NCBI GenBank assembly: GCA_023138875.1
Contig: JAGLOO010000015.1
Coordinates: forward strand, 124,001-188,000
DNA from: Bacteroidales bacterium
Lineage (GTDB): Bacteria; Bacteroidota; Bacteroidia; Bacteroidales; GCA-2748055
Direction: 5' to 3'
Length of the DNA stretch: 64,000 bases
Part shown: piece after piece, positions 1-64,000 of the stretch
How the letters are laid out: each line of letters opens with the position of its first letter
How positions within the stretch are numbered: position 1 is the stretch's first letter
Position numbers and translations under genes: made by a program
Notes under the pieces: generated by a model
Databases searched by the model: none
What the model saw: only the letters and a program-made list of their open reading frames with translations
What the model was told of the DNA's origin: nothing

Positions 1-283
1 ATCATTCTCTCTTTTTAATATACTGTAAACGAAAAGGGAATGCATTTTCTACTTTCACTTATTCTTTACCAGCTGATTCGGGCTAATACCATCTACCGCT
101 AATTACCATAAGCTCTCTCCGGCAATAAAGCAGTGATACCCGTCATACAATGTAATCCGGGTCTGTCTGAAGGTTGAACAAGACAGGACCGGAACAGAGC
201 AGCAATGAGGGCTATGATTGAGAATTCATAATGCGTATATATAAGACTTGGATATATCGGATATTTATACGTATATTTGTGTC
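1..283. other. Non-coding stretch upstream of the first PadR gene
   Basis: No convincing coding sequence is visible. The last 50 bases are AT-rich and hold near-mirror tracts (a GCGTATATATA-like tract near 234 and a TTATACGTAT-like tract near 264). Such symmetry just before a PadR gene could be its own operator, but this is only inference from position and symmetry. Confidence 0.3.
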
Positions 284-628
284 ATGATATCAAAAGACTT
301 ACTCAAAGGCACGTTAAAAACCATTGTTCTTAAACTTCTCGAGGAGAACGGACGGATGTATGGCTACGAGATTACCCGGGAGGTAGAAAGACTAACTGAA
401 GGCAAGGTGCAGCTCTCATGGGGAGCTTTATATCCTGCGCTTCATAAACTGGAATCGGACCGGCTGATTACATCCGAAGAGGAGAGTATCGGGAAAAGGG
501 TACGTAAATATTATCACCTGACCGAGTCGGGCACCAGCGCAGCCAAAGAAAAGATCCAGGAATTCATCGATTTTGTGACCATCATGGGGCGGGTCCTGGA
601 CACAGGCCCCAGCCTGAACCTGGCTTAA
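284..628 (+). CDS. PadR-family winged-helix transcriptional regulator
   Basis: This 114-residue protein is a typical small PadR regulator. The recognition-helix and wing region (GALYPALHKLESDRLI) and the RKYYHLTESG strand are hallmarks of the family. The ATG at 284 is preferred over an in-frame ATG at 248 because PadR proteins usually begin a few residues before the first helix (here MISKDLLKGTLK). The gene ends 4 bases before a membrane protein gene, so the two are probably co-transcribed. PadR proteins often repress their own operon in response to a ligand or membrane stress; the ligand cannot be inferred here. Confidence 0.9.
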   Translation: MISKDLLKGTLKTIVLKLLEENGRMYGYEITREVERLTEGKVQLSWGALYPALHKLESDRLITSEEESIGKRVRKYYHLTESGTSAAKEKIQEFIDFVTIMGRVLDTGPSLNLA

Positions 629-632
629 GGGT

Positions 633-1877
633 ATGGCCGAATTGACCGACAGGGAACTTGAGATCCTCAGCAAGGAGATCGACAAGCAGGGATTAACCTA
701 TACCCAGCTTCAGAAAGAGCTCCTTGACCATCTCTGCTGCGACATTGAAGTAAAGATGGATGAAGGGATCGAATTCCTCATAGCCTTAGAGGAGGTCAGG
801 AAACAACTTGAAAATGACAGGATCCAGAAGATCCAGGAAGAGACACTGTTACTTATAAACCAAAAATACCGAATGATGAAAAAATTCATGTATATCCTCG
901 GAACCATCGCCCCTTCTCTCCTGATTGTGGGAGCAGTATGTAAACTTCAGCACTGGCCCGGGGCCGGTGTACTCATTACCCTGGGCACCTTTCTGCTGGC
1001 AGCCGTCTACCTGCCGGTCTTTGCCATGGTGAGCATCCGCGATACCCGGAAAAAAGGGAAACGGGTCAATAAGCCACTATACATTGCAGGGGTTGCTACT
1101 GGCTTTATTTTCCTGACCGGTGTCCTCTTTAAGGTCATGCACTGGCCGGGTGCCGGTATAGCATTAACCTTCAGCGTTCTTCTTACCGTTGCAGTCTTCA
1201 TCCCCATCCTGGTCACCCAGGCGTTAAAGGACAAAGAGAACCAGGTCCACAATTTCTCCATCCTGATTTTCATCCTGGCCTTTATGGCAGTGAACATTAT
1301 GGTATTTGCCCTGAAGGTTTCTAAAAATGTATTGACCTCCATGATGGTGACTACCGAAGCCTCCATGGTGACCAGCCGGACCCTGGAAGCAAATAATGCC
1401 CTGCTCCTGAAACAGGCCACACAACCGGAACAGGCGGGAACTATCAGTGAAAAGAGCAATGCCCTGGATACATACATCCAGGGAATCATGGCCGAGATCG
1501 TACTGCTTACACATGAGAAAAACCACGCTGCTGTGGGAATAGATAATTCCATCGATCTGCAGAAAGCCGGCTATTTTGATGTTCACAACAGCGTATCCCA
1601 GGTTATTTTTGGTGACGAAAAAACTACGGGAAAAGGAGAAACCCTGGTGGCTTCCCTGGATTCATACAGGGAAATGTTGCTGGAAAATGCAGGACCGGAG
1701 CTTGATGAGTCCATTGACCAGTTGCTTAACACCGGTCCGATGGGAGAATACCAGGAATCTTGGCTGTCTTATAATTTCAACCAGGCTCCCATGATAGGCG
1801 CCGTACATGTCCTATCCAACCTGCAGGTCAGCCTCCGGTTTCTTGAGGGAGAGGTGCTGAGGGATGTATTTAAATGA
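633..1877 (+). CDS. Membrane protein with duplicated GldL-like HWPGAG segments, PadR partner
   Basis: This 414-residue protein is not assignable to a characterised function. Residues 1-85 are soluble and helical. Residues 87-235 hold about six membrane segments, in which the motif K-(LQ/VM)-HWPGAG occurs twice (near residues 104 and 168). That motif resembles the transmembrane part of the type IX motor protein GldL. The C-terminal 180 residues are hydrophilic and probably helical. It follows the PadR gene by 4 bases, a pairing that suggests PadR controls its level. A membrane-stress or envelope role is inference only. Confidence 0.6.
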   Translation: MAELTDRELEILSKEIDKQGLTYTQLQKELLDHLCCDIEVKMDEGIEFLIALEEVRKQLENDRIQKIQEETLLLINQKYRMMKKFMYILGTIAPSLLIVGAVCKLQHWPGAGVLITLGTFLLAAVYLPVFAMVSIRDTRKKGKRVNKPLYIAGVATGFIFLTGVLFKVMHWPGAGIALTFSVLLTVAVFIPILVTQALKDKENQVHNFSILIFILAFMAVNIMVFALKVSKNVLTSMMVTTEASMVTSRTLEANNALLLKQATQPEQAGTISEKSNALDTYIQGIMAEIVLLTHEKNHAAVGIDNSIDLQKAGYFDVHNSVSQVIFGDEKTTGKGETLVASLDSYREMLLENAGPELDESIDQLLNTGPMGEYQESWLSYNFNQAPMIGAVHVLSNLQVSLRFLEGEVLRDVFK

Positions 1878-2041
1878 AAGCACTCCCTTTCAATGATACA
1901 GCACTGGTCTTTAAGGTGGCCGGGAAGATGTTTGCCTTGCTGGACCTGTCTGAAGATAGCAGGGGATTAAGCCTCAAATGTGACCCGGAACTGGCCATAG
2001 AGTTGCGGGAGCAACACCCTGAGGTTACGCCTGCTTGGCAC
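1874..2041 (+). pseudogene. Truncated YjbR/MmcQ-family fragment
   Basis: An open frame from the ATG at 1874 (overlapping the previous stop as ATGA) encodes LPFNDTALVFKVAGKMFALLD and onward. It is closely similar to residues 20-76 of the intact YjbR-like gene at 4153-4512. About 18 N-terminal residues and about 45 C-terminal residues are missing. Similarity stops at TGGCACTT near 2041, exactly where the stop codon of the reverse-strand TPR remnant begins. The nucleotide copies differ at many third positions, so this is an old divergent paralogue rather than a recent duplication. It is unlikely to make a functional protein. Confidence 0.8.
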
Positions 2042-3280
2042 TTAAGTTTTAGGCAGATTTAACCGTTTTACAAAATCACCATGCCGGGGGTCACTATACA
2101 GTGGCTTCCACATGGGCATGCAAGCAATCCATTTAAAAGCTTCATCATACATGCCCAATGCTCCATACAACACTGCACGTCCCAGAGCGGCCCAACCGTT
2201 CACTTCAGAATTTTCCAGTTCGCTCAGGATTTTTTCTGCTTCAGCACGGTGTCCGGTTAATGCATAGGTATATCCAAGGAGCCAACCCCACGGTGGGGCA
2301 AGCTCCGCAAGTTTTTGATGTGCTTCTATGGCCTTATCTGCCTTGCCCATGGCCAGGTAGGTCTCACCCAGAACAAAATATCCAGGAGGACAATCCTTTA
2401 AAATGTCAAATGATTTATAAGCTTGCTGAATGGCATCTTCATACTGTCCAAGGTATGAATACATTGCCCCGAAGAATGCAGTGAGCATGGGATTGAAAGG
2501 ATCATACTTCCAGGCAAGTTCATGCTCAAAAATCGCTTCGTCGTTCCGGCCGAAAAAAAACAGCGCCCAGGCATATTGATAATGCGCGATGCTTAAATTT
2601 GGATTAAGTTCAATTGCCCGCTTAAAAAATTTCTCAGCCTCATGAAATTTCCAGCTAACGTACATGCATAATTCAGCCTGGGCTAATTGGGCCTCTGCCA
2701 GGTTTGGGTCAAGTTTTATTGCCTGTCGCCCTGCCGATTCAGCTTTCACATAAGCATCACCCGCATTAAGTGGCCCATGGGCAATATCCAGGTAACCGAG
2801 TGCCAGTCCGGCATGGGCCAGAGATTCGGCCGGATCAATTCTGACTGCCTCATGAAGATACTCCAATCTCTTATTTCGTCAAGCTGGGTTTGTTGCTCGG
2901 GAGAAAGTGTAAGTTGTATTTCACTGGCTACTGTCCTGATCACCTGGCCATATAATTTCAGGATATCGCCCATGTCCACATCGAAGGTTTGTGCCCAGAG
3001 CTGCTGTTCTTCAGGAAAGGCATTGAATAATTTAAGCTGAATCCTGATTTTTTCCTCTACAACCAGTACCGATGCCTCAATAATTGCATCCACCCCCAAT
3101 TCAGAAGCTATTTCTTTGATGGTCTTTTCTGAATTAGAATATGCCAATACAGATGTTTTTGATATCACCCGAATGGCTCCCAATTGTCCCAATTCACTAA
3201 TTAGGGCATCGTGCATTCCAAAAACAAGGAAAGCCTGACTGTCATCTCCCGTATAATTGTCAAATGGAAGCACAGCTGTG
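2042..3280 (-). pseudogene. Broken TolB-N/TPR protein (adenylate-cyclase-associated or CadC-like type)
   Basis: Two frames carry one ancestral gene. The upstream part (about 3280-2870) encodes the family start AVLPFDNYTGDD followed by the alpha/beta domain seen before TPR repeats in cyclase- or CadC-like regulators. The downstream part (2866-2042) encodes several TPR units ending in a plausible native C-terminus (KRLNLPKT). The parts join at LDEIR / LEYLHEAVRIDP in different frames, and the linker normally found there (about 30 residues) is absent, so a deletion with a frameshift is likely. No N-terminal DNA-binding or cyclase domain remains. The gene is a relic. Confidence 0.8.
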
Positions 3281-3664
3281 GCCACTATATCAAAACCATC
3301 TCCAGCTTCGTTGGGGGGTCAGGGTACCCTCCCATATCATTTCCCATTTTCCACGGTTCTCATCATGGGGATTCTTAGCATCCACAAATAACTCGGCTGT
3401 TCCTGAGAATACATTTATATCAGGCTGCAGCCATATGGTGGTGCCAGTCACCCTCCAATCATCTGATGCGTCGTACCAAGTATTTGGTACGGGTTTAACA
3501 AAAGTACAAATCCCTTCAAATGTTCTTTTTGCTTTCGCAGATTTCAAAGCGGTAGTTTCCTGATCTACCAGGTTTAACTCAGGATCCATAAGGTCTTCTT
3601 TCGTGCAACCAAAAAAAATGATGGCTACTCCAATTACCAATAACATTAAGCTTGTGCGTTTCAT
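3270..3664 (-). pseudogene. Truncated secreted lipoprotein, frameshifted into the TPR relic
   Basis: The frame starting at 3664 encodes a clear lipoprotein signal (MKRTSLMLLVIGVAIIFFGC, with lipobox FFGC). A secreted domain follows that includes WYDASDDWRVTG and GTAELFVDAKNPHDE. The frame ends at 3290 after GTLTP. Shifting by one base at a run of six G (3313-3318 on the plus strand) restores a sensible continuation, NEAGDGFDIVATAV, which then runs directly into LPFDNYTG of the TPR relic. The original C-terminus is therefore lost and the two relics are fused. The function of the lipoprotein family is not known to me. Confidence 0.7.
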
Positions 3665-3815
3665 AATTTCCTAGTTTTAATTAGTTAATCATTTTTAAAT
3701 TTTTTGGTAATGGAAAGTTCGGTCAAATGCATGGGTGCCAACAAGAAGCTATATTCCAAAAAGATTAAAAGATCGGGCGGGGTTTAAACTATATGGCGGA
3801 AAGTTTAAATTTTAG

Positions 3816-4013
3816 TGCAGGTACGATTTTACATTCTGTTTCAATTACTTTATCCTTGGAGACCAGGTGGTCATAATCCCAACGTTCATGGGTTCAGAAC
3901 TAACCCACATCAAGGAAGGACCTGATGAGGGAATCAGAACCTTTGAGGATGAAGGGAAAAAAGGATTGTTGCTGTACTGGTCACTTGACCAGGATCAGGG
4001 CAGCTGGGGCTAA
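3816..4013 (+). pseudogene. Orphan coding fragment of an unrecognised protein
   Basis: A 65-codon stop-free frame runs from just after a TAG at 3813 to the TAA at 4011. It reads like real protein (for example GDQVVIIPTFMGSEL and LLLYWSLDQDQGSWG) with balanced composition. It has no start codon near its beginning, only an internal ATG. I do not recognise the family. It is best explained as the 3' remnant of a gene whose front was lost in the rearrangements of this region. Confidence 0.4.
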
Positions 4014-4152
4014 TGCTCAGGGAGACGTGGAATGAATCTAAATAAGAAGTTCTAATAAATTTCAGAGAAACAGCGTTTTAGTTGCAGAGGCAATATGCTT
4101 ATTTAGAATAGAATACCTACTTTTAGGTAGTTGAAAATATGAGGACAAATTT

Positions 4153-4512
4153 ATGAACATCGAAGAGATACGTGAATACTGCATCTCAAAACCAGGCGTC
4201 ACCGAAGGACTCCCATTTAATGACACGGCACTGGTCTTTAAAGTGGCAGGAAAGATGTTTGCCCTGCTGGACCTGTCAGAGGAAGCCAGGGGCCTCACCC
4301 TGAAATGTGATCCGGAGCTGGCCATTGAATTGCGGGAGCAACACACCGAAGTTACACCTGCATGGCACTTTAATAAGCAGCACTGGAACACAATAGATAC
4401 CTCGGGAAGTGTGCCTGAAGAGAAGATCAGGGAGTGGATTGACCACTCCTATGATCTGGTGGTAAAGGGACTGAAGAGGGCGGACAGGGAGGCGCTGCAG
4501 AAATTTATTTAA
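4153..4512 (+). CDS. YjbR/MmcQ-family protein
   Basis: This intact 119-residue protein belongs to the YjbR (MmcQ/CyaY-like fold) family of small cytosolic proteins. The usual signatures are present: an N-terminal helix (MNIEEIREYCISKPGVTEGLPF), the central FKVAGKMFALLDL strands, and the AWHFNKQHWNTI loop leading to a C-terminal helix. The length matches the family. The biochemical role of the family is unsettled; a DNA-binding role has been suggested from structure. It is the only intact gene in a decayed stretch and is the full-length relative of the fragment at 1874-2041. Its stop overlaps tail-to-tail with the barrel pseudogene. Confidence 0.85.
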   Translation: MNIEEIREYCISKPGVTEGLPFNDTALVFKVAGKMFALLDLSEEARGLTLKCDPELAIELREQHTEVTPAWHFNKQHWNTIDTSGSVPEEKIREWIDHSYDLVVKGLKRADREALQKFI

Positions 4513-5634
4513 AAAACCTCGTTCAAACCCAGATAAAATCCACCGGCTCCGTATTTACCCCTTGCAAAATCTAAACTTAAATTGGTACGTGACTTTTTAT
4601 TGATCATCACTCTTAATCCTAAGCCGTATGCATAATCCAAATACTGGAACAGGTTAATATCCCCCATACGATTGCTAGCTGTGGTTACATTTACAAACAC
4701 AACACCACCTAACAACTCTTTGTTTTTTTGTAGTGGAAAACGATACTCAATTTCACCATACATCATGTCTTCTCCACGAAATCGACCTTGCGTATAAGCA
4801 CGTCCGGATCTTCCGAATTGATCCCAGCCTACAGCCGGTAAATCTCAATAGGGTGCTTCGCCTGAAGTAATAAACCAGCCATATGTCCAAAACCCTATGA
4901 GATGGCGGGCTCGATCTTTGTTTAAATGAATGTAGTCCCGGTATTCTAACCAGAGGATTGTTGAGTTTTTATCACTTCCCAAAAAGGTTGGGTTTATTCT
5001 AATATTGGCAAATGCGTAGCGTCCACTGTAAGGATTTATAGCATTATCGCGACTGTCAAACAGCGCATTAATGGATATTCCTGAGAGAGTATACTTCTCT
5101 GTTGAAAATCCTTGTGCGGTCTGATAAGCATAATGACTCGTTATTACAGGAGGGTCTGCGACTAAATCAAGAAGGTTGTCCTGGATTTTATAATGAACAT
5201 CCAGGTGATAACCCAGGCCAAAAAAGATTGTCATGGTATTCAATTCCTGATCCAACAGGTTTTGCCGATTGTTCGCCCGTTCCTAATCCATAGGTAGGTT
5301 GGGAGGTGATGAAATACCGCCAGTCGCCTAATAAATTCCAGCTATCATCTTCCAGGAATACGTTGGTTTTGGCGGTTAATATCCATTGTTTATTGGTTGT
5401 GTAAATTACTGAACCTAAACCAGAAGAAATGCTTGTGTTACCCGGGTCTCCCATAAACCAACTTGCCCCTGGGGCCAATCCAAACATCCAGGCACTGGTA
5501 GGATTGTAGACTATTACGGGTAGGGGAATGATAGAAAGGTTCTTTTGCTTCTTTTCTTCTGTTCCCGTTTCATTTTATGCAAAGCACATGAAAACGGAGG
5601 AAAGAGCCAGCAATAAAAGCGTTAAACGTATCAT
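4509..5634 (-). pseudogene. BamA/Omp85-like outer-membrane barrel gene, broken three times
   Basis: Read from the ATG at 5634, one protein can be pieced together. A signal peptide (MIRLTLLLLALSSVFMCFA) is interrupted by a TAA at 5575-5577, where CAA is the likely ancestor. Frame-consistent barrel strands follow (SAWMFGLAPGASWF, NVFLEDDSWNLLGDWRYF) to about 5225. There a run of six A on the plus strand suggests a one-base insertion, since removing one restores HDNLFGLGYHLDVHY. Barrel strands then run to a TGA near 4845 (probably from TGG) and continue in frame to a C-terminal strand, GGFYLGLNEVF. The layout resembles BamA/TamA-type surface antigens without POTRA domains. Three independent lesions make this a true pseudogene. 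Confidence 0.8.
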
Positions 5635-5738
5635 AGAATTGAGTCTAAATGATTCTTATTTCGGTGATATCGATAGGGAAGCAGTGTGATCAGGGTGTGT
5701 CAATTTTTGTCCAATAATTTGGGTTCTATGTTTTTCGG

Positions 5739-5783
5739 TTTGTTTCACACATACATATAAAGATAAGAAAAATGTGAAACAAA
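5739..5783. repeat. Perfect 11-bp inverted repeat between outer-membrane genes
   Basis: TTTGTTTCACA at 5739-5749 is mirrored by TGTGAAACAAA at 5773-5783, with a 23-base spacer. It lies downstream of the DUF5916 gene and upstream of the barrel pseudogene, both on the minus strand. It could be a terminator hairpin or an operator. There is no strong U-tract, so neither is certain. The remaining bases of 5635-5877 show no coding signal. Confidence 0.5.
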
Positions 5784-5877
5784 ATAAGCCGCCGGCTCAG
5801 AAGCTATGCATACAGGATTGAAATATCGTGGTGGACTTTCATACTTGCCGGACTGATTACCCTGAAGGATGAATAAG

Positions 5878-8478
5878 CTAAACAGAAAACCAGAAATTAA
5901 GCTTCACCATAATCACATGATTCCCTTTAATACCGAACAGATCTCCGGTAATATCCCTGACCGGATTATACATAGATTCCCAACCTGATCGGTCATGTGA
6001 CCAAACCACATATATGGTGGATCCCAGTTTATACTCCCAACGGAATACCAGGTTTGACCTGAATTGCATGAAACTGAAATCAGGATTATCAAACCGAAAT
6101 GTTTCTGAGTTCCTTTCATATGAATAACTATCCAGTGCCGGGTCATAGGTGAGATCCAGGGTTTCCCAGCGTTCACTTGTCTTCTTTGATGATGCCTGGT
6201 CTATCCGTCTGAAGGAATCATATTTCCCTACGGAATAATAGGGGCTGCCATAGTATTGGAGGGATAACTCAGGAGTTATAAATAATTCTCCCCTGAAGGT
6301 CAGGGACAGCGTATAGTGGTCTATATTTCCTACAATATATTCATCGGTTGTATTCTCGGAAATTGTTGTTACATATTGCTGGTGGTACTGTCGCTGATTA
6401 AAGCGCGCTATACCGCTGAATTTCAATCTCTTTATGGGAAGCCAGGTTAAGCTAAGACCCAGAAAATCTTCATTGGATTGTTCCATGCCAAACGCTCTAT
6501 GCTGGTAACCAATAGCGGCATAAAGATCTTTTGCAGTGTTGGTTCCAACAGATATCGCCATCATATACACCCCATCATTACGCAGGGCCGGTCCACCCCT
6601 TAATTCGCGGATGTCAAGATATGTGAAGTCATATTGCAGATACAGTTTAAGCCACCATAACCAGTTGTTTCTGGCCTCGAGTATTAAGCCAACCTGGTTG
6701 CCTGTATTCTCACCGCCAAAACTCCAAAGTGCTTCCTGGTAAAGCTGAAGATAATAATCTCTGATCCACTTCCCCGGTTCATTCATATCGTATGAAATCT
6801 CGATCCGTTCCCCCATAAAATCCGACTGCCTGATATATCCCATGTCATTCAGGTTGAGACCGGGACTCCTGTATTGTCCCTGCAGGAAGAAGTTCCATTT
6901 CCCTCCTTTCTTACCAGCTCTGATCAGACCTCCATGGCCCGATAAATGCTCCGTGAGACTGTCCACTTCAAGATAATCTGCATCGGGCCGCTGAAACCGG
7001 TGATTATGTGCCAGTTGCTTTTTAAGTATGGCCCCCGGGGAACCATTCAATTGACTTGCGATGGTTTTAACTTCGAGGTAATAATTCCTGTTCTTCCAGT
7101 GATGAAGCAGATCAAGACCTCCACTGATGGCATTGGTGGGAAGCAACTGACCGCTTACCGAATCTGCAGCGATCCTGTTCACCAGGCTGAAGACTCCTCC
7201 CACAATGGTATTTCCATCCTTAAAATCTCTTTTTAGTCGTGATGCCACATAATTACTCATGGGGGAGACCTCAATGTTTTTTACCAGACCTGCATCATCT
7301 GTCGCCCTGCCTAGTTCTCTGGCCGTTAATCCATTTACTAATCCAACAGATAATCCATTCCTGTTTTTGCCAGTCAGTTTGGCTGCACCCAGAATTGTGG
7401 TTCGGTCAGGAATTTCCGAAACCTCCCATTCATTATAGGTGCTGGAAAAAGAAGGTGCACTGCCGATCCTCCTGGAATAATAGGGAATATCTCCATCCAT
7501 TTCAAAATCAAATACATCATTTCCCTCCAGGAAAAAAGGTCTTTTCTCCTCAAAGAAGGTTTCAAAGGAGGTGAGGTTTAATACAGAAGGATCAGCTTCC
7601 ACCTGGCCAAAATCAGGATTTACTGAGAGATCCAGAGTGTAGTCACTGCTGATCCCTACTTTGGCGTCAAGACCGCCGTTGAACTTAAACGGTTCTGTGT
7701 TCTCATTTCCCTTGAATCTGGCCAGAGAACCCAGTGCATAGGGCAGGAACTCCACCTGGCGTGAAGTCCTGATATTCTTTATTCCTTTCAATTCACCAAA
7801 AAGGTATACCATGGCAGGAGCTTCGCGGGGGATATATTGCCAATTATCCGCTTCGAATTTCCTGGAGATGACCCTGTAGAAATGCAATCCCCATACATGC
7901 TCATCCCGGTTGGCGTATCTTATCTGGCTAAAGGGTAGTTTCATCTCCGCAATCCACGCAGTATCGTTCCTGGATGTGGCCCCGTCCCAGACCGCATCCC
8001 AGTTAAAATCAAAATGATAATCGCCCAGATGTTTCAGATCCATCTTCTGTCCGGCTGCAGTCAGACTGAATTCAAATGCAGTTCTTTTGTCGTAGTAGCT
8101 ATCCAGGGCGATTCCTGCGTTATCGCCACTTCGTGCATCCCGCCTGCCCAAAATATCCCTGATCTTATCCGGTTCACTGTCCTGGCAAATGAAGGCAACA
8201 TAGAGATTGGACCTGTCATACATTACCTTGACGAAAGTATTCTCGCTTGCCTCTTTTCCTCCAAAGGGAAACTGTTGCGTAAAATCACCCTGCCATTTCC
8301 CCAGGGTCCATATTTCATCATCCAGTAATCCGTCGATTTTTGGCGGCGGGTGTTTTCCAATACTTTCAGAATTATACACCCTTTTGTTATTTAGCAGGGA
8401 ATCGATATTCTGGGCTGTAAGATTCTGTATGAATATCACCTGGAGTAAGAACAGGAGGAGGATTGGGGTTTTGTTCAT
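5878..8478 (-). CDS. DUF5916 outer-membrane protein with N-terminal CBM9-like domain
   Basis: This 866-residue protein begins with a Sec signal peptide (MNKTPILLLFLLQVIFIQNLTAQ). The ATG at 8478 is preferred to one at 8490 because it puts the charged n-region first. Residues of about 40-230 form a carbohydrate-binding family 9-like module (PPKIDGLLDDEIWTLG, VMYDRSNLYVAFICQD). The rest is the large DUF5916 domain, rich in alternating strands typical of a beta-barrel and ending in aromatic KLNFWFSV. The ligand is unknown; the family is common in Bacteroidota and presumably sits in the outer membrane. It stands alone on the minus strand upstream of a decayed barrel gene. Confidence 0.85.
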   Translation of the reverse strand: MNKTPILLLFLLQVIFIQNLTAQNIDSLLNNKRVYNSESIGKHPPPKIDGLLDDEIWTLGKWQGDFTQQFPFGGKEASENTFVKVMYDRSNLYVAFICQDSEPDKIRDILGRRDARSGDNAGIALDSYYDKRTAFEFSLTAAGQKMDLKHLGDYHFDFNWDAVWDGATSRNDTAWIAEMKLPFSQIRYANRDEHVWGLHFYRVISRKFEADNWQYIPREAPAMVYLFGELKGIKNIRTSRQVEFLPYALGSLARFKGNENTEPFKFNGGLDAKVGISSDYTLDLSVNPDFGQVEADPSVLNLTSFETFFEEKRPFFLEGNDVFDFEMDGDIPYYSRRIGSAPSFSSTYNEWEVSEIPDRTTILGAAKLTGKNRNGLSVGLVNGLTARELGRATDDAGLVKNIEVSPMSNYVASRLKRDFKDGNTIVGGVFSLVNRIAADSVSGQLLPTNAISGGLDLLHHWKNRNYYLEVKTIASQLNGSPGAILKKQLAHNHRFQRPDADYLEVDSLTEHLSGHGGLIRAGKKGGKWNFFLQGQYRSPGLNLNDMGYIRQSDFMGERIEISYDMNEPGKWIRDYYLQLYQEALWSFGGENTGNQVGLILEARNNWLWWLKLYLQYDFTYLDIRELRGGPALRNDGVYMMAISVGTNTAKDLYAAIGYQHRAFGMEQSNEDFLGLSLTWLPIKRLKFSGIARFNQRQYHQQYVTTISENTTDEYIVGNIDHYTLSLTFRGELFITPELSLQYYGSPYYSVGKYDSFRRIDQASSKKTSERWETLDLTYDPALDSYSYERNSETFRFDNPDFSFMQFRSNLVFRWEYKLGSTIYVVWSHDRSGWESMYNPVRDITGDLFGIKGNHVIMVKLNFWFSV

Positions 8479-8603
8479 TGCCGGCACCATTCAAATTCAG
8501 ACAATTGTAATAGATACAATGTAACTAATATACAGCGTAATACATTGAAAACAAAAAGAGAACGGAAAAAATACTGAAGAGGGCGGACCGTGCAGTGCTG
8601 TTA

Positions 8604-9593
8604 TCAGGGAACCATTAGGTTGCATCCACGGATATCGGAATGATCATACCGCCCCTGAACCTCAAAACTACCGTCCGCATACCGCTTTCCAAGGTCGCCT
8701 GTGGCGATAAAGGAACAGCTATACAGATTGGCCAGGTCGATAATATTCAAACCACCTGTTTGTTCTTCGGGAAGGAGGGTAAGGGGATCGTTTGCGTCGC
8801 GGATAAGTACCCTCATCCACGGAGGTGTGCGAAAGATTCCCTCCCCTTTGGAGTAACCCTGGGACAGCAGTTCGGTCATACCGTATTCAGAGTGGATGAC
8901 GGATACACCCAGCGATTGGGTTAGTGTTTCGTGCAGTTCGCTGCGCACCAGCTCTTCCCCCCTTCCTTTCATGCCCCCGGTCTCCATCACCACCACATGA
9001 TCACCCAGGTCCATGGGATGGCTCTCGGCAAGGTCCAGCAGGGCAAAAGTCACTCCCACAAGGAGTGTGGATTGCAGATCTGCATTGCGTTTCCGGAGCA
9101 CTGCAGCGAGTTCCTCCAGGTTGTCCAGATAGAAACCGCTGTCGGGATGTCCGGATAGTTTGATAAGGTGGTCCATCATATACACCAGGGAGGATCCGGA
9201 GCGTTCAAGGTAGGATGGAAGCAATGCTACAATACAGTGCCTGGCAGGCGCTCCGTAAAAACCCTGGAATCCTTTGATAAAACTATCCCTGTAAATGGAT
9301 AGATCGGCGATGCAATGCTTTGCGGGATTCGATTGAGTGGTGCCGCTGCTCTCGAAAACGACTTCCGGTTCCAGTCCCTTGCAGAGAACCTTATGGGTTT
9401 TGAAGAATTCAACCGGAAGAAAAGGGATATGCTCAACCTCTTTTATCTTCCTGGGATCCATGCCGAGACCGGTCATATAGTCCCTGTAAACCTGATTGTT
9501 TTCAGCCTGGTAATGAAAAACCTTCAGGGCAGTCTCCCTGAAGGTTCTGTTATCGTTGATCTGAAAAATGGCCCGGTGTAGTTCAGGATCCAT
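8604..9593 (-). CDS. LuxE-like acyl-protein synthetase family protein
   Basis: This 329-residue protein belongs to the adenylate-forming LuxE/phenylacetate-CoA ligase-like group. Seen features are the nucleotide-binding loop FESSGTTQSNPAKH near residue 85, the segment HSEYGMTELLSQGYS typical of the A5 region, and FIATGDLGKR near the C-terminus. LuxE activates a fatty acid as acyl-AMP and passes it to a cysteine, but no luxC, luxD or luciferase genes are nearby. The substrate is therefore unknown. The ATG at 9593 lies 16 bases after the pgk stop, so the gene is likely co-transcribed with pgk. Upstream in-frame codons would run into pgk and were not used. Confidence 0.8.
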   Translation of the reverse strand: MDPELHRAIFQINDNRTFRETALKVFHYQAENNQVYRDYMTGLGMDPRKIKEVEHIPFLPVEFFKTHKVLCKGLEPEVVFESSGTTQSNPAKHCIADLSIYRDSFIKGFQGFYGAPARHCIVALLPSYLERSGSSLVYMMDHLIKLSGHPDSGFYLDNLEELAAVLRKRNADLQSTLLVGVTFALLDLAESHPMDLGDHVVVMETGGMKGRGEELVRSELHETLTQSLGVSVIHSEYGMTELLSQGYSKGEGIFRTPPWMRVLIRDANDPLTLLPEEQTGGLNIIDLANLYSCSFIATGDLGKRYADGSFEVQGRYDHSDIRGCNLMVP

Positions 9594-9609
9594 TGGGTCG
9601 ATTCTGGTG

Positions 9610-10827
9610 CTATCCTTTGATGGCTTTAATACCTGGCAGCTCTTCGCCTTCGATATACTCCAGCATGGCCCCACCCCCGGTGGAGACATAGCTCACACGG
9701 TCTGCCAGTCCGAATTTATTCACAGCTGCTACTGAGTCACCGCCACCTACCAGGCTGAATGCACCTTCAGCGGTTGATTTAGCAATAGCCTGTGCGATGC
9801 TCACGGTCCCTTTCTGGAAACTAGGCATTTCAAAGACACCCATGGGACCGTTCCAGAGGATGGTTTTGGAGTTCATGATTACGTCGGAGAAGGCTTCAAT
9901 CGTTCCCGGTCCCACATCCAGGCCCATGAATCCTTCTTTACCATTGTCAATATTGACCAACTCGGTGGAAGCGTCGTTATCAAACCGATCTGCCAGCACC
10001 TGGTCAACAGGAAGGAGCAGGTTTACGCCTTTTTCTTCGGCCTTCTTTAACAGGTTGGCAGCCACATCCAGTTTATCTTCCTCACACAATGAGTTTCCAA
10101 TCTTACCCCCGCGTGCCTTGATAAAAGTATAGGTCATTCCCCCGCCGATGATCAGGTTATCCACCCGGTCGAGCAGGTTCTCGATCACCTGGATCTTGTC
10201 AGAGACCTTGGCGCCACCCATGATGGCTGTAAAAGGCTTTTCACAATTGAGAAGTACCTTATCCATGGCCTGAATCTCTTTGTTGATAAGGAATCCAAAC
10301 ATTTTCGAATCTGAATCGAAGAAATCAGCAATTACCGCCGTGGATGCATGAGCCCGGTGTGCAGTTCCAAATGCATCATTGACATAGACATCCGCATAGC
10401 TGGAAAGCTTTTCTGCAAAGAGCCTGGTGGCGGTCTTTTCCTCATCTGTCTTAATCTTGTTCTCGGCGGAGTGGAACCTCAGGTTTTCCAGCAGCAGGAT
10501 CTCCCCCGGTTTCAGGTTTGAAGCCTTTTCGGCAGCCTCTTCACCTACACAATCACCAGCAAACTGAATTTCCATTCCCATGTGATCTGACAGAACTTGG
10601 ATCACGTGCTTCAGGGAAAACTTCTCTTCAGGGCCTGACTTGGGACGGCCAAGATGAGACATCAGTATAACCGAACCTCCATCCTGCAACACCTTTTGAA
10701 TGGTGGGCAATGCTCCCCGTATGCGGGTATCGTCAGTCACTTCATATTGGGCACCAAGCGGTACATTGAAATCTACTCTGATGATCACTTTTATTCCTGT
10801 AAAGCTATAATTATCAATAATTTGCAT
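9610..10827 (-). CDS. pgk: Phosphoglycerate kinase
   Basis: The 405-residue enzyme makes ATP from 1,3-bisphosphoglycerate and ADP in glycolysis, in the cytosol. The N-terminal substrate loop ([10 protein letters not shown]), the SHLGRP segment, the hinge region and the C-terminal WNGPMGVFE and [13 protein letters not shown] nucleotide-binding motifs are all present. Length and domain order are normal. It is transcribed away from holB. A TACCTTTG element lies 45 bases before its ATG on the minus strand. The LuxE-like gene follows closely. Confidence 0.98.
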
Positions 10828-10872
10828 ATATATAGAATTTTAGTAAATGAAATCAATTCCAGTTAGGAATTC

Positions 10873-10880
10873 CAAAGGTA
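10873..10880 (-). promoter_or_regulatory. Candidate -7 element for pgk
   Basis: On the minus strand this reads TACCTTTG, a perfect match to the Bacteroidota -7 consensus TAnnTTTG, 45 bases before the pgk start. No clear TTTG lies 19 bases upstream, so the call rests on the -7 box alone. Confidence 0.4.
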
Positions 10881-10915
10881 AAAAAGAAATTCTACATTTA
10901 CAGGCTGTAGTAAAA

Positions 10916-12061
10916 ATGTTGTTTAAAGAGATCATCGGACAACAGGAGGTTAAGAACAGGCTTCTGAACATGGTGAGGGATGACCGGACCCCGCATGCCC
11001 TGTTATTGTTTGGACCTCCCGGAACCGGAAAACTTGCACTGGCAGTTGCCATGGCCCAATACCTTTCGTGCAACGACCGCCAGAGAGAAGATGCCTGCGG
11101 AGTATGCCCTTCCTGTGTTAAGTTCGGTAAGCTGGTGCACCCCGACCTTCACTTTGTTGTTCCGGTACTGAAAACTGTAAAGGTGGCAAAGGACCCGGTA
11201 AGTGACCATTTCATGACAGAATGGAGGGAGGTCTTCATTTCAAATCCTTATATTTCTGAAAGCCAGTGGTATGAAGCCATTGGCGTGGAAAACAAACAGG
11301 GCTCAATAAACAAAGAAGAAAGCCTGCAGATCATCAAAAAGCTGGGATTTAAACCTTATGAATCGGAGTACAAAATGATGATCATCTGGTTGCCGGAGAA
11401 GATGAATCAGGCCGCTGCAAATAAATTGCTTAAGCAGATCGAGGAGCCGCCTGATAAAACATTGATCCTGATGGTATCGGAGAACACCGACAGGATCCTC
11501 CCGACCATTTTGAGCAGAACACAGCTCCTGCTCATACCACCCCTTTCTGAATCCTCGATACGAGAGGGATTATTGCAACAGGATAGTTCTGATCAACAGA
11601 TGGTTGACGATGCCATCAGGAAATCAAACGGAAATTTTAACAGAGCGCTTCAGACCCTCCGCAAGGATGAAAATGAGCTGCAGTATTTTGAGCTTTTTTC
11701 CAGTCTTATGAGGCTATGTTATTCAAAGAGTATTATCGAGATCAATGACTGGGTTGATAAGGTGGCAGGATTGGGCAGGGAACGGCAAAAGCAGCTGGTG
11801 GATTACTCCCTGAAGCTATTGAGGGAAAATTTTATGCTTTCCCTGAAACAGGAAGATCTGAATTTTATGTCCCGGAAAGAAGATGAATTCTCCCGGAGAT
11901 TCAGTCCTTTTATCCATGGGGGAAATATTCATACCCTTGTGGAAACATTCAGTCTGGCCGGGAATCATATCGAAGCCAATGGAAATCCGAGGGTCATACT
12001 TATGGACCTTTCCATAAAGGTGATCAGGTTGTTGATGCAAAAGGCACCCCACGCTGACTAA
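10916..12061 (+). CDS. holB: DNA polymerase III delta-prime subunit
   Basis: This 381-residue AAA+ clamp-loader subunit has the opening LFKEIIGQQEVKNRL, a Walker A GPPGTGK near residue 36, a zinc-binding cysteine cluster (CGVCPSC), AAANKLLKQIEEPP, and the SRTQ sensor motif. The ATG at 10916 is chosen over 10847 because homologues start at this position and the extra 23 residues have no domain character. It acts in loading the sliding clamp on DNA. It is the first gene of a plus-strand run continuing with ricT and gldH, an order often seen in Bacteroidota. Confidence 0.93.
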   Translation: MLFKEIIGQQEVKNRLLNMVRDDRTPHALLLFGPPGTGKLALAVAMAQYLSCNDRQREDACGVCPSCVKFGKLVHPDLHFVVPVLKTVKVAKDPVSDHFMTEWREVFISNPYISESQWYEAIGVENKQGSINKEESLQIIKKLGFKPYESEYKMMIIWLPEKMNQAAANKLLKQIEEPPDKTLILMVSENTDRILPTILSRTQLLLIPPLSESSIREGLLQQDSSDQQMVDDAIRKSNGNFNRALQTLRKDENELQYFELFSSLMRLCYSKSIIEINDWVDKVAGLGRERQKQLVDYSLKLLRENFMLSLKQEDLNFMSRKEDEFSRRFSPFIHGGNIHTLVETFSLAGNHIEANGNPRVILMDLSIKVIRLLMQKAPHAD

Positions 12062-12067
12062 CCGGGT

Positions 12068-12098
12068 TTTGAATTGGAGAACTGAATACCTATTTTTG
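12068..12098 (+). promoter_or_regulatory. Strong Bacteroidota-type promoter before ricT
   Basis: TTTG at 12068-12071 and TATTTTTG at 12091-12098 are separated by exactly 19 bases, matching the primary-sigma consensus TTTG-N19-TAnnTTTG. The expected transcription start would fall almost on the ricT ATG at 12103, implying a leaderless or nearly leaderless message. Confidence 0.6.
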
Positions 12099-12102
12099 CA
12101 AC

Positions 12103-13254
12103 ATGGAAAGCCTTAAGGCAAGAGGATGCTGCTCTGAGAAACAACTCGAGATCAACGAAGATAACACTGACCGGATCGACTCCTATTTCAGTTCTTGTTC
12201 CAAGCTGGATTCATTTAACTGGTTGCGGGAGATTTCTGATATGGATATTCCTGAGGTGGTTGAAATTCGTTTCAAGAATACACGCAAAGGTTTTTACAGA
12301 AATGTGAATGACCTGAGATTGAAGCGTGGAGATATTGTGGCAGTAGAGGCATCCCCGGGACATGATATCGGGATCATTTCACTGGCAGGCGAAATTGTGG
12401 AAAAGCAACGTCCCAGGACCAGGTATAGTGGCAATACAGAAGACCTGAAAAAAGTGTATCGCAAGGCAAAACAGCTTGATATTGATAAATGGAAGGAGGC
12501 CATACGGCAGGAGGAGCAAACCATGCTTCAGAGTAGAAAATTGGCAAAAGACCTGGGATTGAATATGAAGATCGGGGATGTGGAGTACCAGGGTGATAAT
12601 ACCAAGGCGATATTTTATTATATCGCCGATGAAAGGGTCGATTTTCGGGCATTGATCAAAGTGCTTGCAGAGACGTTCCGGATCAGAATTGAAATGAGGC
12701 AGATTGGAGCCAGGCAGGAAGCCGGAAAAATAGGAGGGATAGGCACCTGCGGAAGGGAGTTATGCTGTTCTACATTTGTTACAAATTTCGTTTCGGTCAG
12801 TACACATTCTGCCCGCGTCCAGGAGGTGGCCCTGAATCCGCAAAAACTGGCCGGACAGTGCGGAAAACTGAAGTGTTGCCTTAATTATGAGCTTTCAGGA
12901 TATGAAGATGCACGCAAGCACTTTCCTGAAACATCAATACCGTTGAAGACTGCAGAAGGAGAGGCGTACCATTTGAAAACCGATGTATACAGGAACATTC
13001 TGTGGTATGCGTATGAAGGAACCGGAGGCCAGTCCCTGGTACCTGTTCCTGCTGAAAGGGTAACCGAAATTAGTGAAATGAATAAAAGAGGAAAGGTGCC
13101 CGATGAACTCATTGAAGTTAGCTCAGACACCAGATCGGAACACCTGGAATATACCAGTGATGCAGGACAGGGAAGCCTGACCCGCTTTGAAAAGGGCTCC
13201 TCTAAAAGGAAAAATAAAAAAAGAAGGCCACCCCGAAGTCAACGTAAGAGCTGA
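12103..13254 (+). CDS. ricT: RicT/YaaT-like PSP1-domain protein
   Basis: The 383-residue protein has a PSP1 domain (about residues 50-300). The conserved cysteines expected for Fe-S cluster binding in the RicT/YaaT family are present, in TCGRELCCS and QCGKLKCCLNY. The C-terminus is lysine- and arginine-rich (SKRKNKKRRPP) and probably disordered or nucleic-acid binding. In Bacillus, RicT works with RicA and RicF in RNA processing; its role in Bacteroidota is not settled. The stop overlaps the gldH start by one base, so the two are translationally coupled. Confidence 0.88.
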   Translation: MESLKARGCCSEKQLEINEDNTDRIDSYFSSCSKLDSFNWLREISDMDIPEVVEIRFKNTRKGFYRNVNDLRLKRGDIVAVEASPGHDIGIISLAGEIVEKQRPRTRYSGNTEDLKKVYRKAKQLDIDKWKEAIRQEEQTMLQSRKLAKDLGLNMKIGDVEYQGDNTKAIFYYIADERVDFRALIKVLAETFRIRIEMRQIGARQEAGKIGGIGTCGRELCCSTFVTNFVSVSTHSARVQEVALNPQKLAGQCGKLKCCLNYELSGYEDARKHFPETSIPLKTAEGEAYHLKTDVYRNILWYAYEGTGGQSLVPVPAERVTEISEMNKRGKVPDELIEVSSDTRSEHLEYTSDAGQGSLTRFEKGSSKRKNKKRRPPRSQRKS

Positions 13255-13721
13255 TGAAGAATGCTGCTTATTCTGTGATCTTCCTGATGATCACTCTCCT
13301 TGTATCCTGCGATCCGTCCATGGTTTATGACCAGTACAGCAGGACAGAGAATGGAGTATGGGGTTGGAATGACACCGGGGAATTTGAAGTCGATATTACC
13401 GATACCACCTCATTGCACAACATTTACCTTCAGATTCGCCACACGGTGGATTATCCCCTGAGCAATCTTCATATGTTTGTTCATGTGAAAGGGCCTTCGG
13501 GGCAGCACCTGAAGGACACTGTAAGCTTCTTGCTTGCCACCCCCGATGGAAGCTGGATAGGCAAAGGAACAGGCAACCTGAGGGAGTTAAGATTGTTGTA
13601 CAGAAAGCATACGCAGTTCAGACAGGTGGGGATTTACACATTTACCCTTGAGCAGGGAATGAGAACATCCGAACTCCCGGTAACCGATATAGGAGTTAGA
13701 ATAGAACGCGTCAATCCATAA
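13254..13721 (+). CDS. gldH: Gliding motility lipoprotein GldH
   Basis: This 155-residue protein has a lipoprotein signal (FLMITLLVSC, lipobox LVSC) and the GldH-type body (GVWGWNDTGEFEVDITDT, LQIRHTVDYPLSNLHMFVHV). GldH is a periplasm- or outer-membrane-anchored lipoprotein linked to gliding and type IX secretion in Flavobacterium. Adjacency to ricT is characteristic. Its presence with porW and porX in the same run points to a type IX secretion system; gliding itself cannot be inferred from this gene alone. Confidence 0.9.
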   Translation: MKNAAYSVIFLMITLLVSCDPSMVYDQYSRTENGVWGWNDTGEFEVDITDTTSLHNIYLQIRHTVDYPLSNLHMFVHVKGPSGQHLKDTVSFLLATPDGSWIGKGTGNLRELRLLYRKHTQFRQVGIYTFTLEQGMRTSELPVTDIGVRIERVNP

Positions 13722-13726
13722 TCAAA

Positions 13727-14434
13727 TTGGGGAAAAAGAAATTGTTAAGGTTCAGGGAACTGGAAACCCTTGAAAGGGCATTCCAACCCCCGATTGAGGA
13801 GGTATTTCAAAAGGATTACCACCTGAAGGGATCATGGAAGCGTGATGTTTTCCTGAATGATCATCCCCTGGTACTGGAATTGGGTTGTGGAAAAGGTGAA
13901 TACACGCTGGGCCTGGCCAGGAAAAACCGGGAGAAGAATTATATAGGTATGGATATCAAGGGGGCAAGGATCTGGAAAGGAGCCCGAACAGCCCAGGATG
14001 AAGGCCTTACGAATGTGGCCTTCCTGCGCACACGAATCGATTTTATCCAGTCTTTTTTTGCAAGGAATGAGGTAGAGGAGCTCTGGATCACTTTCCCGGA
14101 TCCCCAGGAGAAGAGAAGGCAGAGGAAAAAGCGGCTGACCGGGGCGATCTTCCTGAACAGGTACAGAGCGTTCCTGATGGATGAAGGAATCATAAATCTG
14201 AAGACAGATAATCACGGGCTTTACATCTATACCCTGGAACTGGCCAGGTTCAACAATCTCGTCGTTGAGATGAATTCAGACGACATTTACTGCATGGGGT
14301 GGAAGGATGAATCGGTTTCTATACAAACCTATTATGAAAACCGTTTTCTGGCTGAAGGGGCTCGCATCAATTATATTCGGTTCAGGCTGCCGGTTGATCG
14401 GGAAATCAAGGAGTTACCTTATGACATCGAATGA
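13727..14434 (+). CDS. trmB: tRNA (guanine-N7-)-methyltransferase
   Basis: The 235-residue enzyme methylates G46 of tRNA using S-adenosylmethionine. The SAM loop LELGCGKGEYTLGLA and the signature WITFPDPQEKRRQRKKRL are present. It begins at a TTG (13727) 5 bases after gldH; the first ATG in frame lies well inside the SAM domain, and MGKKKL matches the usual N-terminus of homologues, so the TTG start is supported. Its 3' end overlaps the next gene by 14 bases. Confidence 0.93.
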   Translation: MGKKKLLRFRELETLERAFQPPIEEVFQKDYHLKGSWKRDVFLNDHPLVLELGCGKGEYTLGLARKNREKNYIGMDIKGARIWKGARTAQDEGLTNVAFLRTRIDFIQSFFARNEVEELWITFPDPQEKRRQRKKRLTGAIFLNRYRAFLMDEGIINLKTDNHGLYIYTLELARFNNLVVEMNSDDIYCMGWKDESVSIQTYYENRFLAEGARINYIRFRLPVDREIKELPYDIE

Positions 14435-14759
14435 TCGGTTCTTTAATCGGGTGTACGAAGTAGTAAAGCTTATCCCGCATGGAAGGGTCACCTCATACGG
14501 AGCAATAGCCCGTTACCTTGGTTCACCAGGTGCCGCCAGGATGGTAGGGTGGGCCATGAACCAGTCCCAACTGCAGCCCGAGTTCATTCCTGCCCACAGG
14601 GTGGTTAACCGGAATGGATTAATCACCGGGAAACACCATTTTAGCGGGGTAAACCTCATGCAGGAATTGCTGGAAAATGAAGGCGCTGTCATTGACGTGG
14701 ATCGCATCCTCAATTTCCAGGATATTTTCTGGGATCCGGTGCTTGAACTGGGACTATGA
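14421..14759 (+). CDS. Alkyltransferase-like (ATL) DNA-binding protein
   Basis: This 112-residue protein has the DNA-binding fold of O6-alkylguanine methyltransferases (IPHGRVTSYGAIARYLGSP, arginine-finger region). The PCHR active-site motif reads PAHRVV, so the acceptor cysteine is replaced by alanine. That makes it an ATL-type sensor, which binds alkylated guanine and hands it to nucleotide excision repair, rather than a repair methyltransferase. The start at 14421 overlaps trmB and gives the normal ATL length; the longer frame from 14307 lies within trmB. Confidence 0.88.
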   Translation: MTSNDRFFNRVYEVVKLIPHGRVTSYGAIARYLGSPGAARMVGWAMNQSQLQPEFIPAHRVVNRNGLITGKHHFSGVNLMQELLENEGAVIDVDRILNFQDIFWDPVLELGL

Positions 14760-14762
14760 GAA

Positions 14763-14792
14763 TTTAATCTAAATAAAAAAAAGCTATCTTTG
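14763..14792 (+). promoter_or_regulatory. Candidate promoter before mrp
   Basis: TATCTTTG at 14785-14792 matches the -7 consensus TAnnTTTG, with TTTA at 14763-14766 at 18-base spacing as a plausible -33 element. It sits 22 bases before the mrp ATG. Confidence 0.5.
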
Positions 14793-14814
14793 GGCTTATA
14801 AATGTGAGGGATTC

Positions 14815-15915
14815 ATGGAGATACAGAAGGAGAAAATCTTAGAGGTTTTAGAAGGGATTCGTCATCCGGAGACAAAAAAAAGTATTGTTTCCATGGGCAT
14901 GGTCCGGGATATTCAGTATAGAGAAGGTGATCTCTGGTTTGGTTTACAGTTTACCCGGCCCAATGATTCGTTTATACAATCCATTAAGAAGGCTTGTTTC
15001 CGAGCCATTAACCATGCATTCGGCGACCAGGCCCTGAAGGAGGGTCACATCCAGGTTCAGGTTCCCGATATGCCTTCCAAACCGGAAGTGTTGCCCGGTG
15101 TAAAAAATATTGTGGCCATTGCTTCAGGTAAAGGGGGTGTGGGTAAATCCACAATAGCAGTCAACCTTGCAGTGGCATTGGCCCAAACTGGCTCCAGTGT
15201 GGGATTAATTGATGCCGATGTATATGGTCCTTCCATTCCAAAGATGTTTAAGGTGGAAGGAGAGCGGCCTTCAGCCAGAACCGAGGATGGAACAGAGTGG
15301 ATCATTCCCATTGAGAAATATGGTGTAAAACTGCTTTCGATAGGTTTTTTTGTGCGTCCGGAAGATGCTGTGGTATGGAGGGGCCCTATGGCTACCAGCG
15401 CATTAAAACAGCTGATTACCCAGGGTAAATGGGGATCACTGGATTATCTTTTGATAGATCTGCCTCCCGGTACAGGAGATGTACATCTGACCATGGTCCA
15501 GGAGGTCCCGGTAACGGGTATAGTGATTGTCAGTACCCCACAGGAAGTGGCGCTGGCTGATGTGGTTAAAGGTATTCATATGTTTACCGGAGAAAAGATC
15601 AATGTACCTGTGTTGGGGATCATAGAGAACATGTCGTGGTTCACGCCTGAAGAACTTCCTGAAAACAAATACTATATTTTCGGCAAAGAAGGTTGCAAAA
15701 AGCTGGCAGAGAAGAAAGGAATTCCATTGCTTGGTCAGATACCGCTCATACAGGGAATCAGGGAGTCGGGTGATGCTGGCGAGCCAGTGGCCCTGTTCCC
15801 CAACAAACCTTCAGGAGAAGCTTTTCATAACCTGGCACAAATGGTCAGGAAGGCCATTGAAACACGGAATATTGAAATGGAACCCACAAGAAAGGTTGAA
15901 ATAACGACCAAATAA
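14815..15915 (+). CDS. mrp: Mrp/ApbC iron-sulfur cluster carrier ATPase
   Basis: The 366-residue protein has an N-terminal MIP18/DUF59 domain (residues 1-90) and a P-loop ATPase domain with the deviant Walker A ASGKGGVGKST near residue 107. It also has the switch motif DADVYGPSIP and LIDLPPGTGD. Mrp proteins bind and transfer Fe-S clusters in the cytosol. The nfu gene starts 25 bases downstream, so carrier and scaffold genes form one unit. Confidence 0.95.
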   Translation: MEIQKEKILEVLEGIRHPETKKSIVSMGMVRDIQYREGDLWFGLQFTRPNDSFIQSIKKACFRAINHAFGDQALKEGHIQVQVPDMPSKPEVLPGVKNIVAIASGKGGVGKSTIAVNLAVALAQTGSSVGLIDADVYGPSIPKMFKVEGERPSARTEDGTEWIIPIEKYGVKLLSIGFFVRPEDAVVWRGPMATSALKQLITQGKWGSLDYLLIDLPPGTGDVHLTMVQEVPVTGIVIVSTPQEVALADVVKGIHMFTGEKINVPVLGIIENMSWFTPEELPENKYYIFGKEGCKKLAEKKGIPLLGQIPLIQGIRESGDAGEPVALFPNKPSGEAFHNLAQMVRKAIETRNIEMEPTRKVEITTK

Positions 15916-15940
15916 AGTAACACAGTAAAAAGACGAGATT

Positions 15941-16180
15941 ATGGAAGATATTAAAACGCGTGTTGAAAAGGCACTTGAAAAGATCAGGCCTTACCTGGTG
16001 GCTGATGGAGGGGATATTTCCATAGTGGATATTACCGATGATATGGTAGTAAGGGTTGAAATGAAAGGTGCCTGTAATGGATGCCCTTTTAGTATGCAGA
16101 CCCTGAAAGCGGGTGTTGAAATAGCTGTAAGAAATGAAGTTCCTGAAATCAAGGAGGTGGTTGATGTGAATGCATCCTGA
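15941..16180 (+). CDS. NifU C-terminal-domain (Nfu) Fe-S scaffold
   Basis: A 79-residue single-domain Nfu protein with the cluster-binding CxxC (GACNGCPFS) near residue 45 and the leading VEKALEKIRPYLVADGGDI segment. It would carry a Fe-S cluster between two subunits. The location directly after mrp supports joint action in Fe-S maturation. Confidence 0.93.
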   Translation: MEDIKTRVEKALEKIRPYLVADGGDISIVDITDDMVVRVEMKGACNGCPFSMQTLKAGVEIAVRNEVPEIKEVVDVNAS

Positions 16181-16240
16181 GTTTTTTTCCCGGTCAAATA
16201 AAATAAGTTATTTCAAAATCAGTTAATTATTTGTAAGAAC

Positions 16241-16258
16241 TTGACAGTTTCCTGTCAA
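16241..16258. repeat. Perfect 7-bp hairpin before porW
   Basis: TTGACAG-TTTC-CTGTCAA is a perfect stem with a four-base loop, 12 bases before the preferred porW start. It overlaps an alternative TTG start at 16241. It could be an operator or an mRNA hairpin limiting translation. Confidence 0.45.
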
Positions 16259-16270
16259 AACCGGACAATT

Positions 16271-18949
16271 TTGCTTTTTCGGAATGCCATATACAGGGTA
16301 GTTATAACTCTTTTTTTCTGCGGCTTGGTCTCCTGCAGCGTGGAAAAGAACACCTCTTTGAGTAGAAATTTCCATAACCTTACTTCCCATTATAATATCT
16401 ACTATAATGGGTATGAAAGTTATAGCAGAGGAGTGGAGAAAGGCAGGATGAGCATAAAGAATGATTATAACAGAATCCTTGATATTTTTCTATATGAGGA
16501 TGAGTCGGTGAATTCGGCGGTCGCCGGAGATATGAAACGGGCCATCGATAAAGCCACTAAAGTAATCACTTTTCATTCCATCACAGCCAAGCCGAAGGTG
16601 AAAGAGGGGAACCAATCGGCCAAAGACAAGGCCTTTTTCGAAAAAAGTGAGTATAACAAATGGGTAGATGATTGCTACATGCTTATGGGGAAGGCCTATA
16701 TGTACCAGGGTGAATTCTTTCTGGCGGCAGAGACATTCAAACATGTGTTGGTTACATTTCCTGATGAGGAAATCCGTTTCCTGGCAATGACCTGGCTGGC
16801 CCGGGCATATATCATGATTGGCGAGATGAGAGAAGCAGAACGGATCCTCATGGTGCTGGCTGACGAAAGTATGTTTCCTGAAGAATACCTGGAGCCTTAC
16901 CATACTACCAGGACGCAATACCACATCAAATTGGAAGCGTACACCGCAGCAGCAGAACATCTCGAAATGGCATTAGCACAGAAGGGTATTGAAAAGGATG
17001 AGAAAATAAGGTATTCTTATATTCTTGCCCAGCTCTATGAAGAAACCGGCCAGAATAACCTGGCACTGGAAAATTATATGCGGGTTACCCGGTATAATCC
17101 GTCCTATGAGATGGCCTTCAATGCAAAGGTGAGCATGGCAGAGGTATACGAATCGGGAAGTACCAGCAGTGAGGATCTGAAGAAACTGCTGACGAAGATG
17201 CTCCGGGACAGCAAAAACAAGGAGTATAAGGACCAGATCTATTTTGCACTGGGGAACATAGCATTTGAGGAAGGCAATAAGGAACAGGCCATTGAGTACT
17301 ACCAGCTGTCGGTCTCATCCAGTCTCCAGAATCAATACCAGAAAGGATATTCCTCCCTCACCCTGGCTGAAATTTATTATAAAGAGCCTGATTATATTCT
17401 CTCGGCAGCGTATTATGATTCAGCTGTATCGTTCCTTAATAAGGACTATCCCGGGTATGCCGGACTTACCTCACTATCGGCAAGCCTGAACGGACTGGTT
17501 TATAACGTCGGCCTGTTCGAGCTTGAGGACAGTGTCCAGATACTGGCCGGACTGCCTGAAGAGGAGCGACTGGCAATCATTGACGGGATCATCGAGCAGG
17601 TGAGGCAGGAGGAGGAAGAAGCAAGGCTGGCAGAACAGCAGGCCATGCAGGATTTGGCGTTCAACCAGTCCATGTTGTATGATAACAAACAAACCGGGGG
17701 AAGAGCGGGTGAACAGCAGGGAGGACAATGGTATTTCTATAACCTGAATGCCAAAAGTTTTGGTCAGCCCGAATTCAGGATGAAATGGGGAGAACGAAAC
17801 CTGGAAGATAACTGGCGGAGAAAAAACAAGCAAAGCATTGCAGAACTTACGGGAGGCGAGAGTGTAGCGGGTGACAGTGTGAACGGAGGCAGTGGCCCTG
17901 CAATCTTCGATAATAAATCCCGGGAGTACTACCTGATCAATATCCCCCTTAATGATTCGGCCATGGAGCAGTCACACCTGAGGCTGGAAAATGCGCTTTT
18001 TAACATGGGTGTCATTTATAAAGAGAATCTGCTGGATTACCATGAATCAATCAACTTCTTTGAAGAATTGCTGACAAGGTATCCGGATGGGAGGTACCCT
18101 GCCCCCACCATGTATAGCCTGCACGATCTGAATAATACCATTCAGAAACCCGAAACGGCTGCCTATTATAAGGCCCGGTTGCTGGCAAAGTACCCTGATT
18201 CGCATTATTCAAAATTACTGAACAATCCAAATTATATCCAGGAGCTGGAAGAAGAGGAACAGAAGGTTGTCAGGGTATATGAACAGGTGTACGAAAAGTA
18301 TTCCCGGAAGGATTATACTTCGGTAATTGTCGATGCTGACAGTGCCATTGAACGATTTGAGGGTGATCCGCTTATACCTAAGTTCAAGTATATTAAAGCG
18401 CTATCGGTGGGAGCTTTCAGTGGAAAAGAGGAAATGAAAGAAGAACTCGATTCGTTGATCGCTCAGCATCCGTCCACCGAGGAGAGTATCCAGGCCCAGG
18501 AGATCATCGATTACATGTATGTGGCTTTCCCGGTCATCAAGGAGGCCGATCAGGCCAGGGAAGCAGAAGAGATCTATACTCTTTTTGATCCCGAACAGGA
18601 ACACCACTTCCTGATTGCTTTACATTCGGGTGAAAATGTGAACCAGGTGAGTTTTGACCTGTTAAACTATAACCTGGATCATTTCAATCAGTATGATCTG
18701 AATATCGAGAGGGTTGAACTGACAGATTCATATAACATGCTGGCGGTTGTGACATTTACAAATTCTGAAGGAGCAATGAGATATATGCAGGTGATAGAGG
18801 AAAATCGCGATGAAATCCTGGCCGGCATCCCTTCCTCTCAATACCGGATGATGATCATATCACTGGATAACTTCGATATCCTATCAGAACAGAAGGTGTT
18901 TAATCCCTATTACCTTTTTTATCTTAATCACTATTTGAACGAAGAATAA
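16271..18949 (+). CDS. porW: PorW/SprE-type TPR lipoprotein of the type IX secretion system
   Basis: A large (892-residue) lipoprotein with a signal ending in FFCGLVSC. The conserved opening NLTSHYNIYYNGYESY is followed by many TPR units to about residue 720 and a mixed C-terminal domain. This layout fits PorW/SprE, the outer-membrane lipoprotein needed for type IX secretion. No ATG precedes the lipobox. I chose TTG at 16271 because it gives a compact signal (MLFRNAIYRVVITLFF); TTG at 16241 is possible but lies in a hairpin. The stop overlaps the porX ATG by one base, supporting coupling with the response regulator. Confidence 0.88.
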   Translation: MLFRNAIYRVVITLFFCGLVSCSVEKNTSLSRNFHNLTSHYNIYYNGYESYSRGVEKGRMSIKNDYNRILDIFLYEDESVNSAVAGDMKRAIDKATKVITFHSITAKPKVKEGNQSAKDKAFFEKSEYNKWVDDCYMLMGKAYMYQGEFFLAAETFKHVLVTFPDEEIRFLAMTWLARAYIMIGEMREAERILMVLADESMFPEEYLEPYHTTRTQYHIKLEAYTAAAEHLEMALAQKGIEKDEKIRYSYILAQLYEETGQNNLALENYMRVTRYNPSYEMAFNAKVSMAEVYESGSTSSEDLKKLLTKMLRDSKNKEYKDQIYFALGNIAFEEGNKEQAIEYYQLSVSSSLQNQYQKGYSSLTLAEIYYKEPDYILSAAYYDSAVSFLNKDYPGYAGLTSLSASLNGLVYNVGLFELEDSVQILAGLPEEERLAIIDGIIEQVRQEEEEARLAEQQAMQDLAFNQSMLYDNKQTGGRAGEQQGGQWYFYNLNAKSFGQPEFRMKWGERNLEDNWRRKNKQSIAELTGGESVAGDSVNGGSGPAIFDNKSREYYLINIPLNDSAMEQSHLRLENALFNMGVIYKENLLDYHESINFFEELLTRYPDGRYPAPTMYSLHDLNNTIQKPETAAYYKARLLAKYPDSHYSKLLNNPNYIQELEEEEQKVVRVYEQVYEKYSRKDYTSVIVDADSAIERFEGDPLIPKFKYIKALSVGAFSGKEEMKEELDSLIAQHPSTEESIQAQEIIDYMYVAFPVIKEADQAREAEEIYTLFDPEQEHHFLIALHSGENVNQVSFDLLNYNLDHFNQYDLNIERVELTDSYNMLAVVTFTNSEGAMRYMQVIEENRDEILAGIPSSQYRMMIISLDNFDILSEQKVFNPYYLFYLNHYLNEE

Positions 18950-20505
18950 TGGGAAGGCAGATACATATCTTATGGACGGACGATGAAATTGATCTTCTGA
19001 AACCCTATATCCTGTTCCTGGAGGAAAAGGATTATAAGGTCACCACCGCGGCCAACGGAGCAGATGCCCTCAGGCTGGTGGAGGAAAACGATTTTGACCT
19101 TATTTTCCTGGACGAGAACATGCCCGGTATATCGGGATTGGAAACCCTTGAAAAGATCAAGAGCATCACCCCTTCCACTCCGGTGGTCATGATCACCAAA
19201 AATGAGGAAGAGGATATTATGGATGAAGCCCTGGGCAGCAAGATCTCGGACTATCTGATAAAACCGGTGAATCCCAAGCAGATCCTTCTTACCATAAAAA
19301 AGAATATCGACACCAAACGCCTGGTAACAGAGAAGACCACCTCCAGCTATCAAGCACAGTTCAACCAGATCAGTATGCAGATCAATACCGCTAACAGTTT
19401 CCAGGAATGGGTGGAGATCTATACCCGGCTGGTCTACTGGGAAAGAGAACTTGAAACCAGCAGTACCGAAGGAATGGAAGATGTCCTCAGGCTTCAGAAA
19501 ACCGAAGCCAACAAAGAATTTTCACGTTTTATACGTACCCATTATACCGGTTGGTTTTCGCGAACTGCATCCGATGCACCGTTGATGTCTGCCAATCTTT
19601 TCAATCGCAAGGTATTCCCCCTGCTCGAACAGGGTAAGGTAATGGTTGTGATTATTGATAACCTGCGGTATGATCAGTGGAAGATCATTGAACAGGAGAT
19701 CGGTGATCTGTTCAGGACCGATGAGGAGACAGTTTTTTCAAGCATCCTACCTACATCAACCCAGTATGCAAGGAATGCCATATTCGCCGGATTGATGCCC
19801 CTTGAGATCCAGAAGCGCTATCCAAGGTTATGGATCGAAGAGTCGGATGAAGGGAGTAAAAATGCATTCGAGGAGGAGCTGTGTCGTGCTCAGATGCAAC
19901 GGCTCGGGATCAGTTGCTCGTTTAATTATGAAAAGATAACCAATCAGCGAACAGGAAAGAAATTGGTGGAGAATTACCGCGATCTGCTCAATTTCGATCT
20001 GAATATCCTGGTTTATAATTTCGTGGATATGCTTTCCCATGCCCGTACGGAAATGGAGATGATCAGGGAGCTGGCCTTTGATGAATCTTCCTACCGGTCG
20101 CTGATCCACAGCTGGTTTCAGCATTCATACCTGTACGACCTGCTCAAACATCTGACTCAGCATGATTTCAAACTGGTGATCACCACAGACCACGGAGCTG
20201 TCAGGGTAAGTAATCCGGTGAAGGTGATCGGAGACAGGAATACCTCGACCAATCTCAGGTACAAACAGGGCAAAAACCTGAATTACAATAAAAAGGAGGT
20301 GTATGAAGTACATCATCCGGAGGAGGTGTATCTGCCCAGAACCAATATAAGTACCAGCTATATCTTTGCCATGAATAATGATTTTATGGTTTATCCTAAC
20401 AACTACAACCACTTTGTGAATTTGTACAGGAACACTTTCCAGCATGGTGGGATCTCCATGGAAGAAATGTTAATACCCCTCTCCATTCTATCTCCTGTCA
20501 GGTAA
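18949..20505 (+). CDS. porX: PorX response regulator with PglZ phosphatase-like domain
   Basis: This 518-residue protein joins a receiver domain (residues 1-125, phospho-acceptor Asp55 in LIFLDENMPG, Lys in IKPVNP) to a central helical linker and a C-terminal PglZ/alkaline-phosphatase-fold domain. Metal-ligand stretches are visible as VVIIDNLRYDQW, LPTSTQYARNAIF and ITTDHGAVRVS. PorX controls type IX secretion, and its PglZ domain acts on oligonucleotides. Direct linkage to porW by a one-base overlap and to tsaE and ald downstream is the conserved Bacteroidota order. No porY kinase is in the window. Confidence 0.95.
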   Translation: MGRQIHILWTDDEIDLLKPYILFLEEKDYKVTTAANGADALRLVEENDFDLIFLDENMPGISGLETLEKIKSITPSTPVVMITKNEEEDIMDEALGSKISDYLIKPVNPKQILLTIKKNIDTKRLVTEKTTSSYQAQFNQISMQINTANSFQEWVEIYTRLVYWERELETSSTEGMEDVLRLQKTEANKEFSRFIRTHYTGWFSRTASDAPLMSANLFNRKVFPLLEQGKVMVVIIDNLRYDQWKIIEQEIGDLFRTDEETVFSSILPTSTQYARNAIFAGLMPLEIQKRYPRLWIEESDEGSKNAFEEELCRAQMQRLGISCSFNYEKITNQRTGKKLVENYRDLLNFDLNILVYNFVDMLSHARTEMEMIRELAFDESSYRSLIHSWFQHSYLYDLLKHLTQHDFKLVITTDHGAVRVSNPVKVIGDRNTSTNLRYKQGKNLNYNKKEVYEVHHPEEVYLPRTNISTSYIFAMNNDFMVYPNNYNHFVNLYRNTFQHGGISMEEMLIPLSILSPVR

Positions 20506-20508
20506 AGT

Positions 20509-20922
20509 ATGAGAACCATTACCATTCCCTCATTGGGCCAGATTGACGCTGCTGCTGTGGCTTTTTTAAAGGCAACGGGTGAGACCCCGGTCATTGCTTT
20601 TTCAGGTGAACTGGGAGCGGGCAAAACCACTTTTATTCAGGCACTATGCAGGGCGTTGGGGGTAACCGCAGAAGTGAACAGTCCTACTTTTTCGCTTATT
20701 AATGAGTATTTTGCGCCCGACGGCACATCTATTTTTCATATTGACCTGTACAGGATTGAAGATCCCGATGAATTGTTCGACCTTGGATATGAAGAGTATT
20801 TCTATTCTGGAGCCCGTTGTCTCATTGAGTGGCCTGAAAAAGCCAGTCATTTAATACCGGAGGATGCCCTGATTGTCAGGATCGTTGTGGGTACAGATGG
20901 TTCCAGGGAAATAAGGTATTAA
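20509..20922 (+). CDS. tsaE: tRNA threonylcarbamoyladenosine biosynthesis ATPase TsaE
   Basis: A 137-residue P-loop ATPase with Walker A FSGELGAGKTTF near residue 35, SPTFSLINEY and the HIDLYRI segment. TsaE assists TsaB and TsaD in making the universal t6A37 modification of tRNA. Length is normal. It begins 3 bases after the porX stop and is probably in the same transcript. Confidence 0.95.
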   Translation: MRTITIPSLGQIDAAAVAFLKATGETPVIAFSGELGAGKTTFIQALCRALGVTAEVNSPTFSLINEYFAPDGTSIFHIDLYRIEDPDELFDLGYEEYFYSGARCLIEWPEKASHLIPEDALIVRIVVGTDGSREIRY

Positions 20923-20943
20923 TCCCCGGCTTTATAAAATATC

Positions 20944-20973
20944 TTGACTTTACTTCCTAATTGTGTAATTTTA
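20944..20973 (+). promoter_or_regulatory. Candidate promoter for alanine dehydrogenase
   Basis: TTG at 20944-20946 and TAATTTTA at 20966-20973 are spaced by 19 bases, close to the Bacteroidota consensus. It lies in the 75-base gap after tsaE and 24 bases before the ald ATG. Confidence 0.5.
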
Positions 20974-20997
20974 GGCTACCCTAATACAATTATTACG

Positions 20998-22221
20998 ATG
21001 GAAAAATCCGGATCATCCTCTTTCAACATCCGCATGGAGGGATTGATGCCTCAGGAAGAGATGCTTGAGGTGGGAAATAAGCAGAAGCAGTTGAAGATTG
21101 GGATCCCTTCCGAAGAACATGAAGTAGAAAGCCGTGTTCCCATTACCCCCGAAGCTGTTGAAATTCTCACCGGGCATGGTCACGAGGTTATCCTTGAAGC
21201 AGGTGCAGGAAAGGCGGCCAATTACCTGGATACGGACTATTCAGAACGGGGCGGGATCATTACCGAAAACCGGCAGGAAGTCTTCGGAGGGTGCGACATC
21301 CTCCTGAAGATCAGTCCGCCTGAAATTGAAGAAATTGGGTGGATGAAAGAGCGCCAGACACTGCTGTCCTCTTTCCAGATCTTCACCCACAGTGATGAGA
21401 AGTACATCAGGAGCCTGATGCAAAAGAAGGTTACCGCCATTGCATTTGAAAAGATACAGGATGAACACGGGTGTTATCCTGCAGTGAGAAGCATGAGTGC
21501 CATAGCAGGAACCACCAGTATGCTGATTGCAGCAGAATACTTAAGCAACGTGAGAGGTGGCAAGGGTGTTATGCTGGGTAGTGTCACAGGGATTACGCCC
21601 ACAGAGGTAGTGATCCTGGGTGCAGGTACGGTGGCAGAATATGCAGTAAGGGCAGCCATGGGTGTTGGATCGGAGGTGAAAGTTTTCGATCATTCCATTC
21701 ACCGGCTTCGACGACTTCAGAATGCGGTGGGTCAGATGATCCCTACCTCCATATTTCATCCCAAAGTTATCCTGAAGGCCCTCAGGTCTGCCGATGTGTT
21801 GATCGGCGCTATCCGAAGGGATGAAAAGCAACAGCCTTTCTTCATTACTGAAGAGATGATCAAGGAGATGAAAAAGGGATCGGTGGTGATTGACATTAGT
21901 ATTGACAGGGGTGGATGCATAGAGACTTCCGAGATAAGGACACAGGTAGACCCAGTGTTTGTAAAACACGGGGTCATTCATTATTGTGTTCCCAACATTC
22001 CATCCCGGGTGTCGCGGACTGCATCCATTGCCATCAGCAATGTATTTGCACCCCTGATTCTGGGAATGGGTGAACATGGAGGCATGGGAAAACACCTCAA
22101 AGTGAATGTGGGTCTCCGACATGGTGTATATGTTTATAACGGGATCCTGACCAATGAAGCCATTGGCCAGCGTTTTGGCATCCCGTCGAAGGATATTGAT
22201 TTGTTGATGGCAGCATTTTAG
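20998..22221 (+). CDS. ald: Alanine dehydrogenase
   Basis: This 407-residue protein belongs to the alanine dehydrogenase/pyridine nucleotide transhydrogenase family. It has an N-terminal catalytic domain (KIGIPSEEHEVESRVPITPEA) and a Rossmann fold (VILGAGTVAEYAVRAAMG). The enzyme interconverts alanine with pyruvate and ammonia using NAD. The ATG at 20998 is chosen because upstream in-frame codons overlap the candidate promoter. Residues 1-35 are an extension common in bacteroidotal homologues following tsaE. Confidence 0.88.
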   Translation: MEKSGSSSFNIRMEGLMPQEEMLEVGNKQKQLKIGIPSEEHEVESRVPITPEAVEILTGHGHEVILEAGAGKAANYLDTDYSERGGIITENRQEVFGGCDILLKISPPEIEEIGWMKERQTLLSSFQIFTHSDEKYIRSLMQKKVTAIAFEKIQDEHGCYPAVRSMSAIAGTTSMLIAAEYLSNVRGGKGVMLGSVTGITPTEVVILGAGTVAEYAVRAAMGVGSEVKVFDHSIHRLRRLQNAVGQMIPTSIFHPKVILKALRSADVLIGAIRRDEKQQPFFITEEMIKEMKKGSVVIDISIDRGGCIETSEIRTQVDPVFVKHGVIHYCVPNIPSRVSRTASIAISNVFAPLILGMGEHGGMGKHLKVNVGLRHGVYVYNGILTNEAIGQRFGIPSKDIDLLMAAF

Positions 22222-22232
22222 ATTTTATACAG

Positions 22233-22793
22233 ATGGGACGGAATATGATCAGATTTATGGTGGCGATGTTCCTGGTGTTTGGCCAGGGCGCATGTGATGG
22301 ACTGAAAGGCCCTGATAAAACCGGCGAGATCCGCCTGAGCTCCCAATTATTTGGAACCGAAAGTTATTACTTGTTCGGTTATTCTTATGATGATGGCGAG
22401 TCATACAAGTACCCCTATCGGGGGGAGCCTGTTCCGGATATTATCAACGAAGGATTTCTGGTTATTGAAGGGGGTGGTCTGGTATCATTGCCAGGCTTTA
22501 ATACCCCGGAGTTTGTGAATGGGTTTGCACTGGCGGGAGAGTTTGAGTCGCTGGAAGGTGCCCGCGGCTTTTATAAGAATTACAGGGAAGTTGAGAATGA
22601 TCTGCAGTTTGAGACTGTCAGTGATACGGTGGAGCTATACCAGGTGTGGGTGCAGAAAACAGCAGACGATAATTATGTGAAATTGTTAATCAAAGAGATA
22701 CAAACCTACGAGGCGGAGTCCGGGAAAATGTACAATGAAGTCACCCTGGAATATACCTACCAGCCCGACGGCTCCACAACTTTTCCCGGTTGA
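22233..22793 (+). CDS. Putative lipoprotein of unknown function
   Basis: A 186-residue protein with a short hydrophobic N-terminus and a likely lipobox (GQGAC, Cys21). The mature part is acidic and beta-rich (ESYYLFGYSYDDGESYKYPY, NDLQFETVSDTVELYQVWVQ). I do not recognise the family. It starts 11 bases after ald and is followed 32 bases later by the symporter gene, so it probably belongs to the same transcript. A start at the second ATG (22245) is equally possible. Confidence 0.65.
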   Translation: MGRNMIRFMVAMFLVFGQGACDGLKGPDKTGEIRLSSQLFGTESYYLFGYSYDDGESYKYPYRGEPVPDIINEGFLVIEGGGLVSLPGFNTPEFVNGFALAGEFESLEGARGFYKNYREVENDLQFETVSDTVELYQVWVQKTADDNYVKLLIKEIQTYEAESGKMYNEVTLEYTYQPDGSTTFPG

Positions 22794-22825
22794 TCGGGGT
22801 TGATCGATTTTTTCTATATTAAGGC

Positions 22826-24259
22826 ATGAATTTCGCGCTCATTGGTTTTGTTTTTTACCTGGTGGTGATACTGGTGGTCGGATTCATTACCTATTCCAGA
22901 AATAAATCACATAAAGACTTTTTTATTGCGGGTCGAAAGCTGAATCCCTGGGTGGTTGCATTTTCAGAGAGGGCTTCCGGGGAGAGTGCCTGGTTATTGC
23001 TGGGATTGCCCGGTGCTGCTTTTGCTTCCGGCTTGCTCGAATTCTGGACGGCTCTCGGTTGTGTGACAGGGATCATTTTTTACTGGTTCTTTATTGCCAG
23101 AGCCCTGCGCGAAGAGACAGAACGACTTGAGGCCATTACCCTCCCAACCTTTCTTGCCGCCAGGTTCGAAAAGGGACAATCTGTAATCAGGGTGCTGGCC
23201 ACCTTTATCATCATCTTTTTCTTCATCTTCTACCTGTCAGCCCAGTTTAACGGAGCAGGAAAGATTCTGAACGTAACGTTTGGATTGGACCAGACCACCG
23301 GTATGATTATCGGCGCAATGGTGATCATCTTTTACACCATGATGGGTGGTTTTTTTGCGGTGGCCTGGACCGATATGGTCCAGGGGATCATTATGATCGG
23401 CACCCTGGTGGTGCTTCCGGTAGTTGGACTATTGGAATTGAAAGAAATGGGTGAGGGTACAAAGCCGCTGGCTAACCTTGTAGCACAGGAAGGGCACCCG
23501 TTGATTTCTTTTACCGGGGGTAAAACCGGATGGGCAGCAGCAGCCTTGATCATCAGCGGTCTGAGCTGGGCGCTGGGATACATGGGACAGCCTCATCTGC
23601 TCACCAGGTTCATGGCCATCAGGAATGCCGGGCAGATCAGGATTTCCCGCCGGATAGCCATTGCGTGGATAATACCGGCCTTTTCAGGTGCGTTGATCAT
23701 TGGCCTGATAGGCGCGGGCCTTTACGGACAGGGAATGTTCGACGATATTGAAAAGGTGATGCCATATATGGCCAACGAACTTCTGCCGGCCTGGCTGGCC
23801 GGAATAATAGTCAGCGGAGCCATTGCAGCGATGATGTCCACAGCTGACAGCCAGTTGCTGGTAATAAGCTCTTCCATCATTGAGGATTTCTTTCACCGGA
23901 CCCTGGGCAGGGACCCGGGAGATGCCTCATTGCTGAAGGCCAGCCGGATCATTACCATTGTGGTGGGGTTGATTGGTTTCCTGATAGCCTTAACCTCCGA
24001 TAAACTCATTTTCTCAATGGTATCCTACGCCTGGGCAGGCCTTGGATCCTCCTTTGGTCCGGTCATCCTGCTAATACTCATATGGAAAAAAGTAACCTAC
24101 CAGGGTGTCATTGCGGGATTGGTTACCGGGTTTGCAACGACCGTAATCTGGTCCGAAATCACCGTACTCGATGCTGTGATCAGTGTCAGGTTTGTCTCCT
24201 GGGTCCTGGCATTCATGGCTGTCTGGCTGGCGAGCAGGATCACCCGTAATAAAACTTGA
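22826..24259 (+). CDS. Sodium/proline-type symporter (SSS family)
   Basis: The 477-residue membrane protein has about 13 hydrophobic segments and the opening seen in PutP-like sodium/solute symporters (SRNKSHKDFFIAGRKLNPWV, ERASGESAWLLLGLPG). The sodium-site region MMSTADSQLLVISSS is also present. The substrate is most likely proline or another amino acid, judged by overall likeness to PutP; specificity is inference. It lies between a lipoprotein gene and waaA on the same strand. Confidence 0.9.
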   Translation: MNFALIGFVFYLVVILVVGFITYSRNKSHKDFFIAGRKLNPWVVAFSERASGESAWLLLGLPGAAFASGLLEFWTALGCVTGIIFYWFFIARALREETERLEAITLPTFLAARFEKGQSVIRVLATFIIIFFFIFYLSAQFNGAGKILNVTFGLDQTTGMIIGAMVIIFYTMMGGFFAVAWTDMVQGIIMIGTLVVLPVVGLLELKEMGEGTKPLANLVAQEGHPLISFTGGKTGWAAAALIISGLSWALGYMGQPHLLTRFMAIRNAGQIRISRRIAIAWIIPAFSGALIIGLIGAGLYGQGMFDDIEKVMPYMANELLPAWLAGIIVSGAIAAMMSTADSQLLVISSSIIEDFFHRTLGRDPGDASLLKASRIITIVVGLIGFLIALTSDKLIFSMVSYAWAGLGSSFGPVILLILIWKKVTYQGVIAGLVTGFATTVIWSEITVLDAVISVRFVSWVLAFMAVWLASRITRNKT

Positions 24260-24274
24260 ATTGGTTTATCATTT

Positions 24275-25522
24275 ATGAGGATATTTTATAATATAGGGAT
24301 CAGGTTGTACTGGATGGCGGCATGGATTGTGTCCCCATGGAACCATAAAGCGAAATTATGGCTGAAAGGCAGAAAGGGATGGCACAAAGAGCTATGTCAG
24401 CGGATGGGGCAGGAGGACCGTGTCATTTGGTTTCATTGCGCCTCCCTGGGAGAGTTTGAGCAGGGCAGACCCATTATCGAAGCGTTCCGTCAGCAGTTTC
24501 CCGGCCACAAAATCCTGCTTACCTTTTTTTCCCCGTCAGGATATGAAAAGCGAAAGAACTTCGAAGGGGCAGACCATGTAATGTACCTCCCGCTGGATAC
24601 AGGGAAAAATGCCCGCCTCATGATGGAAACCCTTCCCGTGGAAATGGCTGTCTTTATTAAATATGAATTCTGGTACCACTTTTTGCACAGCTTGAAAAAG
24701 CATGATATTCCTATTTTCCTGGCCTCGGGGAAGTTCCGGCCGGGCCAGGTATTTTTCAAATGGTATGGCGGATGGTACAGGAAGTTTCTGGATTGTTTTA
24801 CACATATTTTCGTGCAGAATGAGGATTCGAAAAAGCTCCTTGAACAGGTCGGCATTGCACGGGTTACCGTAGCAGGAGATACAAGGTTTGACAGGGTTCG
24901 GCAGGTAGTCGCAACTGATTATAACAATGAAGCCCTTGAAGCATTTGCACGGGGATCGAAGGTTATTGTTGCGGGCAGTACATGGGAGAGGGATGAGCAA
25001 ATCCTTGAACATGCCTATAGAAAACTTCCTGACCATACCAAGTGGATCATCGCCCCCCATGAATTGTCAGACGCCCACATCCTGCGCTTAAGAAAACGGT
25101 TTCCTGCAAGTGTGCTATTTACCGAGATGAAACAGGAATTGCCACCCGGTACCAGGGTTGTGATTGTCGATACCATCGGACAGCTTTCCTATCTCTACAG
25201 GTATGGTAACCTTGCTTATATCGGGGGCGGATTTGGCAAAGGGATACACAATATTCTGGAGGCGGCCACCTATGGACTCCCCGTTATATTTGGTCCCACA
25301 TACCAAAAGTTTTCCGAGGCGGTTGAGCTTACCGGGATCGGTGGCGCCTTCCCGGTTCAGGACCAATATGAGCTTTTATCCACCATTCATCAACAATTGG
25401 AAAATCCGGACCTGTTGAAAACCTCATCGGAGATCGCCGGAAAGTACGTACAGGAAAGGGTTGGAGCGACTTCGGTCATCATGGAAGGAGTGTGTAAAAA
25501 ATCAGAAGTTAATATGCTGTAG
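24275..25522 (+). CDS. waaA: 3-deoxy-D-manno-octulosonic acid transferase
   Basis: The 415-residue GT30 enzyme adds Kdo from CMP-Kdo to lipid A precursor at the inner membrane. Seen features are an N-terminal membrane anchor, the catalytic-glutamate motif HCASLGEFEQGRP, GDTRFDRV, and the C-terminal GGGFGKGIHNILEAATYGLPVIFGP. Length is normal. It starts 15 bases after the symporter gene and ends this plus-strand run. Confidence 0.95.
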   Translation: MRIFYNIGIRLYWMAAWIVSPWNHKAKLWLKGRKGWHKELCQRMGQEDRVIWFHCASLGEFEQGRPIIEAFRQQFPGHKILLTFFSPSGYEKRKNFEGADHVMYLPLDTGKNARLMMETLPVEMAVFIKYEFWYHFLHSLKKHDIPIFLASGKFRPGQVFFKWYGGWYRKFLDCFTHIFVQNEDSKKLLEQVGIARVTVAGDTRFDRVRQVVATDYNNEALEAFARGSKVIVAGSTWERDEQILEHAYRKLPDHTKWIIAPHELSDAHILRLRKRFPASVLFTEMKQELPPGTRVVIVDTIGQLSYLYRYGNLAYIGGGFGKGIHNILEAATYGLPVIFGPTYQKFSEAVELTGIGGAFPVQDQYELLSTIHQQLENPDLLKTSSEIAGKYVQERVGATSVIMEGVCKKSEVNML

Positions 25523-25681
25523 AGTTTCTTTCCGGGCGGGGATTTCTTCATATTTTTGGGGTACTTGCTTGGAATATGAACAATCACAATAATTTTTTAA
25601 TATTTCCTTAAAGGTTTCTTAATGTTTCCGAAGTTGACTATACATAATTTCGCAGCTAACCTATATTTACTAAAAACAAAA

Positions 25682-28600
25682 ATGTCTATGAAAACCATGA
25701 GAAAGTTATTGCTCTCATTTGCCGTCCTGGGACTGGCGTTGAGTGTAATGGGCCAGGGTACGACCACCGCAGGTATGAACGGTCAGATCCTGGACGACAA
25801 TTCCAGTCCGCTGGCAGGTGCAACGGTGGTTGCAGTGCATGAACCTACAGGTTCGCAGTTCGGAGCAATTACAGGAGAAAAGGGATTTTTCCGTATTCCG
25901 AACATGAACATCGGCGGACCTTACAAGGTAACTGTCTCCTATGTTGGATATGAGAACCACGAACAGGGAAATATTTATCTGACACTGGGTCAGACCTTCC
26001 AGATCAATGTAGAGCTTGGGATGACCAAGGTGGCCATTGCCGAGGTAGAAATTATAGGCCGTCGGGTTAAGGAGTATGATGTATTTGACGGGAACCGGAC
26101 AGGGGCTGAAACCGTTGTGGGAGCCGAACAGATCGGCGATCTTCCATCGGTGAACAGGAACCTGGCTGACTTTACCAGGATGACCCCACAGGCCATCGTG
26201 GATGGGAACGGAGCCATCTCCATCGCCGGTATCAATAACCGCTATAACGCCATCTCTTTCGATGGTGCAGTGAACAACGATGTATTCGGACTTTCACCAA
26301 CAGGTACCAACGGTGGCCAGACTTATGGGACCCCCATCAGTATGGATGCCATCGAACAGTTCCAGATCACCCTGGCTCCTTATGATGTTCGCCAGTCAGG
26401 TTTTGCCGGTGCCAGCATCAACGCGGTAACGCGAAGTGGTTCCAACAAGGTGACAGGTTCGGCTTACTATTTCTTCAGGAACGAAGGACTGGCGGGAAAG
26501 ACTCCCACCGATAATGAAGATGTGAAGCGGACAAAATTGCCTGAGTTCAGTTCCAATACTTACGGATTCAGGGTGGGCGGACCCATCATTAAGAACAAAC
26601 TGTTCTTTTTTATCAACGGTGAGATGCAGCGGGAACAGACTCCCAAGCCTTTTAGTTTTGCCGATTATTCTGGCGATAGCGACCAGGCAACCATTGATGC
26701 AGTTGCGGCCAAATTACAGAATGACTTTGGATATGATCCCGGAACATACATGAGCAAGGCCGATGAGCTCAATTCCAATAAGCTGATTGCCAGGATTGAC
26801 TGGAACATCAACCAGAAGCACAAGCTGATGTTCAGGCACAGTTATACCAGCCTGGAGGCAATTAAAACCAACAGTTCCAGTTCCAGTTCGCTGAATTTCC
26901 TGAACAATGCACAGTATTTCCCCAGCGTTACCAATTCAACAGCGCTTGAATTGAAATCAAACCTGACCTCAAGCTCAAACAGCCTTGTGATCGGGTATAC
27001 CGCGGTCCGTGATGACAGGGATCCTTACGGGGATAATTTCCCTGCGACCAGGGTATATGATGGCAGCGGAACCCTCTATTTTGGTTCTGAACCTTATTCA
27101 ACCGCAAACGCGCTTGACCAAAATGTGCTCACCATCACAGATAACTACAGTATCTACAAAGGAAAGCACACCATCACTGTGGGTACCAACATTGAATTCT
27201 CATCCACTTATAACCTCTTCATGAGGAAGAATTTTGGTGAGTACAGGTATTCATCCATTGCTGATTTCATGACAGTTGGTACTGCTGGAGAAGTTCCTGC
27301 ATACCAGTATGAAAGAGGTTATTCACTGGTGGACGACATTACAGGCGACGGATCAGCCGCTGCTGCCGACTTTAACATGCTTCAGTGGGGTCTTTATGCC
27401 CAGGATGAATTCCAGGCATCACAGGACCTGAAGATCACCTTCGGGATCCGCGTAGACATGCCTATGTTCCTGACCGACAACCCGGTGGATGATCATTTCA
27501 ACAATACCACCATCCCAGAACTTGAGGCTGCAGGATGGGACATGGAGGGTGCACAATCAGGACAGATGCCGAAATCCTCTCTTATGTTCTCCCCCAGGGT
27601 AGGATTTAACTGGGATGTATCGGGCGACAAATCCACCCAGCTGCGTGGTGGTGTAGGTGTCTTTACCTCACGCCTGCCACTGGTATGGCCCGGTGGTTCG
27701 TATACCAACAGTGGGGTGACCATTGGTGGTGTATATCACAGGAGTTCATGGAATGGTGGAGCAAACCCTATCACATACAGGTCCGAATGGGATAACCAGT
27801 ACAAGAATCCCGATTTCGGTTATCCCGAAGCCGATTACGGCGGACAGGTGGACCTATTCGCACAAAACTTCAAATTCCCCCAGATGTTCAGGGCCAACCT
27901 GGCTGTGGACCAGAAACTGCCTTGGGGATTGATCGGAACTGTGGAGGTACTCTATACCAGGACGCTGAACAATGTGAACTATTTTAATGTGAATGTGGAT
28001 CCCAATCCGGCTGGCAAACTGGCTGGTGCCGACAACCGGAACTATTTCTCCGATGACAACATTACTGATGACTATACACGGGTGATGCTGGGTACCAATA
28101 CCAATGAAGGGTATACTTATAACTTTACTGCTCAGCTGCAGAAGCCCTTTAGCAATGGTCTGACAGCCAGCCTGGCCTATACATTCGGCCGTGCCATGGC
28201 ACTTAATGACGGAACATCCAGTCAGAACAGTTCCCAGTGGAGGTACATGGAAAATGTCAGTGGCCTGAACTACCTGGACCTGAGTGTCTCAGACTTTGAC
28301 CTGGGCCACAGGGTTCTTGGTTATGTGAACTACAAAGTAGACTGGATTGGTCACATGACTTCCTCTTTCACCCTTTACTACAATGGCCAGTCAGGCGATG
28401 TATACTCCTATGTATATAATGACTATGGTGATTTGAATGGTGAAGGTGAAAATGCTGGTAACCTGGTCTACGTGCCCGCTTCACAGAGCGAGATTGTATT
28501 CTCCGATGACGCTACTGCCGGTGCGCAGTGGACAGCCCTGGATAACTTCATTGAAAATGATGACTACCTGAGTACACGCAGGGGAGAATATGCTGAGCGC

Positions 28601-28930
28601 AATGCAGCCCGCATGCCTTTTGCCAGTATCTTTGATTTCAAGTTTGCACAGGATATTTACGTGTCCGGAGGAGATATCAAGCATACATTGCAGCTGACCT
28701 TCGATCTGTTCAACCTGGGTAACCTGATCAACAATAAGTGGGGCCGCATGTATTATGTCGGCAACAAGGCGTTACGGCTCATCGATTTTGAAGGATTTGC
28801 GGATGATATCGATGGTGGCACACCTACCTTTTCCTTTGATGCTCCCGACGGAGATGTCTGGGATATTGATGACATCGGTGTGAACAGTTCACGCTGGCAG
28901 GCCCAGATAGGGATCCGTTATATCTTTTAA
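25682..28930 (+). CDS. TonB-dependent receptor, Oar-like, with carboxypeptidase-regulatory domain
   Basis: A 1082-residue outer-membrane protein. It has a signal peptide (MRKLLLSFAVLGLALSVMGQ), a CarboxypepD_reg-like domain (residues 28-110), a plug (ETVVGAEQIGDLPSVNRNLADFT), and a long barrel ending in IGIRYIF. The conserved GNGAISIAGINNRYN and SITLAPYDVRQSGFAG-like plug segments resemble Oar-type receptors. No SusD-like partner follows, so it is not a SusCD polysaccharide importer; its substrate is unknown. The start at 25682 fits the signal peptide; the extension to 25622 does not. A terminator-like hairpin follows. Confidence 0.9.
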   Translation: MSMKTMRKLLLSFAVLGLALSVMGQGTTTAGMNGQILDDNSSPLAGATVVAVHEPTGSQFGAITGEKGFFRIPNMNIGGPYKVTVSYVGYENHEQGNIYLTLGQTFQINVELGMTKVAIAEVEIIGRRVKEYDVFDGNRTGAETVVGAEQIGDLPSVNRNLADFTRMTPQAIVDGNGAISIAGINNRYNAISFDGAVNNDVFGLSPTGTNGGQTYGTPISMDAIEQFQITLAPYDVRQSGFAGASINAVTRSGSNKVTGSAYYFFRNEGLAGKTPTDNEDVKRTKLPEFSSNTYGFRVGGPIIKNKLFFFINGEMQREQTPKPFSFADYSGDSDQATIDAVAAKLQNDFGYDPGTYMSKADELNSNKLIARIDWNINQKHKLMFRHSYTSLEAIKTNSSSSSSLNFLNNAQYFPSVTNSTALELKSNLTSSSNSLVIGYTAVRDDRDPYGDNFPATRVYDGSGTLYFGSEPYSTANALDQNVLTITDNYSIYKGKHTITVGTNIEFSSTYNLFMRKNFGEYRYSSIADFMTVGTAGEVPAYQYERGYSLVDDITGDGSAAAADFNMLQWGLYAQDEFQASQDLKITFGIRVDMPMFLTDNPVDDHFNNTTIPELEAAGWDMEGAQSGQMPKSSLMFSPRVGFNWDVSGDKSTQLRGGVGVFTSRLPLVWPGGSYTNSGVTIGGVYHRSSWNGGANPITYRSEWDNQYKNPDFGYPEADYGGQVDLFAQNFKFPQMFRANLAVDQKLPWGLIGTVEVLYTRTLNNVNYFNVNVDPNPAGKLAGADNRNYFSDDNITDDYTRVMLGTNTNEGYTYNFTAQLQKPFSNGLTASLAYTFGRAMALNDGTSSQNSSQWRYMENVSGLNYLDLSVSDFDLGHRVLGYVNYKVDWIGHMTSSFTLYYNGQSGDVYSYVYNDYGDLNGEGENAGNLVYVPASQSEIVFSDDATAGAQWTALDNFIENDDYLSTRRGEYAERNAARMPFASIFDFKFAQDIYVSGGDIKHTLQLTFDLFNLGNLINNKWGRMYYVGNKALRLIDFEGFADDIDGGTPTFSFDAPDGDVWDIDDIGVNSSRWQAQIGIRYIF

Positions 28931-28950
28931 CACCACATTTTTCAATCAAA

Positions 28951-28986
28951 AAAGAGGCTGTCTCAAAAGGGCAGTCTCTTTTTTTT
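28951..28986 (+). terminator. Intrinsic terminator after the Oar-like receptor
   Basis: AAAGAGGCTG (28951-28960) pairs with CAGTCTCTTT (28972-28981) with one G-U, around an 11-base loop, followed by a run of T. It is one of three similar elements in the window (also near 29068 and 41183). Confidence 0.8.
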
Positions 28987-29067
28987 CTATCTCCGGATAT
29001 TGTTTTCGTTGCTGAACCACATGCTTCGCATTCGCTTAGGCAACTCATCCAACATCCCGAAAACAGG

Positions 29068-29104
29068 AAAAAGGCTTGTCTTAAAAGGGCAGTCACTTTT
29101 TTTC
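29068..29104 (+). repeat. Degenerate second copy of the terminator-like element
   Basis: The sequence GGCTTGTCTTAAAAGGGCAG followed by TCACTTTTTTT matches the element at 28951-28986 in order and spacing but has a weaker stem. It lies about 120 bases downstream in the same gap, with no gene between. The two copies suggest a small local duplication or a mobile terminator-like repeat. Confidence 0.55.
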
Positions 29105-29531
29105 GATCCCTACCTGCTGCTGATAAGGAAGTTTTCAATGAGGAGGAGTTCCGCGTGAACACTGGGATCGAGAGGGCACAAGGATTTCGTGGTATTCCAT
29201 AATCGCCACAATATCAGTCAAGTAACGATTTTTTACAGAAGAAAAAATTGTGATTTTTCTCATGTGTCTGACTTTAATTGAGTTAGCTGTGGGGTTGATT
29301 TCTTGTTAATAAAAACGGGTCCATTTCACCCAATCTACTATTGATTTCTTCTTAATTTCATAACCCGGAATCTGTATCGCGGAGGACCCCTTTTTCATCC
29401 TTTTTAAGGAAAGTCATTTGATTTTTACAATGTGAAAAAAGGGTCCCTTTATCTCTTTTAAAGAGGCCTCGGCTTGTAAGGCGCAAAAGATCAACAGGTT
29501 GCGGACTAGTTAATATTCTAATTTGAAAAGA
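29105..29531. other. Long leader region upstream of ribonucleotide reductase
   Basis: No gene is visible in this gap. It includes a strong hairpin at 29384-29446, described separately. I looked for a cobalamin riboswitch, expected for some B12-dependent enzymes, and saw no B12-box-like sequence. Confidence 0.4.
29384..29446. promoter_or_regulatory. Long inverted repeat in the nrdJ leader
   Basis: GGACCCCTTTTTCA at 29384-29397 is complementary over 13 of 14 positions to TGAAAAAAGGGTCC at 29433-29446, with a 35-base loop, ending 86 bases before the ribonucleotide reductase ATG. The stem is strong enough to fold in RNA, so it may be a leader control element or a terminator of upstream transcription. 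Confidence 0.5.
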
Positions 29532-32147
29532 ATGGCAGAAAAGGCAGTACCACAGAAAAACATGGCGTTTGTTGAAAAGGAGCTTATCGAAAAAACAGAA
29601 GGAGTGACAGGAGAAGAGCAGAAGCTTCAGCACACGTACAGTATTGATGAAGCCTTTAACGCCTCGGTGGAGTACTTTGATGGTGATGAACTGGCTGCCA
29701 GGGTCTGGGTGAATAAATACGCACTGAAAGATTCCTATGGCAAGATCTATGAACGTACACCTGATGACATGCACAGGCGCCTTGCATCTGAAATCAGCCG
29801 CATTGAGAATAGATACCCCAACCCCCTCTCCTTTGATGAGCTTTTTGAATTGATGCGCGGATTCAAATACATTGTTCCCCAGGGATCGCCCATGACCGGA
29901 ATTGGCAATAATTTTCAGATTGCCAGCCTTTCAAATTGCTTTGTGATCGGACATGATGGCGCTGCTGATTCTTACGGGGGGATCATGAAGATCGACCAGG
30001 AACAGGTACAGTTGATGAAACGTCGTGGGGGTGTAGGGCATGACCTATCACATATCAGGCCCACAGGCAGTCCGGTCCTGAACAGTGCGATATCCTCCAC
30101 GGGTGTGGTACCGTTTATGGAACGCTATTCAAATTCCACCAGGGAAGTAGCCCAGGATGGCAGGAGAGGCGCGTTGATGCTGAGCATTTCCATTAAGCAT
30201 CCCGATGCTGAGAATTTTATCGATGCGAAACTGGAAGCAGGCAAAGTAACAGGAGCCAATGTTTCGGTGAGGATCAACGATGAATTCATGAAGGCTGTAG
30301 TTGAAGGAAAGTCTTTTGTGCAGCAGTACCCCATTGATTCGGTGAATCCCAGTTATACAAAGGAAATTGATGCCCGGGGATTGTGGAAAAAGATTGTTTA
30401 CAATGCCTGGAAATCGGCAGAGCCTGGAATTCTTTTCTGGGACACCGTTTCCAGGGAATCGGTGGCTGATAGTTATTCCGACAGGGGATTCAAAACTGTT
30501 TCCACCAATCCATGTGGTGAAATTCCTCTCTGTCCCTACGACAGCTGCCGGTTGCTGGCCATCAACCTTTTCAGTTACGTGGAAAATCCCTTTGAAGAAC
30601 AGGTTAAATTCAACTGGGACAAGTTTCGTACACATGTGGGTCTGGCACAAAGGATCATGGATGACATCATCGATCTTGAGCTTGAAAAGGTGGATGCCAT
30701 CCTGGATAAGATCTATGCAGATCCGGAGGATGAAGAGATCAAAAGGGTAGAGATCAACCTGTGGGAAAACATCAGGAAGAAGGCCCTGGAGGGAAGAAGG
30801 ACCGGAGTGGGCATTACTGCTGAAGGAGATATGCTTGCAGGATTGGGGCTTCGTTATGGAAGTGAAAATGCCATTGATTTTTCCGTTGAGGTACATAAAA
30901 CTATTGCCATCGAAGCTTACCGGTCCTCTGTGAAAATGGCAAGGGAACGCGGACCATTTGAAATTTTCGATTTTAATAAGGAAAAAGATAATCCGTTTAT
31001 TAAAAGGCTGGGAAAAGAAGATCCGCAATTGATCGAAGAGATGAAACAGCACGGTCGAAGGAATATTTCACTGCTCACCATTGCTCCCACCGGTACAACC
31101 AGCCTGATGACCCAGACCAGTTCCGGTATCGAACCGGTATTCCTGCCGGCCTATAAGCGCCGCCGGAAAGTGAATCCCAACGATAAGAAAGCAAATATAT
31201 CATTTGTGGATGAGGTGGGTGATAGCTGGGAGGAGTACAATGTATTTCACCACAACTTCCTTAACTGGCTGAAGGTGAATGGTATGGATCCGGATGAGGT
31301 GAAGAACTTCAGCGATGAGGATGTGAAGGAACTGGTAAAGCGATCTCCCTATTATAAAGCCACATCCAATGATGTGAACTGGGTCCAGAAGGTAAAAATG
31401 CAGGGAGCCATCCAGAAGTGGGTGGATCACTCCATCAGTGTTACCATCAATCTTCCTTCAGATGCAAAGGAGGAATTGGTAAGTGAACTGTACGTCAAAG
31501 CCTGGAAAAGCGGATGTAAAGGGGTGACTGTTTACCGTGACGGATCCAGGGCAGGTGTGCTGGTGGCCAATGATAAAAATAAGGAGGGAGAATCACAATT
31601 TCCCATCAAGCGACCCAGGGAGCTGGAAGCCGAGATACTCAGGTTTAAGAACAATGATGAAGACTGGATCGCATTCATTGGGCTGCTCAAGGATAAACCT
31701 TACGAGATCTTTACCGGACGGAAAGAAGAGGATACTTTCCCGATCCCATCCAAAGTAAAGAAAGGAAAGATCCTCAAAACGAAAAATGAGGATGGAACCA
31801 AACGGTATGACTTCCAGTATGTGGATAAATACGGTTATAAGGTGACCATGGGAGGCCTTTCTCACCAGTTCAACAAGGAGTTCTGGAACTATGCCAAATT
31901 GATTTCAGGTGTGTTGAGGCACGGAATGCCGGTGATAGATGCCATCAACCTGATCAGTTCATTAAGACTGGATAATGAATCGATCAATACCTGGAGTGCG
32001 GGTGTGGTCCGATCACTTAGGAAATATATACCCAACGGAACAAAAGCCAAATCGGATCAGAAATGTGAAGAATGTAGTTCAAACAACCTTCTTTACCAGG
32101 AGGGATGCCTGATATGTACCGATTGTGGCTCCTCCAAATGCGGATAA
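29532..32147 (+). CDS. nrdJ: Adenosylcobalamin-dependent (class II) ribonucleotide reductase
   Basis: The 871-residue enzyme reduces ribonucleotides to deoxyribonucleotides using adenosylcobalamin. Seen features are the N-terminal cysteine in IASLSNCFVIG, the catalytic loop STNPCGEIPL near residue 328, the TIAPTGTTSLMTQTSSGIEP loop, and a C-terminal CxxC...CxxC cluster (CEECSSNN, CTDCGSSKCG). The ATG at 29532 is chosen over a TTG at 29523. It works without oxygen, consistent with a strict or facultative anaerobe. No other reductase gene is in the window. Confidence 0.95.
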   Translation: MAEKAVPQKNMAFVEKELIEKTEGVTGEEQKLQHTYSIDEAFNASVEYFDGDELAARVWVNKYALKDSYGKIYERTPDDMHRRLASEISRIENRYPNPLSFDELFELMRGFKYIVPQGSPMTGIGNNFQIASLSNCFVIGHDGAADSYGGIMKIDQEQVQLMKRRGGVGHDLSHIRPTGSPVLNSAISSTGVVPFMERYSNSTREVAQDGRRGALMLSISIKHPDAENFIDAKLEAGKVTGANVSVRINDEFMKAVVEGKSFVQQYPIDSVNPSYTKEIDARGLWKKIVYNAWKSAEPGILFWDTVSRESVADSYSDRGFKTVSTNPCGEIPLCPYDSCRLLAINLFSYVENPFEEQVKFNWDKFRTHVGLAQRIMDDIIDLELEKVDAILDKIYADPEDEEIKRVEINLWENIRKKALEGRRTGVGITAEGDMLAGLGLRYGSENAIDFSVEVHKTIAIEAYRSSVKMARERGPFEIFDFNKEKDNPFIKRLGKEDPQLIEEMKQHGRRNISLLTIAPTGTTSLMTQTSSGIEPVFLPAYKRRRKVNPNDKKANISFVDEVGDSWEEYNVFHHNFLNWLKVNGMDPDEVKNFSDEDVKELVKRSPYYKATSNDVNWVQKVKMQGAIQKWVDHSISVTINLPSDAKEELVSELYVKAWKSGCKGVTVYRDGSRAGVLVANDKNKEGESQFPIKRPRELEAEILRFKNNDEDWIAFIGLLKDKPYEIFTGRKEEDTFPIPSKVKKGKILKTKNEDGTKRYDFQYVDKYGYKVTMGGLSHQFNKEFWNYAKLISGVLRHGMPVIDAINLISSLRLDNESINTWSAGVVRSLRKYIPNGTKAKSDQKCEECSSNNLLYQEGCLICTDCGSSKCG

Positions 32148-32188
32148 TCCGTGAATGTTGTTAATCCCTTCCGGGCATTACTTGAAGG

Positions 32189-32527
32189 TTATCCCTGATC
32201 TTCAGCCTTTTTTGTAATTATAAAAGCAACAACCAGGCCAAGTCCTCCGAAAAACAAGGTAGAAGCAAAGTAGGCTGGTTCTTCCTGGATTTGGGTATAG
32301 GTCTCAAGCAAACTGCCAATAAACAGTCCGAATCCAAGACCCACCAGAAGCAAGGCCCATTTCAGGATGCCATAAACACTGGGTTTCGATCTATTCATAA
32401 AGTCCTGTGGATTGACTCCTTTATCAATCATAGCCATCCGTTCACGATTCCTGGCTGTGACGATCACAAATATTATCCCGAAGGTGGCTGCGAAGATTGA
32501 AACGGGTACAAAAATATCTGATAACAT
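32189..32527 (-). CDS. DUF6249-type small inner-membrane protein
   Basis: A 112-residue protein with three hydrophobic segments (residues 5-23, 52-72, 86-105) and the conserved cytosolic stretch TARNRERMAMIDKGVNPQDF, as in DUF6249 proteins. Function unknown. It is divergent from the ECF sigma gene. Its upstream region carries the same TGTAAC-N17-CGTC signature as the sigma gene, so it is probably a target of that sigma factor. Confidence 0.8.
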   Translation of the reverse strand: MLSDIFVPVSIFAATFGIIFVIVTARNRERMAMIDKGVNPQDFMNRSKPSVYGILKWALLLVGLGFGLFIGSLLETYTQIQEEPAYFASTLFFGGLGLVVAFIITKKAEDQG

Positions 32528-32567
32528 AATTATTTGGTTTTGGTTAAACGTTGTTTGTTACATCTTT

Positions 32568-32594
32568 GACGCTTCAATTTCTTTTCATGTTACA
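32568..32594 (-). promoter_or_regulatory. ECF-type promoter of the DUF6249 gene
   Basis: On the minus strand TGTAAC (32594-32589) and CGTC (32571-32568) are spaced by 17 bases, 41 bases before the ATG. The same boxes and spacing appear in the opposite direction before the ECF sigma gene. Confidence 0.65.
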
Positions 32595-32663
32595 GAATTA
32601 TGTCATAATTTGACTCACAAATTGATCGTGTAAATATTGCGGGGAAGAAAAGTTGTGAGAATC

Positions 32664-32690
32664 TGTAACGTTTTCGCTAACTGAGTCGTC
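32664..32690 (+). promoter_or_regulatory. ECF-type autoregulatory promoter
   Basis: TGTAAC (32664-32669) and CGTC (32687-32690) are spaced by 17 bases and lie 12 bases before the sigma factor ATG. AAC and CGTC boxes are typical of ECF promoters, and many ECF sigma factors transcribe their own gene. Confidence 0.65.
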
Positions 32691-32701
32691 ATATACATTG
32701 C

Positions 32702-33274
32702 ATGGAGATCCATGGAGAGACATACTACATCGACCGCATAAAGGAGGGAGATAAAAAGGCATTTACCTGGGTGGTTGATACTTACAAGGACATGGTGTAC
32801 ACCATATGCCTCAGGATGCTTACCAATGAGACGGATGCTGCGGAAGCAGCACAGGAGGTGTTTGTGAAGGCATACCGTTACATACAGGGCTTCCAGCAGA
32901 AGTCAAAGTTCTCTACATGGCTTTACCGGATTTCTTACAACCATTGCATCAGTGTGATCCGTAAGAAAACAAAGGTCATTGATCTGGTGGATGAAATGCC
33001 GGTAGATGAGGTTAATGAGAGCGATATTAATGGTCTTGACAGATTGTCGCTGGAAGAGAGGAGGAGGTATTTACAAATGGCCATTGAGGCGCTTCCTGAA
33101 ACGGATGCTGTGGTTGTTACATTATTCTACTATGATGAGTTGTCACTGGATGAGATCGCCGGGGTAACGGGTCTTACCAGCAGCAACATAAGGATTAAGC
33201 TTCACAGGTCAAGAAAAAGAATGTACCAGGTGATCAGCAGTAACTTAAAATCGGAAATATCATCAATTTTGTAA
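32702..33274 (+). CDS. ECF-family RNA polymerase sigma factor
   Basis: A 190-residue sigma-70 family protein of the ECF type. Region 2 is residues 20-90 (DMVYTICLRMLTNETDAAEAAQEVFVKAYR, FSTWLYRISYNHCISVIRK) and region 4 is 120-185 (LPETDAVVVTLFYYDELSLDEIAGVTGL, IRIKLHRSRKRM). It directs RNA polymerase to a small regulon, including probably itself and the divergent DUF6249 gene. The next gene begins one base after its stop and encodes a small membrane protein that could be its anti-sigma partner. Confidence 0.95.
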   Translation: MEIHGETYYIDRIKEGDKKAFTWVVDTYKDMVYTICLRMLTNETDAAEAAQEVFVKAYRYIQGFQQKSKFSTWLYRISYNHCISVIRKKTKVIDLVDEMPVDEVNESDINGLDRLSLEERRRYLQMAIEALPETDAVVVTLFYYDELSLDEIAGVTGLTSSNIRIKLHRSRKRMYQVISSNLKSEISSIL

Positions 33275-33275
33275 T

Positions 33276-33689
33276 ATGGACAGGGATTCGAAAATATATA
33301 AGCTCATCAGAGAGACGGGGATCGTACCTGCACCCCGGCAGTTTACCGGTTATGTGATGGATAAAATCGAGTCTGAGCCGGGAAAGAAGATCTATAAGCC
33401 CATTATTGGAAGGGATGGCAGGATCATAATCATCATTTTAATACTGGGAACAGTTTTACTTTCAATACTATTTTCAGAACCCGGTAGCAAGCTTACCGAA
33501 AACAGGCTGAAATTGCCCGAAATGAATATTACCTTGGATTTTCTATCCAGGTGGCAATTGCCGGAAATGAGCTTTTCCCTGAATTTTCTATCAGACATTA
33601 ATATTTCCACAGGTTTGCTTTCAGCACTTGTGGCCGTATTTATCCTGGTTCTGTCCGATGCCGGGCTCAGCAGAAGGAGACTTGTGTAA
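33276..33689 (+). CDS. Small membrane protein, possible anti-sigma partner
   Basis: A 137-residue protein whose first 50 residues are cytosolic (DSKIYKLIRETGIVPAPRQF). Two hydrophobic segments follow (about 50-66 and 112-130), flanking a repeat-like stretch in which LPEMNITLDFLSRWQ is echoed by LPEMSFSLNFLSDIN. No zinc-binding anti-sigma motif is visible. Position immediately after an ECF sigma gene and membrane topology suggest an anti-sigma or co-regulator role; this is inference. Confidence 0.65.
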   Translation: MDRDSKIYKLIRETGIVPAPRQFTGYVMDKIESEPGKKIYKPIIGRDGRIIIIILILGTVLLSILFSEPGSKLTENRLKLPEMNITLDFLSRWQLPEMSFSLNFLSDINISTGLLSALVAVFILVLSDAGLSRRRLV

Positions 33690-33704
33690 TCAGTAATCCT
33701 GAGA

Positions 33705-34895
33705 TCAGTCAATGACCCCCAGATCCTTTCCCACTTTAATAAAGCCGTTGATGGCCCGGTCGAGGTGATCCTGCTGATGGGCAGCAGAGAGTTGGACCCT
33801 GATCCTGGCCTGTTCCCTGGGTACCACCGGAAAGTAAAAGCCAATCACATAGATCCCCTCATCCAGTAGTCTTGCTGCGAATTTCTGGGATAGTTTTGCA
33901 TCATACAGCATCACCGCACAGATGGCTGACTGGGTGGGTTTGATATCGAATCCTGCAGCCAGCATTTTTTCCATGAAATATTCGGTGTTGGTATGCAGCC
34001 TTTCCTGTAGCTCAGTGGTTTCATCCATCATATCAAACATCCTGATTCCGGCCCCCGTAACCGAAGGTGGAAGGGAGTTGGAGAAGAGGTAGGGCCTTGA
34101 GCGCTGGCGAAGCATTTCAATGATCTCCTTTTTACCGGTGGTAAATCCGCCGATGGCGCCTCCGAATGCTTTTCCCAGGGTCCCGGTGATGATGTCCACC
34201 TTGCCCCTGATGTTGAATAGTTCTGTCACTCCCCGGCCGGTTTCTCCCACGACGCCTGCCGAGTGACATTCATCCACCATCACCATGGCATCATATTTTT
34301 CTGCCAGCTTACAAATGCGGTCTACCGGCGCCACATTCCCATCCATAGAGAATACTCCATCGGTGACGATGATCCTGAAGCGTTGTTCACGGGCCTGGAT
34401 CAGCTGTTGTTCCAGGTCTTCCATGTCGGCGTTCTTATACCGGTAGCGTTGTGCTTTACAGAGCCGAACCCCATCGATGATGGAAGCATGGTTCAATGAA
34501 TCGGAAATGATGGCATCTTCAGCAGTCAGGAGGGGTTCAAAAACGCCGCCGTTGGCATCGAAGCAGGCTGCGTATAGGATGGTGTCTTCAGTTCCAAAGT
34601 ATGCAGCGATTTTCTGTTCCAGGGTCTTATGTATGTCCTGGGTTCCACAGATGAACCTGACCGATGACATGCCAAACCCATGTGAGTCAAGCGCTTCCTT
34701 TGCGGCCTGGATCAGGTCGGGGTGATTGGACAGGCCCAGGTAATTGTTGGCACAAAAATTCAAAACCTTCTCTCCGCTATCCAGCTCGATCTCTGCCGTC
34801 TGGGAAGAGGTAATGATCCGCTCGGATTTAAATAGCCCGGCCTCCCGGATGTTTTCAAGTTCAGCCTGAAGGTGCTCTTTTATTTTTCCGTACAT
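33705..34895 (-). CDS. kbl: 2-amino-3-ketobutyrate CoA ligase (glycine C-acetyltransferase)
   Basis: The 396-residue PLP enzyme cleaves 2-amino-3-ketobutyrate with CoA to glycine and acetyl-CoA. Motifs are the PLP-lysine segment GTLGKAFGGAIGG, VDECHSAGVVGETGRG, and the opening LNFCANNYLGLSNHP. It lies 3 bases after the threonine dehydrogenase gene; together they form the threonine-to-glycine pathway. Confidence 0.95.
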   Translation of the reverse strand: MYGKIKEHLQAELENIREAGLFKSERIITSSQTAEIELDSGEKVLNFCANNYLGLSNHPDLIQAAKEALDSHGFGMSSVRFICGTQDIHKTLEQKIAAYFGTEDTILYAACFDANGGVFEPLLTAEDAIISDSLNHASIIDGVRLCKAQRYRYKNADMEDLEQQLIQAREQRFRIIVTDGVFSMDGNVAPVDRICKLAEKYDAMVMVDECHSAGVVGETGRGVTELFNIRGKVDIITGTLGKAFGGAIGGFTTGKKEIIEMLRQRSRPYLFSNSLPPSVTGAGIRMFDMMDETTELQERLHTNTEYFMEKMLAAGFDIKPTQSAICAVMLYDAKLSQKFAARLLDEGIYVIGFYFPVVPREQARIRVQLSAAHQQDHLDRAINGFIKVGKDLGVID

Positions 34896-34898
34896 ATT

Positions 34899-35852
34899 CT
34901 ATGAATTAAGTTTGTTCTGTATCTCTTTCAACATGATCTCTGTCATTTTCTTCAGGTCGTAGGTCTGCTCAACTCCCCAGTCCACTCGTGCTATTGTATC
35001 ATCCACACTGTGTGGCCATGAATCGGCGATGGCCTGTCTGAAATCGGGATTGTACCGGATGGTGAATCCGGGAATGTGCTTACGGATCTCCTGGTGTACC
35101 TGGTCAGGTGTAATGCTCATCCCACCCAGGTTGTAACTGCTGCGAATGGTTAACCGGGACCGTTCAGCCTCCATCAGCTGGATGGTGGCTTTAATGGCAT
35201 CGGGCATAAAAAGCATGGGCAGCGTCGTCCCCTCACCCAGGAAACACTCATATTTGCCTTGGCGAATGGCCTCATAGAAGATCTCAACCGCGTAATCGGT
35301 GGTCCCTCCCCCGGGTTCGGTTTTATAACTGATGAGCCCGGGGTAGCGCAGACTCCTGACATCCACTCCGTATTTGTTAAAATAGTAATCACACCAGCGT
35401 TCCCCTGCCAGCTTGCTGATCCCATACACGGTAATGGGTTCCTGGATAGTCAGCTGGGGTGTGTTGATTCGAGGTGTGGTGGGACCGAAAACAGCAATGG
35501 AACTGGGCCAGAATATTTTTTTTACCTCATCAACCATTTTGGCTACCTCCAGGATATTCATCAGGCTGTCCATGTTGATTTTCCAGGCCTGGGTGGGAAG
35601 TTTTTCTGCATTCCCTGAAAGAACTGCAGCAAGGTGATATATCTGATTGATCTTGTTCCGGATGATGAAATGGATCAGTTGCTTGTCATCCATTACATCC
35701 AGGATCTGGAACGGCCCCCCCTCCATAATATCTGGCGGAGGCTGTTTGATATCCGTAGTAAATACATGATCGCTGCCATAAATCTTTCTGAGTTCCACCA
35801 CCAGTTCAGATCCAATCTGTCCAGCGGCACCAATCACCATGATGTTGTCCAT
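34899..35852 (-). CDS. L-threonine 3-dehydrogenase, short-chain/epimerase type
   Basis: This 317-residue protein has an extended-SDR fold, with the NAD loop VIGAAGQIGSELV at the N-terminus and the catalytic YGISKLAGE (Tyr-x3-Lys). In Bacteroidota and related groups this epimerase-like form oxidises threonine to 2-amino-3-ketobutyrate. The adjacent kbl gene strongly supports that role over a nucleotide-sugar epimerase. Confidence 0.92.
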   Translation of the reverse strand: MDNIMVIGAAGQIGSELVVELRKIYGSDHVFTTDIKQPPPDIMEGGPFQILDVMDDKQLIHFIIRNKINQIYHLAAVLSGNAEKLPTQAWKINMDSLMNILEVAKMVDEVKKIFWPSSIAVFGPTTPRINTPQLTIQEPITVYGISKLAGERWCDYYFNKYGVDVRSLRYPGLISYKTEPGGGTTDYAVEIFYEAIRQGKYECFLGEGTTLPMLFMPDAIKATIQLMEAERSRLTIRSSYNLGGMSITPDQVHQEIRKHIPGFTIRYNPDFRQAIADSWPHSVDDTIARVDWGVEQTYDLKKMTEIMLKEIQNKLNS

Positions 35853-35966
35853 GAATTATAGATTTGATGTCTGATTGCGAAAATAGGAGTTTCTGCTGCG
35901 CTAAAAAAATGATAAACAACATAACAGATTTATGCGTAATTTTCATAATGGATAGATCATACACCT

Positions 35967-37430
35967 ATGAAGCATTCGGTAAATATTGTGGGTGCCGGCA
36001 TTGGAGGACTGGCTGCCTCCATTCGTCTTGCAAGCAGGGGTCACCATGTGACTGTATTTGAACAATCTGCTAAACCGGGAGGAAAGCTGGACAGTATAAG
36101 CTGGGAGGGTTTCAGATGGGATACCGGACCATCATTTTTTATGCTGCCTGACCTGATTGATGAACTATACATACTTGCGGGTGAAGAGATGAAAACTTCA
36201 ATCCGAACCCGAAAGCTTGATGTGATCACGCGATATTTTTATGAAGATGGAAAGATCCTGAATGCTTTTGCCGATCATGAGCATTTTTTGGAGGAAGTAG
36301 AAAATGTGTTTGGGGAACCGGCCGACCGGATTCAACAGCACCTGGAGCGAAGTAAAAAGATATACGAACTGACCAGTGAACTTTTCATATTCAATACGTT
36401 TTATCATAGGGGCACCTTTATTTCTCAGAAATATTTGAAAGCGTTTTTGCAAGCATGGAAACTGGACTCCATGGTTACCATGCACGATGCAAATACAAAG
36501 CGGTTCGATTCAAAGCAACTGGTTCAGTTGTTTGACAGGTATGCCACCTACATTGGCTCCGATCCCTATCGGGCTCCGGGAACCCTGAATGTCATTTCCC
36601 ATCTGGAACACAACCTTGGAGCCTGCTTTCCTGAAAAAGGAATGTATTCTCTTGCAGATGGGTTAAAGGAACTGGCGGATAAACTGGGAGTGATCTTTCA
36701 TTTCAATCAACCCGTTGAAAAGGTGGTAATGGATAGGAGGAAAGCGAAAGGGGTGGTGGTTGAGGGTGGGATCTACCCTTCTGATATTGTGGTCAGCGAC
36801 ATTGATATTTTTTACCTTTACAGGGATTTACTTGAAGATATCCCTTTCCCGGTAAAGCATTTTAAAAAGGAGAAAAGTACTTCCGCTCTGATTTTTTACT
36901 GGGCCATAGACGGGGAATTTCCGCAACTGGATCTTCACAATATCCTGTTTTCTGCCAACTACAGGGAAGAATTCAGGTACCTGAGCCATAAAAGGGAGAT
37001 TTATGATGATCCCACCGTACACCTGTTTATTACTTCAAAAATGGTAAGAAGTGATGCACCCGAGGGAAAGGAAAACTGGTATGTGATGATCAATGTACCT
37101 GAGAACCTTGGTCAGGATTGGGACGACCTCATCGAGCAGTCCAGGAAAAATATCCTTCAAAAAATATACAGGATGCTCGGAGTGAAGATTGAGTCATTCA
37201 TCCTCAAGGAATTCGTGGCCGATCCACGATCCATTGAGGCCAGTACCTATTCTCATCGGGGAGCACTTTACGGCAATAGTTCCAACAGTCGAATCGCTGC
37301 ATTTAGCCGGCATCCCAATTTCCTGAAGAAATATAAAGGACTTTTCTTTGTGGGTGGAAGTGTGCATCCGGGTGGGGGAATTCCACTTTGCCTTGCATCG
37401 GCGAAGATCGTTGACCAGCATATCAGTTAA
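35967..37430 (+). CDS. CrtI/CrtD-family carotenoid desaturase
   Basis: The 487-residue flavoprotein begins with an FAD-binding loop (NIVGAGIGGLAASIRLASRG), followed by GGKLDSISWEGFRWDTGPSFF. Its C-terminal signature GGSVHPGGGIPLCLASAKI is more like 1-hydroxycarotenoid 3,4-desaturases (CrtD) than phytoene desaturases. It would act on membrane-embedded carotenoids. No crtB or other carotenoid gene is within the window, so the exact step is uncertain. Confidence 0.8.
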   Translation: MKHSVNIVGAGIGGLAASIRLASRGHHVTVFEQSAKPGGKLDSISWEGFRWDTGPSFFMLPDLIDELYILAGEEMKTSIRTRKLDVITRYFYEDGKILNAFADHEHFLEEVENVFGEPADRIQQHLERSKKIYELTSELFIFNTFYHRGTFISQKYLKAFLQAWKLDSMVTMHDANTKRFDSKQLVQLFDRYATYIGSDPYRAPGTLNVISHLEHNLGACFPEKGMYSLADGLKELADKLGVIFHFNQPVEKVVMDRRKAKGVVVEGGIYPSDIVVSDIDIFYLYRDLLEDIPFPVKHFKKEKSTSALIFYWAIDGEFPQLDLHNILFSANYREEFRYLSHKREIYDDPTVHLFITSKMVRSDAPEGKENWYVMINVPENLGQDWDDLIEQSRKNILQKIYRMLGVKIESFILKEFVADPRSIEASTYSHRGALYGNSSNSRIAAFSRHPNFLKKYKGLFFVGGSVHPGGGIPLCLASAKIVDQHIS

Positions 37431-37518
37431 TTTGCCTTGTAATCTCTGCCGGTGAGCTTTATCCTCAATTCCTGGACAAGCATTCATTGAATTGATCCCC
37501 ACAACAAAACCATTTTTC

Positions 37519-37526
37519 TATATTTG
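37519..37526 (+). promoter_or_regulatory. Candidate -7 element for gltX
   Basis: TATATTTG is a perfect match to TAnnTTTG, 18 bases before the gltX ATG. No well-placed -33 TTTG was found. Confidence 0.4.
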
Positions 37527-37544
37527 TCCAAACAGAGAAAAGGT

Positions 37545-39080
37545 ATGAGTCAGAATATCAGGGTCAGATTTGCACCCAGTCCAACAGGACCACTTCACAT
37601 AGGCGGCTTAAGAACGGCCTTATTTAATTATCTCTTTGCAAAGAGGCAGGGAGGTACTTTTATTTTGCGCATCGAGGATACCGATCAGTCCAGGTTTGTT
37701 TCCGGCGCGGAAGACTATATTATTGAATCCCTGGAATGGTGTGGATTGATACCGGATGAAGGTCCCCGGCAGGGTGGAAGTTTTGGTCCCTACAGACAGT
37801 CGGAGCGCAAGGAACGCTACAGTGGATATGCGCTGGAACTCATTAACAGGGGTCATGCTTACCATGCCTTTGATACGCCCGAAGAATTGGAAAACCTCAG
37901 GAAGAAGTACGAAGCGAAGGGTGAAACTTTTGTATATGATGCACGGGTAAGGGATTCATTAAAAAATTCCCTTACGATGGACCGACAAACTACAGAGGAT
38001 CTGATAGCTGCAGGAACCCCCTATGTTATCCGGTTCAGGTTCGAGCCGGGTGTGGAGATAAATATGCATGACATGGTCCGGGGAGAGGTGGTGGTAAACA
38101 GTTCCACCCTGGATGATAAGATCCTCTTCAAGTCGGATGGGATGCCCACATACCATCTTGCCAATGTGGTGGATGATAACCTGATGGCAATTTCTCATGT
38201 GATTCGCGGAGAGGAATGGCTGCCCTCCCTGCCCCTTCATGTTTCTCTTTACAGGGCCTTTGGATGGGAGCACCTGATGCCTCAGTTTGCTCATCTTCCC
38301 CTGATCCTGAAGCCCACGGGCAAGGGAAAACTGAGCAAGAGGGATGGAGATAAGGGTGGATTCCCTGTGTTCCCACTGGAGTGGAAAGATCCAGGTACAG
38401 GAGACGTATCCCCTGGTTACAGGGAGGAAGGTTACCTGCCCGAGGCCTGCATTAACCTGCTTGCATTGCTTGGCTGGAACTCAGGAACAGAGCAGGAGTT
38501 GTTCTCACTGGAGGAGCTGGTTTCGGAATTTCAGCTGGATAAGGTGGGTAAATCGGGATCAAGATTTGACCCTGAAAAGGCTAAGTGGTTCAACCACCAG
38601 CACTTGCAGAGGGTACCTGACAATGAACTTATCCCGGCATTCTCTTCCACTCTGGAATCAAAAGGAGTAAGCTGCGACCAGGAGCAAATTCAAACACTTA
38701 TTTCCATTATTAAGCCGCGCATCAATTTCATGCATGAAATGTGGGAGCAGTCATGGTTTTTCTTCACAGCCCCTTCGTCTTATGATCCGGGGGTGGTAAA
38801 AAAGCGATGGAAAGAGGACACCCCTGAAAAAATGACCATGCTGGCAGATGCGCTCGGACAGTGTGAACCATTTATAGCTGAATCTGTTGAAACAGTTGTA
38901 AAAAATCTGATCACAGATAACCAGTGGGGTATGGGAGCGATCATGAATGCATGGAGGTTGTTGCTGGTGGGGGCAGCTACGGGACCGGGATTGTTTGACC
39001 TGGCTGCTTTCCTGGGTAAGGAAGAGGTTATCAGCAGGATGAACAGTGGAATAGAGAAAATCAACAGACAGAAGAACTAA
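37545..39080 (+). CDS. gltX: Glutamyl-tRNA synthetase
   Basis: The 511-residue class I synthetase charges tRNA-Glu. The HIGH-type motif (APSPTGPLHIGGLRTAL) is at residue 10 and the KMSKS-type motif (GKLSKRDGD) near residue 262. The Bacteroidota-type insertion FPVFPLEWKDP is present, followed by the anticodon-binding helices. The ATG at 37545 is used because the upstream TTG overlaps the -7 promoter box and homologues begin near this ATG. Confidence 0.96.
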   Translation: MSQNIRVRFAPSPTGPLHIGGLRTALFNYLFAKRQGGTFILRIEDTDQSRFVSGAEDYIIESLEWCGLIPDEGPRQGGSFGPYRQSERKERYSGYALELINRGHAYHAFDTPEELENLRKKYEAKGETFVYDARVRDSLKNSLTMDRQTTEDLIAAGTPYVIRFRFEPGVEINMHDMVRGEVVVNSSTLDDKILFKSDGMPTYHLANVVDDNLMAISHVIRGEEWLPSLPLHVSLYRAFGWEHLMPQFAHLPLILKPTGKGKLSKRDGDKGGFPVFPLEWKDPGTGDVSPGYREEGYLPEACINLLALLGWNSGTEQELFSLEELVSEFQLDKVGKSGSRFDPEKAKWFNHQHLQRVPDNELIPAFSSTLESKGVSCDQEQIQTLISIIKPRINFMHEMWEQSWFFFTAPSSYDPGVVKKRWKEDTPEKMTMLADALGQCEPFIAESVETVVKNLITDNQWGMGAIMNAWRLLLVGAATGPGLFDLAAFLGKEEVISRMNSGIEKINRQKN

Positions 39081-39103
39081 TTACCACTTAAAGCCGGAAA
39101 CCA

Positions 39104-39793
39104 ATGCAAGAGGTAAATAAGATCTTTATCAATATTCACGGACACAGGCAGGCCAATAATATCCAGGAATGGGTAATGATGAACCTGATGGCAAAAGATT
39201 ACCCACCGGAAGATATTGAATCGGGTTACTATTCTGTAGGATTGCATCCCTATAATGTGGGTAAGGTAGATGAGGAGGACACCCTGATGAAGGTGAGTCT
39301 GGCCACGGAGAATCAAAATATTTTCGCCATTGGCGAGATCGGACTGGACAAGTCCATTGAAGCACCCCTTGATCAACAGATGCGAATTTTTAAATCGCAG
39401 GTTGAAATAGCAGAATATGCTGAATTGCCAGTCATACTTCATGTGGTGAGGGCTTTCAATGAGATGGTGGAATTCATGAAGACCCATCAACCTGTGGTCC
39501 CCATGATCATTCACGGCTACAATGGTAGTGTACAAATGGCAGAAGAGCTTGTGAAAGCGGGATTCCTGCTATCATTTGGCGAGGCCATTGCAAATGATCA
39601 TCGAAAGATCATTGAAGCCCTGAAATCAGTTCCGGTGGAGAAGCTTTTTCTTGAGACCGATGAAGGGGAACTGGACATCCGGGAAATTTATCACCTTACC
39701 GCTGAGTTAAAGGGGATTTCCATGGATCACTTAAGGGTGCAGATCTTTGAGAATGCAAAAACCCACATGGCCAGGTTTGCCGGCCTTTTTTGA
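39104..39793 (+). CDS. TatD-family metal-dependent hydrolase
   Basis: A 229-residue TIM-barrel hydrolase. Metal ligands appear as IHGH (His-x-His, where Asp-Thr-His-x-His is usual), GEIGLD, LHVVRAF, IHGYNGS and LETDEG. TatD proteins are 3'-5' exonucleases or DNases active in DNA repair and turnover. It is somewhat short, as is typical of bacteroidotal members. The following gene overlaps or abuts its stop, so they are likely co-expressed. Confidence 0.88.
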   Translation: MQEVNKIFINIHGHRQANNIQEWVMMNLMAKDYPPEDIESGYYSVGLHPYNVGKVDEEDTLMKVSLATENQNIFAIGEIGLDKSIEAPLDQQMRIFKSQVEIAEYAELPVILHVVRAFNEMVEFMKTHQPVVPMIIHGYNGSVQMAEELVKAGFLLSFGEAIANDHRKIIEALKSVPVEKLFLETDEGELDIREIYHLTAELKGISMDHLRVQIFENAKTHMARFAGLF

Positions 39794-39804
39794 ATCAAAT
39801 CTGC

Positions 39805-40422
39805 ATGAATCTCCCAGGTCCCCATTCCGGATGGCAGGAGCGCACACTTCAGCTATATGGTGAAGCCAGGCTTTCCAGGCTTCAGAAGGCCAATATTCTG
39901 GTTGTCGGTTTGGGTGGTGTTGGCGCCATGGCTGCAGAAATGATCTGCAGAAGTGGAGTTGGGAAAATGACCATCGTTGACGGAGACACTGTCCAACCGG
40001 GAAACCTGAACCGGCAAATTCCGGCCACCCACAGCACCCTGAACAGGGATAAGGCAGTGGTCATGGGAGAGCGGTTATTGGATATCAATCCCGGCCTGAT
40101 CCTGACCGTTCTGAATGAATTCATCAGCGATGAACGAATCCCCGGAATCCTGGCGGAACCATTTGATTACGTGATAGATGCCATTGATACCCTTTCTCCC
40201 AAGATATACCTGATCTACCATACCGTTCAGAAGGGTTTGCATCTGGCCAGTTCCATGGGTTCAGGAGGTAAGCTGGATCCATCCCAGGTAAGGGTGGCGG
40301 ATTTCAGTGAGAGCTATAATTGCAGACTGGCATACTTGCTGCGCAAAAAACTCCGGAAGATGGCTGTACACTGGCATCCATCGTGGTCAGGGACCTGGTT
40401 GAAAAGGGCCAGTAATAGTTGA
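39805..40422 (+). CDS. TcdA-like E1-fold (ThiF/MoeB) protein with aberrant C-terminus
   Basis: The 205-residue protein has the E1-like nucleotide site (VVGLGGVGAMAAEMICRSGVG) and the TcdA-type core (GDTVQPGNLNRQ, FDYVIDAIDTLSPK, SSMGSGGKLDPSQVRVAD). TcdA cyclises t6A37 in tRNA using ATP. After RKKLRKMA near 40365 the frame encodes a tail rich in Trp, His and Ser. The neighbouring frames look more native: YTGIH in one and VVRDLVEKGQ, ending in TAA, in another. One or two small indels probably altered the end. The core may still work or the gene may be dying. Confidence 0.75.
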   Translation: MNLPGPHSGWQERTLQLYGEARLSRLQKANILVVGLGGVGAMAAEMICRSGVGKMTIVDGDTVQPGNLNRQIPATHSTLNRDKAVVMGERLLDINPGLILTVLNEFISDERIPGILAEPFDYVIDAIDTLSPKIYLIYHTVQKGLHLASSMGSGGKLDPSQVRVADFSESYNCRLAYLLRKKLRKMAVHWHPSWSGTWLKRASNS

Positions 40423-40516
40423 TAAATTATATGTTTTTGCTGGATTCGTGAAACTATATAGGCTAATTTGCCGTTAAATAGCAATAGTAAAGAATTTCAA
40501 CTTAAATCGAGATATT

Positions 40517-41149
40517 ATGAAAAAGCTGTTTTTAGTTCTGGTGGCATCGTTTTTTATTTTCCAGGTGACTGATGCCCAGATGTTTAAATATGGGATTAAG
40601 GCCGGCATTGGTTTTTCCTCATTAAAAATTGAAGATATCACTGGCATCGATGATGGAAACAGTGTTTACGACCTGATAACCGGTGATGGTGTCACGGGAT
40701 ATCATGTGGGTGTGCAGACCCGCATTAAGATAGCCATGTTATATATACAGCCGGAGGTATATTTTAATGCCGGAGGAGGAACTGTTGACCAGGTTGTAGC
40801 GGGAGGTGCAACCGAAGTAATGAATATAAAGTTCAGCCGGATAGATGTACCGCTCCTGGTTGGGGTCAAGCTGGGACCAATCCGGTTGAATGCCGGACCG
40901 GTGGGATCATACGTATTAAGTGAAACCAATGACCTGACAGAGCTGTCCCCCGATTTTGAATTATTTACCAGCGCCATGACCTGGGGATTCCAGGCCGGTA
41001 TAGGTGTGGGGCTGTCGAAGCTGTCACTGGATGCCAGGTATGAGGGTTCCCTGAGTGAACTTGGTGAATCACTCTCCATCGGTGGAAGTGACTTTGCTCT
41101 GGATGCTCGTCCAAGCCAATGGATCATTTCATTGGGTGTTTGGTTTTAG
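40517..41149 (+). CDS. Outer-membrane beta-barrel protein (porin family, OmpA/Opa-like)
   Basis: A 210-residue secreted protein with signal peptide MKKLFLVLVASFFIFQVTDAQ. Alternating strands (KYGIKAGIGFSSLK, LYIQPEVYFNAGGG, VDVPLLVGVKLG-like, WGFQAGIGVGLSKLSLDARY) end in an aromatic strand, WIISLGVWF. It fits the small eight-stranded PorT/outer-membrane barrel group of Bacteroidota. It is monocistronic and followed by a terminator. Confidence 0.85.
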   Translation: MKKLFLVLVASFFIFQVTDAQMFKYGIKAGIGFSSLKIEDITGIDDGNSVYDLITGDGVTGYHVGVQTRIKIAMLYIQPEVYFNAGGGTVDQVVAGGATEVMNIKFSRIDVPLLVGVKLGPIRLNAGPVGSYVLSETNDLTELSPDFELFTSAMTWGFQAGIGVGLSKLSLDARYEGSLSELGESLSIGGSDFALDARPSQWIISLGVWF

Positions 41150-41182
41150 GCCGTTACCCTCAGGTTCAAAAAAAATGATTTT

Positions 41183-41213
41183 AAGAGGCTGTCAAAAGGG
41201 GCAGTCTCTTTTT
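41183..41213 (+). terminator. Intrinsic terminator after the small barrel gene
   Basis: AAGAGGCTG (41183-41191) pairs with CAGTCTCTT (41202-41210), followed by a T run. The sequence is nearly the same as the element after the Oar-like receptor. Confidence 0.75.
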
Positions 41214-41215
41214 CA

Positions 41216-41638
41216 TTATTCAAAAATATCTGTTTTGTGTACTCCCCCTATGGTCCGCCTTTTGAGTATAAGGAACAAAGAAAAATGGAGGACAAGGAAA
41301 CCACTCCAAATCAGCAGGGGAATGTGAATCATACGGATGGATTCATAGTTTGAGTGAAGTCCCAGCAGGAACCAGCCTTCAGAGACCAATCCCCATACAA
41401 TGCCCGTGGTGAGGTTCCATCTGAATCCTGCGTCGAACAGGAAGTTTTCTTTCCCATCCCTCCGGCCGGTCATCCATGCAGTTACAAAGATCATGGCGCC
41501 GTAGATCACAGCAATTACTTTGACCCAGATCCACTTTTCAGCGGTTAGCAGGCTGCTCAGTCCAAAGCGGAATAAAAGAGTGTAGGCAAGCAATAGGGTT
41601 GCGTAAGTGATTAGATTTCGTGTAACTATTTTCATCAT
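41216..41638 (-). CDS. Four-segment membrane protein of unknown function
   Basis: A 140-residue protein with four hydrophobic segments (residues 8-28, 38-57, 77-96, 105-127) and a short charged tail ending in KRRTIGGVHKTDIFE. I do not recognise a family. It lies 35 bases after a PadR regulator gene on the same strand, so the regulator probably controls it, as in many PadR-membrane protein pairs. Confidence 0.7.
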   Translation of the reverse strand: MMKIVTRNLITYATLLLAYTLLFRFGLSSLLTAEKWIWVKVIAVIYGAMIFVTAWMTGRRDGKENFLFDAGFRWNLTTGIVWGLVSEGWFLLGLHSNYESIRMIHIPLLIWSGFLVLHFSLFLILKRRTIGGVHKTDIFE

Positions 41639-41673
41639 ATTGGATTTATATGCTTTTATTAATTACTCCCGGT

Positions 41674-42042
41674 TCAGGATAACAACAAATCCTTCAGTGG
41701 TTCTTCGAAAAACAGAAGGATGTTCCTCTCCACAAAAGACTGTAGCAGGGATTGACCCAGCGGGGTCAGGTGGTAATACTTGCGGTCGGGTCCTTTATGT
41801 CCTTTCCCTGAACTGAAGTCAACCATCTTCAGGTGATAGAATTTCCTGAGTGTTCGGTACAGGCTCTGTTCTTCAGCCCGGATGGTACCCTTTGAAAAAA
41901 GGGCAATCGATTCCTGCAGCTGGGTAACATATTTTGGACCCTCTTTCAGCGACAGAAAGATCCACAGGGTAAGTTGTCCCTTTTTATAGGTCTCTTCCCA
42001 TGCACCGAGCAGATCTTCATGGAATGTATCGTTGGTTGTCAT
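41674..42042 (-). CDS. PadR-family transcriptional regulator
   Basis: The 122-residue protein has the PadR winged helix (TLWIFLSLKEGPKYVTQLQESI, EQSLYRTLRKFYHLKMVDF) and the typical KYYHLTPLGQSLL wing. The ATG at 42042 is used; a TTG three codons earlier is also in frame. An inverted repeat just upstream is a likely operator. The downstream membrane protein gene is the probable target. Confidence 0.88.
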   Translation of the reverse strand: MTTNDTFHEDLLGAWEETYKKGQLTLWIFLSLKEGPKYVTQLQESIALFSKGTIRAEEQSLYRTLRKFYHLKMVDFSSGKGHKGPDRKYYHLTPLGQSLLQSFVERNILLFFEEPLKDLLLS

Positions 42043-42052
42043 GCTACACAAA

Positions 42053-42090
42053 TAGTATTAAACAAGATGTATAGTACAAATGTAATACTA
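42053..42090. promoter_or_regulatory. Inverted repeat, likely PadR operator
   Basis: TAGTATTA at 42053-42060 is mirrored perfectly by TAATACTA at 42083-42090 with a 22-base spacer, starting 11 bases upstream of the PadR ATG. Paired half-sites at this distance fit autoregulation by a dimeric PadR protein. Confidence 0.5.
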
Positions 42091-42161
42091 ATATTGATAA
42101 TGTCAAGTCGTTGGTGAAATTTTTTTAGCAGGGCTGGATTAATGCTCTGAAAAAAAGCAAA

Positions 42162-42644
42162 TTAACGAATCCATTTCTTTTCAGAGGTGGTGTAATCCAG
42201 CACCTGGATATCCAGATGTTTGCCAAGCCTCAGGGCTTCCTCGATCATTTTTTCAAGGGAACCCCTGCAGATGCTTATATACCTTTCATCTCCTTCCACC
42301 ACAAGGTTGACTTTGTATGACCTGGCCCGTTTTGTGTTTTCGGGGAGCACCAGGGGTGATGGCATACTTCTCTTGCTGCTCAGGTTGATCCGGACAATGG
42401 TTACATAGGAAGGTGTTGAAAGCGGTTGCCACTGACCGATCTTTATCCGGAGAAAACGGTCAAACTTAAGGTACTGTTGTTTCTCGGTATCGATCTTGAT
42501 GCCCTGGTATGTAAATGAAAGAAGAATCCCCAGTACCAGTGAGACAGAAGCACCAATGAATTCGGAATGCACCAGGAAGATAAAGGTCATCAGGGCCATC
42601 AACAAAGGGAACATTCTGAAATTGTATCGTTCATAGATGTACAT
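42162..42644 (-). CDS. Hypothetical membrane-anchored protein
   Basis: A 160-residue protein with a hydrophobic pair near the N-terminus (MFPLLMALMTFIFLV and a second segment to residue 46) and a soluble beta-rich domain (IKIDTEKQQYLKFDRFLRI, PSYVTIVRINLSS, RYISICRGSLEKMIEEA). The arrangement resembles small PH-like or YcxB-like membrane-anchored proteins, but I cannot assign a family. It stands alone and divergent from the CPBP protease gene. Confidence 0.65.
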   Translation of the reverse strand: MYIYERYNFRMFPLLMALMTFIFLVHSEFIGASVSLVLGILLSFTYQGIKIDTEKQQYLKFDRFLRIKIGQWQPLSTPSYVTIVRINLSSKRSMPSPLVLPENTKRARSYKVNLVVEGDERYISICRGSLEKMIEEALRLGKHLDIQVLDYTTSEKKWIR

Positions 42645-42720
42645 GGAGGGATAGGAAGTATAAATGACAAGTTATGAAACAAATTTGGATTATATTTAGG
42701 CATAGATCAACTTCTCGGCC

Positions 42721-42753
42721 ATGAAACGAAACAAGCGGAAACAGGTATCATGA
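42721..42753 (+). other. Ten-codon reading frame coupled to the CPBP gene
   Basis: An ATG at 42721 opens MKRNKRKQVS and ends at a TGA sharing bases with the CPBP start (ATGA at 42750-42753). The highly basic tiny peptide and exact overlap suggest translational coupling, but chance is quite possible. Confidence 0.25.
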
Positions 42754-43409
42754 GCAAAACGGTGATCAACAGAACAAAAATCCTCAGCATACTGGAGTTC
42801 ATTATTCTCTTTTTTGGGATTCCGCTGGTCATCTTTGTTGATAAAAACTTCATTCATCCCAGCATTATCCTCCTGCCGGTCCTGATGTTCATTTTTTTGA
42901 TCCTCAGGTATACGACCGATTTTCGGTTCAGGGAACTGTTCAGGTGGAACATACCAAAAGCCAGTTTGATAAAGAACAGTCTGATTGTGCTGATGTTCCT
43001 GTTACTCATGCTAGGCTATATCCTGGTGTTCGAAAAGGAGAACCTGTTTAATCTGCCAAGGGCGAATCCATGGATCTTCCTGGCCATGTGCTTATTGTAT
43101 CCCGTTTTTTCCGCATTTGGACAGGAAATTATTTACCGCACCTTCCTTTCCAGGCGATATAAACTGCTATTCCGGAAAGAGTGGCAATTTGTGGTGGCAA
43201 GCGGAACAACATTTTCCTTTCTGCACATCGTATATTACCATCCGGTTTCAATGATACTCACTTTCTTAGGTGGTATATACCTGGCCCGTGTATATTGGCA
43301 GACCAGGAGCGTGTTGTTTACTTCGGTTTTACACGGGTTGTTGGGGATCATTGTATTTGGGGTGGGACTGGGTCAGTATTTCTGGCTGGATATGCCGGTG
43401 CAGAAGTGA
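42750..43409 (+). CDS. CPBP-family intramembrane metalloprotease (Abi-like)
   Basis: A 219-residue protein with about seven membrane segments. The three CPBP motifs are visible: a first motif GQEIIYRTFLSRR (usual form EExxxR, here QE), FSFLHIVYYHP, and LHGLLGI. These proteases cleave prenylated or membrane substrates, and relatives act in bacteriocin self-immunity or envelope control. The Glu-to-Gln change at the first motif position leaves the second glutamate intact, so activity is uncertain. The substrate is unknown. Confidence 0.85.
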   Translation: MSKTVINRTKILSILEFIILFFGIPLVIFVDKNFIHPSIILLPVLMFIFLILRYTTDFRFRELFRWNIPKASLIKNSLIVLMFLLLMLGYILVFEKENLFNLPRANPWIFLAMCLLYPVFSAFGQEIIYRTFLSRRYKLLFRKEWQFVVASGTTFSFLHIVYYHPVSMILTFLGGIYLARVYWQTRSVLFTSVLHGLLGIIVFGVGLGQYFWLDMPVQK

Positions 43410-43411
43410 TG

Positions 43412-43555
43412 GGTGACGATCCTCCGCGGGAGAGGATCGATTATGTATTTGTTTCCAAAGAGATCAGGGTGCTTCGGTACGGTGCACTGACCGATTCCAG
43501 GGACCGGACATTCTTTTCTGACCATTTGCCGTTACTTGTTACACTGGAATTGTAA
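43412..43555 (+). pseudogene. C-terminal remnant of an endonuclease/exonuclease/phosphatase protein
   Basis: Just after the CPBP stop, a frame encodes PPRERIDYVFVSKEIRVL and then FFSDHLPLLVTLEL before a TAA. IDYVF and SDHLPL are the two last motifs of EEP-family (exonuclease III/DNase I-like) enzymes, including the catalytic Asp-His pair. The roughly 200 preceding residues are absent, so this is a truncated relic, probably left by a deletion that placed it behind the CPBP gene. Confidence 0.75.
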
Positions 43556-43586
43556 AAGGAGGCTTCATATTGTTATTTTTGTCTTC

Positions 43587-44429
43587 ATGAATTTCCTCAG
43601 AAGCGCTTACTATGCCCTTCCTCCTGTTGTACGCAGGATATCACGGCGGTTTTTTTATATGCCCATTGACCTGTACGAAACATTCACCGGGACAAGGGAT
43701 CCAATGATTCCCCCCAGGGGAAAAATCTTCATTGGAAGCGGGGATTTTGCCAGCACAGGGGAATCCATCAGGGACCAGCTGGTTGAGCTGGGAGGACTGC
43801 AACCCCATAACAGGGTGCTGGATATAGGATGCGGTGTAGGAAGGGTGGCTGTTCCGCTCACCGGATATCTGGATGGTAAAGGTTCCTATGAAGGTTTTGA
43901 TATTGTGAAGTCAGCCATACGCTGGTGCAGGAAAAGGATCCAGAGTCGCTTTCGCAATTTTCGGTTCACCCACATTGATCTGAAGAACGATCTCTATAAC
44001 CTGCGAACCGACAGTGAAGCAAAGGACTTTGCATTTCCCTATTCCGATGAAGAATTCGACCTGGTGTTTCTGACTTCCGTTTTTACCCATATGGTACTGG
44101 ATGATGTGGATAATTATCTGAAACAGATCTACAGGGTATTGAAACCCGGAGGAGTTTGTTTTGCCACTTTCTTTATCATGAACGAGGATTCACAGATATT
44201 CATGAAGAAGTCAGGAAAAAAGATGTTTGAAACCAGGCTCGATCATCACTACCTTTTTCACGCAAAGGTAAGGGAAGCCAATGTGGCTTACGATGAAAAA
44301 TACCTTACTGAACAGATGATCGGATCGAAAAGATTTAATCTGGAGCAGGTCCATTATGGATTCTGGTCGGGCCGGCCGAAAACAAACCTGAATAATTTCC
44401 AGGACATCTATGTTTTTCGTAAATTCTAA
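43587..44429 (+). CDS. SAM-dependent class I methyltransferase
   Basis: A 280-residue protein with the SAM motif VLDIGCGVGRVAVPLTGYL near residue 75, FDLVFLTSVFTHM, and LKPGGVCFATFF. The N-terminal 50 residues carry an RRISRRFFYMPIDLYETFTG stretch. The substrate is unknown. The ATG at 43587 is used; the longer frame begins inside the preceding relic. It stands between unrelated genes. Confidence 0.85.
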   Translation: MNFLRSAYYALPPVVRRISRRFFYMPIDLYETFTGTRDPMIPPRGKIFIGSGDFASTGESIRDQLVELGGLQPHNRVLDIGCGVGRVAVPLTGYLDGKGSYEGFDIVKSAIRWCRKRIQSRFRNFRFTHIDLKNDLYNLRTDSEAKDFAFPYSDEEFDLVFLTSVFTHMVLDDVDNYLKQIYRVLKPGGVCFATFFIMNEDSQIFMKKSGKKMFETRLDHHYLFHAKVREANVAYDEKYLTEQMIGSKRFNLEQVHYGFWSGRPKTNLNNFQDIYVFRKF

Positions 44430-44447
44430 ATACAAATAAGAAAAAGT

Positions 44448-45224
44448 ATGCCTTTAAAGATTCTGTTCATCGTCCTAACAGTCGTCCTTTCATGTGATGG
44501 TTACAATAAAGAGGAGGTGATCTGTTTGCCTGTAAATATGACCGCTACCATTGTTCAGGGCATTGAAACGAAAAAGATCATCGCGGATTTCCATTATATT
44601 CCTGAGACTGATATGCTGGACCATATCACCTGGAGTAACCATCAGACCCACTATTTTGAATATAATGAAGCAGGCAGGCTCATGGTTGTCCGGCAGATGA
44701 AGGTTAATATGAAAGTCCAGGAGGAGATGTGGTTTAATTGTGATGGATCACTGGTGGACAGGGTAGTGCTTGTAAAACGCAACCTGGATTATCGTTCCCT
44801 GGAGCCCATCGATTCAATATATACCGGGTACATTGAATTTGAGTATGAGGGTAAGAATATCATTAAGGAGAAAAGGTATAAAATGTCCGGGGGTGGAATG
44901 AAGAAAAAAGTTGTCGGGGAAGTGGAATATGAGTATGATGCACACGGGAACGTTTTAAGCAGAAGAGCCTCCGATCCGAGGACCGAATCAACCGAGTCGT
45001 TCACAATGACATATGATAACAACAAGCACCCCTTTTCAGGGCTGCAATACTATTTTTCAGGGGAGTCGTTCGTAAATAACCTGCTCAGCAAAAGTATTGA
45101 AGAGGATGATTTGAGTTATAGTTATGATTTGCGGCTCAATGATCATGGATACCCGGAGATTGTCTATGAGAAACTGGGTATTACCAATTCCCGTATTATC
45201 CGTTACTCCTATACGTGTAACTAA
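44448..45224 (+). CDS. Putative lipoprotein of unknown function
   Basis: This 258-residue protein begins with a lipoprotein-like signal (MPLKILFIVLTVVLSC, Cys16). The mature part is made of short beta repeats (YFEYNEAGRLMVVRQM, YEYDAHGNVLSRRAS, YSYDLRLNDHGYPEIVY), like a degenerate YD/RHS-type repeat as in DUF4595-like surface proteins. Function unknown. Confidence 0.7.
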   Translation: MPLKILFIVLTVVLSCDGYNKEEVICLPVNMTATIVQGIETKKIIADFHYIPETDMLDHITWSNHQTHYFEYNEAGRLMVVRQMKVNMKVQEEMWFNCDGSLVDRVVLVKRNLDYRSLEPIDSIYTGYIEFEYEGKNIIKEKRYKMSGGGMKKKVVGEVEYEYDAHGNVLSRRASDPRTESTESFTMTYDNNKHPFSGLQYYFSGESFVNNLLSKSIEEDDLSYSYDLRLNDHGYPEIVYEKLGITNSRIIRYSYTCN

Positions 45225-45230
45225 ACAGGA

Positions 45231-45401
45231 TTATTCCCTGGCCTCATACCCTTTCAGGCAATCGGAACAGAGACAATCGGAATAAAGCTCCAGGATCTCC
45301 TGCATCGGAGCCCTGTGAATGTTTACCGATTCGCACCAGCAGTCCTCATCCCCCTCACATCGAAAGGATGATCCGCATTTCGGGCATTTTTTGTTGCTCA
45401 T
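45231..45401 (-). CDS. Cysteine-rich CWC-family small protein
   Basis: A 56-residue protein beginning MSNKKCPKCGSSFRCEGDED and continuing CWCES... with CLCSDCLKGY near the end. The CxxC, CWC and CxCxxC pattern matches the Cys_rich_CWC family, small probable zinc or metal-binding proteins of unknown role. The ATG lies one base after the folB stop, so it is co-transcribed with folB. Confidence 0.85.
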   Translation of the reverse strand: MSNKKCPKCGSSFRCEGDEDCWCESVNIHRAPMQEILELYSDCLCSDCLKGYEARE

Positions 45402-45402
45402 C

Positions 45403-45756
45403 CTATCTGCTCATTGTTACACCCACCGATTTAATGGGGCCACCCATGGGTGGATACATTTTCCTGATCCTCACTGTGGCCTTATTTATACCGTCCATTT
45501 CATCATACAGTGCATCGAGGATGCGTTTACCGATATTCTCCAGCAGGTTTGATTTTTTTCGGCGCATCTCCTTTTTGATCAGCTGATAGGCTAGCTGGTA
45601 GTTTACGGCATGCTCGAGCCGATCTGACTCAGCAGGCGTTTTAAGGTTTGTTTCAAGCTCCAGGTCCACCAGGAACCGGTTTCCCACAATCTGTTCTTCC
45701 TGGTAATGGCCATGGAATGCATAAAATTCCATCTCTTCAATAACTATTTTACCCAT
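45403..45756 (-). CDS. folB: Dihydroneopterin aldolase
   Basis: The 117-residue enzyme cleaves dihydroneopterin to 6-hydroxymethyl-dihydropterin in folate synthesis. The family signature EFYAFHGHYQEEQIVGNRFLVDLELE is present, with the conserved lysine-containing C-terminal strand (ATVRIRKMYPPMGGPIKSVGV). Length is normal. It leads a two-gene unit with the CWC protein. Confidence 0.92.
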   Translation of the reverse strand: MGKIVIEEMEFYAFHGHYQEEQIVGNRFLVDLELETNLKTPAESDRLEHAVNYQLAYQLIKKEMRRKKSNLLENIGKRILDALYDEMDGINKATVRIRKMYPPMGGPIKSVGVTMSR

Positions 45757-45824
45757 ATGCTTGAAGGTTTAATCAATAAGTATTTATAAAAATAATCATC
45801 TTATTCTATACGCATTTAGTAATT

Positions 45825-45983
45825 TCAGAACTCCGGATACAAATCAGCCTTAGCAAATATAATACTCTTTTCCAACGCTCTTATTTCATTGGAGCTTTTT
45901 CGGTAATGTGCAGCAAGCAAATTGGCAATGGCCGTTTCAGCTCTGTAACAGATTATCTTGATGATATTCTGCAATGGAGGACT
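45825..45983 (-). pseudogene. C-terminal remnant of a transposase
   Basis: A 53-codon minus-strand frame, lacking an ATG, reads IICYRAETAIANLLAAHYRK followed by SSNEIRALEKSIIF and ends at a TGA. The phrase CYRAETA with a following NEIRALEKSI stretch resembles the C-terminus of a common group of putative transposases. No terminal repeats or upstream catalytic domain remain. It lies in the gap between folB and the DUF1080 gene, near the edge of the polysaccharide island. Confidence 0.55.
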
Positions 45984-46003
45984 TCATAAACCTATTTCTT
46001 TTA

Positions 46004-46606
46004 TCATTTGATCTCCTGGATATTCAGGTTTCTCCACTGAACCTTTATGCCACTACCGGAGTGTATCTGAAGGGCGATTTTTCCAGTGGCCTTGCCGATT
46101 TTTTCATCCTCGAAGGTGATCATATTGATTCCGTTTAACCAGGTTTCTACCAGGTCGCCCTTCACAACAATTTTCATTTTGTTCCACTCACCGAATTTCA
46201 GATGCTTATCGAGTTCCGGGTCAGGCTTGATTAACCATCCCCTTCCGTAGGATTCGTAAATGCCCCCGGTGTTGCTGCCCGGAGGGGCCACTTCGGCTTG
46301 CCATCCTGTGATTCTGGTTCCTTCGATGGATGAGCGGAAGAATACCCCGCTGTTTCCGTCGGCACCCTGTTTGAATTCAAGGGTCAGTTCAAAATCTCTG
46401 TATTCCTTATCTGTCCCCAGGTATCCGTACTCTTTATCGGGACCACTCTCACACACCAGCAAGCCATCTTCCACATACCATTTTTCTGTTCCGTATATGG
46501 TCCAGCCCGCCAGGTCCTTTCCGTTAAAAATGGATTCCGATTGTGCAAAGATTACGCCTTGAAAGCAGAGAAGCAGCATGGCTGCGAGCAGGAATAGTAT
46601 TTTCAT
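46004..46606 (-). CDS. DUF1080 (3-keto-disaccharide hydrolase-like) secreted protein
   Basis: A 200-residue protein with a signal peptide (MKILFLLAAMLLLCFQGVIFAQ) and a concanavalin-like DUF1080 domain (SIFNGKDLAGWTIYG, DFELTLEFKQGADGNSGVFFRSS, GKIALQIHSGSGIKVQWRNL). Members bind or hydrolyse glycosides in the periplasm or at the surface. The substrate is unknown. Confidence 0.9.
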   Translation of the reverse strand: MKILFLLAAMLLLCFQGVIFAQSESIFNGKDLAGWTIYGTEKWYVEDGLLVCESGPDKEYGYLGTDKEYRDFELTLEFKQGADGNSGVFFRSSIEGTRITGWQAEVAPPGSNTGGIYESYGRGWLIKPDPELDKHLKFGEWNKMKIVVKGDLVETWLNGINMITFEDEKIGKATGKIALQIHSGSGIKVQWRNLNIQEIK

Positions 46607-46713
46607 TTTGAGTTGGCTTTTATATGAAGTTGTTATATGCGATCCGGGATATTATTCATATGTACACATTAAGATAGGGATTTTCAATAAAAGTATTGCT
46701 TACGACCCTCTTT

Positions 46714-47859
46714 CTAGGCCCGTTTGCGAAGCAAGAGGTCGTCAAATTTCGGGTGTTCGACTTCAAAGGAGGGTTTCTGATACAGTTTGTTCAAATACAC
46801 AGGGATATGGAACAGTATTGTGGCCAGGGCCAGGGTAGTGAGGATCAACACTTCTCCATTTATACTTCTGAACAGGAAGGGCATGGCGATAAACAGCACA
46901 TTGACCGATAAGATTATGAGGGTTACTTTAAGGTGGGACCCTCCCAAACGGAGCAACTGGTGATGAATATGTATCCGGTCAGCTACAAAAGGTGATCTCC
47001 CACGGAACATTCTAACCACCATAACCCTGGTCGTATCGAAAAGGGGGACAATAAATACGCAGAGCAACACTGCCGGGACTTGATGGTTTTGATGCAAGAA
47101 CAGAGTACTGTTCTCCATGTTCAGAAACCTGATTGCAAAAACAGAGAGCAGTAAGCCAATGATCATGGAACCAGTGTCTCCCAGGAATATCTTATTCTTC
47201 ATGCTGAAGACATTAAAATAGAAGAAGGCGAAGAGGGCAGCGGCCAGGATAAAACTCATGATGGCATAGGCCAGCGGTCCGTCCTGCAGGAAAACGATCC
47301 CAAAGAAAAGAGAAGCTAGTATACCAATCCCCGAAGCCAGTCCGTCGATCCCGTCAATCAGATTGAAGCTGTTGACCAGGGCCTGGAAAAGGATCCAGGT
47401 GATGGCGAGACTGAAAATGTACGGTAATTCTTGTATTCCAAAAAGACCATGGAGCGAAGTCAGGTAAAAATCGCCCGGCACCAGAATGATCAGTGCTGCA
47501 AGGGATTGCCCAATCAGCTTCTGATAGGCGGGAAGGGGCTGAAGATCATCCTTCAGTCCGACAAAAAAGAGAATGAGCATGCCGGCTATTATATATTTCA
47601 ATTCATGGGCAGTGGTGATGCCTGTAAATACAACAGATGAGATAATCACTCCGGCAAAAATGGCGATTCCACCCAGATTCGGGGTTGGATGGAGATGTGA
47701 AGTCCGGTCATTGGGTTGGGCCATCAGCCTTTTTTCTTTAGCTATTCTCACAATACTGGGTATAGCCGAGAAGGTGACCAGAAAGGTCATCAGGGCCGAG
47801 ATTCCAATCAGCAGAAAGGGAGGAATAAAAAGCTCGTATAATTCGGTATTAAATATCAT
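46714..47859 (-). CDS. WecA/TagO-type undecaprenyl-phosphate sugar-1-phosphate transferase, copy 1
   Basis: A 381-residue polytopic enzyme of the MraY/WecA family with about eleven membrane segments. Catalytic motifs are intact: VGLKDDLQPL, NSFNLIDGIDGLASG, FLGDTGSM and HIHHQLLRLG. It would start a polysaccharide by placing a sugar-1-phosphate, usually GlcNAc, on undecaprenyl phosphate. It is closely similar to the copy at 58427-59545 and to the broken copy at 59960-60893. Confidence 0.9.
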   Translation of the reverse strand: MIFNTELYELFIPPFLLIGISALMTFLVTFSAIPSIVRIAKEKRLMAQPNDRTSHLHPTPNLGGIAIFAGVIISSVVFTGITTAHELKYIIAGMLILFFVGLKDDLQPLPAYQKLIGQSLAALIILVPGDFYLTSLHGLFGIQELPYIFSLAITWILFQALVNSFNLIDGIDGLASGIGILASLFFGIVFLQDGPLAYAIMSFILAAALFAFFYFNVFSMKNKIFLGDTGSMIIGLLLSVFAIRFLNMENSTLFLHQNHQVPAVLLCVFIVPLFDTTRVMVVRMFRGRSPFVADRIHIHHQLLRLGGSHLKVTLIILSVNVLFIAMPFLFRSINGEVLILTTLALATILFHIPVYLNKLYQKPSFEVEHPKFDDLLLRKRA

Positions 47860-48177
47860 ATATTGCCTTTTTCTTAGATTGATTCAAACATATTGATTCT
47901 GATATGGTATCACATTGCGAATAATAAGATCATCTGCTCTTAACCAAAAACCGTACCAAATGGGAACTACCCTACATATATCAGGATGAAAACCAAGGTA
48001 AAAAGGTTGGGTGAACGGTTACATTTTCTTAATAGAAAGGAAAGGAAACAACGCTTTTTATCTGCGGAGGCATATCCATCCGGTTGATCTTGTGGGCTAG
48101 CCCGAGTTTCCGGGTTACTTAAAAATGACGGTGTAATATACTCATAAGTAATGACATACGATCATCATTTCATTCCC
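47860..48177. other. Gap without recognisable gene at the island edge
   Basis: No reading frame with protein-like content is visible. A short hairpin (CCCGAGTTTCCGGG near 48100) is present. The stretch separates copy 1 of the WecA-type gene from transposase and ATPase relics. Confidence 0.35.
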
Positions 48178-48402
48178 CTAAATTGCAATGTAGTCATTCA
48201 TTTCAAAGAGATCGAATAGCTTTTCTTGGATCTCGTCCATCTTGGTTAGCGTCCGGGTCTTCCGTTCCTTTTTATTTCCCTGTCCTTTCTGCTTAGGATA
48301 AATAATGATCACCTGTTTGATACCCTTCAGTGATTCATGTAGCCGGCCCAGCGACAAGTTTATGTTTTCTTCCCTGATTTTCATAATCATCAGCGCCCTC
48401 AT
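48178..48402 (-). pseudogene. Probable C-terminal remnant of an IS1634/IS4-like transposase
   Basis: A 74-codon frame encodes SLGRLHESLKGIKQVIIIYP followed by a basic stretch and TLTKMDEIQEKLFDLFEMND. This resembles the tail of IS1634-like transposases, as I remember them. No catalytic region is present. It could instead be a small uncharacterised protein. Confidence 0.45.
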
Positions 48403-48438
48403 CAGTAGCGTGATTGTACATTATAAGCCATGGACTTT

Positions 48439-48720
48439 GATTTTCTGGTCAGTCCAGGATTAAACCAATAAAATATTAGTGATCTGCTTTTTAGTGATGA
48501 ATTAAGTATGGTAAATAAGAGAGGAATCGCAGAGCAGTTTTTGGGTTTAGAGATATTGAAGAATGCTTCCTGTTACCATCAGACAGAACTTTTTTACTGG
48601 CACAGAGAAGCATTAAACAGCAATGCAGAAGTTGATTATTTAATCCAGTGAAACAATGAAATCCTGCCTGTTGAAGTGAAATCAGGATCAAAAGGCTCAA
48701 TGACATGCTCTTATCATCAA
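48439..48720 (+). pseudogene. C-terminal remnant of a DUF4143 AAA-type ATPase
   Basis: The frame through 48508 reads LLFSDELSMVNKRGIAEQFL, then ELFYWHREALNSNAEVDYLIQ, a TGA at 48649-48651, and NNEILPVEVKSGSKGS. This is the restriction-endonuclease-like end of the DUF4143 ATPase family (WHRE..NSNAEVDY...PVEVKSG). A second in-frame TAA is at 48469-48471. The N-terminal ATPase domain is missing. Two stops and truncation make it a relic. Confidence 0.8.
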
Positions 48721-48897
48721 AGGGATCCAGAAAATACGAGAAACCAACAGATATATTACAAAGGTTGGTTATTGAACTATGAAAAAGTCAAATGTAACTT
48801 ATATAGCATACTTATCAGCAGTGTAGTCCTGATCAGTATATTAACATACGGAGTTATTTTTTTGTTAACTTGTAATTTATACATGGAGGATACAAAA

Positions 48898-50610
48898 ATG
48901 ACAAAGTACAGATGGAGTCTCCTGATTGTTGGAAGTAGTTTATTGTTGCTTTCATCCTTTTCATTGGGATCTCTCAGAAACAATAATAAGTTGTTAGTAT
49001 ATGAATACGTAAAACCATTTCTGTGGGGTGAGAATACATCTGGACGTCCTGGATATAAGGATTTTAGTTTTTTTTTAGATTCCACTAAGCTTCATCCACT
49101 GGGCCTGGGTAGTTATGCCTTTTTCAATCTTTGGCAAGGTACAGAGGATAATAATCCCGAATTGCTCAATATCGGTAGAAAGTATATTGATTATCTGGCC
49201 CAAGATTATCCATTTGTTCAAAGGAATGGGAATGCCACTCTATATAACTACCCATTCACCCATAAAGAGTATAAGGCTGGTGAATGGCATTCCGGAATGG
49301 CAAACAGCATAATCGCTCTCTCATTTTTACAGGCCTATATAATTTTTGATGAACCATCCTATTTGCGGTATGCTGAGCAAGCTATGATGGGCGTTACGGA
49401 AGAAATAAGTAAAGGCGGAAGCGCACTAAAAGTTGAATCTGGTAAATGGTTCCTTGAATACGCTAGCAAAACTATCGATCACGACAAAGCAAGATTCGTT
49501 CTTAATGGGTTTCTGTATCAATTGCTGGCTCTGAAATTGTATTGCGATATCACAGGAGATGAATATTTTATTAAGGAATACAAGTCAGGTCTGCTTGCTT
49601 ATCAGGATTTGTACGAACAATTTCATTACGAATCAGGTGATTGGACCTATTATAGCCTGAATCCTAAAAGTGTTGAGACACCACATTATGTAATTTTTGA
49701 TATTATCCTACTGGATGCTCTCTACGAGTTGACCAATGAAACGGTGTTTAATGTTGAATCCAGTTATCGCAGAAACATTCTTAGAAAGCATTATAACCTG
49801 GAATCCATACCTTTAAACAGAAGACAGGGTATTTACTGTTTTTCACAGGTAGGCCCACCACATCCATATTGGGTAGATATATATCCTACAACCATTAGGT
49901 TCCTATCAGAAAATGATTCCAAAGAAATTTACCTGAAGAATCCACGTGAGGTTGGAGTTCCAATTGAATCAAGGTGTTTCAGTATCGATACTCTGACCAC
50001 TGATAAATACAGGATCGTGGAAGTCTGGGCAGTGTATCATTCCGATAGTGTACTTCTTTTCGAGAGTAAAATTGAAAATATTAAGCATGCTATCGAACCC
50101 GATATCTTTCCAGATTATGATCTTATGACCAATTTATTAGCTGAAAAAGAATCTTCAAAGCGGGCCATAATTCAAAACCCTGCCTCTGGAACGAATCTAA
50201 ACAGGGGTGCGATAAGTGTTCAATTTGATCAGGTATTTATTGGGAATAAGGATAAATACCTTGGGATAGTTATTAATAGTCAAAAGAAATTTACTTCCCT
50301 AAGAATATTTCTTACCAATACCTTGAATGAGAGAGCATCTCGATATTATCTTAATACTCTGGATTCTGGAAAAGATAACTTGATTCTGATTTCCGTCAAT
50401 GGTTTTGGAAATATTGAACAACTGACGAATACGAATTTTTCCTCATTGGAGCTTCATTTTTATAATGTCCCCCCTAAAGAAGATTCTCCGTATTCGATTG
50501 ATATTAAGAATGTTGTATTCTTCCAAAGCAATTATAATCTCCTCCATTTTCTCAAAAGAAGACCAGCTGTCATATTCACGGAAAAGAAGACTCCAGGGTT
50601 TTTATATTAG
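48898..50610 (+). CDS. D-glucuronyl C5-epimerase-family protein
   Basis: A 570-residue protein with an N-terminal membrane anchor or signal (MTKYRWSLLIVGSSLLLLSS). The C5-epimerase catalytic domain spans about residues 80-300: WHSGMANSIIALSFLQAYIIF, GKWFLEYAS, FVLNGFLYQLLALKLY, SGDWTYYSLNP, PHYVIFDIILLDAL. The last 200 residues look beta-sandwich-like. Such enzymes turn glucuronate into iduronate in glycosaminoglycans; the animal YHxxH-like segment is altered here, so the substrate may differ. The ATG at 48898 follows GGAGGA; earlier codons belong to the relic. It runs opposite to the polysaccharide genes and converges on them. Confidence 0.8.
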   Translation: MTKYRWSLLIVGSSLLLLSSFSLGSLRNNNKLLVYEYVKPFLWGENTSGRPGYKDFSFFLDSTKLHPLGLGSYAFFNLWQGTEDNNPELLNIGRKYIDYLAQDYPFVQRNGNATLYNYPFTHKEYKAGEWHSGMANSIIALSFLQAYIIFDEPSYLRYAEQAMMGVTEEISKGGSALKVESGKWFLEYASKTIDHDKARFVLNGFLYQLLALKLYCDITGDEYFIKEYKSGLLAYQDLYEQFHYESGDWTYYSLNPKSVETPHYVIFDIILLDALYELTNETVFNVESSYRRNILRKHYNLESIPLNRRQGIYCFSQVGPPHPYWVDIYPTTIRFLSENDSKEIYLKNPREVGVPIESRCFSIDTLTTDKYRIVEVWAVYHSDSVLLFESKIENIKHAIEPDIFPDYDLMTNLLAEKESSKRAIIQNPASGTNLNRGAISVQFDQVFIGNKDKYLGIVINSQKKFTSLRIFLTNTLNERASRYYLNTLDSGKDNLILISVNGFGNIEQLTNTNFSSLELHFYNVPPKEDSPYSIDIKNVVFFQSNYNLLHFLKRRPAVIFTEKKTPGFLY

Positions 50611-50657
50611 TATGGTAGATGGTGAATATGTATTTACCAATACTCTTCCTTTCTTTG

Positions 50658-51875
50658 TTAGTGAAATACAGCACTAATAATATCATACATTTTTTTTGCC
50701 AGTCTTTTTCGGTCGTATGTTTTAGCTAATTCCTGGCAACCCTTTTTTATGCTCTCTGTATCTGCCGACTCTGAGAAAAGCTTTTCGGTCTTATCAATAA
50801 AATCGGAAACATTTTCCGGTTCGTAATAGTAACCCGCGCCGAATTTTTCTACAATCCTACGCGCTTCTCCATCCACCCCAATTAATAGTGGAATTTGCAT
50901 AGCAGTTGCTTCAAAAATCTTGGAAGGAATAGCGCCTTTAAATAGATCACTTTTTCTTAAGTTAATTATGGCTGCATCAAGAACACTTAAGTAATCCATT
51001 ACCTCTTTCTTTGCTACTGAATCAAGCATAGTTACGTTGTGGATTTTCTCAGATTCTACTTTTTGAACCAGCTTGTTCTTTTCAGCCCCGTTGCCAATGA
51101 ACAAAAAATGAAATGAAGCGTCCTTTTTCTGCAATTGTCTGGCACAATCCAGAATGAAATCCAGTTTATGCGCCATTCCATGAGTTCCTAAATATCCCAA
51201 GACCTTTTTATTGTTCAGCTTAAGTTCCTTTACGATCTTCTCATTTTTGGATTGGGGTTGATATAAATCAAGATTGGCCCCATTATTTACAACATCAATT
51301 TTGTCAAATGGTATTCCTTTTTGATGGATTTTTTGTTTAAGGCCTTCAGTTACAGTTACTATCTTCTTTGAACTGCGGTAGCACCATTTCTCTTCTTTTT
51401 CAAAATACCTGATAATAATATTGTCTTTGATTGCCCCTACCGTTTTTATGGATTCGGGCCAGAGGTCCCGTACTTCCATGATCCAGGGTTTCCGTTTCCA
51501 AAAGGAGAGCGAACGACCCGCAAGTGCGGTAAAGAATTGTGGCGAAGTAGCTATAATTATATCTGCCTTTTCAAACAAACCGTGGATAAAAGCGGTCACT
51601 GAAAAAGAGATGAAGTCAAAGGTCCTTTTAAAAAAACCTTCATTTGCTGAGATGTAGCTCCAAACCCTGATGACTTTGATACCGTCAATCCATTCTGTTT
51701 TTTTCCAGCTGTTTTGATAACCATCATACACTTTCCCTTGAGGAAAATTTGGGAAACATGTAATAACCGTGATTTCAGCTCCGGCTTTCACCCATTCCTT
51801 GCAGTGTTCAATCGTCCGTGTCGCCGGGGCATTAACTTCAGGTGGAAAATTATCGGTTAAGAAAAGAATCTTCAT
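50658..51875 (-). CDS. GT4-family glycosyltransferase (WbuB/WcaI-like)
   Basis: A 405-residue GT-B transferase with the opening MKILFLTDNFPPEVNAPATR, the central IIIATSPQFFTALAGR and MEVRDLWPESI, and the C-terminal E-x7-E region (IPSKIFEATAMQIPLLIGVD). This pattern matches WbuB-like transferases that add N-acetyl-fucosamine or similar sugars. The acceptor and donor are unknown. It is the last gene of the minus-strand polysaccharide operon. Confidence 0.85.
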   Translation of the reverse strand: MKILFLTDNFPPEVNAPATRTIEHCKEWVKAGAEITVITCFPNFPQGKVYDGYQNSWKKTEWIDGIKVIRVWSYISANEGFFKRTFDFISFSVTAFIHGLFEKADIIIATSPQFFTALAGRSLSFWKRKPWIMEVRDLWPESIKTVGAIKDNIIIRYFEKEEKWCYRSSKKIVTVTEGLKQKIHQKGIPFDKIDVVNNGANLDLYQPQSKNEKIVKELKLNNKKVLGYLGTHGMAHKLDFILDCARQLQKKDASFHFLFIGNGAEKNKLVQKVESEKIHNVTMLDSVAKKEVMDYLSVLDAAIINLRKSDLFKGAIPSKIFEATAMQIPLLIGVDGEARRIVEKFGAGYYYEPENVSDFIDKTEKLFSESADTESIKKGCQELAKTYDRKRLAKKMYDIISAVFH

Positions 51876-51912
51876 TTAAAGAAGATTTATGAGATTGTTT
51901 TTTCGGTGGTCA

Positions 51913-53067
51913 TTATATAATACTCTTATAGAGATTTAATAGCTCTTTCTTCTCATTCTCCCAACTGTATTTAGTCTGAATCAATTCAATACCATTTTTT
52001 CCTTTCGCTTCAAGTTCTGCCTGATTCAGATTGATAATCTTGATAATGGAATTAACGATCGAATTAATATCCTCAGGATCACATACAGATCCAACGTTGT
52101 TCTGGACGACTATCTTTTTCCATAGATCGAAATCAGAACAAAGTATTGGCAATCCTGCCGACATATATTCGAATATCTTATTTGGCAAAGCTTCTATATG
52201 ATTTTTCATAGGTTTAAATATACAAATACCACACACAGCCTTGCTAAATTCCATAGCCATCCGGGATCTTGAGATAGTCCCTAGGTATTCAACGTATTTC
52301 CATCCGCCCAATGCTTCTAACTCTTCTTTATAAGAGACAGGATATATCGGACCAGCCAGTACCAGTTTAATCGGCTCTTTAGTATTAGCTATTTCAATGG
52401 CATTCACCAGATTTGTTATATTCCTGATTTCGGTTATGCCCCCCACATAAATAAAAGTAGTTGATTGAGCGGAACTACCTGGAGCCTGACCGGATAATAA
52501 TTCCTGCCGGTAGGGATAGTTATAAATGACCTTTACGTTTTCAAATCTCCTGGTATCATAAGAAGTTTTTATCGATGGTGTTGCTGTGATAATCAAATCA
52601 AACCGCCTACAGAGTATATTCTCAATGTGTTTATAAAGGAATGATAATACCTTGCGTGCAAATCCGGATAAATACGGCTTTTCAGAAATGGTATCTACAT
52701 AGTTTTCGTGAACATCGTAGATCACCTTCTTGCCTGTAATCTTTAAGAGAGCACCACAAACTATAAGGTCAGGATCATGAAAATGATAAACACTGCATCT
52801 CTTATTGATCCGGAAGAACATACCAAAGGAACGTATGAATCTTCCAATACGTCGTTCTATATTAAAACCCTCATTATACACAACTGTCAGGTTGGGATGA
52901 GTAGCTTTGTCCTTCCGTGGGTTCGCGTTGGATATATCCTGGCCATATTGATTAGTATAATACAATACCTTGTAACCTGCCTTCAGCAGGGTCATCACCT
53001 CTTTTCTGAAAATCCTGATATCATTTGCAGGATGAGTAGAGGTAAATACACATATGTCATATTCCAT
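51913..53067 (-). CDS. GT4-family glycosyltransferase
   Basis: A 384-residue GT-B enzyme beginning MEYDICVFTSTHPANDIRIF. It has the middle region IIYDVHENYVDTI, written here in the family's usual form VIYDVHENY, and the donor-site GLPILCSDFDLWKKIV after ALPNKIFEYMSAG. It would add one sugar of the repeat unit. The ATG at 53067 is used in preference to a GTG at 53082 that overlaps the previous stop. Confidence 0.87.
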   Translation of the reverse strand: MEYDICVFTSTHPANDIRIFRKEVMTLLKAGYKVLYYTNQYGQDISNANPRKDKATHPNLTVVYNEGFNIERRIGRFIRSFGMFFRINKRCSVYHFHDPDLIVCGALLKITGKKVIYDVHENYVDTISEKPYLSGFARKVLSFLYKHIENILCRRFDLIITATPSIKTSYDTRRFENVKVIYNYPYRQELLSGQAPGSSAQSTTFIYVGGITEIRNITNLVNAIEIANTKEPIKLVLAGPIYPVSYKEELEALGGWKYVEYLGTISRSRMAMEFSKAVCGICIFKPMKNHIEALPNKIFEYMSAGLPILCSDFDLWKKIVVQNNVGSVCDPEDINSIVNSIIKIINLNQAELEAKGKNGIELIQTKYSWENEKKELLNLYKSII

Positions 53068-53078
53068 TTTTGATAACT

Positions 53079-54827
53079 TCACCTTTTTATGATTCTCATT
53101 GTTGGATCTACAAAGATAACCTCACCAGTAATACTGTCAGGTTCATTGGTGTGATGTTTTCCAAGTGTCAGAACGAGAAGTGCCCTTCCTTTAACTGTTG
53201 TAGTGTTTATCGACAGGAACTGCCATTGGTCTCTGATTTTCATGTTAGCGTAGTGATCATTGGGTTTTTGAATTTGTCCCCTGCCAGATATTCTGACTTG
53301 ATCTCCATTGAAACTCTCCCCAATATAACAGTATACTGTTAAGACAACACTGTCTCCATTTCTTACATTACTCTCGTTAATGATGGACTGGGCAAACAGA
53401 TTACCTTTCAATTGTTTCTCAAAACTATTTTTATTCAGAAGACATCCTTTGGTGTCAACCGAAATGTCATCCGGGATATCTCCAGGTAAATTCCGGTACT
53501 CTATTTCGCTATGATCCAGAGACATGTAGGTGGATGGGTCAGTTGAATCGAATTTAATTATTTGTTTGCTTAGGATTCCAAATAAGATCAGGAAACAGAG
53601 GGAGGCTATCAAGGTAGTATAGAATATCTTTATCTTATATGGAGAAATATGAATTTTGGTGGGAGGAAACAGAAAAAAAGTTGTAAAAAGAATTACCCCT
53701 GATAGTCTGTAGAGTATTACCTCAAAAAGCATTGTGAATGAGAAAAGGAGTGGGAGCCCAAACCTCATGAGATTTGGCATATTCTTATTGCTCAAAACAT
53801 AAACAAGCATAATGCCCAGAACTATAATTGGACCTACTACTCCGCAATCGAGCCAACTCTGGATGAACTGATTATGTGCATCAGGTCTGAGCTGAAATTG
53901 AATAACTCTTTCCAGTTGCGCAGTGGATTCAATCAAAAGATATTGGCCATCTCCAAGTCCATATCCGAAAACCGGACTCTCTTTAATTAAGCCCCAGGCA
54001 GCTTTCCATAAATCATACCTGACGTTGGACATGATTACTTCAAACACAGTGGATTCGCTGGTGATGTAATTTGATAGCCTCGGGTGAAAGGAAAACAGAA
54101 GCGTATAACAAGTTATAAGAAGAAGAGAAATAAAAAATGACTTTCTGAATTCCCAGGATATATATACCTGCATTATTAATATTATGGAGTATACAAGAAT
54201 AATTGATCTGGCTCCTAATAAGAATAGTATCGCCCAGATTAATATGGCATAGAGTATCCTTATCAAATAAAAATTTTTGAAACCAGCAGTGTTAAAAGCA
54301 CTGTTGAAACTCAGATAGCCAGCTATAAGAGCTATCCCGATATATGTCCTGTGATTGTAATCATGAAGGAGATTGTGAAGAATCCTGATTGAATTAGACG
54401 AAACGAAATCAAGGTCGCTAAACAACAGGGGATAGACCAAGCCTGCAGCAATATAGATAATGATAAAAAGGTTCCCGGCGATGACGCCCTGATAGAAATG
54501 GGGTGATAAATCTCTAATACGCTCCTGGCCATAGATAATCACAACCATTGGTATTATTACTAGGACAAGCTGAGTAGTGCTTTTGGTTAATCCAAATTGT
54601 AGGTTCAAGGAATATATCAGACTAAGAAAGCCTGTAAGAAACAATGAAATAAATAAAAGAGCTAAAGCAATACCTTTTTTGGATATGCGGTATTGATTTG
54701 TTATTGCAATGATGATTTGTAGAGAAACGAATAGAAACACAATCTTCGATTGTATCCAGATGGGCAAGCTAAGAGAGATACCCAATACAATGAACGAATA
54801 TTTTTGGATCAGCCTGTTATCTCTCAT
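53079..54827 (-). CDS. O-antigen ligase/Wzy_C-family protein with extra C-terminal domain
   Basis: A 582-residue protein. The first 420 residues hold about eleven membrane segments with the Wzy_C signature GYGLGDGQYLLIE and the periplasmic loop RPDAHNQFIQSWLDCGVVG. These proteins either ligate glycans to lipid A core or polymerise repeat units. Residues 430-582 form a soluble, beta-rich tail (DDISVDTKGCLLNKNSF, NGDSVVLTVYCYIGESF, ALLVLTLGKHH) that is not part of the usual family. It overlaps the next upstream gene by 11 bases. Confidence 0.82.
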   Translation of the reverse strand: MRDNRLIQKYSFIVLGISLSLPIWIQSKIVFLFVSLQIIIAITNQYRISKKGIALALLFISLFLTGFLSLIYSLNLQFGLTKSTTQLVLVIIPMVVIIYGQERIRDLSPHFYQGVIAGNLFIIIYIAAGLVYPLLFSDLDFVSSNSIRILHNLLHDYNHRTYIGIALIAGYLSFNSAFNTAGFKNFYLIRILYAILIWAILFLLGARSIILVYSIILIMQVYISWEFRKSFFISLLLITCYTLLFSFHPRLSNYITSESTVFEVIMSNVRYDLWKAAWGLIKESPVFGYGLGDGQYLLIESTAQLERVIQFQLRPDAHNQFIQSWLDCGVVGPIIVLGIMLVYVLSNKNMPNLMRFGLPLLFSFTMLFEVILYRLSGVILFTTFFLFPPTKIHISPYKIKIFYTTLIASLCFLILFGILSKQIIKFDSTDPSTYMSLDHSEIEYRNLPGDIPDDISVDTKGCLLNKNSFEKQLKGNLFAQSIINESNVRNGDSVVLTVYCYIGESFNGDQVRISGRGQIQKPNDHYANMKIRDQWQFLSINTTTVKGRALLVLTLGKHHTNEPDSITGEVIFVDPTMRIIKR

Positions 54828-56097
54828 AATTCTTTAAACAGAAGAATGCAAAAATGATCAGAAAGGCATATCCATGTGTAAGCAGCAGCGTTCCAAGAGA
54901 TGCCGAATTGAAATAGAAGATATATGAAAAAATGATACCAAAGAAAATGTGATTGATGTTCATTCTGTCCAATAGCAGAAAGGTGTAGGATATGATAGAG
55001 GAATTTATAATTACACCTATCCAGCCCATGCTTAGAAACCCATCCGGTACAACGCCTACATTTGCATTTAATCCTTCAATCCCAATGACTTTCTCTCCAA
55101 CAAACCGAGATAGAGATAAACCATAGTCTGCCTCACCAATAAACGATAAGATTGAATGGGTGTAATAGGTCTTTTCGTGAATACGAAAGTAATTATAATA
55201 TACCTCCTCCATTAGAGGAGGTATGAATAACACCCTGCGTATCAGGATGAACTGAATTGCAGAGAAATCGAATATCTTATACTCAAGAATCCCTAGAAAT
55301 ATAAGGAGTATCAATGTGATGGCAAAGAACTGAAGTTTATACTTATAGGTTGTTCCCAGGTAGAAAAACAGGGCAACAAAGATGCCGAAGTATATACTTT
55401 TCGAGGCTCCACTGGCCAGGTATAGATATGTAGTTAGCATTACAACTAACAGGAGTATCAACTTCTTGTTTTGCTGAATGCTCACGACAATTATTGCCGG
55501 TAACAAAACCCGGGAGAGAGGTAGAAGTAAATACGTTGAACCTTTAAAATGCTCAATCTCTCTGAATAAGAATCTGGTGGTGTATATATCTTTAAACCAT
55601 AAATTCTTTATGTTGATATAGGGCAGGTAGTAAAGAAAGGGTAAGAACAGGGCAATTGCAATGGCCAGAATTATTGTTTGGTTTGGATCTTGCTCAATAT
55701 TGATAACCTTGCTCTTCAAGTTGTGTACCCTTAGCTTAGAGAATAGGAAAAGGATAAAAAGGAAAACCATGTATCCAACGGATGCACGCAGGTCGCCGCT
55801 ACTATATGTATAGAAAATGAGTTGAGGGAACAGGCAAATAATTAGTATTATATGCCAGACAGTATGTAGAAGCCCTGCATTTATCCACGAGCCCGCCTGA
55901 ATGAAAAGCAGAACGAATAGCATCGAAATCAACAACCTGTGAAATCGAAAATCATTATGAAATCCCATATACTCAAAGGCAGGTGATACTACGACTACAT
56001 AGGAGAGGATCAATAAGAAGAATACCATCAGTTCCAATATTTGGATACTAATAGTATTCGAAAATGATAGTTTTTTTTCTCTAATGGATAGTCTCAT
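54817..56097 (-). CDS. Polytopic membrane protein, probable O-antigen polymerase (Wzy)
   Basis: A 426-residue protein with about twelve hydrophobic segments, AT-rich coding sequence and little conserved sequence, typical of Wzy. The short loop FIGEADYGLSLSRFVGEKVIG and context between wzx and the ligase-like gene support the role of joining repeat units on the periplasmic face. Overlaps of 17 bases with wzx and 11 bases with the ligase-like gene indicate one operon. Confidence 0.68.
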   Translation of the reverse strand: MRLSIREKKLSFSNTISIQILELMVFFLLILSYVVVVSPAFEYMGFHNDFRFHRLLISMLFVLLFIQAGSWINAGLLHTVWHIILIICLFPQLIFYTYSSGDLRASVGYMVFLFILFLFSKLRVHNLKSKVINIEQDPNQTIILAIAIALFLPFLYYLPYINIKNLWFKDIYTTRFLFREIEHFKGSTYLLLPLSRVLLPAIIVVSIQQNKKLILLLVVMLTTYLYLASGASKSIYFGIFVALFFYLGTTYKYKLQFFAITLILLIFLGILEYKIFDFSAIQFILIRRVLFIPPLMEEVYYNYFRIHEKTYYTHSILSFIGEADYGLSLSRFVGEKVIGIEGLNANVGVVPDGFLSMGWIGVIINSSIISYTFLLLDRMNINHIFFGIIFSYIFYFNSASLGTLLLTHGYAFLIIFAFFCLKNYER

Positions 56098-57364
56098 TTG
56101 CTTCTTTTTGATATTTAGCGATGCTTAATGAGATAATAATCAGGTAAATAGAGTACATGCCTATCAGACAGATATTGTAGTATTTAAGATATGACTCAAT
56201 GGATTGGAATTGTAGAAAAAACAATGAGCCAATCACTAGAAATTTCATTAGTTGCCAGATCGAATTTAATTTAACCTTTTGAAGCGCAATTAGTATCTGA
56301 CCAAATGGTGATATAACAAAAGTGAAGCAGGTACTTAAAATGAGGCTTTTAGCATACATGCCTGAAGTTCTCCATTCATCTCCAAAAACCCATCCAAAAA
56401 TGTCTGTTCCCCAGAAATAGATTGTAATAAAAAAGGGTATGGTGATTAGAGCGCTGAATGCCAGTAAGCCGATGAAGAGTTTGCTTATTGAAGACCGGTT
56501 GTTATATGCAGTTGAGAAACGTTGTAAGATTACCTGTCCCAATGAAACCCCAATCAAGGCAGTTGGGATCGTAAGCATTCGTTGTGTTAATTCTGCATAT
56601 CCTACCTCTTCAATGGAAAATTTGGCAAATATCTGAAATGTAAGAGCACTTAGAATGAATGTGTTTAACAGGTTAGAACCGAAGGCGTATTTTGGGAAAT
56701 CTGAAAAATTTCTGGCGTTCTTTTTAATACCCAATAAAAGATCTGCAGGAAGGTGCGTACGCACCTCTTTTCTTAATCTAAGAAATCCAACCAGAGCAGC
56801 AGAAAAATTCCCTATTGCCTCACCAAGTGGTAAGCCCCAAAAAGATCCGGATAAACCAGATCCTGCCTGAACCAGACCTTCAGTACCCCGACGGTAAATT
56901 TTCAGGGTTGATGAAGCTATGAAGCGCTTCTGCCGGATGAACATAAACTGCGATGCTGTATTGATCATGAAGAATAGTGCTGAAAGAGGAACTAAATAAA
57001 CGATTAAAGAGTATTTTTTTGGAATGTTCAGAAGTTCGATTCCCACAGAGTTAAGTATGATCAAAACCAGTTCTGTAACCAGAAACAGTCCAAACCCAAG
57101 AATAATAATACCTGTGTAGATCGTGGCAGAATCGCTTCTTTTTTTACAAAGAATGATAGCTCCCTCATATTTAAAAGAGAAAATAAGGGCCAATATACCC
57201 ACAGATCTGAAATAGAGGTCAAATACTCCAAACTCTTCAACGGTAAATATCCTTTTAAGTAATGGTTGTAACAGGATAGGGATTAGCTGCGCAATAAATG
57301 TACCCCCCATCAGGAAGCTCAAATCTTTGAATATGTCCCTTTTTAAGAAGTGAAGCGGATTCAT
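56081..57364 (-). CDS. Oligosaccharide flippase (Wzx/MOP family)
   Basis: The 427-residue membrane protein has about twelve segments and the MOP-type N-terminus (LSFLMGGTFIAQLIPILLQPLLKRIFT followed by EEFGVFDLY, quoted in parts). It would flip the lipid-linked repeat unit across the inner membrane. Location between the Wzz-like and Wzy-like genes gives strong context. Confidence 0.88.
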   Translation of the reverse strand: MNPLHFLKRDIFKDLSFLMGGTFIAQLIPILLQPLLKRIFTVEEFGVFDLYFRSVGILALIFSFKYEGAIILCKKRSDSATIYTGIIILGFGLFLVTELVLIILNSVGIELLNIPKKYSLIVYLVPLSALFFMINTASQFMFIRQKRFIASSTLKIYRRGTEGLVQAGSGLSGSFWGLPLGEAIGNFSAALVGFLRLRKEVRTHLPADLLLGIKKNARNFSDFPKYAFGSNLLNTFILSALTFQIFAKFSIEEVGYAELTQRMLTIPTALIGVSLGQVILQRFSTAYNNRSSISKLFIGLLAFSALITIPFFITIYFWGTDIFGWVFGDEWRTSGMYAKSLILSTCFTFVISPFGQILIALQKVKLNSIWQLMKFLVIGSLFFLQFQSIESYLKYYNICLIGMYSIYLIIISLSIAKYQKEANETIH

Positions 57365-57421
57365 GAAAATGTGCTAGAACAAACAGCGCATAGCGGGGTT
57401 AGGGTTGACTCATTATCGATT

Positions 57422-58390
57422 TCAAGGAATCCAGATTTTTTTTCTGTATGTTACAATTACTGCGAGCAGTAGTGCTAGTCCCAGATAGTACCAGATCAAT
57501 CTTTTAGCGTATCGAATGGTTCCGTTACCAGGTTCAACTGGTACTGTAAATCCTTCCAATATGGTAACTACATCATTATAGATGTTTAAATCTCTTTCAC
57601 ATTCCTGTTTCAATTCCAGCAGTTTAAACATATCATGATGATAGATCCTTACGATCTTTTCAGAAGTAAAAACGATCTGCCCCTCTTTCTGTCTTATATC
57701 ATCCGTATTTGTATAATACTCTCTTTTCTGCAGACTGTCGAGTTTCTCAATTTCATATTGTGTCTGATTTAGCTGTGCTTCCAGATCCGATAGTCGCTGT
57801 TTGTTGAGGGCTTTGAAAAATGGGTTTGCTTCCAGGTAGTGTAACAGACCTCCCTCCATTTTCATAAGAATATTGGGATCATATACCGCTGCACGAACAA
57901 CAAAGACAGAATCGATCTTCACTATAGAAGTGTCGGATAGAAATTTGCCTTCTGTATCAATGCCGTCAAAAATACCATCGCCACCAATATCATAATACCA
58001 GAAAGTTTCAAGTCCTTTAATTGCGCTAGCATCCTCCAAACTTAGATTAAGTTCGTTTGAAAGGGTGGCATAGTTGCGGGTGTTGGCATAATCCCCCAGT
58101 TTATCAAGGCTGAACATGATTGGCTGATTACGGGTAGCATTAGATCTCAGGATCAGATCGGAACAATAGTATGAATCTGAGATATTATTCAAGATCAGTG
58201 CTGATATCACCGTTAACAATGCTGCGACGACCAGATAGTACCACTTTCGAAGTAGAAATATCAGGACAGATCCAATGACATTGATAAGTTTCAGGATTGC
58301 TTTCTTCATAAACTCACCCATCTTTAGGAACAATTTATAGAGGTCAATCTCATCTTGATTTGGGCTATTTTTATTTGAATCAGTGGTCAT
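57422..58390 (-). CDS. Wzz-type polysaccharide chain-length/co-polymerase protein
   Basis: A 322-residue protein with a membrane segment near residue 52 (WYYLVVAALLTVISALIL) and another at 298-314 (LIWYYLGLALLLAVIVTY). The periplasmic part between them has a long helical stretch (LNKQRLSDLEAQLNQTQYEIEKLDSLQ). This two-segment, coiled-coil plan is that of Wzz proteins. It lacks a tyrosine-kinase domain. It sits between the copy 2 WecA-type gene and wzx. Confidence 0.82.
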   Translation of the reverse strand: MTTDSNKNSPNQDEIDLYKLFLKMGEFMKKAILKLINVIGSVLIFLLRKWYYLVVAALLTVISALILNNISDSYYCSDLILRSNATRNQPIMFSLDKLGDYANTRNYATLSNELNLSLEDASAIKGLETFWYYDIGGDGIFDGIDTEGKFLSDTSIVKIDSVFVVRAAVYDPNILMKMEGGLLHYLEANPFFKALNKQRLSDLEAQLNQTQYEIEKLDSLQKREYYTNTDDIRQKEGQIVFTSEKIVRIYHHDMFKLLELKQECERDLNIYNDVVTILEGFTVPVEPGNGTIRYAKRLIWYYLGLALLLAVIVTYRKKIWIP

Positions 58391-58426
58391 ATTGAAAGAA
58401 TCGAAGTAAGATGCAAAAATAACTAA

Positions 58427-59545
58427 TTAAAGGGAGTTCGAAAAGGTTTTTTCACTGCGTATTTGATTTCGCCTTTTTAGGTAAACAGGTATATAGGATG
58501 ACGCAGCTGCTAATACCAGGATAATCACGATTAATAACTCTGTGTTAATATTCCTGAAAATGAGTGCAATGGCAATAAATATCACATTAACTGATAAAAT
58601 AATGGCAGTTGCCTTTATATGGGACCCACTTAAATCAAGTAACCTGTGATGAATATGTGTTCTGTCTGCTTCAAATGGAGATTTACCTCTAAGAATACGT
58701 AGAATAAATACCCGTGCTGTATCAAAAACAGGAATAATAAGAACACTAAGTAAAATTGCGGGGGCAGATTGACTTTCATTAAAGAATAGACTACTATTCT
58801 CATAATTCAGAAACCTGACTACAAAAATGGCGAGAAGTAAACCAATTAACATTGCACCGGTATCTCCGAGAAATATCTTATTCTTCTCGCTGAAAACATT
58901 AAAATAGAAAAAGGTAAGCAGGGAGGATGAAAGTATAAAAGTCATGATTGCATATGCCAGGTGGTTATCCCTCAGGAACACGATACCAAAGAAAACTGAA
59001 GTTAAAATACCAATACCCGATGCAAGGCCGTCAATTCCGTCAATCAGATTGAAGCTGTTTATAAGTGCCAGAGCTATAATAAATGTTATTACAAGGCTTA
59101 AACCGTAGGATAGTTCATTTATTCCGAAAAGTCCATGTAGAGATGTAAGATGAAAATCACCCGGGACCAGAATAAATAGGATGGCAACTGTTTGACCGAT
59201 AAACTTCTTATAAGCAATCATGGGGTAAAAATCATCCTTCAATCCAACAAAAAAGATGATGATCATTGCAGCGATAATGTATTTCAACTCATGTGCAGTG
59301 GCTATTCCGGTAAATAATATCGATGATATGATAACACCGGCAAAAATCGCTACTCCCCCAAGGTTTGGAGTTGGATTGGTATGAGATGTCCGGCCATTGG
59401 GATTGGCCATCAGGCCTCTTATTTTTGCCACCCTTACAATAGAAGGGATTGCAATAAATGTGACCATGAAAGAGAATAGAACTGATATTCCGATCAGGAC
59501 ATAAGGGGGCAGAAAAACCTCATAGAATTCAGTATTATATAGCAT
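58427..59545 (-). CDS. WecA/TagO-type undecaprenyl-phosphate sugar-1-phosphate transferase, copy 2
   Basis: This 372-residue enzyme is a near relative of copy 1 (46714-47859), with all motifs intact: VGLKDDFYPM, NSFNLIDGIDGLASG, FLGDTGAM, HIHHRLLDLSG. It leads the minus-strand operon wzz-wzx-wzy-ligase-glycosyltransferases and is the likely initiating transferase for that locus. The coding sequence is more AT-rich than copy 1. Confidence 0.9.
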   Translation of the reverse strand: MLYNTEFYEVFLPPYVLIGISVLFSFMVTFIAIPSIVRVAKIRGLMANPNGRTSHTNPTPNLGGVAIFAGVIISSILFTGIATAHELKYIIAAMIIIFFVGLKDDFYPMIAYKKFIGQTVAILFILVPGDFHLTSLHGLFGINELSYGLSLVITFIIALALINSFNLIDGIDGLASGIGILTSVFFGIVFLRDNHLAYAIMTFILSSSLLTFFYFNVFSEKNKIFLGDTGAMLIGLLLAIFVVRFLNYENSSLFFNESQSAPAILLSVLIIPVFDTARVFILRILRGKSPFEADRTHIHHRLLDLSGSHIKATAIILSVNVIFIAIALIFRNINTELLIVIILVLAAASSYIPVYLKRRNQIRSEKTFSNSL

Positions 59546-59819
59546 AATGGTTGATTTCCCGTATCGTTGGCTGCATAGAAGTAGTAGATATTTCAGTTCA
59601 GTTTTTTTATTCTATCAACTGATCTTGAAGATTAGTGTCGCAATACTGTTTACTCAACCTAAGTTTATATATCAGTTTTCCCATAATCATGATGTTCTTA
59701 ATCATAGATGATTTCTTTGTAATATCGGTTGCGTTGAAGTATTTCCGCCTGCTGCGTGACCAAGGGACCGAGTTATACAGAGAGTTTGTTGCTCCTGTAG
59801 TAACGCTTGTAATGTGAAG

Positions 59820-59935
59820 CAAATTCTCTTTGCATAAATTTCAGTCGTTTGGACAGATACATGTCCAAGAATACCCCTTGTATATACCAGATTCACTCCA
59901 GCCTGCAGTAAATGCATTGATTTCGAATGGTAGAC
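59820..59935 (-). pseudogene. C-terminal remnant of a tyrosine recombinase (integrase)
   Basis: The frame encodes HSKSMHLLQAGVNLVYTRG, then ILGHVSVQTTEIYAK. This matches the end of tyrosine integrases, with the GHVSVQTTEIYA motif containing the nucleophile Tyr; the usual leading arginine is lost at the junction. It is fused in frame behind the degraded WecA-type copy. Beyond it (59607-59820) the frames carry no recognisable domain. Confidence 0.75.
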
Positions 59936-59960
59936 ACCCTGGTAAATAATTACACAAATT
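59932..59960 (-). mobile_element. IS66-like end at the WecA/integrase junction
   Basis: The plus-strand sequence GTAGACACCCTGGTAAATAA near 59931 closely resembles the right end of the IS66 remnant near 61921 (GTAGCATACCCTGGTAAACA). The element end lies exactly between the WecA-type relic and the integrase relic, so an insertion event probably joined them. Confidence 0.5.
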
Positions 59961-60893
59961 TTACTAATATCAACATTTCGTTTGGTTTTACGATTTACTA
60001 AGAATACTGGTATATAGGAAAAAACCGATGCCATAACAAGAATAATAATTATGAGAATATCGTTTTTTACTCCATTAAAGATCAGTACAAAAATAATGAA
60101 CAGGATATTTACAATTATAACTCTCAAAGCATCAAATACAGGTACTATTAAAATATAAAGCGCGATTGCTGAAGTTGAAGAAATACTCAATATCTCTGTT
60201 GTATTATTCTCAAATTCTATAAACTTTACAACAAAAACAGTCACAAAAAATCCTATTATCATAGATCCGGTATCACCAAGAAAAATCTTATTGCTTTTGC
60301 TAAATACAGCATATGCTATATGTTTTGACATTACAAACCAGATTCCGAATGACAATGAACAAATTATCCCGACTCCCGAAGCCAGACCATCAATTAGATT
60401 AAAACTATTGATCAGTGCCATAAACACTATTGAACTTAAGATTACGCTTGCTATATCCAATTTCTCCAATACCAAAAAAGCCGTGCATATTGGCAATCCG
60501 AATATCTCCAAACACGACAACAATGAGCGTAGCTAAAAATTGACCGGACAGTTTAGATATTGGCTTCACATATAAAATATCATCTTTAAGTCCCAAATAA
60601 AAGAGGACTATCATGCCAGCGATAATATACTTCAGTTCATGTGTTAATGCGATACCGGAAAATAAAACTGAAGATATAATTACACCTGAGAAGATAGCTA
60701 CACCTCCAAGATTTGGTGTTGGCAGGTGATGAGATGTTCTTCCATTTGGATTATCATATAGTCCCTTCAGCTTGGAGATCCTGACTATTATTGGAATACT
60801 GAACAGTGTAATCAATAATGATACAAGAAACCCAGATATGATAAGAAGCCACTCAGGCACGAAAATTTCTATTATATCTACTGTGAAATTCAA
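59960..60893 (-). pseudogene. Degraded third WecA/TagO-type transferase
   Basis: The first part (60893 to about 60450) encodes an intact N-terminus (NPNGRTSHHLPTPNLGGVAIF, HELKYIIAGM, LGLKDDILYV). A frameshift near 60450 moves the sequence to another frame. There three in-frame losses remove key parts: NLIDGIDGLASG is reduced to NLIDGLASG, about 17 residues are missing before SNKIFLGDTGSM, and the whole HIHH segment is gone after VPVFDALRV. The protein cannot be active. The C-terminus then runs into the integrase relic. It is a broken paralogue of copies 1 and 2. Confidence 0.85.
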
Positions 60894-61087
60894 TATCTGA
60901 TTTTTGTAGATTTTTCTTCGGACTATCTTATTAACACATACTTCACAAATTCATCCCAGTCAGGTGCAAATTCCCGTGTTTGTGAGCAGTCTGTTTGTAA
61001 AGATCGTCAAAAAGAACAGGTCAAAAGTTATCTGTTTTGTTAAGTGGTGTTTTGTTGAATTCCATAATTTAAAGATAGGTAATTATT

Positions 61088-61953
61088 GTAAATACGTAAC
61101 TGTTTAGCTGCTACTCAAAAATAAGAGAAATTCGGTGGTTATCAACAAATAGTGAACTGGTTTTACTTTCTGTTTTACCAGGATCTCCAGAATCAAGTGG
61201 TATCAATATTTTCACGGTATATTCAGCCTCTCAGCAATGCTACAAAAGGCTTAAAGAGACAATAGAGATTATCAAATCAAAAATCATTGAGGCGATTACA
61301 GCCCATGCCGATGAAACCGGGATGCGGGTAGAGGAAAGACTACGCTGGCTGCATGTGGCAACTACAGAGTTGTACACCTACCTTTTCGTATATGAGAAAC
61401 GAGGGAAACTGGCATTAGAAAGCGAGCAATCCATTCTGGATGAGCTTACCGGATGGCTGGTCCATGATTGCTGGAGCATCTATTTCAACTTCAAGGGAAT
61501 GCATCATGCACTTTGCGGGGCACATATCCTCAGAGAGTTGGAAGGTCTGATAGAAAATGAACAAAGTAAGTGGGCCAGGGTTTTATAACCTTCCTGATGC
61601 ATGTGTTTGAGATGCCCCTTGAGGAAAGGATCAGACGACGGCAGCAAATTGAAGCCAGGTATACCATGATCTGTGGTATGGGAGAAAGTTGCTGTACTTG
61701 CATTCGCTTTCAACGAAGAAGTGCCTTTTATCAATAAGCTGGCTGAAAGAGATCTCAGACCAGCTAAGGTCAAACTGAAAGTATCCAATTGCTTTCGTTC
61801 TTTCGAAGGAGCAGAAATATATGCCAGGATCGCAGGCTTTGTTTCAACGGCCCGCAAGAACAACCGGAACGTCTATTCCGAATTATACTCTACCTTTAGT
61901 GGACACAACTTCATTACACGGTAGCATACCCTGGTAAACAGTTACGTAAATAC
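61088..61953 (+). mobile_element. Decayed IS66-family insertion sequence
   Basis: A transposase relic spans about 61162-61924. It holds the DDE-type parts HADETGMRVEERLRWLHVA, LTGWLVHDCWSIYF, CGAHILRELEGLIENE, then after a frameshift at about 61588 FLMHVFEMPLEERIRRR. After a further break it continues with VPFINKLAERDLRPAKVKLK and ARIAGFVSTARKNNRNVYSE. The ends carry an inverted repeat: GTAAATACGTAACTGTTTA at 61088-61106 and its mirror at 61935-61953 (17 of 19 matching). About 25 residues near the middle are missing, and tnpA/tnpB-like genes are absent. The element is inactive. No clear target duplication was seen. Confidence 0.85.
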
Positions 61954-62187
61954 TACATAAACTGGCCCATAAAAATCGGCTCAATTGCAAGAATATGCAT
62001 CTGATTGTGAATACGAGGGTATCATAAGTGAATCCTGTGAGCGCATTACTTGTGCCTTTATCTTGTTCAGTTCACTCTGAATATTGTCACCCAATTCATC
62101 AGCATTGACCATTTTAACCTCTGTTTTGGTCAATGTATAATTAGTTGGTATATTGAGAGTGCTACCCTGTAGGTAAAAGATTGAATA
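61954..62187. other. Gap before glnS without clear gene
   Basis: The minus strand has a stop-free stretch reading NADELGDNIQSELNKIKAQV, which could be a relic of an unknown gene. The rest of that frame is antisense to glnS. Nothing else is recognisable. Confidence 0.3.
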
Positions 62188-63876
62188 ATGATTGAGAAAA
62201 AAGAAGATGCCAGAGAGAAGAGAAGCATGAACTTCATCGAATCCATCGTGGAGGAGGATTTGAGACAGGGAAGAGATGATGGCAGGGTGCATACGAGGTT
62301 CCCTCCGGAACCTAATGGCTACCTGCATATAGGGCATGCAAAAGCCATTTGTCTTGATTTTGGAATTGCTGAGAAATACAGGGGAAAGTGCAACCTCAGG
62401 TTCGATGATACCAATCCCACCAAAGAGGATGTGGAGTATGTGGATTCTATCAAAGAGGATATCAGGTGGCTTGGATTTGACTGGGAAGAGCGGGAGTACT
62501 ATGCTTCCGACTATTTCGGACAGCTGTATGATTTTGCGGTTGATCTGATCAAAAAGGGACTGGCTTATGTGGATGACCAGTCATCAGAAGAGATAGCAAG
62601 TCAGAAAGGGACACCTACGGAGCCGGGAATACCCAGTCCTTTCAGAGACCGTCCTATAGATGAAAACCTGGATCTTTTTCAGAGGATGAATACCGGTGAA
62701 TTCCCCGAAGGTTCAAGAGTGCTGAGGGCTAAAATCGATATGGCTTCCCCCAACATGCATATGCGTGATCCTGTGATCTACCGCATCCTGTATCATCCAC
62801 ACCACCGTACCGGTAGCACCTGGAAGGTGTATCCCATGTATGATTTTGCCCACGGGCAATCGGACTATTTTGAAGGAGTAACACACTCCCTCTGTACCCT
62901 TGAATTTGAGGTGCACCGACCGTTGTATGACTGGCTTGTGGAACACCTGAGGGCTGATGATTACAGGCCCAGGCAAACTGAATTCAACAGGCTGAATCTG
63001 AGTTATACAGTGCTGAGTAAACGCATGTTGCTGGAGCTGGTTGAAAAGGAACACGTAAATGGATGGGACGATCCGAGGATGCCTACCCTGACCGGATTAC
63101 GCAGAAGGGGTTACACCCCGGAGTCCATCCGGAACTTCAATGACAGCATTGGGTATACCAAGGTCATGGCCAACAATGATGTTGGACTGCTTGAGTTTGC
63201 GGTCAGGGAAGACCTCAACAAAAGAGCCCCAAGGGTGATGGCCGTGCTGAATCCCCTGAAGTTGATCATTACCAATTACCCTGAGAATACAACAGAAGAG
63301 ATGGAGACCATCAACAACCCGGAAGATGAATCGATGGGAAGCCGAAAAATTCCTTTTTCAAGGGAGATTTATATAGAAAGGGAGGATTTTATGGAAGATC
63401 CCCCCAGGAAATTCTTCCGCCTTGGTCCGGGCAGGGAGGTCAGATTGAAGTCAGCCTACATCATTAAGTGCGAGGATTATAAAAAGGATAAGGATGGGAA
63501 CATCGTGGAGGTATGCTGTACTTACGATGAAACCACGCGCAGTGGGGGCCCGGAAGCAAACCGGAAGGTAAAGGGAACATTGCACTGGGTCTCGGCCAAG
63601 CATGCAGTTGAGGCCGAGGTGAGGCTTTATGACAGGCTGTTTAGCGATCCGGAGCCTGCCGGCCATAAGGATAAAAAACCAGCCGATTTTCTTAATCCCG
63701 GTTCCCTGAGGGTGATCACCGGGTATGTGGAGCCTTCCTTGAAAGAAGCCAAATCACTGGACCATTTTCAGTTTCAGCGACTGGGTTATTTTAATGTGGA
63801 TCCCGATTCCAGCTCTGGAAAACTTGTTTTCAACAGGACCGTATCATTGCGGGACAACTGGGCGAAGAAAGGGTAA
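62188..63876 (+). CDS. glnS: Glutaminyl-tRNA synthetase
   Basis: The 562-residue class I synthetase charges tRNA-Gln directly. HIGH motif: [15 protein letters not shown] near residue 38. KMSKS-type motif: [13 protein letters not shown] near residue 272. The C-terminal beta-barrel anticodon domain (residues 340-560) is complete. With gltX at 37.5 kb the organism has both synthetases. The stop codon is overlapped by the terminator of the opposing gene. Confidence 0.97.
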
Positions 63877-63899
63877 AAAAATCCCGCCGAAGCGGAAGA
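63875..63899 (-). terminator. UUCG-loop terminator of the opposing channel gene
   Basis: On the minus strand TTCCGC-TTCG-GCGGGA forms a six-pair stem (one G-U) with a stable UUCG loop, followed by seven T. It is placed directly after the mscS-like stop and touches the glnS stop codon. Confidence 0.85.
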
Positions 63900-63905
63900 G
63901 TGATC

Positions 63906-64000
63906 TTACATGTCAGCATCAAACTGTTTCTTTACTTTTTCAGTTACATCATAGTAGAGTTCCCAGTAATCCTCCGACTTCACCCAGACCCTCAACTTCA
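63906..64000 (-). CDS. MscS-type mechanosensitive channel, C-terminal end (partial)
   Basis: The minus-strand frame open at the window edge encodes LRVWVKSEDYWELYYDVTEK followed by VKKQFDADM and a TAA at 63906-63908. The stretch WVKSEDYWELYYDVTEKVK is the C-terminal alpha-beta end of MscS small-conductance channels. Only about 30 residues are visible, so the size of the channel is unknown. Confidence 0.8.
   Translation of the reverse strand, partial: KLRVWVKSEDYWELYYDVTEKVKKQFDADM

Follow-up and report, generated by a model that had tools for sequence, protein, structure and literature searches.

The window, a stretch of 64,000 nucleotides from a Bacteroidales bacterium, holds a gene for a C5-epim_C protein next to a set of surface-polysaccharide genes, whose positions and supporting matches are collected in the table. 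Here an initiating transferase (PF00953), a flippase (PF13440) and a polymerase-type protein (PF04932) occur together, the combination that marks a Wzx/Wzy-dependent locus. The Wzx/Wzy-type surroundings described in an earlier note on this DNA are thus borne out by PF13440, PF04932 and two GT4-type genes, the Wzz-like protein being recognized by topology only: its predicted segments and its position fit a chain-length regulator, yet it has no Pfam or NCBIfam match, and genes 66–69% identical to its gene come after wecA in two genus relatives. The candidate Wzy polymerase likewise has no family match in Pfam or NCBIfam, and the neighboring Wzy_C protein carries a C-terminal extension of ~160 residues.

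Features of the polysaccharide locus and its surroundings (positions in the window)
Feature	Position	Strand	Basis
Segment inserted between folB and glnS, compared with genus relatives	45757..62187	.	16,431 bp here
WecA-like transferase (copy 1)	46714..47859	-	PF00953 3.4e-36; host-like GC 46%
C5-epim_C protein, 570 aa	48898..50610	+	PF06662 1.3e-28; GLCE-like barrel model
GT4-type glycosyltransferase	50658..51875	-	PF00534 3.2e-15, PF13439 9.2e-13
GT4-type glycosyltransferase	51913..53082	-	PF00534 5.8e-17
Wzy_C polymerase/ligase-type membrane protein	53079..54827	-	PF04932 5.3e-16, residues 193-336; 9 TM segments
Candidate Wzy polymerase	54817..56097	-	topology; 10 predicted TM segments
Wzx-type flippase	56081..57364	-	PF13440 4e-14
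Wzz-like chain-length regulator	57422..58390	-	TM 44-62 and 297-315
WecA-like initiating transferase (copy 2)	58427..59545	-	PF00953 1.4e-32
Third WecA-like gene, broken in two frames, integrase-like tail	59702..60893	-	PF00953 in both frames

The whole block is an insertion relative to the genus relatives, in six of which folB (labeled by PF02152) and glnS (labeled by TIGR00440) lie 71, 2337, 266, 74, 48 and 83 bp apart, against 16,431 bp in the window. Within it, the surface-polysaccharide cassette is foreign-looking, as a horizontally acquired segment would be, with a GC content of 36.7% in the epimerase-homologue gene and 37.6% in the operon compared with 45.7% upstream. The integrase-like tail of the third WecA-like gene matches PF00589 below the cut-off (E 0.0059).

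Judged by its sequence, the product of the plus-strand gene is a GLCE-family homologue. The reading frame has no internal stop, GGAGG lies 5′ of its ATG, and the PF06662 match spans residues 114–285 in a profile search at 100.2 bits, far above the gathering cut-off of 23.3. This agrees with the glucuronyl C5-epimerase-type protein that the earlier note had placed beside a polysaccharide locus, with the gene adjoining the operon and not lying inside it. The membrane anchor claimed there corresponds to a single predicted hydrophobic segment near the N-terminus (residues 8–26), which is followed by a catalytic barrel at about 57–300 and an orphan C-terminal extension at about 300–570. A comparison of a predicted structure with human GLCE had also been suggested, and a barrel model built with the family alignment aligns best with animal GLCE, at Z scores of 24.2–24.9 (best match Z 24.9 over 256 residues, rmsd 3.9) compared with 17.8 for the next fold, which identifies the (alpha/alpha) barrel as GLCE-type. 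Ranks 1–8 of a Foldseek search with this model are all GLCE, and a profile of 14 family members, among them the window protein, finds GLCE of human and zebrafish with E values from 8.5e-51 to 7.4e-49. A glycoside hydrolase or GlcNAc 2-epimerase identity was rejected, as those folds score well below GLCE.

GLCE is a type II membrane protein, and its single N-terminal anchor is common to the window protein. Likeness to the animal heparan sulfate D-glucuronyl C5-epimerase (PDB 6HZZ, 6I01, 6I02, 4PW2, 4PXQ) resides in the barrel and the five catalytic residues, at an overall identity of 17–18%, whereas the C-terminal extension has no counterpart in GLCE. Nor does the window protein have room for the N-terminal beta-hairpin and central beta-sandwich domains of the three-domain animal enzyme: only ~57 residues precede its first barrel helix and helices 67–83 and 87–103 are directly consecutive in the model, whereas ~170 residues separate the matching stretches of the GLCE chain (137 and 310).

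The catalytic residues given for human GLCE in the available part of PMC13308652 are E499, Y500, N510, Y560 and Y578, and the family alignment finds all five kept in the window protein, as E187, Y188, N203, Y252 and Y264; the tyrosines and acid on which the epimerase proposal hinged are therefore present. Around them, the protein is the most divergent of the 111 C5-epim_C members compared, with an end branch of 4.14 on the family tree and changes in 19 of the 41 strongly conserved columns. If the columns are taken as equally constrained, the chance that all five catalytic residues fall at random among the 22 kept is 0.035. Family-wide residues lost include E186L, Q136N, R145Q and H268D; these losses, which may reflect an altered chemistry or an inactive protein, count against an epimerase. 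At E186, the first Glu of the EEY motif and next to the catalytic Glu, the window protein has Leu where GLCE has Glu. The altered His segment noted earlier is real, position 268 being Asp where 95 of 110 relatives have His, and this column is outside the five catalytic residues of the list in PMC13308652, as far as its available part goes. The suggestion of a new substrate is strengthened because strong divergence surrounds the kept catalytic residues, and it stays a suggestion.

Given these features, we put at slightly better than even the reading that the window protein is a periplasmic, polymer-level hexuronate C5-epimerase for the glycan of the cassette. The same divergence could instead mark a degenerate or non-catalytic glycan-binding member, for example one that partners the polymerase or ligase; retention of all five catalytic residues in an intact frame argues otherwise, and we regard this as unlikely, if still the most probable of the three rivals considered.

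The C-terminal extension, ~270 residues long, has no Pfam family in a Pfam scan, and none of the relatives found shares it, which counts against a polymer-level epimerase. Modeled alone from the single sequence, it is beta-rich at low confidence (mean pLDDT 43, pTM 0.40), and in a Foldseek search with this model no match reached E 0.001. Carbohydrate-binding modules make up many of the 50 Foldseek rows listed (E 0.009–0.067), beside unrelated proteins, a lead from a low-confidence model and not evidence of a fold. A match of 59 residues to L245 (E 9e-4) was rejected as chance, since it lies inside a 5′-nucleotidase-type protein (PF02872). The succession of a barrel and a beta-rich C-terminal region is reminiscent of lyases, with both C-terminal models of low confidence, and heparinase II and alginate lyase share the Tyr pair of GLCE (PMC8006597, available part). 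The protein might thus be a polysaccharide lyase in which the Tyr pair abstracts the C5 proton and beta-elimination follows, trimming or releasing periplasmic chains. Its closest likeness in sequence and fold, however, is to GLCE, which outscores the other listed (alpha/alpha) folds by a wide margin, and no Pfam lyase family matches the whole protein or the extension, making this the least probable of the rivals.

The relatives compared, prokaryotic C5-epim_C proteins L013–L025, L061–L078 and L094–L173, share the family and the catalytic columns with the window protein. In samples from the order and the phylum their frames span 300–354 residues with one exception in 215, against 570 here, and the matches of longer members (L146 and L151, 489 residues; L167, 465 residues) to the window protein stay in the barrel. 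A rule-based call assigns a hydrophobic N-terminal segment or a lipobox to 12 of 110 relatives. On the family tree, 3 changes suffice for the 13 anchored rows, compared with a mean of 12.5 when shuffled (0 of 500 shuffles as low); a single clade joining the anchored relatives and the window protein was rejected, as its branch length leaves the placement of the window protein unsure. Neither a single-sequence search of the genome contigs nor tblastn against plasmids found a close relative, and tblastn of 61 genomes returned the window's own match only. Two other weak PF06662 matches in the genome are other barrels, one scoring best as GH88/GH127-like (C63) and one as GlcNAc 2-epimerase (C3), and a same-class tblastn match in a 674-residue frame (L060, E 3.2e-4) is a GH127 protein (PF07944 3e-112), rejected as chance or shared barrel.

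The surroundings of these relatives bear on whether the gene belongs to the cassette at all. Of 93 loci at least 8 kb long, 61 have a GT4-like gene near the family member, against 0 of 10 control loci, a count in which at least one contig appears twice and which used a small reference set; by that set 32 of the 93 have none, which counts against a tie to the cassette. The lipobox-bearing relative L019 sits between Wza-type and Wzx-type genes (in L048), with Wzy_C and Wzz-type genes within ~8 kb, and anchored L077 adjoins two Band_7 genes ~4 kb from a sugar locus holding L066. Among anchored relatives whose surroundings were examined, L022, L067 and L068 are found away from polysaccharide loci, which also tells against a cassette role, as does the orientation of the window gene: it is convergent with the operon and outside it, so that the two may not be co-expressed. 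Together with the three copies of WecA and the integrase-like remnant of a patchwork island, this could mean that the protein is an epimerase for an unrelated substrate, its location beside the operon being incidental. Against this stand the equally low GC of gene and operon, the gap of just 47 bp to the operon's last gene and the GT4-like genes in relatives' loci, and we consider an incidental location improbable, ranking it between the other two rivals.

The earlier observation that no UDP-glucose dehydrogenase lies in the window to supply glucuronate holds, and a genome search found two likely UDP-sugar dehydrogenase genes elsewhere, one UDP-glucose 6-dehydrogenase-like on contig C2 and one TviB-like on C7. 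On these sequences the genome likely encodes a supply of uronate nucleotides. Both score below equivalog cut-offs (TviB 463 against 592 bits, TuaD 537 against 700), and the genes are ~59 kb distant or on another contig; both points count against the epimerase we favor.

We infer the activity of this epimerase, its periplasmic side, its polymer-level action, its substrate and product, and the role of the extension. The gene would have arrived with the low-GC, horizontally acquired cassette. The N-terminal helix would hold a GLCE-type hexuronyl C5-epimerase in the inner membrane with its barrel in the periplasm, where it would act after Wzx has flipped lipid-linked units and the Wzy-type enzyme has joined them, inverting C5 of hexuronate residues within the chain. 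The Tyr pair Y252/Y264, with E187, Y188 and N203, would take off and give back the C5 proton, and the extension may keep hold of the glycan or set its position. Candidate substrates are GlcA or an N-acetylated hexuronate, the latter because of the TviB-like dehydrogenase; the iduronate-like residues suggested in the earlier note are one possible product. A fuller version, in which the protein is a two-domain epimerase of the GLCE type that has a glycan-binding module of its own and, in the periplasm and within an exchangeable cassette, edits Wzy-made chains at a non-glucuronate hexuronate, we hold to be doubtful.

AlgG, the periplasmic alginate C5-epimerase, has a beta-helix fold. Likened by description only, it would work similarly, at polymer level in the periplasm, but it belongs to a synthase-dependent and not a Wzy-dependent system and is not of the C5-epim_C family. 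Also likened by description only is the glucuronyl C5-epimerase of Bermanella marisrubri RED65 (Raedts 2013), bacterial like the window protein, for which alignment suggests a GLCE-like mechanism (PMC13308652, available part). According to the same part of that paper, Halobacterium salinarum Agl32 makes iduronate on a lipid-linked glycan without GLCE catalytic residues, its nearest fold being AGE-type epimerases, and activity has identified just one D-glucuronyl C5-epimerase from bacteria (PMC13308652, 2026). Among the matches listed in a literature search of titles and abstract openings, covering few subscription journals, none described a PF06662 protein from a Wzx/Wzy locus. An anchored, far-diverged member that has kept the catalytic set while its surroundings were rebuilt, and that lies beside a defined polysaccharide operon, would show how substrate choice shifts within the fold and could provide enzymes to make, outside animals, glycans that bear iduronate or another L-uronate. 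If the two-domain editing reading is true, it would be the bacterial equivalent of the heparan editing in the Golgi, within an exchangeable surface-polysaccharide cassette.

Using profile alignment to human GLCE, the animal heparan sulfate D-glucuronyl C5-epimerase, together with an alignment of the family, we find that E187, Y188, N203, Y252 and Y264 of the membrane-anchored C5-epim_C protein fall on the columns of E499, Y500, N510, Y560 and Y578, the catalytic residues given for the human enzyme in one source (PMC13308652); in the profile alignment, chain 6i01 has F where Y578 would stand. The Y560/Y578 pair is described in a second source as an arrangement common to GLCE, DS-epi1, heparinase II and alginate lyase (PMC8006597). 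Among 110 relatives the same residue as in our protein occurs in 110 (E187), 92 (Y188), 106 (N203), 104 (Y252) and 108 (Y264). In the 80 named relatives (the best 80 of 120 obtained, with 154 stretches, from a scan of genome_contigs), part of the conservation of N203 and G204 reflects how they were picked, since that scan demanded a short LNG-type motif; among the 31 unnamed ones, which a profile retrieved, the N203 column is N 27 times and D 4 times.

Around this catalytic set the protein is strongly divergent. Of the 41 columns in which the other rows agree to at least 80%, it departs from the consensus at 19; this is the largest share in the 111 rows, followed by the relative L071 with 16, in a comparison set that leans to the consensus, 80 rows having been picked by motif and the rest by profile. 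The departures include E186L (consensus in 108 of 110 relatives), Q136N (107), R145Q (106), P129E (101) and H268D (95), and at 4.14 changes per column the protein's end branch is the longest, ahead of one of 1.97. All five catalytic columns lie among the 22 kept, an outcome with a random chance of 0.035 when every column is treated as equally constrained. We read this pattern as selection that kept the chemistry while the substrate contacts were rebuilt, in which case the changed columns would line the substrate site.

An AlphaFold2 model built on the 63 sequences of alignment A3 has high confidence across most of residues 61–300 and is poor elsewhere (mean pLDDT 59.2; 288 residues under 50, including nearly all of 309–543). 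GLCE structures occupy Foldseek ranks 1–8, and in VIA-align 2 they score Z 24.2–24.9, with a GH76 mannanase next at 17.8. PF06662 (E 1.3e-28, residues 114–285) is the single Pfam family in the protein; the C-terminal extension of ~270 aa has no Pfam match, and tblastn against 395 genomes of the phylum returned nothing past residue 290 except the window's own. Across 393 genomes of the order, a single match to the extension besides the window's own (L245) turned up and was rejected. Folded alone, the extension is beta-rich with pLDDT 43, and its Foldseek matches, many of them carbohydrate-binding modules, are weak; this predicted likeness is a lead, no more. The Wzy_C protein of the neighboring operon likewise runs ~160 aa past its last predicted transmembrane segment (window 53079–53630) with no Pfam match above cut-off, so that two proteins of the locus carry tails without a Pfam family.

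The epimerase gene is convergent with this opposite-strand polysaccharide operon, which ends 47 bp away, and stands outside the operon itself.

Epimerase gene and members of the adjacent polysaccharide operon
Feature	Window coordinates	Strand	Remarks
C5-epim_C protein, 570 aa	48898-50610	+	ORF without internal stop; GGAGG just 5' of ATG
GT4-type transferase	50658-51875	-	operon member
GT4-type transferase	51913-53082	-	operon member
Wzy_C protein	53079-54827	-	operon member
Protein with 10 predicted transmembrane segments	54817-56097	-	operon member
Wzx	56081-57364	-	operon member
Wzz-like	57422-58390	-	named by topology and position; no Pfam or NCBIfam name
WecA-like	58427-59545	-	operon member

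With two strong UDP-sugar dehydrogenase genes in its genome, the organism can probably make UDP-glucuronate and perhaps an N-acetylated UDP-hexuronate; both dehydrogenases score under their equivalog cut-offs. The first, on contig C2, is TuaD/UDP-glucose 6-dehydrogenase-like and lies next to rmlA, rmlC, rmlD and an SDR, which we take to be UDP-xylose-synthase-like and whose NCBIfam matches are all sub-cut-off. The second, TviB-like, lies about 10.5 kb before the window on the same contig in one run with galE, rmlB and a GFO/IDH/MocA-type oxidoreductase (L008:6133-10474), a possible amino-hexuronate pathway. One Sulfotransfer_3 gene is found on another contig.

The low-GC block that holds the epimerase gene and the operon is an insertion. 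The epimerase gene has a GC content of 36.7%, the operon 37.6% and a third WecA copy 34.2%, against 45.7% upstream (30000-45756) and 48.4% in glnS. The folB–glnS distance is 16,431 bp versus 71, 2337, 266, 74, 48 and 83 bp in six genus relatives (those of 17 with a gltX match and a nearly whole glnS match on one contig; G006, with a partial glnS match, was left out). At the left edge, WecA copy 1 and a 3-keto-disaccharide hydrolase have host-like GC (46–48%), and the relative G009 has the same pair (L242). WecA–Wzz pairs in the relatives G003 and G002 (L240:6758-8849, L241:8854-10972) share 77–78% and 66–69% identity with WecA copy 2 and Wzz of the window, and for the remaining genes of the sets they head, blastp at E 1e-8 finds no counterpart in the window. 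Given the insertion, its GC and these shared heads with unmatched downstream genes, the block appears to be one member of a set of exchangeable surface-polysaccharide cassettes. Similar head pairs with otherwise unmatched downstream sets are also the arrangement of serotype-switch loci. The third WecA-like gene (59702-60893) is broken into two frames that overlap, and the tail is similar to a tyrosine recombinase end (PF00589, E 0.0059, below cut-off), possibly a mobile-element scar at the cassette edge.

PF06662 occurs in the genomes sampled as follows: 1 of 28 in the taxonomic family (E 1e-8 or better), the window's own; 16 of 393 in the order, own included; and 46 of 395 in the phylum (E 0.001 or better), 14 of them strong (E below 1e-25, own included) and the others at 19–30 bits, near or below cut-off. 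Strong-match frames span 311–354 aa (phylum) and 300–348 aa (order), with one exception of 215 aa (L078), and the window's frame 652. The named relatives span Acidobacteriota, Bacteroidota, Planctomycetota, Nitrospirota, Bacillota and others. Two nearly identical anchored proteins of 489 aa (L146, L151; tree distance about 0.08) belong to MAGs classed as Spirochaetota and Bipolaricaulota, which suggests misbinning or recent transfer.

Neighboring genes were called with a small local reference set in 107 loci, of which 14 under 8 kb were dropped. The remaining 93, counting at least one contig twice (L079 and L094), hold GT4-like genes in 61, WecA-like in 21, Wzx-like in 8 and nucleotide-sugar-dehydrogenase-like in 6. 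A small control from the same genus and genome has a GT4-like gene in 0 of 10 loci; one of these, L010, had been picked for the dehydrogenase and SDR that it contains. A simple rule based on hydrophobicity and lipobox classes 13 of 111 proteins as anchored. The closest parallel to the window is the lipobox-bearing L019 (in locus L048), which is flanked by Wza-type and Wzx-type genes and has Wzy_C and Wzz-type genes no more than about 8 kb away. Some anchored relatives speak against a general polysaccharide role for this type. L067 and L068 (L085:9599-12548, L086:7402-10420; two genomes of one family) adjoin SDR and malate/lactate dehydrogenase genes at a distance from sugar-polymer genes, which may point to another role for the fold. 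L022 lies between FAD-dependent oxidoreductase genes, and L077, some 4 kb from a sugar locus, has two Band_7 genes beside it.

The homology and locus of the epimerase are solid, and enzyme activity is likely. Periplasmic, polymer-level action on the cassette's glycan is the best single account, resting on the anchor, the island and the family context. The genome_contigs scan shows C5-epim_C proteins to be widespread in sugar loci, so what is new here is the strong divergence around a kept catalytic set, combined with an anchor and an orphan second half.
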